33,009 nucleotides of DNA, taken from positions 1 through 33,009 of the forward strand of contig CAIVTJ010000209.1 of assembly GCA_903908825.1 (NCBI GenBank), written 5' to 3'. The notes below the pieces were generated by a model. It saw only the letters and a program-made list of their open reading frames with translations. It had not been told where the DNA came from and searched no databases. Origin of the DNA: an uncultured Pseudomonadota bacterium. GTDB taxonomy: Bacteria; Pseudomonadota; Gammaproteobacteria; Steroidobacterales; Steroidobacteraceae. The number at the start of each line of letters is the position of its first letter. Positions within the stretch are counted from its first letter, which is position 1. Made by a program: the position numbers and the translations under genes. Below, in pieces: positions 1-33,009 of the stretch.

Positions 1-1125
1 GGTGCGGGCCGCCAGCACCAGCGACTCGGTCGTACGCAACGCGCCGCGCAGCTGCGCGTCGGCCAGCAGCAGCTGCGACTGACGCTGGTCAAATAACGGC
101 AGCTCAACCACCGCGTTGGGGCCGGTGAAATGTATGGCGCTGGAGTTACCTTCACGGAACAGGCCTAACTCCAAGCCGCCCAACCAGCGGAACCGCTGCT
201 GGGTGCGCAGCGCCTCCAACCGCGTGGCGACTGCTTCGCGCGCAGCGCGCAGATCCAAGCGCTGGCGCAGGGCTTGGGCTTCCAGTTCGTCATTAGCCGG
301 GTCTGCTGCCGGAAGCGGTGGCAGCACTTCTGTGACTTGCCAATCATCACGCAGACCGGCCAGTCCCATGACCTGTGCCAGCCGGGCACGCGTGCTGGCG
401 ACATCAAGCTTGGCGCGATCGAGTGCGGACTGAATGCCAAACACGGCATTGCGCTCGAGCACCAGGTCTGCCGGTGTATTGAGCTTGTGATTGGCGACAT
501 TGACGATTACCGTATCGAGCGCGGCGGTGGCCGCTGCCGCACTGCGCTCACGCACAGACACGATCTGGCGGGCAGCCACATACTCGAGATAGGCCTCATT
601 GACTCCGGCAGCCAGCGCGACGATTTGATCGGCGACATCGAGCCTGGCGCGTAGCAACTCGCTGCGCGCGATGCGACGCCGCGAAGGCCCGCTGAGCAGT
701 GCCAGCACGTTTTGCAGCACGCCCACATTGACCGTGCGCTCGGCATAAAACGCAGCCAGATTGCCACCCGGTGCCCGCGAGCCGACGATCAACGCCGGAT
801 TGGGCAGTGTGGCCGCAGCGACCAGCTCTGCCCGACTGACCTCAACCCGTTCCAGCTGCAGCTGTAGATCCGGACTGGCCAGAAACGCGATGGCAATGGC
901 CTCAGGGCCGGTGATGCCCCCATCGACCAAGGGTGCGATGTCAGCCTGTACCCGCGCATCGTCGGCTGCGGAGCGCCGCCACTTGAAGGCGGCCGGCGTC
1001 TGTACGGCAACCTGCGCGGCCACGGCCGCGACATTCTCACGCGATGAAGGCGTGGCGCAGCCGGCCAGCAAACAGCCGGCCAGCACAGAGACCAGTGCTA
1101 GACGTATGCCTGACTCAGCGGCCAT
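1..1125 (-). CDS. TolC-family outer membrane efflux lipoprotein (3' end outside window)
   Basis: Reading the minus strand from ATG at 1125 gives an open frame of 375 codons with no stop before the left edge. The product starts with a lipoprotein signal (hydrophobic stretch ending LLAGC, Cys near residue 23). It continues with features typical of outer membrane efflux proteins: a helical repeat with ELVAAATLPNPALIVG near residues 100-115, and long Ala/Leu/Arg/Glu-rich helices. Such proteins form the outer-membrane channel of tripartite RND or ABC efflux systems; the matching pump and adaptor genes would lie beyond the left edge. The start overlaps the stop of the preceding secreted-protein gene by 11 bp, so the two are probably translationally coupled. 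The substrate cannot be told from this part. Confidence 0.85.
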   Translation of the reverse strand, partial: MAAESGIRLALVSVLAGCLLAGCATPSSRENVAAVAAQVAVQTPAAFKWRRSAADDARVQADIAPLVDGGITGPEAIAIAFLASPDLQLQLERVEVSRAELVAAATLPNPALIVGSRAPGGNLAAFYAERTVNVGVLQNVLALLSGPSRRRIARSELLRARLDVADQIVALAAGVNEAYLEYVAARQIVSVRERSAAAATAALDTVIVNVANHKLNTPADLVLERNAVFGIQSALDRAKLDVASTRARLAQVMGLAGLRDDWQVTEVLPPLPAADPANDELEAQALRQRLDLRAAREAVATRLEALRTQQRFRWLGGLELGLFREGNSSAIHFTGPNAVVELPLFDQRQSQLLLADAQLRGALRTTESLVLAART

Positions 1126-1486
1126 CTTGGGGTACCGGCACCTGTTCGGCGAACGAGTACCCGATCAGCCGGTCTTGCAGGAACGAGAAGCGCACGAACA
1201 AAGTGACCAGACCTTTGCCATCGGCCGAGGCGATGTGCGCAAAGCGTGCGGTCATGACCACCGACGGCCCGGACTGAGCCGGATCGGTGTGAGGGATGAC
1301 GTGATCTTGCAGAAACTGGGCCACTGTTACGGCACTGGAACCGGAGGCGATGCGCGTAGCCAGCAGGTGTTCAACCTGCTCGCGGGTCGCGCCACGAAAC
1401 GGCTCTGCTGCCCAAGCGGACAAGGCCGGCAACAGCATCAGCAACGACAACAGCAAGGCAGGCAGTTTGGTGACTGTTCGCGTCAT
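1115..1486 (-). CDS. Small secreted protein of unknown function upstream of the TolC-like gene
   Basis: 123 residues. The frame is open further upstream, but ATG at 1486 is preferred because it places a clear Sec signal peptide at the N terminus (TRTVTKLP, a Leu-rich core, then ALSAWA|AEP). The mature part contains FRGATREQVEHLLATRI, faintly like the short helix-turn pattern of BamE/SmpA-type proteins, but I would not assign it to that family. It ends inside the start of the TolC-like gene, so it probably acts with that efflux system in the periplasm. No catalytic motif or metal-binding cluster is visible. Confidence 0.6.
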   Translation of the reverse strand: MTRTVTKLPALLLSLLMLLPALSAWAAEPFRGATREQVEHLLATRIASGSSAVTVAQFLQDHVIPHTDPAQSGPSVVMTARFAHIASADGKGLVTLFVRFSFLQDRLIGYSFAEQVPVPQDGR

Positions 1487-1559
1487 GCCAGCAACTATAC
1501 GCCAGCGCCTGCGCGCCGTAGCATCTGCGGCCTTTGCATCACTGCAGTGAAGTTCAACC

Positions 1560-2396
1560 ATGACCGAAATACTCCAGCAGCATCGTTGCCACGGCGGCAC
1601 TTTAAGTTTCTGCCGTCATGACAGTGCAGCCACCGGCACGCCAATGCGCTTTTCGCTGTTCCAGCCACCCGGGGCCGGTCCGTTTCCGCTGCTAGTGTGG
1701 CTGTCGGGCCTGACTTGTACTGAGGAGAACTTCACAATCAAGGCCGGTGCCTATGCGGCAGCAGCACGTCATGGCCTGGCCATCGTCGCCCCGGACACCA
1801 GTCCGCGCGGCGAAAACGTCGCCAATGATGCTGCCTATGATTTAGGCCAAGGTGCCTCGTTCTATGTCGATGCCACGCAAAGCCCCTGGGCCTCGCACTT
1901 CCGGATGGAGAGTTACATCACAGCCGACCTGCCGGCGGCCTTGAGCGCGGGCTTTGCGCTAGACCTGCAGCGCACTGGCATAGCCGGGCATTCGATGGGT
2001 GGCCACGGCGCGCTGACGCTGGCCCTGAGACACCCGCAGTTGTACCGCTCAGTCTCTGCGTTCTCGCCCATAGTCTCGCCGACACGCTGCCCGTGGGGCG
2101 TCAAGGCTTTCACGCATTACTTGGGCGACGCACGCAGTCAGTGGAACGAACACGATGCCACCTGCCTCATCGAAGCCGGTGCGGCGCGCGGTCACTACGA
2201 TGAACTGTTGGTCGACCAAGGCCTGGCTGATCAGTTTCTAGTCGATCAGTTGCAACCGCAGTTGCTGGCCGATGCCTGCGCTGCCGCGGGCCAAAAGCTA
2301 ACCCTGCGGCAGCACGCCGGCTACGATCACTCTTATTACTTCATCACCAGCTTCATTGCCGAGCACATCGCCTTTCATGCGGCGCGACTGGGCTAG
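1560..2396 (+). CDS. fghA: S-formylglutathione hydrolase
   Basis: 278 residues, the usual length for this esterase, which hydrolyses S-formylglutathione to formate and glutathione in the cytoplasmic formaldehyde detoxification pathway. It has an alpha/beta-hydrolase fold with WLSGLTCTEENF near residues 47-58, the nucleophile motif GHSMGGHGA with Ser145, the acid in LLVDQGLADQFL near residue 218, and the catalytic His in GYDHSYYF near residue 257. All match the FghA/esterase D family. The usual partner, the class III alcohol dehydrogenase gene (adhC/frmA), is not next to it here. The gene reads into the kinase gene 2 bp downstream, suggesting a two-gene operon. The 73-bp region upstream is shared with the divergent small secreted protein, and no convincing promoter is seen in it. 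Confidence 0.95.
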   Translation: MTEILQQHRCHGGTLSFCRHDSAATGTPMRFSLFQPPGAGPFPLLVWLSGLTCTEENFTIKAGAYAAAARHGLAIVAPDTSPRGENVANDAAYDLGQGASFYVDATQSPWASHFRMESYITADLPAALSAGFALDLQRTGIAGHSMGGHGALTLALRHPQLYRSVSAFSPIVSPTRCPWGVKAFTHYLGDARSQWNEHDATCLIEAGAARGHYDELLVDQGLADQFLVDQLQPQLLADACAAAGQKLTLRQHAGYDHSYYFITSFIAEHIAFHAARLG

Positions 2397-2398
2397 CC

Positions 2399-3283
2399 AT
2401 GCAACTGGATGCAGCCTGGCTGCAGGCGTTTTTGCAGCACGAGCGCTTACCTGAAAGCTATGGCGCACTGATCCGCGCAGTGCATGCGCCGCTGGCCGCG
2501 CAACTGGCCGGGCGCGCGCAAACGCAGCCGTTAATCGTGGGCCTGTGTGGTGCGCAAGGCAGCGGCAAGTCCACCTTGGCGGCAGTGCTGGCCGCTTTAC
2601 TGCGTCATCAGGGACTACCCACGGCTGTGTTGTCGATAGACGATCTCTATTTGACCCATGCACAGCGCCAGCAACTGGGCCACACCGTGCATCCGCTGCT
2701 ACGCACGCGGGGTGTACCGGGTACCCACGATATACAACTGGGCTTGGCCACACTGGCCGCACTGCAAGAGGCGGGTACTGTTGCCCTGCCCGCCTTTGAC
2801 AAGAGCATCGATGACCGCAAGCCACAGACCTTATGGCCTGTCTTTGCGGCACCTGCCGCAGTGGTCATTCTGGAAGGCTGGTGCGTCGGCGCCAAACCGC
2901 AGCAGCCTGCTGCGCTGGCGACGCCCGTCAATACCTTAGAGCGAGATGAAGATGCCTCGGGCATCTGGCGCCGCTATGTCAACACAGCCCTGCTTCAGGA
3001 CTACGCACAACTGTTTGCCCAGCTAGACCTGCAAGTGATGTTGCAGGCGCCCTCTTTTGATGTGGTGTATGCCTGGCGATTGGAGCAGGAGCACAAATTG
3101 CGCGCCCGCCTGCAGCAGTCCGGCAGCGACCTGACGCGGGTGATGGACGATGCTGCGGTAGCGCGCTTTATTGCCCATTACGAACGCATCACCCGCCATC
3201 TGCTGGACGAGATGCCGGCGCGTGCCGACATCCTGTTGCAACTCGATGCCGCACGGCAGGTGCAGCACACACGCGGCCTGTAA
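2399..3283 (+). CDS. P-loop kinase, D-glycerate 3-kinase (GLYK) type
   Basis: 294 residues. Walker A GAQGSGKST lies at residues 51-59, followed by LSIDDLYLTHAQR (the acidic DD with the conserved Y/R context of uridine-kinase-like P-loop kinases), RGVPGTHD, LPAFDKSIDDR and VILEGWCVGA. This motif set and order fit the plant-type D-glycerate 3-kinase family (bacterial relatives are often called kinase-like or YggC-like), which phosphorylates glycerate to 3-phosphoglycerate in the cytoplasm. The substrate is inferred from family membership only. It starts 2 bp after the fghA stop and converges on ppa with 13 bp between stop codons. Confidence 0.82.
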   Translation: MQLDAAWLQAFLQHERLPESYGALIRAVHAPLAAQLAGRAQTQPLIVGLCGAQGSGKSTLAAVLAALLRHQGLPTAVLSIDDLYLTHAQRQQLGHTVHPLLRTRGVPGTHDIQLGLATLAALQEAGTVALPAFDKSIDDRKPQTLWPVFAAPAAVVILEGWCVGAKPQQPAALATPVNTLERDEDASGIWRRYVNTALLQDYAQLFAQLDLQVMLQAPSFDVVYAWRLEQEHKLRARLQQSGSDLTRVMDDAAVARFIAHYERITRHLLDEMPARADILLQLDAARQVQHTRGL

Positions 3284-3296
3284 GCAGCAACGCGCC

Positions 3297-3851
3297 TTAA
3301 GTGGCGCTGTTGGCCTTGTCGCCAGCTAATCTGGCACGCTCTATAGACTGCGAGATCAGATCACGCGCTGCAGCGGCATCGCCCCAACCCACGACCTTGA
3401 CCCACTTATTGGCTTCCAGATCTTTGTAGTGTTCAAAGAAATGCTGGATCTGCATCAGAGTGATGTCAGGCAAATCGGTGTAGTTGTGTACATGCTCATA
3501 GCGGCGGGTGAGCCGTGGCACGGGCACGGCAACGATCTTCTCGTCTCCGCCGGCTTCGTCTTCCATCAACAGCACGCCCACCGGGCGACAGGCGACGATG
3601 GCACCCGGAATGATGCCGCGCTGATTGCAGATCAGCACATCGCACGGATCACCATCGTCAGACAGCGTATGTGGAATGAAGCCGTAGTTTCCCGGATAGC
3701 GCATGGACGTATAAAGAAAACGATCGACGACCAACGCACCGGAAGCTTTGTGCATTTCATACTTGATGGGCTCACCGCCCACGGGTACCTCGACAACAAC
3801 ATTAACTTCTTCAGGCGGGTTGCTGCCGATGGGAATGGCTTCCAGACGCAT
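3297..3851 (-). CDS. ppa: Inorganic pyrophosphatase (family I)
   Basis: 184 residues. It hydrolyses pyrophosphate released by biosynthesis of nucleic acids and activated metabolites. Family I signatures are present: an EMHK segment, [18 protein letters not shown], and the metal-binding signature DDGDPCDVL (three Asp residues), then [11 protein letters not shown] near the C terminus. I chose ATG at 3851 rather than the upstream in-frame TTG because GGAGAG lies four bases before it. The gene is divergent from gloA and convergent with the kinase gene. Confidence 0.95.
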
Positions 3852-3866
3852 GGACTCTCCGAACAA

Positions 3867-3896
3867 CTGTCAACATAGGGGGACGCGCACTATACT
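3867..3896 (+). promoter_or_regulatory. Likely sigma-70 promoter for gloA
   Basis: In the 75-bp gap between divergent ppa and gloA, CTGTCA (3867-3872) and TATACT (3891-3896) are separated by 18 bp, placing a start site about 24 bases before the gloA ATG. The opposite strand carries TATAGT at 3894-3889, which could serve ppa, although no good -35 is seen for it. This is pattern matching only. Confidence 0.45.
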
Positions 3897-3926
3897 CGCT
3901 ACAGCGCCACACCAGAGAGCCCTACT

Positions 3927-4313
3927 ATGAAGTTCCTGCATACCATGCTGCGCGTCGGTGACCTGCAGCGGTCTATCGACTTCTACACCAAGGTAATGGG
4001 TATGAACCTGTTAACCATCAAGGACATGCCGGAACAGAAATACACCCTGGCCTTTTTGGGCTATGGCGCCGGTAACGCCGACGGTAGCGCAGAACTCGAG
4101 CTGACCTATAACCATGGCGTCACCAGCTATGAGCCCGGGACAGCCTATGGGCATATCGCGCTGGGTGTCAGTGATGTTGCAGCCACCTGTGCGCAGATCC
4201 GTGCTGCCGGCGGTAACGTGGTGCGTGATGCCGGCCCGGTCAAGGGCGGCACCACCATCATCGCTTTTGTGCAAGATCCGGACGGCTACAAGGTCGAACT
4301 GATTCAGCGCTGA
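3927..4313 (+). CDS. gloA: Lactoylglutathione lyase (glyoxalase I)
   Basis: 128 residues, the length of the bacterial Ni-dependent enzyme. It converts the methylglyoxal-glutathione hemithioacetal to S-lactoylglutathione. The metal ligands expected for the family are all in place: His5 (FLHTMLRV), Glu58 (LELTYNHGV), His76 (AYGHIALGV) and Glu124 (KVELIQR), with the same 18-residue spacing between the two central ligands as in E. coli GloA. The frame ends in a 10-bp convergent overlap with the PepSY gene. With fghA about 1.5 kb away, this corner of the window has a glutathione-dependent aldehyde detoxification theme, but the genes are not one operon. Confidence 0.96.
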
Positions 4314-6205
4314 CGGCGTAGCTGCCACAGCGTGTGCAGCCCGGTCACACACAGGGCTGCCAGCGACACGCCACCAGCCCACGTCACCCACGCCCGTGAG
4401 CCGCCCTCGACACGCCAACACAGCAGCAGCGCGGCGGCTAAGGCCAGAGCCCCGCCCCAACGCAGCAGATAGACGGGCACAGCAGACAACAGGCGCCAAT
4501 GGCGATGGCGGCGCGCCTGCGCGAGGCTCAGCGCCGCCATGCCCAGCAACAACAACAAACCGCTGCCCAAAAGCAACGCCGGCGCATCCACTGGCAAGGC
4601 ATAGGCGGCAACACGCTGCGGTGTCAGCACAGCGTCCAGAAACGGCAAACTGGCAAAACCCACCAAGGCCAGCACAGTCAACTCGCCCCACGCACGAGCC
4701 GAGGGTCGCAGCAAGCCATAACCGACTGCCAGCGCCCAAGCGGCAAACAGCGAGTTGATCTCGGCGCTGCCACGCGGGCTCACATCGAGGGGCAATAAAC
4801 GATTGGCCGCAAAATACACGGCTATACCTAAGGGCAAGCCGACGATCACACCCGGGTTCAGTCGTCGCATCCAAGCCGCACCCAAGCCCTGGCTGCGTTT
4901 GACCGTCCACAACACCACGCCGGTGGCCATCAGCGCCGAACCCATGAGCCCCCACAGCACATAGAACGCGCGCACCACAGGCCCTGCAAACAAACCCTTG
5001 TGTAAGCCTGTCAGCGTCTCTCGGGTTTGCAGCGCAGCGCTGCGCGCAGGCACAGCATCGGCCATAAAACGGCCACTGTTGCCGTCGTAGACGCGTTGCG
5101 CAGTACCCGTCTGCGCATCGGTGCGCTCGCGCGCCACGATGATGCGGGCCTGACTGTCGTTGGGATTACGCACGGTGTAACTGACCAGACGAGTGTGCGG
5201 TGCGTCTGGATCGGCCAATATCTGCGCGGCAGGCGACATCTGCGCGGCGACACCGGCGGCGGCAGGGACCTCAATACGCGGTGTGGTAATAAAAAACTCG
5301 TCTTGCGCGATCTCATCAAAATCGTAGATGCGATCGTGCACCCACGGCATATAGGTGGACATCAACAACACCAAGCCGCTGTAGGTGATGAGCAGATGAA
5401 ACGGCAGCGCAAACACGCCCAATGCCGTATGCCCATCGCGCCAGGACAACACACCCCTGGCGGGCCGGAAGCAGAAGAAGTCCCGCAGTATGCGTTTGTG
5501 GATGATCACGCCACTGATAATCGACACCAGCATGAACATCGAGCACAGACCCACCAGCCAATAAGCCTGCTGCACGGGCATATAGCGCAGACGGTAGTGC
5601 AACTGGTAGAGCTCCATACCGCCGCCGGTATGACGCGCCTTGGCGGAGGGTGACTTGGGCGTGGCATCGTTCAGCAGCAGCTGACTGCCCTGCTCGCCGC
5701 GTGGATAGTCTGCGCTGGCAGGCATGCGCCAGGTGATGCGCGGTCCGGTTGCATTTTTACGAGCCGGCAGTTCGATGACCCAGCGATCGGCGCCCGCTGC
5801 CACCTGATTCAAACGCGTCAGACCCTGTTCGATGAGAGCGGCGTCATCGCCGCGGGTAGGCACTGGCGTCAGCTCGGGTTGCATCCAGCGGTCGATCTCG
5901 ACATTGAGATAACCCAGAGTGCCGGTGACAAAAATAAAATACAGCAGCCACGCAGGTAGCAGCCCGGCCCAGGTATGTACCCACGCTAATGAGCGCCGCA
6001 GACCACCGCTGCGCCACAACGCAAACGCTGCCAGCGCTGCGATGGCATACACCAGAAAACTCAGCAGCAAGGCCCACATCACCGCTTGTGCAGGCGGTAT
6101 GGGCAAAACGCGGATCAGCAACACTGAGACCAGCATCGCCACGCCATAGCCACCGAGCACCGCAGCTGCCAGACGCAGCGCAACCCATGCCTGACTGATT
6201 TGCAT
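4304..6205 (-). CDS. PepSY-associated TM protein fused to DUF3649-like and DUF3325-like ends
   Basis: 633 residues from ATG at 6205, chosen because AAAGGGGGG lies just upstream; the open frame reaches 6424 but the extra part is low-complexity and unlike a protein N terminus. The first ~70 residues (two TM helices) resemble DUF3649. Residues ~75-440 form a PepSY_TM protein: [18 protein letters not shown] in the first helix, a periplasmic loop, LHYRLRY, then [18 protein letters not shown], a [15 protein letters not shown] helix and [13 protein letters not shown]. The C terminus has several more helices, the last two like DUF3325. In many proteobacteria these three are separate genes beside TonB-dependent siderophore receptors, and PepSY_TM proteins are linked to ferric-siderophore reduction at the inner membrane. 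Conserved His residues in the helices could bind heme, which is inference. No receptor gene is adjacent. Confidence 0.8.
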
Positions 6206-6285
6206 GCACCCCCCTTTAGTGGGCACAAGACTACAACAGGACCGACCGATAGATTCTGTAACACCCGCCATGGCAGTGTGCCGGT
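6206..6285. promoter_or_regulatory. Divergent intergenic region between the PepSY and TonB-like genes
   Basis: 80 bp holding the promoters of two divergent genes. The only clear element is the strong ribosome binding site of the PepSY gene (complement of CCCCCCTTT at 6209-6217). I looked for a Fur-box-like palindrome, expected if the pair is iron-regulated, and did not find a convincing one. Confidence 0.4.
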
Positions 6286-7002
6286 ATGAACAGGCCGACG
6301 TTATTTGTGGCGAGTATCGAGCTGTGCGCCCTGCACCTTCCGTCTGCGGCGAGCCGTATGCGTTGGCGTACGCGGTCACTGTTGGCCCTTGCTGTGGTGC
6401 TGCTGCACGTCCTGTGCTTGGCACCGGTGCTACTAGCCAGGGCGGTGCACGGCGAGGGTGGCGACGTCAACAGCGTGCGGGGCCAAGGCGCGATGGCCTA
6501 CATCACATTGGACAAGGCTGAGCCTAAAGCCGAACAGCCGACTGACAGCAGCAGGCCGCTGGGGAGTGAAGCCGGGCCATCTGCTGCAGCCGAGGCAGAC
6601 ACGGCCCTCGGCACGGCAACTGTCGTTGCGGGTGACACTGATCACTCAAGACCGGAGCCACCGGCAGAGGCCTTACAGTTCGCCCGCTATATGGGCCAAG
6701 TCACCGCGCGTCTGCAGGCCGCATGGCATCCCGCACCGAACCTTATTGCCGCAGCTTATCGCTGCCGTGTGCATATCAGCTTGGATGCTAGCGGCCTGGT
6801 GAATCAGCTCAGCTTGCAGCACTGCGGCGACCAAGCAGCGTTGTTGCAAGCGGTGCAAGTGGCCATCGATAAAGCCTCGCCGCTACCGCTGCGCCCAGGC
6901 ACTACTGAAAACAGCAACGAACTGACTTTGGACTTCGAAGCTGAGCTTGCTGCCAACAGCAGCCTGCAAACCCGCGTTATTCCGGCAGGTGCGACGCCCT
7001 GA
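6286..7002 (+). CDS. TonB/TolA-like energy transducer protein
   Basis: 238 residues if ATG 6286 is used. ATG 6358 is an alternative that puts the membrane anchor (RSLLALAVVLLHVLCLAPVL) right at the N terminus and gives 214 residues. After the single TM helix comes a low-complexity Pro/Ala/Glu linker (about residues 70-130), then a compact C-terminal domain. It begins YMGQVTARLQAAWHPAP and contains YRCRVHISLDASGLV...LQHCGD and PLPLRP, the pattern of TonB/TolA C-terminal domains, including a Cys pair as in TolA. Such proteins span the periplasm and couple inner-membrane energy to an outer-membrane partner. ExbB/ExbD are not in the window. It overlaps convergently by 26 bp with the next gene. 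Confidence 0.68.
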   Translation: MNRPTLFVASIELCALHLPSAASRMRWRTRSLLALAVVLLHVLCLAPVLLARAVHGEGGDVNSVRGQGAMAYITLDKAEPKAEQPTDSSRPLGSEAGPSAAAEADTALGTATVVAGDTDHSRPEPPAEALQFARYMGQVTARLQAAWHPAPNLIAAAYRCRVHISLDASGLVNQLSLQHCGDQAALLQAVQVAIDKASPLPLRPGTTENSNELTLDFEAELAANSSLQTRVIPAGATP

Positions 7003-7612
7003 AAGCGCCGCCACCCAAAACCACTGCCAACACGCCGAAGCCCAGAGCCAGCATGAGACCTACGCCACCCATGAGCATCCGGCTCCACACCAACAAAAGC
7101 CAGGTGTCATGTGGCGCAAAGGCGTCGTGAAACAAGGCCCACAGTTCGGCGGGAAAGGTTGTGGCCGCGTTGACCACCAGCAACAGGCCCGAGAACACCA
7201 GAGCCCACGCCATGCGCCGCAGCAGCCACAGACCGGTTGACACGGGCCACGCCAACGCGACGATGAGCACCAGCAAGCTGTAAGAGAGAGTGCCGCCAGC
7301 AGTCAGGTCTACCTGCATGCCACTAACTTGCTGCGCGGCAAGCGGTGCGCCCAACCAAGCTTCCGGGTAGATCCATTGACCTTTGATCTGAATCGGCTGC
7401 GTCAGCACAGCAGTCAGTTGCAGCGTTTGATTGTGGCCTTTTGTGGCCGCGTCTAATGAGACCACACGGAACTCGCCCTGCACCGCCTCGACTACCGATT
7501 TGATCAACGGCGCCAAGCTCTGCAGCACGCTACCTTGTGCGAAATGTGCAATGCCCAATACCAGCACTGAGGCGATAACGAGACGCAAGGCCAATCTGAG
7601 CGGACTAAGCAT
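6977..7612 (-). CDS. Exosortase-associated membrane protein (XrtH partner type)
   Basis: 211 residues with one N-terminal TM helix (residues ~5-27), an extracytoplasmic domain of ~75 residues, then three TM helices (about 108-130, 135-152 and 180-205). Its start overlaps the end of the exosortase gene by 8 bp, so the two are almost certainly co-translated. Position, size and topology fit the membrane protein that accompanies exosortase H in other genomes, but there is no short motif I can point to as proof. It probably helps present or process sorted proteins at the inner membrane. Confidence 0.62.
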   Translation of the reverse strand: MLSPLRLALRLVIASVLVLGIAHFAQGSVLQSLAPLIKSVVEAVQGEFRVVSLDAATKGHNQTLQLTAVLTQPIQIKGQWIYPEAWLGAPLAAQQVSGMQVDLTAGGTLSYSLLVLIVALAWPVSTGLWLLRRMAWALVFSGLLLVVNAATTFPAELWALFHDAFAPHDTWLLLVWSRMLMGGVGLMLALGFGVLAVVLGGGAFRASHLPE

Positions 7613-8111
7613 TGTTTCTAACCAGAAACAGGCAGCCGTAAAAATACACGCAGACGAGCATGACGACTGCTACCGGCGTGACTATGGCGTGTAGCGGATC
7701 GAACCAGGCCGGATCGGCCCGGTACGCGTAAAAAAGCAACAGGATGCGTGCCTGGTTAATTGCGAAGACAAACATAAGGCCGCAGGCGATATCCAACAAC
7801 TTGAATCGCCAACGCAGCGGCGCAACAGCAAAGGCTGCAAGCAACAAGAAGAATGCCTCTATTCCCTCGCATCCATTGAGGATGTTCAAGCCACCGCCCG
7901 GTGCCTGAATGCTGAAACGCAGGGCTTGTGCATGAATTTCCGGTGACAGTGCGTTCACCAGAAACACTGCGGGCCGTACCGTTAAATGGTGCACCACCAA
8001 GTACTCAATAGGGCCCTCGCGACCCAACTGCCATAACCCTTGTAAGGCCACGAAAATCAACACGAAGGGCAGCAGTCTGCGCAGCAAAAAAGCATTCGAT
8101 TCAGATGTCAT
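7605..8111 (-). CDS. xrtH: Exosortase, compact XrtH-like
   Basis: 168 residues, membrane-embedded. The exosortase catalytic triad is visible: Cys81 in ILNGCEGIEA, Arg122 in INQARILLLF and His141 in FDPLHAIVTP, each at a membrane edge as the family requires. Exosortases cut proteins carrying a C-terminal PEP-CTERM-like tripartite signal and are thought to pass them on to the envelope or exterior. The short length, lack of N-terminal extra helices and the linked partner gene point to XrtH rather than the ~300-residue EpsH/XrtA or XrtD types. It is divergent from two genes encoding proteins with candidate sorting signals, its likely local substrates. Confidence 0.85.
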   Translation of the reverse strand: MTSESNAFLLRRLLPFVLIFVALQGLWQLGREGPIEYLVVHHLTVRPAVFLVNALSPEIHAQALRFSIQAPGGGLNILNGCEGIEAFFLLLAAFAVAPLRWRFKLLDIACGLMFVFAINQARILLLFYAYRADPAWFDPLHAIVTPVAVVMLVCVYFYGCLFLVRNNA

Positions 8112-8262
8112 AAGTCAGGTGCTTCCAGCAAGGGTTTCGAGACGCAACATGAAACAATCATTCACCCCAACTGCTGCGCCGATATTAAACAGAAAACAAA
8201 GCTTCACATTTCACAGTGACGATAGTGACACCAAACATAACCTGTTTCGCGGGAGACCCTTG
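8112..8262. promoter_or_regulatory. Divergent control region between exosortase and its putative substrate genes
   Basis: 151 bp. On the plus side a GGGAGA ribosome binding site (8250-8255) precedes ATG 8263. A tandem AGTGAC repeat (8215-8220 and 8224-8229) is joined by GAT, and the first copy also forms TCAC-A-GTGA (8211-8219). This could be an operator. A TTCACA to CATAAC pair lies nearby as a weak sigma-70-like promoter. No sigma-54 GG/GC promoter of the kind that drives some PEP-CTERM genes was found. Confidence 0.35.
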
Positions 8263-8946
8263 ATGTTTAGCTATCGCACCCTGTTCACAACTGTGCTGGC
8301 CTTGGCCAGCGCCACCTCGCAGGCCACCACGCTGGCAGGCTGGACCTTTGAATCCACCGCACCCGTCACGGCAGGCCCGGTCAGCGCTGAAATCGGCAGC
8401 GGGTCGGCATCGGGCCTGCATGCCAGTGCGTCGGCTGTGTATAGCAGCCCGACCGGCAACGGTTCGGCAAAGTCCTACAGCGCAAACTACTGGGCTATCG
8501 GTGATTACTACCAGTTCAGCACCAGCACCACCGGCTGGCTGAATGTCAGCCTGAGCTGGGATCAGACCAGCAGCGCAACCGGCCCGCGTGATTTCAAGCT
8601 GGCTTACAGCACCAACGGAAGTAGCTTCACTGACTTTGCCACGTACCAGGTGCCAGCGAACAGTGCGCCCAACGCGTGGTCGATCCTCAGCACAACGACC
8701 GCCGCGCACTTCGCTTACGACTTGTCGTCGATCACTGCACTGAATGATCAGGCGACCGTGTTCTTCCGCCTGATCGACACCAGCACCACGAGCGCAAATG
8801 GCACGGGCACTGTCGGTACTGCCGGCACTGATCGTGTCGACAATTTCAGCATCAATGCCGTGCCCTTGCCTGCCGGCGCCTGGCTGCTGGCCAGTGGCCT
8901 GTTAGGGATCGGCCGCTTGCAGCGCCGCAAGCTCTTCCTCCGCTGA
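8263..8946 (+). CDS. Exported protein with VPLPA-type C-terminal sorting signal
   Basis: 227 residues from ATG 8263, chosen over in-frame ATGs at 8119 and 8149 because it has a GGGAGA ribosome binding site and places a Sec signal peptide (RTLFTTVLALASATSQA) at the start. The mature part opens with TTLAGWTFES and is a beta-rich, Ser/Thr-rich domain of ~170 residues without Cys. The C terminus reads VPLPAGAWLLASGLLGI followed by a basic tail (QRRK), the classic VPLPA variant of PEP-CTERM. The protein is therefore expected to be cut by an exosortase, most simply the one encoded divergently. The function of the mature domain is unknown; a surface, biofilm or extracellular role is inference. Confidence 0.82.
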   Translation: MFSYRTLFTTVLALASATSQATTLAGWTFESTAPVTAGPVSAEIGSGSASGLHASASAVYSSPTGNGSAKSYSANYWAIGDYYQFSTSTTGWLNVSLSWDQTSSATGPRDFKLAYSTNGSSFTDFATYQVPANSAPNAWSILSTTTAAHFAYDLSSITALNDQATVFFRLIDTSTTSANGTGTVGTAGTDRVDNFSINAVPLPAGAWLLASGLLGIGRLQRRKLFLR

Positions 8947-8980
8947 GTTGTCTCTTCGTTCCTAGCTGACTGCCTCCACT

Positions 8981-9008
8981 ACCCGGACTTACGTCCGGGT
9001 ATTTTTTT
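8981..9008 (+). terminator. Strong intrinsic terminator
   Basis: Perfect 8-bp stem ACCCGGAC / GTCCGGGT with a TTAC loop, followed directly by A and seven T residues. It follows the VPLPA-type gene but ends only 11 bp before the ATG of the giant gene, so it lies in that gene's leader. Confidence 0.9.
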
Positions 9009-9019
9009 CTGGAAAACCC

Positions 9020-12000
9020 ATGTCGAAACTAAACAACTGGTTGTCGCATTCCGCTGTCTCTGTTCTGCTTGCGGTGAGCCTGCTCACCGCACACAGCGCC
9101 ACCGCGGCGGTGTTAGCGGGATGGGATGTCCACAGTCTGGCAGGCGGATCAGCGAGCTTCGGCGCATCGCCTTTATCGGCTACCACAGCCGACGCCAATC
9201 TGACTGTCGTGGGGCTGACGCGGGGTAGCGGCATCTCAACCAGCGGCACCGCAGCAGCACGCGGTTGGGGTGGCACGGATTGGCAGACTGCCAATGCCGC
9301 AGCAGCCGTCACCGGGAACGATGTGGTGACCTTCTCGGTCACAGCCAACAGCGGCTACCAGGTCTCACTCAGCGCCATCAGTAAGCTCGATTATCGGCGC
9401 TCATCAACAGGCCCTTCCAGCGGCGTGTTGCAGTACAAGCTCGGCAATGGTGCCTACACCGACATCACTACACTGAGCTTTACCGCAACAGCATCCAGTG
9501 GCGGTTCGATCTCCTCCATCGATCTCAGCAGTATCCCGGCCCTGCAAAACGTAGCGGCTGGCACTACAGTCTCATTCCGCATTGCCAACTATGGTGGCAG
9601 CAGCAGCACAGGCACTTGGTATATCTATGACGTTGCCAATACCACCGCTGACGATCTGCAGATCAGCGGCACAGTCAGTGTGGGCAGCGGCGTTGTTAAC
9701 GGCAGTTGTGGCAGCTCTAATGGCCAGACCTTAGGCTCGATCCCCAGCAGCAATCTGTGCAGCTTGGGCAGCGCTTCTGCGGTAACTGGCACAGGCCCGT
9801 GGAACTGGAGTTGCAGCGGCACAGGAGGCGGCAGCACGGCCAGCTGCTCGGCAAACCTCTCGGCTGCCAGCCCGTTTACGATCTTCCACACCAATGACGT
9901 ACACGCACGCCTGACGCCTCACAAGTGGGTCATTCCCGCGCATGGCAGCGCGGCCGAAGTCTTTGAAGATGTCGGCGGCGCTGCGCATCTGGCCGGCAAG
10001 ATGCTGTCGCTGGTGGCCGGTAAGCCGACCGCATTAGTGTTGGACGGTGGCGATATCTCTGAAGGCAACCCGGTCGGTGATATGAACTGCACCACCCCAA
10101 CGGGTGGCGGAACACCGGTTTGCTCCAACAGCGGCTATGGCAACGGTGGCATGACCGCATTTTATACGCTGCTGCATCAGAAGCTTGCAGCCCTTGGCGG
10201 CTCGCGCGGCAGCCGAGGAATCGACGCACTGGTCGTCGGCAATCACGACGTACGTGACATCAGTTACATCACCAACATGGAGGCAATGCACACGGCGGGC
10301 GTGCCGATTATTTCGATAAACGTGCGTGACATTGCCACGCACGCACCGCACTTTGCACCCTGGACCACCGTGACGGTCAATGGCACCAAGGTCGGTATCA
10401 TCGGTTACACCACATCCACGGCAACTGTTGGCGCTTCATTAGCCAATACGCTTGAAGTTGTGGACTGCCAATGGAGTGGCTCGACGACCTGCAACATCTC
10501 GGACTATGTGACCGAGCTGCGCAACAACCAACATTGTGATGTGGTGATCCTGCTGACCCATGACGGCCACAGCGACTTGGTGGATCCGGCCGGACCCGTG
10601 CTGGCTGATACCGGATCGCCCAAGGTTCCGGAAATTGCGGTGACCGGTCACTGGCACACCTGGGCCGAAACCGCATGGCAGCCGCAGGCGCTTAACTACA
10701 AGTCAACCTTCGTTGAGTCCTCCAGCTACATGAAGTACATCGGCGAGCTCAACGTCGATGGCACGGGAAAGTACCTCAGTGCAACTCAACATGTTCTACG
10801 CAATTCCGATATTACCCCCGATGCCGATGTTGCAGCCTTCGTCAGCAATCTGATCGCGCAATACAACGCAGCTCACCCGGGTCATCCCGTGGATGAAGTG
10901 GTGGGTTACACCAGCGATGCGCTGTTGCTCGATAACGCTATGAAGTGGTGGTCACCGGATGAATATCCGTGGAACGGCAACAACACCGCCGGCCAATGGA
11001 TCACTGACGCGATGAAATGGAAGTGTGATCGCATCAGCTGGCCCAGCGCTGGCGGTTGCGACCTCGCGGTAGAGGCTGGCGGTGGCGTGCGGGCGGACAT
11101 TCCCGCCGGCCCCGTCACCTATCTGCAGGTCTACGAGACCTTCCCTTGGGCCGATGACACCTATGTCCGCATCAACATGACTGGACAGGACATCATCAAC
11201 TTCCTCAAGGCCACGAACCTCGGCGCGGGTTTCTCGCGCGAACTGACGGTAACGGCCACAGACGGCGTCCTTAATAGCGTGCTGATGAATGGTCAACCCA
11301 TAGGCCTGTCGACCACCTATAAGGTCGCCATCAACAACTACATGCTGGCTCATCCGCCGTCGGGCTATGTCTGGCCGACCAATGTCTCAGCGGAGTCAGA
11401 TCCGGCCAATGAACTGGTCCGCGACAGTCTGTCCGAGTTCATGCGCGTTGCGCACAATTCGCCGGCCACGGCCTACACCATCGGTGGTTCGCGTTACACG
11501 TTCAACGGCGAATACTCGGGTGGCTACCGCGCCGTCGTCACGATGATGAACGATGCCGAAAGTAAGCCCACCTTTGAAGATGCCTTTGTCCGTCTGTTGG
11601 GCGCGACCACCGAAACGCTGGCGCGGCGCGGCTCGCATCAGGTACCCGCAGACTTGGTCAACGCCGACGGCTCCGTCAATGGTGCTCATCGCTTGGCCGA
11701 GCAAGAGCTCTATCGCAGCTTCTTGGGCTTTAAAACCGGCTTGGTAGTGCCCGGCGACATCCTAGAAGTCTGGGGTAAGGCCAGCTTCTATGGCGGCAAC
11801 CCGGAGTTTGTCGATCAGGAAGGCATCTACGGTGACGGACTGGAGTTCAAGATCATCGGGCACGATGCATCACTGGCTAAGCCGACCTACGTGGCTTCGC
11901 TAGATGCACTGCTGACCAATGCATACAAGAACCATTATGTGCGCTTCCTGGCCCGCAAAACTGCGGCTGACACGGTTGTCGACCAGAACGGCAAGTCCTT

Positions 12001-13870
12001 AAAGATATGGGATCAGACGGGTTATACCGCTGCCACCTTGCCAGGCGCTGTGGGTGACACCTTGGACATCAGCGGCGTGCTGACCATGGAGAGCTTCGGC
12101 TATCGCTTGCGTCGCGGTAGCGCAGCCGTTACTTCCGCCAGCCTGCCGGCGGCCTTGGGCGTCAGCTCACATGTGTTGGCGCAAGCAGCCACAGCCAGTG
12201 CGCCCATCACAGTGACTGCAACCGCATCCATCAGCGGTGGCGGCTATGCCCTGGTACCTGTTGCCGATGCTCAGGTTGCCAGTGGTGCAAGCAGCACCAA
12301 CTATGGCAGCGGTAGCAACTTGTATCTGCAAGGCAGTACAGCCAGCGGTACTTTCGGCATTGAACGTGCCTGGTTGAAGTTTGATCTGTCGTCTATCCCG
12401 GCTGGTTCAACCATCACCGGCGCAAGCTTGCAATTGTTCAACTGGAAGGCGACGGGCCCTTCCATATCCGCTGAAGCGCGCGGTATCAGTACCGACACGT
12501 GGACGGAGACAGGCCTCAACTGGAGCAACCAGCCGGCCACCGGTACGGTATTGGATACGCAGACACTGGCATCCGGCACGACCAGCGTCTGGTACAACTG
12601 GAATGTCACCTCGTTTGTGCAAAGCGAATTCGCGGGGGATAAGACCGTGTCGCTGCTGGTCAAAGCCTCGGACGAAGCACTGGCCGGCGGCCCGACTTAT
12701 GGCTTCGATGCCAAGGAGTACGGCAGCAACGTGCCTGTGCTGCAAGTCACGACGCAAGCCACAGCCAGCTCGGTGGCTAACGTCAAGCTCTACTATCGCT
12801 ACTCGGCCAATAACACCACCTGGGGCAGTTGGACGCAGATCGGCAGTGACCTGAGCGCTGCGCCTTACAGCGCCGGCTTCAGTTTCCCCAACGGACTGGG
12901 CTATTACGAGTTCTATAGTGTCGCTACCGATAATTTAGGCAACATCGAATCGACACCGCTGGCTGCACAATCCGCCGTGGTTTACCAGTCGGCTTCGGGT
13001 AGCGCACAGACCATCAGCTTTGCCGCGCTATCAGACGCACCGGCCGGATCCAGTGCATCGCTGATTGCCACGGCAAGCTCAAGTTTGCCGGTGAGTTTCA
13101 GCAGCCAGACGCCTGGCATTTGCAGCGTCAGCGGCGCGCAAGTTACCAGTCTGACCATCGGCACCTGCGTCCTTGCGGCCAATCAGAGCGGCAACGTCAG
13201 CTACTGGTTGCCGGCTGCCGCAGTAACCCGCAGCTTCAGTGTGACCGGTGTACCGCAGAGCATCAGCTTCACGGCCTTGATCGATGCCTCGACGGGTGGG
13301 ACGCAAAGCCTGATCGCCTCGGCGACCTCAGGACTGACTGTCAGCTTCAGCAGTCAAACGCCCTCGATCTGCAGTGTCAGTGGCACTTCAGTCAGTGCAC
13401 AGGCGGGTGGCACCTGCACGGTCGCAGCCAATCAAGCCGGTGATGGCGGCTATTGGCTGGCGGCCGCGACAGTCACGCGCAGTTTTACCGTCGCTGGTCA
13501 GGCTCAGACCATCACCTTTGCTGCGCTGACAGATAAAACATTGGGCGTAGCACCCTTTGGCATCAACGCCGCCGCCTCCTCGGGGCTGACGGTCACCTTT
13601 GCGTCCTTAACGAGCAGTGTCTGCACCAGCAGTGGTGGCACAGTCACGCTACTCAAGGCAGGCACCTGCACCATCCAAGCAAGTCAAGCGGGTAACGCCA
13701 ACTATAATGCCGCGCCCAGCGTGTCACGCAGTTTCGCCGTGTTTGATAGCGGCGCAGCGCAAGGCGATTCATCCGGCAACGGTGATGCTCCCCTGCCCTT
13801 GTGGGCTCTGGTCCTGATGGCAGCAGGCTTGATGGGAATGCTGCAAATTAAGCAGCGCAGTTGGGTCTAA
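9020..13870 (+). CDS. Giant exported 5'-nucleotidase/metallophosphoesterase with repeats and C-terminal anchor
   Basis: 1616 residues. A Sec signal covers residues 1-30 and the mature start is VLAGWDVHS, similar to its neighbour's LAGWTFES. A beta-rich domain runs to ~220, then a short Cys-rich NGSCGSS...GPWNWSC module (~225-280). A calcineurin-like phosphoesterase follows with HTNDVHAR (~290), LDGGDISEGN, VVGNHDVRD (~406), LTHDGHSD and VTGHWHTWAE (~540). A 5'-nucleotidase C-terminal domain carries NNTAGQWITDAM and GGGVRADIPAGP (~687). A possible OB-fold segment lies at ~910-1035 and a DNRLRE/CBM-like domain at ~1077-1247. Three 83-residue Ig-like repeats span 1330-1578, and the end is DAPLPLWALVLMAAGL plus a basic tail. 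UshA/YhcR-type enzymes release phosphate or nucleosides from nucleotides or nucleic acid outside the cell. Substrate range and the sorting route are inference. Confidence 0.88.
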   Translation: MSKLNNWLSHSAVSVLLAVSLLTAHSATAAVLAGWDVHSLAGGSASFGASPLSATTADANLTVVGLTRGSGISTSGTAAARGWGGTDWQTANAAAAVTGNDVVTFSVTANSGYQVSLSAISKLDYRRSSTGPSSGVLQYKLGNGAYTDITTLSFTATASSGGSISSIDLSSIPALQNVAAGTTVSFRIANYGGSSSTGTWYIYDVANTTADDLQISGTVSVGSGVVNGSCGSSNGQTLGSIPSSNLCSLGSASAVTGTGPWNWSCSGTGGGSTASCSANLSAASPFTIFHTNDVHARLTPHKWVIPAHGSAAEVFEDVGGAAHLAGKMLSLVAGKPTALVLDGGDISEGNPVGDMNCTTPTGGGTPVCSNSGYGNGGMTAFYTLLHQKLAALGGSRGSRGIDALVVGNHDVRDISYITNMEAMHTAGVPIISINVRDIATHAPHFAPWTTVTVNGTKVGIIGYTTSTATVGASLANTLEVVDCQWSGSTTCNISDYVTELRNNQHCDVVILLTHDGHSDLVDPAGPVLADTGSPKVPEIAVTGHWHTWAETAWQPQALNYKSTFVESSSYMKYIGELNVDGTGKYLSATQHVLRNSDITPDADVAAFVSNLIAQYNAAHPGHPVDEVVGYTSDALLLDNAMKWWSPDEYPWNGNNTAGQWITDAMKWKCDRISWPSAGGCDLAVEAGGGVRADIPAGPVTYLQVYETFPWADDTYVRINMTGQDIINFLKATNLGAGFSRELTVTATDGVLNSVLMNGQPIGLSTTYKVAINNYMLAHPPSGYVWPTNVSAESDPANELVRDSLSEFMRVAHNSPATAYTIGGSRYTFNGEYSGGYRAVVTMMNDAESKPTFEDAFVRLLGATTETLARRGSHQVPADLVNADGSVNGAHRLAEQELYRSFLGFKTGLVVPGDILEVWGKASFYGGNPEFVDQEGIYGDGLEFKIIGHDASLAKPTYVASLDALLTNAYKNHYVRFLARKTAADTVVDQNGKSLKIWDQTGYTAATLPGAVGDTLDISGVLTMESFGYRLRRGSAAVTSASLPAALGVSSHVLAQAATASAPITVTATASISGGGYALVPVADAQVASGASSTNYGSGSNLYLQGSTASGTFGIERAWLKFDLSSIPAGSTITGASLQLFNWKATGPSISAEARGISTDTWTETGLNWSNQPATGTVLDTQTLASGTTSVWYNWNVTSFVQSEFAGDKTVSLLVKASDEALAGGPTYGFDAKEYGSNVPVLQVTTQATASSVANVKLYYRYSANNTTWGSWTQIGSDLSAAPYSAGFSFPNGLGYYEFYSVATDNLGNIESTPLAAQSAVVYQSASGSAQTISFAALSDAPAGSSASLIATASSSLPVSFSSQTPGICSVSGAQVTSLTIGTCVLAANQSGNVSYWLPAAAVTRSFSVTGVPQSISFTALIDASTGGTQSLIASATSGLTVSFSSQTPSICSVSGTSVSAQAGGTCTVAANQAGDGGYWLAAATVTRSFTVAGQAQTITFAALTDKTLGVAPFGINAAASSGLTVTFASLTSSVCTSSGGTVTLLKAGTCTIQASQAGNANYNAAPSVSRSFAVFDSGAAQGDSSGNGDAPLPLWALVLMAAGLMGMLQIKQRSWV
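13007..13753 (+). repeat. Three tandem 83-residue Ig-like repeats in the giant protein
   Basis: Repeat units begin at 13007, 13256 and 13505, exactly 249 bp apart, each with Q(T/S)I(S/T)F(A/T)AL, a central V(S/T)F(S/A)S stretch with two Cys in TP.ICSVSG and GTC, and an end like TRSF(S/T)V. The first two units are closest to each other. Such repeats usually act as stalks or spacers that hold the enzymatic head away from the surface. Confidence 0.88.
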
Positions 13871-13886
13871 ACGGGAATCTCAAAAA

Positions 13887-14300
13887 ATGAAAAGCCGTAC
13901 TTTAATGTTGTTAAGCCTGGCTGCCGTCACGCTTGCTCTGCCCTCGTTGGCTGACGAGCAAGCCGACCCCGGTATCTTCGGTGTGCTGGATGTCAGCAAG
14001 TTTCAAAAACCGTCGGTGATCAACCATAAGCCTGTGGTGGGTGACCGCTCTACCAAGATCACCAGTACTAAGGCGGTCTATGCGCACGTGCCCGTTGGCC
14101 GGGCACATCGCTGGCCTACGCTGTGCAAAGCGTATGCAGCCTGCAATGTGCCGGTGTATTTCGTCACCGAGGAATGGTTTGTTGGCACTTACCTGCCAGC
14201 CATTGGTGGACTGGAAGGCCGCGAACAACGCTATCAGGTGCAAAAACGCCGCGAGCGGTCAGAGGCTCGTGACCAGCACGACGTGCATGGCGAGGAATAG
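13887..14300 (+). CDS. Small secreted protein of unknown function
   Basis: 137 residues. Residues 1-22 form a Sec signal peptide (a LSLAAVTLALPSLA core followed by DEQADPG). The mature part has YAHVPVGRAHRWPTLCKAY with a second Cys five residues later (AACNVPVYFV), then an aromatic EEWFVGTYLP segment and a very charged, probably disordered C terminus rich in Arg, Glu and Gln. No family was recognised. It starts 16 bp after the giant gene's stop on the same strand, so it is probably in the same transcript and may work with the surface nucleotidase. No sorting signal is present. Confidence 0.6.
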   Translation: MKSRTLMLLSLAAVTLALPSLADEQADPGIFGVLDVSKFQKPSVINHKPVVGDRSTKITSTKAVYAHVPVGRAHRWPTLCKAYAACNVPVYFVTEEWFVGTYLPAIGGLEGREQRYQVQKRRERSEARDQHDVHGEE

Positions 14301-14326
14301 ACGCCTGTAAGCCGCGTTACGCGTCT
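14299..14326 (+). terminator. Hairpin at the end of the surface-protein operon
   Basis: AGACGC...GCGTCT with an inner GTAA...TTAC stem around a GCCGCG loop (two-base bulge). It begins in the stop codon of the small secreted-protein gene. No T-tract follows, so it is at best a Rho-aided or weak terminator. Confidence 0.35.
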
Positions 14327-14336
14327 GCCGGGGGAG

Positions 14337-14413
14337 TGGTGGCTAGGGAGGGATTCGAACCCTCGACCCCGGCATTATGAGTGCCGTGCTCTAACCAACT
14401 GAGCTACCTAGCC
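14337..14413 (-). tRNA. tRNA-Met (CAT), elongator type
   Basis: The minus strand gives a complete cloverleaf. The acceptor stem is GGCTAGG / CCTAGCC with discriminator A and encoded CCA. The D arm has AGCTCAGTTGGTTAGAGC, the anticodon stem is CGGCA/TGCCG with loop CTCATAA (anticodon CAT), and the T arm has GGTTCGAATCC. The sequence is close to E. coli elongator tRNA-Met and lacks the initiator's unpaired first base pair and GGG/CCC anticodon stem. A lysidine-modified tRNA-Ile2 also carries CAT, but the overall match favours Met. Confidence 0.95.
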
Positions 14414-14423
14414 TAGGTATCGC

Positions 14424-14447
14424 CGAGCCGGATATTGTCCCGGCTCG
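14424..14447 (-). terminator. Hairpin between the flagellar operon end and tRNA-Met
   Basis: Perfect 8-bp inverted repeat CGAGCCGG / CCGGCTCG with an 8-base loop, 28 bp after the last flagellar-strand gene and 10 bp before the tRNA on the same strand. No U-tract follows, so termination is uncertain. It may mark the end of the long flagellar transcript or form a tRNA leader structure. Confidence 0.4.
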
Positions 14448-14475
14448 ACCGCAGTGGTGTCAAGGTAAACGCGGC

Positions 14476-15363
14476 TCAGCTGCCCAAGGCCGCCTGTAGG
14501 CTGGCAACTTCTTCGGCTGACTCTTCCAGGATCGCCGCCACATCCTCGTGATCCAGCTGCATGCGATCAAAGGCCGTGATGCCCTGCATGTTCAACTCAA
14601 TCGACTCCGGATAGGCATGGAACGACACGAACAAGGTAGCCACCGTGAGCACGTCTGTGAGATCCGGCTCGTCATCATGATCGCGCGTCAGATCTTCATG
14701 CTCGGCAACAGCCTCAACGATCTCGTCGCTCATTTCCCAATTTTCCAGAATGCTCTTGGCAATACCGGCATGCCAATCCCGAACAATTTCGTTGTAGCCG
14801 GCACGATCGGCAAACAGCGCCGGGTGATCAGCGGAGCGGGCAAGGATGTAGAGGCGACCTACGCCGTGCATGAGTCCAGCCAGCAGTGCTGTGTCGGCAT
14901 TGACCTGTGAGCAGCCTCGTGCCACCACGTAAGACATGGCGGCGACAAACACGCAGCGTTCCCACAACTCACCCAAAGGCTGACGCAGGCGCGCCAGGTC
15001 GGGCGAAGCCCGCATCTGCTCAACCGCAAAGGTCAAGGCGGCACTGCGCACCAGGTTCAAGCCAATGCGCGAGATTGCAGACTTCAGATCGGTAACGCGC
15101 GGACCGCCAGGATTCAGGGCTGCCGAGTTAGACAACTGCAGCAACTTGGCCGCCAGCCCGGGCTCGGCGCTGACTACGCGCACAATCTGCTTGGAACTCA
15201 CAAACTCGTCTGCCAGCACCTGACGCACGCGTGCCGCGATATCCGGAAAAGCAGGCAGCTCAACTTTGCCCGTAGACAGCTCTGCCGCCAGCGATTCAAT
15301 AAATGCGAAAGCCACCGGGCTGGATGAACCCGCCTCTGCAACCGAGCTGTTTGACATATTCAT
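14476..15363 (-). CDS. HDOD-domain protein (distal copy)
   Basis: 295 residues. I chose ATG 15363 because GAGAGGA lies five bases upstream; an in-frame TTG at 15375 is less likely. The HDOD domain covers residues ~25-240: KVELPAFPDIAARVRQ, SAEPGLAAKLLQLSNSA, and LAGLMHGVGRLY, where the HD dyad reads His166-Gly167, so no metal-dependent phosphodiesterase activity is expected. HDOD proteins act as signalling scaffolds in motility, biofilm and cyclic-di-GMP circuits, mostly by protein-protein contacts. This gene is last in the flagellar strand and is a paralogue of the HDOD gene at 15915-16808, with the same length and the same HG substitution. Confidence 0.85.
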   Translation of the reverse strand: MNMSNSSVAEAGSSSPVAFAFIESLAAELSTGKVELPAFPDIAARVRQVLADEFVSSKQIVRVVSAEPGLAAKLLQLSNSAALNPGGPRVTDLKSAISRIGLNLVRSAALTFAVEQMRASPDLARLRQPLGELWERCVFVAAMSYVVARGCSQVNADTALLAGLMHGVGRLYILARSADHPALFADRAGYNEIVRDWHAGIAKSILENWEMSDEIVEAVAEHEDLTRDHDDEPDLTDVLTVATLFVSFHAYPESIELNMQGITAFDRMQLDHEDVAAILEESAEEVASLQAALGS

Positions 15364-15384
15364 GAGTCCTCTCAAAAAAACTGA

Positions 15385-15786
15385 TCAGGCTGAGCGCCGC
15401 GGTCCGTGCAGTCTGGCAAGAAGTTCCGCCTCGCGACGTGTCACACCACTAGTTTCTAATATCTCGTCGACACTCGACCCGTTGCGGGCTAGACGCAGCG
15501 CTAATTCGTAGCCTCTAGGGGCTGGTGCCTGAGTTGCAACTTGGGCGCGTGCTTCGAGCTTTGTCTCTAAGCCACCGATACGAAACAACAAGGCTTCGGT
15601 CGCTGCGGCCAAGGTGCGCGTTTCGCCGCGCGAATGTTCGAGCTCATCGAGAACTCGACGGATATCCCGCTCGCCGGCGCTGCGCCAACGCGCAAACACC
15701 ACGGCAAAGGCCAGCAAGGCAGCAACCAGAATGACAGCCCGACCAGCGAAAAAAACCATCTGACTGGGTTCAAGAAAAAAATCCAT
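15385..15786 (-). CDS. DUF2802 protein with N-terminal membrane helix
   Basis: 133 residues. Residues ~12-32 form one TM helix (VFFAGRAVILVAALLAFAVV), followed by a coiled-coil-like region rich in Arg, Glu and Ala, and a C-terminal segment with YELALRLARNGSSVDEI...SGVTRREAELLARLHG, the short helix-turn-helix-like signature of DUF2802. The family is found at the end of flagellar/chemotaxis clusters in Pseudomonas and relatives, where its role is not established. GGAG lies about eight bases before ATG 15786. It sits between the two HDOD genes. Confidence 0.78.
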   Translation of the reverse strand: MDFFLEPSQMVFFAGRAVILVAALLAFAVVFARWRSAGERDIRRVLDELEHSRGETRTLAAATEALLFRIGGLETKLEARAQVATQAPAPRGYELALRLARNGSSVDEILETSGVTRREAELLARLHGPRRSA

Positions 15787-15790
15787 GTGC

Positions 15791-15889
15791 CTACTCCGCG
15801 GGGAGCGCTGGTCCAGGCCGCTGACGGGATTCCGTCAATATTTCGGCCAGGCAGGTCCCGTAGGAACTATTGAGCAGGATTCGTGCCAT
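15791..15889 (-). CDS. Possible 32-residue ORF between HDOD and DUF2802 genes
   Basis: The 128-bp gap between the two flagellar-strand genes holds one short open frame from ATG 15889 to TAG 15791, ending where the DUF2802 ribosome binding site begins. The ribosome binding site is poor and no family is recognised. It may be a leader peptide or chance. A small hairpin (TGACGG / CCGTCA, 15822-15837) lies within it. Confidence 0.2.
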   Translation of the reverse strand: MARILLNSSYGTCLAEILTESRQRPGPALPAE

Positions 15890-15914
15890 TTGTTCGCCAA
15901 GGACGACAGTGCTG

Positions 15915-16808
15915 TCAGCCGCCGAGCACCGCATTGAGTTCGTCTATGGCCTCTTCAGCCTCAGCCAACAGCAACAACACGCCCGCAGCATCGATATCGA
16001 TACGCTGCCAGAAGCGCGCATCAGCCTCTATCAGGGGCAGAGCCGTTTCGACAGACGGGACGGCATCGGCCAACTGTTCGCGCAATGTACCCAGCTGCGC
16101 CGCTGCAGCCAGAACGTCAGTTAGATCTACGCCTGCAGCGGGTATGCGCTGGGCATCAGCATAAAAACGCACAGCATCAACCAAATCTTCAGACATGCCC
16201 CAATCGGTTAGCAATGCTGCGGCAATATCGGTATGCCATTCCTCAAGTATGCGTGTGCACACATCGGGCTGGGCCTGCAAAGCAGGGTGTGCAGCCATAC
16301 GAACGTAAATGCAAAGCCTGCCGATACCATGTAACAGGCCGGCTAGCAGCGCCACGTCTGCATTCAAACGGGAGCGCCTGCGCGCCACGACGCGGCACAG
16401 GGCAGCCAAGGCAATGCTGCGCTGCCACAAAGCCGCCAGTTGCGACTTAAGCGGCCCAAAGTCAGTTTTATTCAGTAGCTGCTGAACGATAAAGGCCATG
16501 GCTGCGGTGCGCACCACGTTGTAGCCCAGGCGCATGACCGCGGTACGCAAGTCAGAGACCTGACGTCCCATAGAATTGAACAACGCAGAGTTGGCCATCT
16601 GCATGACACGCACGGCCAGTAGCGGCTCTGCGCTAATGGCCCTGATGACCAGATCTAGATCAACTTCCTCTGCTGACAGCGCGCGTTGAACACGCATGGC
16701 CGCCTCGGGATAGCTGGGCAGTTCAACCTTGCCTTCAGCCAACTCGCTTGCCAGCGCCTGCATGAAAAACAGGGCTTCTTGATCCAGGTTTGAATGAACT
16801 TCAGGCAT
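15915..16808 (-). CDS. HDOD-domain protein (motB-proximal copy)
   Basis: 297 residues from ATG 16808, with GGAAG about nine bases upstream. It has the same layout as its paralogue: KVELPSYPEAAMRVQR, AISAEPLLAVRVMQMANSA, and LAGLLHGIGRL with His160-Gly161 in place of HD, then a helical tail. It begins 18 bp after motB, so it is part of the flagellar operon. The likely role is a non-enzymatic scaffold in motility or surface signalling, inferred from the family and the context. No response-regulator or EAL domain is attached. Confidence 0.87.
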   Translation of the reverse strand: MPEVHSNLDQEALFFMQALASELAEGKVELPSYPEAAMRVQRALSAEEVDLDLVIRAISAEPLLAVRVMQMANSALFNSMGRQVSDLRTAVMRLGYNVVRTAAMAFIVQQLLNKTDFGPLKSQLAALWQRSIALAALCRVVARRRSRLNADVALLAGLLHGIGRLCIYVRMAAHPALQAQPDVCTRILEEWHTDIAAALLTDWGMSEDLVDAVRFYADAQRIPAAGVDLTDVLAAAAQLGTLREQLADAVPSVETALPLIEADARFWQRIDIDAAGVLLLLAEAEEAIDELNAVLGG

Positions 16809-16826
16809 AACAGCTTCCAGACGCGA

Positions 16827-17660
16827 CTAGGGCGCCAGCCCCAATGTCGATAATTTTTCTAATCCGTTCGTATCTGATTCCGGATTGGAGATTATTAACA
16901 CAACGCGGCGATTGGCACTGCGACCTGCGTCACTCCCGTTATCACTCACGGGCTGTTGTTCTGCATGCGCTACCACAGACAAACGCGAGGAATCGACGCC
17001 ACCTGAGCCCAGCAAGTGCACAACACTGGCGGCACGCGCTGCGGAGAGCTCCCAGTTGGAGCGATAAACAGCTGAATGGATAGGCCGGTCATCGGTGTGG
17101 CCTTCAACCCGGATGGCATTAGGCACTGCACGCAGCACCTTGGACAATTCGGCTATCACAGGTTCGGCTGCTTGCGAAACATCACCGACACCGCTTGAAA
17201 AAAGGATATCGGACTTTAGCTCGACTTCAATGTAGTCGTCGTGCACCCGTACATCGACCAGTCCTTTGTCGATCAGTCCGCCCATCGCCAACGTCAATTG
17301 TTCAGCCATAGCGTGCAAACGACGCGGTCCGAGTGGAACCTCAGCGATAAGCGGTATGGGGTTGACGAGCACGTCATGATCACGGTCCAGGATTGGATTA
17401 GGCAGGCGCAGCACGCCAATATTCAGGTTCTCACCGAATCCAGCACCCTCTATGGTTTGGGTTGTTTCGACTGAGCCTTGCATGGCCTCTATGAGCGAGG
17501 ACGACAGCTGGCGATACTTGCCGGTGTTGACCGACGAGATGGAATACATCACGACAAAAAACGCCAGCAGCAGAGTTACCAGATCACCATAAGGGATGGC
17601 CCACGCCTCGTGGTTGGCGTGGTCTTCGTGACGGCGACGGCGGGCATGTCGACGTGACAT
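16827..17660 (-). CDS. motB: Flagellar stator protein MotB (MotD-type)
   Basis: 277 residues. A basic N terminus is followed by one TM helix starting AIPYGDLVTLLLAFFVVMYS, with Asp26 as the proton-carrying residue and the usual Tyr/Ser context. The C-terminal OmpA-like peptidoglycan-binding domain includes VEGHTDDRP (185-193) and SNWELSAARAASVV. MotB pairs with MotA to form the torque-generating proton channel anchored to the wall. It starts nine bases after motA. Position right after fliA and motA matches the motCD pair of Pseudomonas-type clusters. Confidence 0.94.
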   Translation of the reverse strand: MSRRHARRRRHEDHANHEAWAIPYGDLVTLLLAFFVVMYSISSVNTGKYRQLSSSLIEAMQGSVETTQTIEGAGFGENLNIGVLRLPNPILDRDHDVLVNPIPLIAEVPLGPRRLHAMAEQLTLAMGGLIDKGLVDVRVHDDYIEVELKSDILFSSGVGDVSQAAEPVIAELSKVLRAVPNAIRVEGHTDDRPIHSAVYRSNWELSAARAASVVHLLGSGGVDSSRLSVVAHAEQQPVSDNGSDAGRSANRRVVLIISNPESDTNGLEKLSTLGLAP

Positions 17661-17669
17661 GGCGGCGCG

Positions 17670-18410
17670 TCAGTGCCCGTAACTCTGCAGCCGCGCCTCG
17701 ATACGCCGCGGGTTCTCGCCCTGGGCAACCGCCAGTAGGCCCTCGACGATCATCTCGCGTAGGTGGCTGTTGAGCTGCACCACTGTCTTGAGCTTATTGG
17801 CGACGGGCAAAAACAGCAGATTAGCCAGACCAATACCGTAAATTGTCGCGGTAAATGCAGCCGCAATACCATGGCCGAGTTTGCTGGGGTCGGCGAGGTT
17901 CTGCATGACGGCCATCAGACCAAGCACTGCACCGATGATGCCCAGAGTCGGCGCATAGACGCCCATGCCCTCAAATACTTTGGCAGCCCGTCCATCGACG
18001 GACTCCCGAGCGCCGATATCGATCTCTAAGCTGTGGCGGATGGCATCGGGCTCTGTGCCATCAATGACCATCATCAAACCTTTGCGCAGGAAGTCGTCTT
18101 CAATACCTTCAACTTCAGACTCCAGACCCAGTAACCCGGTTCGCCGCGCCGTATTGCCCCATTCCACAAATGTGGCGATCAACTCATCGGCTTTCATCCG
18201 TGGCGGGCTGAAGATCCAAGGCAATATGGCAAAGGCCCGCCGCATGGTCGCCATGGGCGTTTGGATCATGACGGAAGCCATGGTCCCTATGACCACGATC
18301 GTGAAAGCCGCGCTGGAGACCAGAGCATGTAAGCCTGCGCCTTTGAGCACAGCACCCACCAACACCGCAACGAAAGCCAGGACGATGCCGAACAGGCTAA
18401 GAATATCCAT
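17670..18410 (-). CDS. motA: Flagellar stator protein MotA (MotC-type)
   Basis: 246 residues with four TM helices: two near the N terminus (~1-23, ~32-52) and two in the second half (~150-170, ~182-205). The conserved cytoplasmic loop has TARRTGLLGLESE, with the Arg and Glu residues that contact FliG in the family, and the third helix region has APTLGIIGAVLGLMAVM. It begins 19 bp after fliA. In Pseudomonas and Xanthomonas the chemotaxis genes cheY, cheZ, cheA and cheB separate fliA from this pair; here nothing does. Confidence 0.94.
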   Translation of the reverse strand: MDILSLFGIVLAFVAVLVGAVLKGAGLHALVSSAAFTIVVIGTMASVMIQTPMATMRRAFAILPWIFSPPRMKADELIATFVEWGNTARRTGLLGLESEVEGIEDDFLRKGLMMVIDGTEPDAIRHSLEIDIGARESVDGRAAKVFEGMGVYAPTLGIIGAVLGLMAVMQNLADPSKLGHGIAAAFTATIYGIGLANLLFLPVANKLKTVVQLNSHLREMIVEGLLAVAQGENPRRIEARLQSYGH

Positions 18411-18429
18411 GACTTAAAGGCCTGCGCGG

Positions 18430-19173
18430 CTAGCGCAAGTCCGCCAGATCGTCATGAGCTTTTTCGACCCATGAGGCTAGCCGTGCCTTCAGACGCGTCA
18501 GCGCTTGACCATGCATCTGGCAAACCCGGGATTCAGACACCTTGAGCACCAGACCAATTTCCTTGAGGTTGAGTTCATCGTCGTAATAGAGCGACATTAA
18601 TAACCGCTCCCGTTCCGGCAACTCATTAATAGCCTCTCCAAGCCCCTCACGAAAGCCTGCCATCAACGTTTGGCGCAATGGATCAGATTCACGGTCCGCA
18701 ATGTCAAATGACAGCGGTAAATCTTCGATGCTGCCAATGTGCGAAGTGGCGGCGTCCTGCATGAGGCGGTGAAAGTCAGTCAGCGTGACGCCCATACGCG
18801 CAGCAATCTCGACATCACGCGCCTCGCGGCCAGTCTCAGCCTCAATAGCCCGGATCGCAGCGGCCGCCTCGCGCGACTGCCGATGCACGGAACGCGGCGT
18901 CCAATCCAACTGCCGCAAGGTGTCGATCATGGCGCCACGTATGCGGATGCCGGCAAAGGTCTCGAAGGTTGCGCCGCGATCAGCGGAATAACCGGCCGCC
19001 GCCTCCAACAGCCCGATCATGCCGGCCTGAATCAGGTCTTCGACGTCCACAGAGGCCGGCAGACGTGCGGCCAAATGAAAGGCAATGCGCTTGACCAGAC
19101 CGGCATGGCGCACAACGAGGTCATCACCCTCGCGATGAGCCTGTGTCGAGCTGTAAGCGCTGACCGCTCTCAC
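18430..19173 (-). CDS. fliA: RNA polymerase sigma factor for flagellar operons (sigma-28)
   Basis: 247 residues, the standard FliA length. Region 2 carries PASVDVEDLIQAGMIGLLEA and FETFAGIRIRGAMIDTLR, then DWTPRSVHR, region 3, and region 4 with LPERERLLMSLYYDDELNLKEIG...VSESRVCQMHGQAL. FliA drives the late flagellar genes and is held by FlgM until the hook is complete. It starts with GTG at 19173, sharing GTGA with the flhG stop, so the two are translationally coupled. Confidence 0.95.
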   Translation of the reverse strand: MRAVSAYSSTQAHREGDDLVVRHAGLVKRIAFHLAARLPASVDVEDLIQAGMIGLLEAAAGYSADRGATFETFAGIRIRGAMIDTLRQLDWTPRSVHRQSREAAAAIRAIEAETGREARDVEIAARMGVTLTDFHRLMQDAATSHIGSIEDLPLSFDIADRESDPLRQTLMAGFREGLGEAINELPERERLLMSLYYDDELNLKEIGLVLKVSESRVCQMHGQALTRLKARLASWVEKAHDDLADLR

Positions 19174-20057
19174 CTGACTGGTTCCAATTTTGGCTCTGCA
19201 TGCGCCACAAGTCGCTCGACAAAAAACTCGAGGTTACCGCGCGGACCATTGGCAGACGGCCAATTCGCCACCCCACGCGCCAGCCTGCGAAACGACAACG
19301 ATGCCGGCGCGGTGGGGAACGCCTCAATCACCGTACGTTGCTCACGGATCGCACTTCTGACCAATGGATCGTCGGGAATTTCACCCGCATATTCGACCAC
19401 GACATCCAGAAAGCGAGTGGTAACCCGCTCAAGTTTCCGGAATATGTTTTCGCCTTCGCCAAGGTTCTGCGTCATGTTGGCCAGGATGCGGAATCGCGTC
19501 ACATTGTGATCGCGACGCAGTACCTTGATTAGCGCATAGGCATCAGTTAGCGCAGCAGGCTCATCACGTAGCACGATCAGCACGTTCTGAGCTGCCTGGC
19601 AGAACTGCCGGACGCCGTCGGCAATGCCGGCTGCGGTATCTACGATCAACACATCAAGACCCAGCGTCAGATTGCTGAACGCCTGTACCAGTCCCAGATG
19701 TTCGTTGCTGGACAGCTCGGAAAGCTTGGCGACCCCTGAGGCTGCGGGGATGATCTTGAAGCCCTGCCGGGTATCGAGGATGGCCTCTTCCAGCGTGCAA
19801 CGACCCTCCAGCACATGCTCTAAGGTGTAGCGCGGCGTGACACCCAGCAGCACGTCAACGTTGGCCAGACCCAGATCACCGTCCAGCACCAACACCCGCT
19901 TACCCGTGTTGGCCAGCGCAGTCGCGAGGTTAACCGTAACGAAGGTCTTACCTATGCCACCTTTACCACCGGTGACGGCGATGACCTGGACCGGTCCCGG
20001 TCGGGTTGCGGCACGCAAGCCGGCAGTCTGCGCGGCATCAAACCTAGGCAATGACAT
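19170..20057 (-). CDS. flhG: Flagellar number regulator FlhG/FleN (MinD-like ATPase)
   Basis: 295 residues from ATG 20057, chosen because GGAGGTG lies eight bases upstream; the open frame extends to 20117 but that part has no start signal. The deviant Walker A is KGGIGKT at residues 32-38, with DGDLGLANVDVLLG and VLIVDTAAGIADG following. The N-terminal DAAQTAGLR resembles the FlhF-activating DQAxxLR motif. FlhG limits flagellar number and stimulates FlhF GTPase, and in Pseudomonas its homologue restrains FleQ. It overlaps flhF by 14 bp. Confidence 0.93.
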   Translation of the reverse strand: MSLPRFDAAQTAGLRAATRPGPVQVIAVTGGKGGIGKTFVTVNLATALANTGKRVLVLDGDLGLANVDVLLGVTPRYTLEHVLEGRCTLEEAILDTRQGFKIIPAASGVAKLSELSSNEHLGLVQAFSNLTLGLDVLIVDTAAGIADGVRQFCQAAQNVLIVLRDEPAALTDAYALIKVLRRDHNVTRFRILANMTQNLGEGENIFRKLERVTTRFLDVVVEYAGEIPDDPLVRSAIREQRTVIEAFPTAPASLSFRRLARGVANWPSANGPRGNLEFFVERLVAHAEPKLEPVR

Positions 20058-21183
20058 GAGCGACACCTCCAAAACGACGGACCAGCATTTCTTCGCCAGA
20101 CGTAGCGCCCGACTCACGGGTCAACAAGACAGAGCGGGCCACCAACTGATGTGCACGCGCCGGCGCGAGATCTTCAGGTATGCGCTGACCTTCGCTGACA
20201 TAGCTGACCGGCAGTTGGGTACTAGCCAACAGCGAAAGCGTGCCGCCCAGACTCATGGCTTCATCGATCTTGGTGATCAGTGCAAAGGAAGGTGCAAAGG
20301 CTTGGAATCGCTCTACGGCATCGACCAGCACACCGGCCTGAGCAGCGGCCGATAAGGTCAGACAAATCTGTAAGCCACTGTCTTCGGCAATCCGGGTGAA
20401 CTGCTGTGCGCGCAGCGGCAGATCAGCATCACGCGGGCTCATGCCAGCGGTGTCTATCAGCACCAGTCGCCGTTCGGCGTGGCGCATCAGCAGCGCCGGC
20501 AAATCCTGCAAGTCTTCGATGGTGAAGGTCTGCACACCCAGCAGGCGACCCAGAACCTCGATTTGTTCCTGAGCACCAAAGCGTTGCGCATCGACCGAGA
20601 TGAGCACGATATCGCGGGCGCTGTGACGCATGACCCAGCGGGCTGCCAACTTAGCTATCGCCGTGGTCTTGCCTACGCCGGTCGGACCGACAAAGGCGAC
20701 TCGACCGCCCCGCTCTAACAGGGCGTCACCGGTGACCCGTATACGCCGGGCGACACCGGCCAATGCGCGGCGATGCGCATCGGCGAAGCTCAGGCCACCG
20801 GGAATGCCGGCAACCAACTCACCGGACAAGGACTGCGACAAACCAAGGTCACTGAGCTCTTTGAGCAATTCCGCTTGGGCCGGTGAACGTCGGCCCAGGT
20901 CATTCCAAGCCAACTGCGACATCTGGCTCTCGAGCATATGGCGGATGCTGCGCAGTTCCGCGCCCACTTCGGCAGCTGGCGGAACCGAATAATTGGGCTC
21001 ATCTGGCAGCGAAGACATCGACATCGGTGCGTGAGTGGCCTGTTCAAAGTCAGTGGCCGCCGATACCTCAACGCCCTCCGCTACCGAGCGCGAGGACAAG
21101 ATGACTGCATCGGGACCTTGCTGCTCCCTGACCTGCCGCAGCGCTTCACGCATATCTTTGGCGACGAATGTCCTGATCTTCAT
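20044..21183 (-). CDS. flhF: Flagellar biosynthesis GTPase FlhF (polar placement)
   Basis: 379 residues. The N-terminal B domain (MKIRTFVAKDMREALRQVRE) is followed by a variable linker, an N domain, and an SRP-type G domain with GPTGVGKTT (166-174), LISVDAQRFGAQEQ, VLIDTAGMSPRD and ITKIDEAMSLG. FlhF marks the pole where the flagellum is built, so a polar flagellum is expected. It follows flhA after 26 bp and is overlapped by flhG. Confidence 0.95.
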   Translation of the reverse strand: MKIRTFVAKDMREALRQVREQQGPDAVILSSRSVAEGVEVSAATDFEQATHAPMSMSSLPDEPNYSVPPAAEVGAELRSIRHMLESQMSQLAWNDLGRRSPAQAELLKELSDLGLSQSLSGELVAGIPGGLSFADAHRRALAGVARRIRVTGDALLERGGRVAFVGPTGVGKTTAIAKLAARWVMRHSARDIVLISVDAQRFGAQEQIEVLGRLLGVQTFTIEDLQDLPALLMRHAERRLVLIDTAGMSPRDADLPLRAQQFTRIAEDSGLQICLTLSAAAQAGVLVDAVERFQAFAPSFALITKIDEAMSLGGTLSLLASTQLPVSYVSEGQRIPEDLAPARAHQLVARSVLLTRESGATSGEEMLVRRFGGVAHVIA

Positions 21184-21209
21184 GACGCTCTACCTTCCCT
21201 GAATCTTGT

Positions 21210-23291
21210 TTAACGGCCAACCGAGGTGACTAAACGCACCTTGCGGTTGTCGGGTATTTCGTTCCACGCCAGCACCTGCAGGCCGGGCACACTGGCACGC
21301 ACAAAGCGCGCTAAGGACTGGCGCAGCGAAGGCGGCACTAACAACACAGCGGGCTCACCCAGCAGTTCCTGCCGGCGGGCACACTCAGCCAGTCGCTGCT
21401 GCAAGCGATCTGCAAGCCCGGGCTCAAGCCCCGGACTACCGCTGCCACCTGCCGTTCCCAAAGTGGTTTGCAACAGCTGCTCCAGATCACCCTCGAGGGT
21501 GATGACCGGCAATTCATCTTTAAGACCGGCGATGTCCTGCACGATTTGACGACCCAGGGCCACACGCACTAACGCCTGTAGCGACACCGGATCCTGTGTT
21601 CGGGGTGCATGCTCGGCCAGTGTCTCAACGATGGTGCGCATATTGCGTACCGGCACACGTTCGGCCAACAAGCCTTGCATGACCCGCACGACCACACTCA
21701 TGGGCAGCAGCTTGGGTACCAGATCTTCGACCAGCTTGGGCGCGCTGCGGCCTAAGGCCTGCAGCATCTGCTGCACTTCTTCATGACCCAACAGCTCCTG
21801 GGCATGGGTTTGCACGACATGACTGAGGTGAGTCGCTATAACTGTGCTGGGGTCGACCACGGTATAGCCGAGGGTTTGGGCTTCATCGCGCTGCGACGGG
21901 TCTATCCAGACCGCTTCCAACCCGAATGCCGGGTCGTGCGTATCGATACCACTGATCTTGCCGAACACGGTACCGGGATTGATCGCCAGAAAGCGCTCGG
22001 GCTGTATCACGCCCTCTCCCACCGGCACGCCGGACAAGTTGATGCGATACACACCCGGGCTGAACTCCAGATTGTCCCGGATGCGTACAGCAGGAACGAG
22101 GAAGCCCAACTCTTGAGTGAGCTTGCGCCGTACGCCTTTGATGCGTCCGACCAGATCACCACCCTGAGCGGTGTCAACCAGCGGAACCAACTTGTAACCG
22201 ACTTCGATAGCCAGAAGGTCCACCGGACGCACATCATCCCAACTGAGCTCTGAAGGCGGCGCCGGCGGCGCAACTTTGACCTCGGGTTCATCTATGGCTT
22301 TTTTAGCGGCTCGTTCGGCATTGCGCTTGAGCAGCCACGCCGCGCCAGCACACAACCCGCCGATAGCCAAAAAGGCCATATTGGGCATACCCGGAATAAG
22401 ACCCATCAGTGAGATCACACCGGAAGCCACGTAGAGTGCTTTGGGCTGTCCCAGCTGGCGACCGATTTCACCACCCATGTCCTGGGTGCCTGACATACGG
22501 GTCACGATCACGGCCACAGCAGTAGACAGCAGCAAGGCTGGTATCTGCGCCACTAGGCCGTCACCGATGGTCAGCAAGGTATAGGTGCGCGCTGCATCGC
22601 TGAACGCCAACCCATGCGCGATAACGCCGATCAGCAGACCGCCCACGATATTGATGATCAGGATCATGATGCCGGCCGTGGCGTCACCGCGCACGAACTT
22701 GCTCGCACCGTCCATGGAACCGTAGAAGTCGGCCTCGGCACGCACCTCACCACGGCGCACACGTGCCTCGTCCTGAGTGATCAGTCCGGCGTTCAGGTCG
22801 GCATCGATAGCCATCTGCTTGCCGGGCATTGCATCCAAGGTAAAACGCGCCGTGACCTCTGAGATGCGGCCAGCACCCTTGGTCACCACGACAAAGTTGA
22901 TGATGGTGAGGATGATGAACACCACGACACCGACGGCATAGTTGCCGCCGACCACAAACTCACCGAAAGACTCGATGACCTTACCGGCCGCACCGGCGCC
23001 GGTATGTCCATGCAACAAGACCACGCGGGTTGAGGCGACGTTCAACGCCAGGCGCAGCAACGTGGCCAACAGCAAGACGCTGGGGAACACACCGAATTCG
23101 AGCGGCCGCGCAACATAAAACACCGACATCAACACCACCAGAGACAGGGCGATGTTGAAGGTGAACAGCACGTCCAGCGCGATGGGCGGCAACGGCAAAA
23201 TGACCATGGCCAGAACCGCCAGAAGTCCGACAGGCACACCGATGCCGCTAGCCAGCAATGCCTTCAGGTTGTTGCGCTTAACCTCTGCCAT
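21210..23291 (-). CDS. flhA: Flagellar export gate protein FlhA
   Basis: 693 residues, full length. The N-terminal ~320 residues contain the TM helices and the conserved FHIPEP-type cytoplasmic loop (FVVVTKGAGRISEVTARFTLDAMPGKQMAIDADLN). The C-terminal cytoplasmic domain (~350-693) binds export chaperones and includes RIRDNLEFSPGVYRI and AEHAPRTQDP. FlhA forms the nonameric ring of the flagellar type III export gate. AAGGA lies three bases before the ATG. It sits six bases after flhB. Confidence 0.97.
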   Translation of the reverse strand: MAEVKRNNLKALLASGIGVPVGLLAVLAMVILPLPPIALDVLFTFNIALSLVVLMSVFYVARPLEFGVFPSVLLLATLLRLALNVASTRVVLLHGHTGAGAAGKVIESFGEFVVGGNYAVGVVVFIILTIINFVVVTKGAGRISEVTARFTLDAMPGKQMAIDADLNAGLITQDEARVRRGEVRAEADFYGSMDGASKFVRGDATAGIMILIINIVGGLLIGVIAHGLAFSDAARTYTLLTIGDGLVAQIPALLLSTAVAVIVTRMSGTQDMGGEIGRQLGQPKALYVASGVISLMGLIPGMPNMAFLAIGGLCAGAAWLLKRNAERAAKKAIDEPEVKVAPPAPPSELSWDDVRPVDLLAIEVGYKLVPLVDTAQGGDLVGRIKGVRRKLTQELGFLVPAVRIRDNLEFSPGVYRINLSGVPVGEGVIQPERFLAINPGTVFGKISGIDTHDPAFGLEAVWIDPSQRDEAQTLGYTVVDPSTVIATHLSHVVQTHAQELLGHEEVQQMLQALGRSAPKLVEDLVPKLLPMSVVVRVMQGLLAERVPVRNMRTIVETLAEHAPRTQDPVSLQALVRVALGRQIVQDIAGLKDELPVITLEGDLEQLLQTTLGTAGGSGSPGLEPGLADRLQQRLAECARRQELLGEPAVLLVPPSLRQSLARFVRASVPGLQVLAWNEIPDNRKVRLVTSVGR

Positions 23292-23297
23292 AAATCC

Positions 23298-24416
23298 TTA
23301 TTCCGTGAAGTTGATCACAGGTAATTCGGGCGGCGTCAGCTGATCGCGTCTGGCGCGGCGCAGTTGGAACACATAAGTGAGCACCTGGGCCACGGCAACG
23401 TACAGATTCGCCGGAATCTCATCACCAATCTTCACGGAACGATGCAAGGCTCGGGCCAACGGCGGAGCCTCGAAAATCGGCACATTGTTGGCGGTGGCGA
23501 CCTCACGGATACGCGCCGCAATAAGGTCAACACCTTTACCAACAACGATGGGGGCGCGCATGCGCGTGTCGTCATAGCGCAAGGCCACCGCAAAGTGGGT
23601 CGGGTTGACGACGACCACGTCAGCCTTGGCCACGTCAGCCATCATGCGGCCCTCTGCAATCTCCCGCTGCAGCTTACGGATGCGACCCTTGACCTCAGGC
23701 GAACCTTCGCTCTCCTTGGCCTCTTGTTTGATCTCGTCACGGGTCATCTTCAGATCGCTGTTGTGCTGATACAGCTGGAACGGCACGTCAATGGCTGCAA
23801 TGACAATCAGCGCTGCAGTCAGTGAGGTCAGTGCCTGGCCACTGATATTGACGGCATGACCTATAGCCGCATGGATGGGCTCTGCTCCCAAACCCAACAG
23901 CGCGGCCGAGTTGCCGCGCATGACAATGATTCCGGCGGTGGCCACAACTGCAAACTTTGCCAAGGCTTTACCCAGTTCCACAGCAGCACGCGCCGAGAAC
24001 ATACGGCCCAGACCTGCGGCTGGATCCAGACGCGAGAAATCCGGCGCAATGGCTGAGGCGGCAAAAGACCAGCCCCCCAGCACCAAGGGCGCAGAAACGG
24101 CAGCAAAAGCTGTCAAGGCTAAAACAGGCCCGATCGTCAGCAGCGCATCCAGCGCTTCACTGCCCAGCAGCACCATCATCTGGGCGGGGTCCATGGTTTG
24201 CGCGCGAGTCAGCGATAGACCGCTGCGCATCAAGGTACCGAGGCGCTCGCCCATGGTGTTGCCCATGCTCTGCAGCGCGATACCGGCGGTTAACATTACC
24301 GCGGCTGCCGTCAGGTCACGCGAGCGGGGTATCTGTCCCTTTTCGCGTGCCTCATGCAGCCGCTTTTCTGTAGGTTGCTCTGTTTTATCGTGCTTTTCGC
24401 TCTCTTCACCGGCCAT
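23298..24416 (-). CDS. flhB: Flagellar export switch protein FlhB
   Basis: 372 residues. The N terminus KTEQPTEKRLHEAREKGQIPRSRDL is the family hallmark, four TM helices follow, and the cytoplasmic autocleavage site is NPTH at residues 271-274 in VVVVNPTHFAVAL. Cleavage switches export from rod/hook to filament substrates together with FliK. It starts three bases after the fliR stop. The sequence looks intact. Confidence 0.97.
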   Translation of the reverse strand: MAGEESEKHDKTEQPTEKRLHEAREKGQIPRSRDLTAAAVMLTAGIALQSMGNTMGERLGTLMRSGLSLTRAQTMDPAQMMVLLGSEALDALLTIGPVLALTAFAAVSAPLVLGGWSFAASAIAPDFSRLDPAAGLGRMFSARAAVELGKALAKFAVVATAGIIVMRGNSAALLGLGAEPIHAAIGHAVNISGQALTSLTAALIVIAAIDVPFQLYQHNSDLKMTRDEIKQEAKESEGSPEVKGRIRKLQREIAEGRMMADVAKADVVVVNPTHFAVALRYDDTRMRAPIVVGKGVDLIAARIREVATANNVPIFEAPPLARALHRSVKIGDEIPANLYVAVAQVLTYVFQLRRARRDQLTPPELPVINFTE

Positions 24417-24419
24417 GGT

Positions 24420-25202
24420 TCACCTGACCGTTGTCGAGAGGCTGCCGAGCATCAGAAATGCATCGCGCAGCAGGTTCACAAAGCTGCCCTGAACACTGGG
24501 CAGGCCATAGATGACGATGGCTAAGCCGCAAACCAAGGTAACCGGAAAGCCAATTGCAAAGAGGTTCAGCGAAGGCGCAGCACGACTGACCACACCAAAG
24601 GCCAGGTTAACCACCAGCAGCGCGGTTACGCCGGGTAGCGCGACCAGCAAGCCGCCACTGAAGAGCTGACTGCCCCACAGGCATATCTGCCACAAACCGG
24701 CTGCACCCAGTCCGGAAGTGCCAACAGGCAGCGTCTTAAAGCTATCGACCAACACTTGCAACAAGGTCAGGTGCCCGTTGAGCACCAGAAAAGTCAGCGT
24801 GACCAAGATCGTATAGAACTGGGCCACCACCGGCGTACTGGCGCCGTGTATGGGGTCCATATTGAAAGCGAATGACAGACCCATGCTGTTAGCCAGCAAT
24901 TGACCGGCCAGTGCAATAGCGTCAAAGGTCAGGCTGATTGCAAAGCCAAAGGCGATGCCTATGAGCAATTGCTGAACCAGAATGACGAAACCCTCGCCAC
25001 TGAACGCCATAGCTGACTGCGCAGGAAGCAAAGGAGCCACCAGTACGGTAATGGCTGCCGCCAGAATCAGACGGCCGCGAACAGGTACAAAGCTGGCTGA
25101 AAAAACCGGTGCAACCATCAGGCATCCGCCGATACGCACAAAGGGCCACAGATAGAGTGCTATCCAGCCTTCCAACTGTCCGGTGGATAGAGTGGGCGTC
25201 AC
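24420..25202 (-). CDS. fliR: Flagellar export gate protein FliR
   Basis: 260 residues, a hydrophobic export-gate component with about six TM segments, GWIALYLWPFVRIGGCLMVAPVF at the start and SFAFNMDPIHGASTPVVAQFY in the middle, both typical of FliR. It begins with GTG at 25202, 11 bp after fliQ. With FliP and FliQ it forms the core pore through which flagellar subunits are secreted. Confidence 0.95.
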   Translation of the reverse strand: MTPTLSTGQLEGWIALYLWPFVRIGGCLMVAPVFSASFVPVRGRLILAAAITVLVAPLLPAQSAMAFSGEGFVILVQQLLIGIAFGFAISLTFDAIALAGQLLANSMGLSFAFNMDPIHGASTPVVAQFYTILVTLTFLVLNGHLTLLQVLVDSFKTLPVGTSGLGAAGLWQICLWGSQLFSGGLLVALPGVTALLVVNLAFGVVSRAAPSLNLFAIGFPVTLVCGLAIVIYGLPSVQGSFVNLLRDAFLMLGSLSTTVR

Positions 25203-25213
25203 CGGCAGTGGCC

Positions 25214-25489
25214 TTAGCCGATCAAGCCCGGGATGCTTTCAAATAACTCGCGGGTGTAGTCCATCATCACCTTGAGCATCCAGGGACCGGCAATGACGAC
25301 AGTAGCCGCCATACCCAAGAGCTTGGGGATGAACGACAAAGTCATTTCGTTAATCTGGGTTGCAGCCTGAAAAATGCCAACCAGCAAGCCCAGTGCCAGC
25401 GCAACCAGCAGCAGCGGCGCCGCAAGAATCAACGTGGTTTGCAACGCGTGGGTACCAATAGTCATCACTGTATCGGGCGTCATGGTCAT
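25214..25489 (-). CDS. fliQ: Flagellar export gate protein FliQ
   Basis: 91 residues with two TM helices. It contains LILAAPLLLVALALGLLVGI followed by FQAATQINEMTLSFIPKL, the strongly conserved FliQ/SctS signature. Starts at ATG 25489, six bases after the fliP stop. Confidence 0.96.
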   Translation of the reverse strand: MTMTPDTVMTIGTHALQTTLILAAPLLLVALALGLLVGIFQAATQINEMTLSFIPKLLGMAATVVIAGPWMLKVMMDYTRELFESIPGLIG

Positions 25490-25495
25490 AACAGG

Positions 25496-26254
25496 CTACC
25501 TATAAAAACTTGCGGCCAAGGTACCCATCACCAGGGACCATCCGTCGACCAGCACGAACAACATGATTTTGAAAGGCAGCGAGATCAGCACCGGCGAGAG
25601 CATCATCATGCCCATAGACATCAACACACTGGCGACCACCAGATCGATGATCACAAACGGTATGAAGATCATGAAGCCGATCTGAAAGGCAGACTTCAAC
25701 TCGCTGGTGGCAAACGCCGGCACCAGAATCGACAGCGGCACATCATCAGGCTTGTCGTAACCCTTACCGCCGGCAATGCGCACGAACGAGGAGATATCAC
25801 TCTCGCGTGTCTGATCGAGCATAAAGGTGCGCAGCGGCACAACGCCCCGTGATAGCGCCTCGGTGGTTTCGATGGTGCCTGCCATATAGGGCTGAACGGC
25901 TTCGGTATTAATGCGATCTATGACCGGTGACATCACAAAAAAGGTCAGAAACAGCGCCAAGCCCACCAGCACCTGGTTAGGCGGCGACTGGCCGGCACCG
26001 ATGGCCTGACGCAGGATGGTCAACACGATGATGATGCGCGTGAAGGCCGTCATCATCAGCAGGATGGATGGCAGCAAGGTGATTGCCGTCATCAAAATGA
26101 GTAATTGCAGCGTCAGCGAATAGCTTTGGCCGGCGCCGGTGCCGGTGACCGTCAAAGCGGGAATGCCCGGCGCTGCGGCCGCAGCCAAGCCAGGCAGCAG
26201 TCCGGCCAGCAACAGCAAACCGGCCGACCAGAGAGATAGACTGCGCAGCTTCAT
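25496..26254 (-). CDS. fliP: Flagellar export gate protein FliP
   Basis: 252 residues. A cleavable signal peptide ([19 protein letters not shown]) precedes the mature protein, as usual for FliP. Family motifs include [23 protein letters not shown] split over the first helix, [26 protein letters not shown] over the second, and [21 protein letters not shown] near the C terminus. It is the central component of the FliPQR gate. Its ATG overlaps the fliO stop by ATGA. Confidence 0.97.
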
Positions 26255-26709
26255 CGGCCAAGGCTCTTGCGCAGCAGGCTTGCGAAATCGGGACCGGTGG
26301 GTGCAGCAGCGGTTTTATCGGGAGTAGGCACACTGCCCTCGGGCAGCTGCTGCAGCAAGTTTACCCGGCCGGGAGCCACACCTAACAGCAGGTATGTGGC
26401 ACCCACTTTGACAATGACCGCGCGCTCACGCGCACCCAAAGCCACCTGCGAAACCACCTCGATGGTGGCCTGGCCAGCTGTTCCGATGGTGCGCAAGCGA
26501 CGCATGAACCACGCTGCGGCAAACACCGCTGCCAGCACCAGCAGCAACGCCAGTGTGACCTGCCCGAGACTGCTGGCATTGCTGCTCGGCAGCGTCGTGC
26601 TGACGGACGGTGCCGCGAACGGCTTGGCTGCAGTGCCCTCGGCAGCCAGCACCGGCAGGGCTATCAGCGACGTCATGACAGACAGCAGTGTGTGATTAAT
26701 AAATCGCAT
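26251..26709 (-). CDS. fliO: Flagellar protein FliO
   Basis: 152 residues from ATG 26709; a longer open frame reaches 26754 but would overlap fliN and lacks a start signal. The N terminus may be a signal sequence, then one TM helix ([19 protein letters not shown]-like, ~47-66) and a small cytoplasmic domain with [19 protein letters not shown], the usual FliO core. FliO helps FliP assemble in the export gate. It begins four bases after the fliN stop. Confidence 0.9.
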
Positions 26710-26713
26710 GGGC

Positions 26714-27079
26714 TTAGCGCAGCGTCTGGATACGTTCCGCAGGACTGACCACATCGACCAGACGGATGCCGAACTTCTCGTTGATCAACACCACCTCGCC
26801 ACGGGCGACCAGCGTGCCATTCACATGCACATCCAGTGGCTCTCCGGCAGCACGCTCGAGCTCCACAACAGAACCCTGGTTAAGCTGCAGCAAACTGCGG
26901 ATAGGCAATCGTGTGCGCCCGACTTCCAAAGTCAACGTCACCGGGACATCGAGGATGATGTCCAGATTGACGTCGCTGGGGTTTTGCGACACCGCGTTCT
27001 GAGCCTGCATTGCGATGTGCGCAGCAAGCTCCTGCTCCATCGCTGCGGCCATCTCTTCTTCGTTCGTAGCTTCGCTCAT
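26714..27079 (-). CDS. fliN: Flagellar C-ring protein FliN
   Basis: 121 residues, a full-length FliN with an acidic/helical N terminus and the SpoA domain: LDIILDVPVTLTLEVGRT, IRSLLQLNQGSVVELE, GEPLDVHVNGTLVARGEVV and FGIRLVDV. FliN normally sits under FliM in the rotor C ring and docks FliH-FliI. It follows fliL after only 22 bp, where fliM would normally lie. It is too short and lacks the CheC-like middle domain and the LSQxEIDALL start of FliM, so it is not a FliM or a FliM-FliN fusion. Confidence 0.95.
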   Translation of the reverse strand: MSEATNEEEMAAAMEQELAAHIAMQAQNAVSQNPSDVNLDIILDVPVTLTLEVGRTRLPIRSLLQLNQGSVVELERAAGEPLDVHVNGTLVARGEVVLINEKFGIRLVDVVSPAERIQTLR

Positions 27080-27101
27080 GGTGTCCGATCCTGTTGCAGG
27101 G

Positions 27102-27647
27102 TTACTGCATCACGAGGGTTGTAAAATACAAACCCTCAATCTTTTCGGGGTGTCCGCCCTCAGCCGAAACAATGTTGCGTACGGCTTCCAGAGAAGCGGC
27201 ACGTAGCTTTTCTTTGCCTTCGACGTTTGACAGTCCCGCTGATGTCTGTTGACCGAACAGCAACAACAAGTCGTTTCTGATAGCGGGAATATTGGCTTTG
27301 ACGAACTCGACCATCTCGGGATCGCGGGTCATCAACTGCACAGCAATCTGTAAGAAGCGTGCATTGCTGACCGACTCAAAGTTGACCGTGAACGGAGGAT
27401 CCAGTGGTATGTAGACCGCTGCCGCCTTAGGTACCGCCTTTTCAGGTTCGGCATGTTCCGCGGCTTTATCCTTGCCACCCTTAAGGAAGAAGAAGGCCGC
27501 ACCACCACCACCGAGCAGTACCACCACCGCAATGATGATGATGATCAGCATCTTCTTGCTTTTGGGCTTTGCGGCCTCCTCAGCCTTGCCGTCTTCAGCT
27601 CCCGGCTTAGCCTTGGTCTTTGCTTTTGCATCTGGCGGTTTTGACAT
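27102..27647 (-). CDS. fliL: Flagellar basal body protein FliL
   Basis: 181 residues. The Lys/Ala/Glu-rich cytoplasmic tail is followed by one TM helix (MLIIIIIAVVVLLGGGGAAF, ~33-52) and a periplasmic domain with YIPLDPPFTVNFE, LQIAVQLMTRDPEM, and IRNDLLLLFGQQT. FliL surrounds and supports the stator. It is the first gene after the 186-bp regulatory gap and so heads the downstream transcript. Confidence 0.95.
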   Translation of the reverse strand: MSKPPDAKAKTKAKPGAEDGKAEEAAKPKSKKMLIIIIIAVVVLLGGGGAAFFFLKGGKDKAAEHAEPEKAVPKAAAVYIPLDPPFTVNFESVSNARFLQIAVQLMTRDPEMVEFVKANIPAIRNDLLLLFGQQTSAGLSNVEGKEKLRAASLEAVRNIVSAEGGHPEKIEGLYFTTLVMQ

Positions 27648-27702
27648 AACTCTGATTCCTTTATGCAGTACGCGTCGGAGACGCTATGCCTCCAAACTAA
27701 TA

Positions 27703-27718
27703 AGCAAGGTCTGTGCCA
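27703..27718 (-). promoter_or_regulatory. Sigma-54 promoter for fliL and downstream genes
   Basis: On the minus strand TGGCAC (27718-27713), five bases, then TTGCT (27707-27703) match the sigma-54 -24/-12 consensus at every key base (GG and GC). The predicted start is near 27692, about 45 bases before the fliL ATG. This is the pattern expected for FleQ-type activation of class II flagellar genes. Confidence 0.88.
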
Positions 27719-27773
27719 CGCAGATCGGAGGACCTGCAAGCTTATGTGAACGTTAGTTTTATTGGTTTTTTTT

Positions 27774-27795
27774 GAGTGTGATAGACATCACACTC
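27774..27795. promoter_or_regulatory. CRP/Vfr/Clp-type binding site
   Basis: Perfect palindrome with TGTGA (27777-27781), six bases, TCACA (27788-27792), extended by one GA/TC pair and more on each side. This is the consensus half-site pair of CRP-family regulators. Its centre is about 92 bases upstream of the predicted sigma-54 start site, a position from which an activator or repressor could act. Binding is inferred. Confidence 0.7.
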
Positions 27796-27808
27796 ACGGC
27801 GACCGACA

Positions 27809-27832
27809 GAAAATTGACACGCTAAGGGTGTC
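27809..27832 (-). terminator. Possible weak terminator after fliK
   Basis: On the minus strand GACAC, a seven-base loop, GTGTC, then AATTTTC, starting two bases after the fliK stop. The stem is only 5 bp, so termination would be partial. Confidence 0.35.
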
Positions 27833-27833
27833 G

Positions 27834-28937
27834 TCAGGCCACCGTATCGAGCAATCCCACGTGATAGGCGCGCTGCACTCCAGCAACAGGTGCGGCGAGG
27901 TCAGCCTCCTGCCCGGAAAGGCCACCCGCGGTGCGCGAACTCCAGGCTCCTTGAGCCTGCCGCGGCGCTTCCCTCGAAACGCCAGCTTCCCCCAACTGCA
28001 GACCTGAAGCGGCGAACATCTCACGCAAGCGAGGCAAGGCTTCTTCCAGCGCCCGACGCGTGTCCGCGTGCTGTGCTCCAAAGACCACATTGGCCTTGTC
28101 ATCCTGCATGCGGATCTGCACTTCAAGGGGGCCCAAATGCTCAGGCGAGAGCCGCAGAGAACCGGTCTGGTCCCCTTGTGCCGTCATCACGGCCAGGCGT
28201 GTACCCAATTCTTCGGCCCATTCATGACTACCTACAGCAGCCTGCAAATGGGCGGCAGGACCGGCATCCAAGGTCTGCGCAAGGGCCGATGTGCGCAATG
28301 GATTCGTCAACAGCGACAGCACAGCCCCACCGGATGAAGGGGGGGCTTGAGGAGTGGCCGGCGTCGAAGGCTTAGCTTCGGTGCTTGGACTCGCCATGTT
28401 GGACTCGGGTTTAAGGTCCACTTCGATCAGTGATGCCAATGCGGCAAACCCGCTCTGCCCGGCGTTGGCCGACCCGGCGCTTTGCTCGCCTTCACTGGCC
28501 GCCGGCCCTTGAGCGGCGCTTGTAGTCAGGTTCGCTACAGGCAATGGGTTCGAGGGTAAGCGGTCAGTCAAGCCCGGAGAGGCCGACGTGCCAGCAGGGT
28601 CTGCAGTGATGACGCCTGACGCAGGAGCAGCCGCAGCCAACATCTGCGCCAAAGTTGCGGCAGCGGCGGCGGCTTTGTCCGCCTCTGAGCCGTCATCCGC
28701 TGACTCTGCGTCAGTGTCGTTTTCACCTTTTGGCTTGCTCTGCTGAGCCTCCGTCTGCTGCGAGGCTAGGCCATCGCCTTGCGCTGAGGCCTCATCGACT
28801 TTGGGTTCGGCAGTGTCTTGAGCCGCCAGAGTCGCACTGAAAGATGCCGATCCGCAGCTCACGTTGCCTGCACCGCTTTCACGGTTGCCCGCGCCTGCCA
28901 TGGAATCCACCTTACCCATGCTCGACAGAACATCCAT
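27834..28937 (-). CDS. fliK: Flagellar hook-length control protein FliK
   Basis: 367 residues from ATG 28937, which has GGGAGG seven bases upstream; GTG 28940 is a possible alternative. The first ~215 residues are low-complexity, rich in Ala, Ser, Gln and Pro, as expected of the ruler part. The conserved C-terminal domain (~225-345) has LRLSPEHLGPLEVQIRMQDDKANVVF and ALEEALPRLREMFAASGLQL. FliK measures the hook and triggers the FlhB specificity switch. Its start overlaps the fliJ stop (TGATG). Confidence 0.93.
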   Translation of the reverse strand: MDVLSSMGKVDSMAGAGNRESGAGNVSCGSASFSATLAAQDTAEPKVDEASAQGDGLASQQTEAQQSKPKGENDTDAESADDGSEADKAAAAAATLAQMLAAAAPASGVITADPAGTSASPGLTDRLPSNPLPVANLTTSAAQGPAASEGEQSAGSANAGQSGFAALASLIEVDLKPESNMASPSTEAKPSTPATPQAPPSSGGAVLSLLTNPLRTSALAQTLDAGPAAHLQAAVGSHEWAEELGTRLAVMTAQGDQTGSLRLSPEHLGPLEVQIRMQDDKANVVFGAQHADTRRALEEALPRLREMFAASGLQLGEAGVSREAPRQAQGAWSSRTAGGLSGQEADLAAPVAGVQRAYHVGLLDTVA

Positions 28938-29389
28938 CACAGGGCCTCCCGTTCCGCGCGACGCATCATGGTCAGCGCTCTCTCATCGGTCTGCTGCTGA
29001 TCACGACGTTCTAATTGCATCTGTTCTTCCCGTCGCCATCCGCTGACGACAGACTGCAGGCCCCGGGAACGACGCGCTGCAACCTGCCAATGGTGTGTTT
29101 GGACTGCCAACTCTTCGCGAGTGCGGGCAACCACGTGCTCCTGCTGCTTGGCTGCCTCAGACAAGCGAAATAGAAAGGCTTGAAAGTCCTGGAGCGCGTG
29201 ACAGGTCGCACCAGAGGCAACCTGTCGTCCGAAGGATTGCACGTATTCGACGTGGTAGCGCTGCAGCTCAGCCAGCTTCGCCTCGGCAGCCACCACAGCA
29301 GCCTGCGCCGCAGAAACTTGCTTGGCATGCGTCGATTCGGTGTTATCTAAAACCTGTTGCACGGGTGCGATGCGTTGCGAGCGGGTCAC
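28937..29389 (-). CDS. fliJ: Flagellar export protein FliJ
   Basis: 150 residues, predicted almost wholly alpha-helical coiled coil, with [20 protein letters not shown] at the start and [20 protein letters not shown] near the end, matching FliJ layout and length. FliJ links the ATPase FliI to FlhA. It starts with GTG sharing GTGA with the fliI stop. Confidence 0.88.
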
Positions 29390-30741
29390 GTGTTATCTCC
29401 AAACAAGGCAGTCAATTCAGCAACGCTGGCAGGTAGGCTGACGCTCTCGTGCATGCCCTGCTGCAAAAACTGTTGCAGTTGTGGCCACAGAGCCATCGCA
29501 CCATCGATGCGTGGATCCGTGCCGCGCTGATAAGCGCCAATGGCAACCAGATCGCGGTTCTGCTCATAGGTCGAAAGGGTCTGCTTTAACCGACGTGCAC
29601 TGGCCGTTTGGGAGGCGGGCACGATGTCATGCATGACGCGGCTGATAGAGGCTTCCACGTCTATAGCCGGATAGTGGCCGCTCTCGGCAATGCGCCTGGA
29701 GAGGACCACATGACCATCCAAAATGGCCCGCGCGCTGTCAGCAATCGGGTCGTTCTGATCGTCGCCCTCTGCCAGTACTGTGTAAAAGGCAGTAATCGAG
29801 CCGGCGCCCTCTGCACCATTACCGGCGCGCTCGACCAACTGCGGCAGCTTGGCGAATACCGAAGGCGGATAGCCCTTGGTGGCCGGTGCTTCACCGATCG
29901 CCAAGCCGATCTCACGTTGGGCCTGCGCAAAACGCGTCAGCGAATCCATGATTAACAGGACATTTAGCCCTTGGTCACGGAAATACTCGGCGATCGCGGT
30001 TGACAGCCACGCACCATGCAGACGCATCAAAGGGGTGTTGTCCGCAGGTGAAGCGACCACCACAGAGCGCTTGAGTCCCGCCTCGCCTAAAATCTTTTCT
30101 ATGAACTCTTTGACCTCACGGCCGCGCTCACCGATCAGGCCCACCACAATGACATCGGCTTCGGTATAGCGGGCCATCATGCCCAGCAGGACGCTCTTGC
30201 CGACACCGGAACCTGCAAACAAGCCTATGCGTTGCCCGCGACCCACGGTCAACAAGGCATTGATGGCTCGCACGCCGACATCCAAAGTACGGGTCACAGG
30301 TGCCCGGCGCAACGGATTGATAGCTGTGCCGGCCAACTTAGTACGGCCTTCACACACCAGCGGACCTTTACCGTCAAGCGGTGCGCCAGAGCCATCTATC
30401 ACACGCCCTAACATTTCCATACCGACCCGCACATCACCTGCACCCGGTCGCGGCACCACACGGGCGCCAGGACGTAATCCATGAATATCACCCGTCGGCA
30501 TCAGGTATAGCCTGTCGGCAGCAAAGCCGACGACCTCAGCCTCAACAAAACTGCCGTCACCGCTCATGACATCGCAGCGATCACCGATCGCCGCCTGACA
30601 ACCGGTAGCCTCTAGCGTTAAGCCGACCATACGGGTCAGATGACCCTCGACCGGAGGCTGCGGGAGTGACTGCACGACCCGCAAGGTACGAGCAAGACTG
30701 TCGCTCCAGCCGCGGCCCAGTTGCGCTGCACCCTGATTCAT
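29386..30741 (-). CDS. fliI: Flagellum-specific ATPase FliI
   Basis: 451 residues. Walker A AGSGVGKS lies at 176-183, followed by [18 protein letters not shown], the Walker B region [23 protein letters not shown] split across that strand and helix, and [18 protein letters not shown]. It powers loading of export substrates at the base of the flagellum. The ATG overlaps the fliH stop by ATGA. Confidence 0.97.
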
Positions 30742-31415
30742 GTTGCGCCGGCCTCTTCAGACAAGCGTTCGCGCGCTCTGTCTTCACCCAACATGGCAGT
30801 AATCACTTCCGCGAAACGGGTTTCAACACGCGCATCAATTTGCGACAGCCCGGCTGTCACCCGACAGCCGCCTCGGGATAGCGTGGGGTCTTCAATAATC
30901 GTCCATGCTCCCAGACCAACCGGTTGCGCCAGACGCATCCTGACCAACAAGGCATCTTCGGGATGCAGGAGCACCCGAATCTCGGGTGTCGTCGCCGGCA
31001 GCAATGCCAATGTCTCGCGAACGATAGCAATAACCTGCTCAGGATCCTGACGTAGCTCACGCCGCAGCAAGTGCTTGGCAATTGCAATGGCCAACTCCGC
31101 GATCTGCTGCTGCACTTGTTCATCGACCAGTGCAATGGGTTGAGCAAGGCTGTTCAAGGCTGAGGACAGCGCCTGGGCTTCGCTAGCCAAAGCCCGCTTT
31201 GATCGCTCCAGCTCAATCTTCGCGGAGGCCATTCCTAATTCGTAGGCTTCGGAACGCAGGCGCTCAAAAGCGGCATCAGCCTGCTCGGGTGTATCGCCAA
31301 AGATGTCGCGTCGATGGCGACTGCCAAAGGCAGTGCCTTCGATATCCGGCGCGCGCCACGCCTGCGCCGAAGAGGCAAATTCAGCACTGGTAACGCGAGG
31401 TGCAGGTCCACTCAC
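30738..31415 (-). CDS. fliH: Flagellar assembly protein FliH
   Basis: 225 residues. The N terminus is variable and contains W and aromatic residues ([11 protein letters not shown]), used by the family to dock on FliN/FlhA. A long helical middle and a C-terminal domain follow, with [32 protein letters not shown] and [22 protein letters not shown], all typical. FliH regulates FliI. It starts with GTG immediately after the fliF TAA, with no fliG in between. Confidence 0.94.
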
Positions 31416-33008
31416 TTAAGCCGCCTTATCATTCTGTACCCATTCCTTCAGAACCTGTGCGACACGCGGCGGGTCCTGAATCACAATGGACTTGGCTTGC
31501 TCAAGTTGTTGCTCAAAGGGAACACCAGGCATGGGCAATGGCAAACGCGCCGGCGAAGACTCCTGGGCAACTGCAGGTGCCGGAACAGGCAAGGCAGCCA
31601 TCCCAGGCGCCGGCATGACTATCTGGCGCGAATTGGCAGTCAGATTGCGAATCAGCGGGCGGACCACAAAGACCAGCAGCAGAGTCACGATGAGTACACC
31701 TGCGCCGAGTCGCGCCATATCGCGAACCATAGGCTGCTCCATCAAGGGAACCTTATCGATCTCCGGCACATCGACCGGATTATTCAAAAACTGTTGGTTG
31801 ATCACACTGACCGTGTCACCACGCTTTTCATCAAAACCCACGGCATCTTTGACCAAGGTCTTGAGACGTTCTAATTGCTCATCGCTAATCGGTGTCTCAG
31901 TGACTGCGCCGTCCTTGTCGGTAGATCGCAGGTTATCGACGAGCACGGCTACCGAAAGTCGCTGTAACTTGCCGCCGGGATTTTTGGTGTAGGCAACGGT
32001 GCGGTCGATCTCGTAGTTGCGCGTGGCTTGCTTGGTTGAGTTCTCTGGCGTGCTGCTCGTCGCTGCCGTCGCAGGTGTTAGCGGTGCGCCCGGTGCGGTC
32101 GCACCCGACTGCACTGTGTTCGACGGTTGACCGGCCACACCACCTTGGGGCGGTTGGTTGGTCAGCGCGCCTGGCACACCCGAGGCAGCAGCTCCCTGAC
32201 GATTGCTTTCCTCGTTGGTCTGCTCGCTGCGCAAAATCTGACTCTCGGGGCGATATTGCTCGCGCGCCTCTTCGGTGGCTGCCGTATCTACCTGGGCAAC
32301 AACCTGTGCACGAACCCTGCCATTGCCCAGCAAAGGCGCCAGTAAGGATTCGATGCGCTGGGCATAGTCTTCTTCAAGCCGCCGCGTAGCCTCCATCTGC
32401 TGTTCGCGCTGTGCCGATTCGCCATCTTTTTCAGGGGACGACAACAAGCGACCCTGACTATCGATAACAGTCACTTGCTTTGAATCTAGCTCCGGCACGC
32501 TCGAAGCGACCAGATTGATGATTGAGCTGACCTGTTCGTGCTCCAGCCTGCGACCGGCCTTCAACTGCAGGAACACGGATGCTGTCGCCTGACGGCGATC
32601 ACGTACGAACGCAGATTGCTGCGGCACAGCCAGATGGACGCGGGCGCCTTCAACTTGCTTCAGACTGGCAATCGTACGGCCCAGTTCAGTTTCAACAGCA
32701 TGCTGATAACGCGCGCTTTCCATGAATTGACTGACGCCAAATCCCGGGTCTTTATCCATTAAGGAATAGCCACCAGCCTCGGGTAGTCCCTTGGCCGCGA
32801 GCTTCATGCGAGCTTCGGCGACTGACTCACTGGGTACTTGAACGGCCCCGGAGGCCGGATCGAGCCTGGCTTTAATGCCCGCCTGCTCTAGCGAAGTCAT
32901 AACCTGGGCCTTATCGGCCTCAGAGAGATTCCCGAACAGCAGACTGTAGCTGGGACCTTGCGACCACAGCACCACGCTGACTCCGGCAGCCACTGCGGCA
33001 GCCACACC
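31416..33008 (-). CDS. fliF: Flagellar MS-ring protein FliF (5' end outside window)
   Basis: About 530 residues are inside the window; the frame is open to the right edge and the true start and part of the first TM helix lie outside. Visible are the YscJ/FliF ring-building domain (YSLLFGNLSEADKAQV, LPEAGGYSLMDKDPGFGVSQF, TELGRTIASLKQVEGARVHL), the Pro/Thr-rich loop, the second TM helix (LGAGVLIVTLLLVFVVRPLI) and the cytoplasmic tail. The tail ends with IQDPPRVAQVLKEWVQNDKAA split over the last helix, the conserved FliG-binding segment, so FliF still looks fit to carry FliG. Confidence 0.95.
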   Translation of the reverse strand, partial: GVAAAVAAGVSVVLWSQGPSYSLLFGNLSEADKAQVMTSLEQAGIKARLDPASGAVQVPSESVAEARMKLAAKGLPEAGGYSLMDKDPGFGVSQFMESARYQHAVETELGRTIASLKQVEGARVHLAVPQQSAFVRDRRQATASVFLQLKAGRRLEHEQVSSIINLVASSVPELDSKQVTVIDSQGRLLSSPEKDGESAQREQQMEATRRLEEDYAQRIESLLAPLLGNGRVRAQVVAQVDTAATEEAREQYRPESQILRSEQTNEESNRQGAAASGVPGALTNQPPQGGVAGQPSNTVQSGATAPGAPLTPATAATSSTPENSTKQATRNYEIDRTVAYTKNPGGKLQRLSVAVLVDNLRSTDKDGAVTETPISDEQLERLKTLVKDAVGFDEKRGDTVSVINQQFLNNPVDVPEIDKVPLMEQPMVRDMARLGAGVLIVTLLLVFVVRPLIRNLTANSRQIVMPAPGMAALPVPAPAVAQESSPARLPLPMPGVPFEQQLEQAKSIVIQDPPRVAQVLKEWVQNDKAA

Positions 33009-33009
33009 A

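Follow-up and report, generated by a model that had tools for sequence, protein, structure and literature searches.

The stretch of DNA analysed here (the window) is contig CAIVTJ010000209.1, positions 1–33009, from an assembly (G000) of 2.95 Mb in 381 contigs with a stated completeness of 98.8 %. Its open reading frames give the minus-strand order fliF-fliH-fliI-fliJ-fliK-fliL-fliN-fliO-fliP-fliQ-fliR-flhB-flhA-flhF-flhG-fliA-motA-motB-HDOD-DUF2802-HDOD. Pfam/NCBIfam matches cover fliL, fliN, flhF, flhG, fliA, motA, motB, the DUF2802 gene and both HDOD genes (flhF and flhG being named from SRP54 and ParA-type domains together with position), and the remaining fli and flh names, read from order and sequence, agree with the gene order in relatives. 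The features that matter here, all on the minus strand, are as follows.

31400–31430, minus: fliF–fliH junction without fliG, which lies at C302:14308–15315 (open reading frames)
27080–27101, minus: fliL–fliN gap of 22 bp without fliM, which lies at C302:13268–14269 (open reading frames, Pfam)
26714–27079, minus: fliN, remaining at the ancestral site (Pfam, NCBIfam)
20044–21183, minus: flhF, upstream context conserved with relatives (Pfam; relatives)
19170–20117, minus: flhG (fleN), upstream context conserved with relatives (Pfam; relatives)
18430–19173, minus: fliA, sigma-28 (Pfam, NCBIfam)
18411–18429, minus: fliA–motA junction, 19 bp, where family relatives have cheY-cheZ (open reading frames; relatives' loci)
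17670–18410, minus: motA (Pfam, NCBIfam)
16827–17660, minus: motB (Pfam)
15915–16808, minus: first HDOD protein, a marker of the old site, since in relatives the che block ends with cheB and then the HDOD genes (Pfam; relatives)
15385–15786, minus: DUF2802 gene, between motB and cheA in relatives (Pfam; relatives)
14476–15375, minus: second HDOD protein, downstream of cheB in relatives (Pfam; relatives)

The 19 bp gap is too short to hold a gene, and the claim of a preliminary description of this DNA that no che genes stand between fliA and motA is therefore borne out, at exactly 18411–18429. Its claim that fliG and fliM have gone from the region also stands, as neither is among the named open reading frames of the window: fliH (30738–31415) directly abuts fliF (which starts at 31416), leaving fliG absent there, and fliL (27102–27647) is followed after 22 bp by fliN (26714–27079), with fliM absent. 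The broader statement that the whole path from CheY to the rotor is missing from the region holds for che, fliG and fliM, but not for FliN, a C-ring protein encoded in the window. The two genes are adjacent, with no che gene between them, in all six genus genomes that carry both on one contig (the window genome, G001, G002, G003, G004 and G007), and because all six are alike the che-less junction is not a matter of chance; in G005 just the last part of fliA is visible beside motA.

Beside the flagellar region, an exosortase-family gene adjoins that of a VPLPA-CTERM sorting-signal protein (window 7605–8111 and 8119–8946), forming a small protein-sorting pair; the exosortase-family gene is XrtM/XrtH-like and scores below the curated cut-offs of those models. 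Further, a 1616-aa open frame (9020–13870) carries a 5'-nucleotidase C-terminal domain and a CBM96/DNRLRE domain, and its product is probably a large exported enzyme.

A family search of the same genome returned one FliG gene and one FliM gene, both on contig C302, which also holds a CheA; loss of the switch proteins is thus rejected. The genes on C302 are the following.

C302:14308–15315, minus: fliG (family search)
C302:13268–14269, minus: fliM (family search)
C302:12942–13268, minus: fliN2 (Pfam/NCBIfam annotation)
C302:12516–12917, minus: cheY (Pfam/NCBIfam annotation)
C302:11842–12519, minus: cheZ (Pfam/NCBIfam annotation)
C302:11398–11739, minus: STAS gene (family search)
C302:9464–11401, minus: cheA (Pfam/NCBIfam annotation)
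C302:8794–9450, minus: cheR-like gene, truncated, 218 aa (Pfam/NCBIfam annotation)

One possibility raised in the preliminary description, that the cell swims without any switch for lack of the genes, draws on a window whose named open reading frames include no che gene, fliG or fliM; as worded it is contradicted by fliG, fliM, cheY, cheZ and cheA on C302, and we regard it as very improbable. The alternative offered beside it, a separate switch-plus-chemotaxis locus, is right: fliG, fliM, a second fliN, cheY, cheZ, cheA and a cheR remnant lie together on C302. In G000 this block lies between mnmG, accompanied by two small genes, and trkH-trkA-uvrD, and in G003 the same neighbours, on a 362-kb contig, enclose it (we take these to be mnmG, trkH, trkA and uvrD from their sequences). 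Since mnmG and trkH flank the block on one contig, its ends are not contig breaks in G000 or G003. In G000 trkH comes after the cheR-like gene, which directly succeeds cheA, and the block contains no receptors, no cheW and no cheB. Moreover, the cheR-like protein has neither the N-terminal CheR domain nor the conserved FFRE stretch nor the GEEPYS motif, and its SAM-site residues are changed.

Two members of the block deserve separate mention. The STAS gene of G000 (C302:11398–11739) overlaps the start of cheA, and frames similar to STAS precede cheA in G001, G003, G005 and G024 (the family search covering those of G000, G003 and G024), making the STAS protein a candidate regulator of CheA. The two FliN paralogues (window 26714–27079 and C302:12942–13268) are 51 % identical over 104 aa; both copies are also found in G003, at 77 and 76 % identity to those of G000, and the motor possibly has a mixed C-ring.

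Comparison with relatives indicates where the block came from. The order fliA-cheY-cheZ-motA-motB is present in six of eleven family-relative loci (L097, L098, L099, L102, L104 and L106), the other five either not spanning the junction or, in L105 and L107, being arranged differently; in most family relatives DUF2802 and cheA come next, followed with varying completeness by cheW, MCP, cheY2, cheR, cheB and the HDOD genes. The window keeps DUF2802 and the two HDOD genes in place, and the genes from cheY to cheB have gone. The same che-less order occurs in G002, G003, G004 (with one HDOD gene) and G007, and in G001 and G005 as far as they can be read. Similarly, of 24 loci outside the genus (L108–L131, the best-scoring non-genus FliM loci; 67 genomes have FliM), 21 have fliM at its ancestral position in the order fliL-fliM-fliN-fliO, with G024, G059 and G069 as the exceptions. 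The block adjoins mnmG in G000, G001, G002, G003 and G005, several genes intervene in G004, and in G007 the link is not visible. In trees, genus FliM, FliG and CheA each form one clade with 100 % ultrafast bootstrap, which is consistent with a single event in the genus ancestor. A block acquired from outside the family is not favoured, as genus FliM nests among family FliM, with modest support at the placing node (81/70); the placement is left unresolved by the FliG tree. That the family is Steroidobacteraceae is suggested by FliM of Steroidobacter agaridevorans, which groups among the family FliM rows, and by a Steroidobacteraceae FliM identical to that of G038.

On gene order, then, the bare fliA–motA junction is the scar of a relocation. 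The preliminary description had conceded that che-less relatives with a standard che operon elsewhere would make its observation a simple relocation, and genus relatives with the che-less junction do carry, in their moved block, a fuller operon with cheW, receptors and cheR or cheB: G001 has cheA-cheW-MCP-cheY2-X-MCP-cheR, over two contigs, and G007 has MCP-cheW-MCP-cheY2-cheR-cheB before fliG (its cheW being a 164-aa gene assigned from a CheW-domain match at that place). Relocation of chemotaxis genes is an already known kind of event, and the junction alone is an ordinary relocation. On its own, the fact that fliA and motA are neighbours is not very informative, as G022 and G041 appear to have arrived at this arrangement simply by losing genes. 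A simple move of the che operon would have left a complete operon at the new site, and in G000 that complete moved operon is not present.

The receptor complement of the genus is uneven. Genome-wide MCP matches number one each in G000, G002, G003, G004 and G008, and three to seven in G001, G005, G006 and G007; the sole MCP of G000, G002, G003 and G008 is PilJ-like, of the pilus system, and lies beside chpA. Among the genome-wide MCP matches of G000 there is no dedicated methyl-accepting receptor for a flagellar pathway, and no CheW was found in that genome, CheW domains occurring just in CheA, ChpA and a PilI-like protein; of the adaptation enzymes, CheR is truncated and altered and no cheB lies within the C302 block. 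Across 118 genomes, 33 (G000 included) have a CheA at E≤1e-90, a cut-off set after seeing the match table, with counts made by eye; 30 of the 33 have at least two MCPs, and the three with a single MCP are G000, G002 and G003. Just outside the cut-off lie G021 (4.5e-89, five MCPs) and G006 (4.2e-81, three MCPs). The genus members G004 and G008 have one MCP and no flagellar-type CheA match, and G006 and G008 have no FliM match. The gene content of the assemblies thus shows that receptor genes were lost in the lineage of G000, G002 and G003, all genomes being drafts (G003 a MAG) in which a receptor could sit in the missing 1–2 %.

CheA itself differs within this lineage. The G000 protein has P1, P3, P4 and P5 and no Pfam P2, and CheA of G005 likewise carries P5; those of G002 and G003 have Hpt and HATPase domains and no CheW-type P5 at the C-terminus, their dimerisation domain being unrecognised by Pfam in a stretch that aligns unbroken. 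No P5-like sequence was found downstream of cheA in G002 or G003, the G002 contig ending shortly after the gene. In G003 a 173-aa CheW gene stands between cheA (526 aa) and trkH; that this gene is a split-off P5 was considered and rejected, as it matches the CheW of G001 (40 % over 113 aa) and not P5. Between G000 and G003, CheA is 45 % identical, FliG 87 % and FliM 89 %; between the receptor-bearing G001 and G005 the corresponding values are 78, 85 and 83 %. In the CheA tree two branches measure 1.94 and 1.79 as against 0.17–0.19, that of G000 being the longest. Considering that CheA identity is low although that of FliG and FliM is high, and that the branches are long, the receptor-free lineages underwent a change in selection on CheA. 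In the CheA tree G000 groups with G002/G003 with weak support (79/91) and is flagged for long-branch attraction; that grouping was set aside, and their sister relation is taken from FliM and FliG.

These findings bear on the possibility that relocation alone took place, the pathway being otherwise ordinary and its receptors residing in an unassembled part of the genome. G000 is in 381 contigs, and G001, G005 and G007 do keep receptors (within the block in G001 and G007); however, in G000 and G003 mnmG and trkH enclose the block on a single contig, three assemblies of 98–100 % stated completeness agree on one MCP, the change in CheA sequence is concentrated in exactly G000, G002 and G003, and both G002 and G003 show a clean loss of P5. 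We consider this explanation distinctly unlikely.

Selection on CheA has not disappeared. Between G002 and G003 its dN/dS is 0.085 (bootstrap 0.056–0.123; Nei–Gojobori with a simple bootstrap), the values for cheZ and motA being 0.085 and 0.063, and CheA is under purifying selection in this pair; G000, the window's own species, has no close sister for dN/dS and lies outside the comparison. The CheA reading frames are open in all three genomes. An explanation in which CheA is degenerating into a pseudogene and the motor rotates in a single direction would account for the absence of receptors, cheW and cheB from the block, for a cheR without its N-terminal domain and with altered SAM-site residues, and for the very long CheA branches, and apparent complete loss is seen elsewhere in the family in G022 and G041; yet the open frames in three genomes, the retained ATP-site and phospho-His residues and the dN/dS of the G002–G003 pair all speak against it, and we think it unlikely. 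As a separate observation, fliG of G002 and G003 (L089, L088) has a synonymous divergence of 0.087, against 0.175–0.478 in the other 12 genes compared, perhaps through recent recombination.

The residues on which the remaining chain would depend are kept. Seven aligned CheAs show no variation in the phospho-His, N, G1 and G2 motifs, CheZ retains the QDL.GQ motif (relative to 1kmi), CheY aligns with solved CheYs over residues 3–124 of 133, and FliM retains EIDALL, the N-terminal CheY-binding peptide. Of the parts of a flagellar pathway, G000 therefore has CheA with phospho-His and ATP motifs, CheY, and FliM with the N-terminal peptide. Flagellin-family genes are present too, and, because it has a single FliM, G000 probably has one flagellar system. 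In G002 and G003 we observed a second, distant flagellar gene set (L096 on C46 of G002, L095 on C31 of G003; fliF-fliG...flhA seen in G003), whose FliM is ~35–37 % identical to that of the block.

We suggest, with a probability of about 0.72, that relocation was followed by loss of receptors and that a CheA-CheY-CheZ-FliM chain still switches the motor without a classical receptor array. In particular, comparison shows that in the genus ancestor cheY-cheZ, cheA, cheW, receptors, cheR and cheB moved out of the fliA-motA-motB-DUF2802-HDOD region, as did fliG and fliM from beside fliF and fliL; the moved genes joined with an extra fliN into one block, beside mnmG in most members. Later, as the gene content of the assemblies shows, the G000/G002/G003 lineage lost the receptors, cheB, and cheR or its key residues, together with cheW (in G000) or the P5 of CheA (in the sisters G002 and G003). 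CheA would still phosphorylate CheY, CheY~P would bind FliM and reverse the motor, and CheZ would reset the system; reversal would then depend on the activity of CheA itself or on some non-classical input, and not on a dedicated flagellar receptor array. We infer from the conserved residues that the remaining chain still sets motor reversals; its input may be PilJ or something other than a receptor array, or there may be none. In E. coli, CheA without receptors shows very low kinase activity, and for that reason the motor might rarely switch.

Two more specific forms of input can be weighed. CheA may have been re-coupled to the pilus receptor PilJ, with one receptor serving both twitching and swimming: in G000 no MCP besides PilJ was found, nor any free CheW-type protein besides the PilI-like one, and CheA there keeps P5. 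Against this, G002 and G003 CheA is without P5, the part that couples to CheW and receptors, and is nevertheless under purifying selection, so that re-coupling seems doubtful. Alternatively, CheA may no longer hear chemoreceptors, and CheA-CheY-CheZ, in one block with FliG-FliM-FliN, may be a self-contained reversal generator or take a new input (e.g. STAS or HDOD proteins); we offer this tentatively, as a possibility we would not yet favour. In this picture one sister lineage has gone on to discard the receptor-coupling P5, with the kinase preserved by selection.

CheA is generally regarded as inseparable from its receptor array, and the receptor-free remainder is therefore out of the ordinary. 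Returning to relocation with subsequent receptor loss, the genomes form a natural series running from a fuller block (G001, G007) through a receptor-free state with P5 (G000) and one without P5 (G002, G003) to apparent complete loss (G022, G041), which would allow a test of whether chemotaxis can be reduced to mere control of switching and of which parts go first. G002 and G003 provide a naturally selected P5-less CheA for biochemistry, and the question raised is what tells a flagellum when to reverse once its flagellar sensors appear to have gone.

Finally, among known systems the set resembles the gammaproteobacterial F-class pathway (CheA-CheW-MCP, CheY-CheZ, CheR-CheB), to whose components CheA, CheY, CheZ and FliM of G000 are homologous and of which family relatives hold a fuller set beside fliA-motAB; in G000 it differs in its location, in being joined to switch genes, in its degenerate cheR, and in having neither cheW nor a flagellar MCP, nor a cheB within the block. 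G024 and G059 have fliG-fliM-fliN-STAS-like-cheA with divergent cheY-cheZ, and thus unite switch and che genes in one locus as G000 does, but their FliM branches apart, the genes stand in another order, and they retain cheW and receptors; theirs probably arose as an independent assembly of a locus of this kind. G022 and G041 (L156, L157) share with G000 fliA beside motA, one MCP and flagellar genes, but have no flagellar-type CheA match, and their fliG and fliM are still in the ancestral positions; in them flagellar chemotaxis has apparently been lost completely, and G057, of the same genus as they are, keeps it. In the accessible portions of the open-access literature (PMC9321776 included), searched partly by exact phrase, no precedent was found for a receptor-less CheA, che-less flagellated genomes, fliG-fliM-che loci or Steroidobacter chemotaxis. 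A survey, in its accessible part, reports a CheW domain in 100 % of 13,673 CheA sequences and appears to define CheA by a domain criterion, by which P5-less forms could be excluded by definition (PMC10782961). G000 CheA (P1, P3, P4, P5, no Pfam P2) has the form given as common in that part of the survey, and G002/G003 CheA, without P5, departs from it; a flagellar CheA kept without receptors, and one kept without P5, is a departure from the survey.

Follow-up and report, generated by a model that had tools for sequence, protein, structure and literature searches.

A flagellar gene cluster without fliG and fliM, and a separate switch operon, in a Steroidobacteraceae genome

The window analysed here, the whole of contig C209 (33,009 nucleotides) from a 2.95-Mb MAG (98.8% complete, 381 contigs, 1.9% estimated contamination), carries a flagellar cluster in which only 22 bp lie between fliL and fliN, leaving no room for fliM and raising the question of where this motor obtains its rotor switch.

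The flagellar cluster of the window

The genes of the cluster run on the minus strand in the order fliF-fliH-I-J-K-L-fliN-O-P-Q-R-flhB-A-F-G-fliA-motA-motB (Table 1). The first-pass annotation had held that fliM is absent between fliL and fliN, that fliG is likewise missing from its place, that gene order around the gaps is otherwise textbook, and that the cluster FliN is a single-domain protein and not a FliM-FliN fusion. All of these readings stand: the gap at fliM is common to seven independently assembled genomes of the genus, fliF and fliH abut, the remaining order is conserved, and FliN carries a SpoA domain only. The order fliE-F-(G)-H-I-J-K-L-(M)-N-O-P-Q-R-flhB-A-F-G-fliA is common to the window and to family members with a classical gammaproteobacterial-type polar cluster (G011, G012, G018, and G022), and both have a sigma-54-type promoter before fliL. 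Unlike these clusters, the window lacks fliG, fliM, and cheYZ, all of which are found in one separate operon. The fliF-fliG-fliH order of classical relatives and the fliL-fliM-fliN order present in their loci L077, L078, L081, and L085, the two arrangements that mark a classical polar cluster, are thus not found in the window, and a third gap, overlooked in the first-pass annotation, occurs where cheYZ is absent between fliA and motA, the order in the relatives' loci L195, L197, and L198 being fliA-cheY-cheZ-motA-motB.

Two HDOD-domain proteins are encoded after motB (window positions 14476-15375 and 15915-16808), adjoining the flagellar genes. Positions 9020-13870 encode a protein of 1616 aa, likely secreted, that has a CBM96 module and ends in a 5'-nucleotidase C-terminal domain; near it lies an exosortase-like gene (7605-8111) whose match is weak and below the Pfam cut-off.

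Table 1. Flagellar and switch features on the window (contig C209) and on contig C302.
Feature	Contig	Position	Strand	Domain match or remark
fliF	C209	31416..33008	-	PF01514, PF08345; truncated by contig end
fliH	C209	30738..31415	-	PF02108; directly abuts fliF, without fliG between
fliI	C209	29386..30741	-	PF00006, PF18269
fliJ	C209	28937..29389	-	PF02050
fliK	C209	27834..28940	-	Position and BLAST correspondence with relatives' fliK
sigma-54-type -24/-12 site, TGGCACAGACCTTGCT	C209	27703..27718	-	Upstream of fliL, now heading fliL-fliN-fliO...; 11/11 consensus bases
fliL	C209	27102..27647	-	PF03748, E 4.8e-23
fliL-fliN junction	C209	27080..27101	-	22 bp; site of fliM (about 1 kb) in classical relatives
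fliN, cluster copy	C209	26714..27079	-	121 aa; single SpoA domain, PF01052 only, E 7.5e-24
fliO, fliP, fliQ, fliR, flhB, flhA	C209	21210..26754	-	Export apparatus, normal order; BLAST correspondence across relatives
flhF, flhG, fliA	C209	18430..21183	-	
fliA-motA junction	C209	18411..18429	-	19 bp; site of cheY-cheZ in classical relatives
motA and motB	C209	16827..18410	-	Stator genes; PF01618; PF13677 with PF00691
fliG	C302	15315-14308		
fliM	C302	14269-13268		
second fliN (FliN-B)	C302	13268-12942		Overlaps fliM end

A switch operon on a second contig

A genome-wide HMM search for FliM, as proposed in the first-pass annotation, found one FliM (E 1.7e-71), located away from the cluster on contig C302 together with the only FliG (E 3.9e-40). 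Three SpoA matches were obtained genome-wide, FliM, the window FliN, and a second FliN (FliN-B), and all but the window FliN are on C302. The genes there form an operon ordered fliG-fliM-fliN(second copy)-cheY-cheZ-cheA-cheR, which also holds the only CheZ match of the genome. The flanks are chromosomal, mnmG and uvrD standing at opposite sides, with genes between that by eye read as trkA and trkH. All direction-control genes missing from the cluster (fliG, fliM, and cheYZ) therefore lie in one operon elsewhere; fliM is encoded away from the cluster rather than lost, and the switch is not missing. The proposal that fliG and fliM had departed independently fails for this genome, as both are in the same operon with the second fliN and cheY-cheZ-cheA, and the second, divergent C-ring locus that had also been suggested was not found in the genome, which has a single FlhA, FliM, and FliG.

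The C302 switch proteins look functional from their domains and residues. FliM is full length, with PF02154 (E 4.6e-71) and a C-terminal SpoA domain (PF01052, E 1.3e-14), and retains both the N-terminal CheY-binding peptide (LNQEEIDALLNG; MSSDILNQEEIDALLNG) and the FliG-binding GGxG motif, here FGGMGR. The N, middle, and C domains of FliG are all present (PF14842, PF14841, and PF01706), EHPQ is kept, and K, R, D, D, and K occupy the positions of the E. coli torque-helix charged residues 264, 281, 288, 289, and 297. FliN-B (about 108 aa) matches PF01052 only, with no CheC-type domain; it retains the SpoA core and has lost the usual C-terminal SPAERIRKLK segment. It is short and fast-evolving; the FliN-B sequences have long branches, and 66% of bootstrap trees unite them in a single clade.

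C209 and C302 are separate contigs of the MAG, and their origin in a common genome is suggested by composition and by the arrangement in relatives: tetranucleotide usage of C302 correlates with that of the window at r 0.972, versus 0.73-0.85 for loci of other genera. Each of the seven flagellated genomes in this genus (g1) has the same split between main cluster and switch locus. Where contigs cover them, fliF-fliH and fliL-fliN adjoin in the main clusters L089-L094, and the first-pass annotation had allowed that a corrected assembly might place fliM beside fliL; the six further genomes instead show the same fliL-fliN gap, spaced by about 9-25 bp, one of them (L091) on a 131-kb contig from an assembly of 40 contigs. 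The corresponding switch loci (L069, L070, L072, and L074-L076) adjoin mnmG in most g1 genomes, as in C302; for G004 the distance to mnmG is about 5 kb, and the G007 operon lies within a longer chemotaxis cluster. FliM of G004 (L074) is far more divergent than that of its sister G007, with 44% to the C302 protein and a long branch, and this contig terminates inside the second fliN.

These observations bear on three rival explanations. An assembly or binning artefact, in which fliM was dropped or collapsed between fliL and fliN and C302 is a contaminant, draws on the 381 contigs and 1.9% estimated contamination of the MAG; however, since the gap is common to six other genomes, including the 131-kb contig, it is no misassembly. 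The 9-25-bp junction together with a separate fliG-fliM-fliN-che locus in these genomes, on contigs of 131 and 362 kb among others, one FliM per primary system, and the matching composition of C302 and the window all argue against an artefact, which L091 and L072 already refute, making it highly improbable. True loss, with a motor that runs without FliM and FliG or uses a divergent replacement, would account for the cluster taken alone, which is without both genes, but C302 encodes FliM and FliG at full length and with their functional residues conserved, which leaves it next to no chance. The C302 locus might also serve a different flagellum, for instance one of lateral type, given that G002, G003, G020, and G167 carry a second or lateral-type system with a fliG, fliM, and fliN belonging to it. 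This too is very improbable: only one FlhA is encoded in the genome (G000), in the window, so the C302 switch has only one flagellum to serve, and lateral FliM, FliG, and FliN fall in distant clades of their own (SH-aLRT 99-100) while C302 FliM and FliG group among the primary ones. The C302 switch was accordingly not assigned to a lateral (secondary) system, the clades being separate and a second export apparatus being absent from the genome.

Displacement across the family

The family survey covered 217 genomes, 142 of them with FliM, and compared FliM and FliN coordinates by eye; a few FliMs at contig ends could not be judged, and FliM adjoins FliN in nearly all others. Displaced fliM genes occur in 17 of the 142 FliM-bearing genomes: the seven of g1, G024 and G148 (g17), G224 (g13), G120 (g11), and G017, G160, G161, G157, G163, and G167 (g10). 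Several states can be told apart among them. Only fliM is out in G160, G161, G157, and G163, where it lies alone among unrelated genes, with no second fliN and no cheZ found, so that displacement can occur without chemotaxis linkage and without a second FliN. In G017 (L096, L080) and G224 (L177) fliM and a second fliN are out with fliG at home, the G224 genes standing as fliM-fliN-B-cheY directly after motB. Native fliG is retained alongside a second fliG-fliM-fliN set beside che genes in G024 (L095, L086), and both fliG and fliM are out in g1, G148 (L165, L164), and G120 (L185, L184), with no second fliN seen in G120. Complete clusters accompanied by extra genes were also found, namely fliG-fliM-fliN-cheY-cheZ-cheA-cheW in G048 (L187) and fliM-cheY-cheZ in G050 (L188); the loci pairs L171/L160 and L187/L189 were also counted among the intermediates. 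This series fits a course in which a second set is gained and the old copies are lost singly, fliM first, with the cluster fliN kept.

The extra switch sets of G048 and G050 are possible two-switch motors. G167 has a single unlinked primary-type fliM (L168:9711-10688) and fliG (L170:9886-10902), and its only FlhA and FliN are those of a lateral-type system equipped with a separate fliG and fliM. The cluster of G197 (L192) is classical except for about 8 kb of extra DNA that separates fliK from fliL.

Phylogenetic trees imply at least four separate losses of fliM from the cluster in the family. At least four changes to the displaced state are required by a tree built from eight other motor proteins, in which G120 and G167 are not represented, and five by the FliM tree. 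Monophyly of the displaced FliMs as a whole was rejected (AU p 0.0037), while a single origin of displaced FliG was not (p 0.058). The displaced FliMs group with the primary FliMs of the family and not with the lateral ones. The remainder of the g17 motor is native (support 100), yet the displaced FliM and FliG fall inside g10, and forcing them with g17 was rejected (AU p 0.0002 for FliM and 0.0016 for FliG); judging by these trees, the switch set of G024 and G148 is a lateral transfer from g10. The native fliG that G024 retains beside the laterally acquired one elsewhere (L095:14301-15332) is on a long branch, 0.6-0.7 versus 0.17-0.25 for its sister, and is possibly decaying or specialising. 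No donor of the g1 switch genes is indicated by the trees, and these may be either relocated natives or a gained replacement set.

Promoter-like sites accompany the displaced genes. Sites of the same kind as that before fliL in the window, scored at a threshold of at least 10 of 11 consensus bases and representing consensus matches rather than mapped promoters, were found before fliL in 17/17 genomes tested (the window and 16 relatives). Near the start of the displaced heads such a site occurs in 14 of 16, against a background of 32/1106 stretches of the same length, the sixteen heads being partly related and not sixteen independent cases. Displaced fliM thus usually appears to retain a promoter of the type present in its former place behind fliL. 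The CheY-binding and torque residues are conserved in displaced operons as well.

The displacements could alternatively reflect neutral reshuffling, in which chance moves were kept since expression in trans is harmless and linkage to chemotaxis genes carries no advantage. Bacterial gene order drifts, and the fliM genes of G160, G161, G157, and G163, alone among unrelated genes and with no cheZ found, fit this explanation, which we consider a serious contender although short of probable. However, the displaced operons of g1, G024/G148, and G224, as well as the extra sets of G048 and G050, adjoin cheY or cheA where contigs cover the neighbourhood, a sigma-54-type promoter is almost always present at displaced operons, and one whole switch set was fixed after lateral transfer. 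The first-pass annotation had argued for selection on the rotor switch rather than random decay; decay is contradicted by intact proteins, conserved functional residues, promoters of their own, and seven genomes alike, and selection is plausible given the repeated displacement in the family.

A C ring probably completed in trans

The window most probably encodes a normal flagellum of the polar type whose C ring is completed in trans by the C302 switch operon, as a genome with one FliM and one FliG, both on C302, and one FlhA, in the window, must use them in the same motor. FliM and FliG from C302 would be built onto the window's FliF ring, CheY from the operon would bind FliM of the same operon, and, as the operon's own sigma-54-type promoter resembles that of fliL, expression would be expected in the same tier. 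Most likely, a chemotaxis-linked switch set would have arisen beside the originals via duplication, relocation, or transfer, whereupon the original fliM and then the original fliG would have become dispensable and been lost, with the cluster fliN retained.

The C ring probably contains two FliN proteins. In Salmonella, FliG, FliM, and FliN are present at 1:1:3, as a FliM-FliN1 heterodimer and a FliN2-FliN3 homodimer (PMC11528121), an arrangement that would allow an additional FliN to become specialised for partnering FliM. FliN-B, encoded by a gene that overlaps fliM, might accordingly pair with the FliM C-terminal domain, leaving the FliN-FliN dimer and the holding of FliH to the cluster FliN, a division of labour that we consider possible but somewhat short of an even chance. 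A precedent exists in Campylobacter, whose C ring has two FliN paralogues, FliH binding having been retained by one while the other took on a structural role (PMC6946799); the C. jejuni ring (FliM, FliY, and FliN) likewise has two FliN-type SpoA proteins in one motor, with one gene adjoining fliM. FliY of C. jejuni has an extra CheC-type domain, however, whereas FliN-B is a bare SpoA protein of a different lineage and its presence in the ring is putative.

The genes fliM, fliY, and cheY are contiguous in the fla/che operon of Bacillus subtilis, so that fliM, a fliN-type gene, and cheY stand together there as in C302; the B. subtilis genes stay inside the main flagellar operon, whereas those of C302 are outside it, together with fliG. 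In E. coli, fliM and cheY are in different operons and the uncorrelated noise needs compensation (PMC7064772), and matched FliM and CheY levels from one operon are a possible benefit of the C302 arrangement, although the g10 orphan fliM genes without detected cheZ indicate that displacement also occurs without it. Flagellar and chemotaxis parts have been exchanged between lineages in Campylobacterota, where replacement by horizontal transfer is described (PMC9321776), as in the present family; whole flagellar gene sets were replaced there, whereas in G024 and G148 only the switch set is foreign and the rest is native. No description of a fliGMN-cheYZ operon separate from the flagellar cluster turned up in the literature searched, although one may exist. 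It is conceivable, if on balance doubtful, that in this family the switch with CheY, CheZ, and CheA is a separate transferable expression unit that has repeatedly displaced the original switch genes, giving a C ring with two specialised FliNs, FliN-B paired with FliM and the cluster FliN as the outer dimer holding FliH.

The switch is normally inherited inside the flagellar cluster, and living relatives in this family show stages of its extraction, up to full removal in g1. The system makes testable how far the 1:1:3 ring tolerates foreign or duplicated parts, whether the two FliN copies have divided the work between them, and whether fliM and cheY in one operon give less noise than the two-operon layout of E. 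coli.
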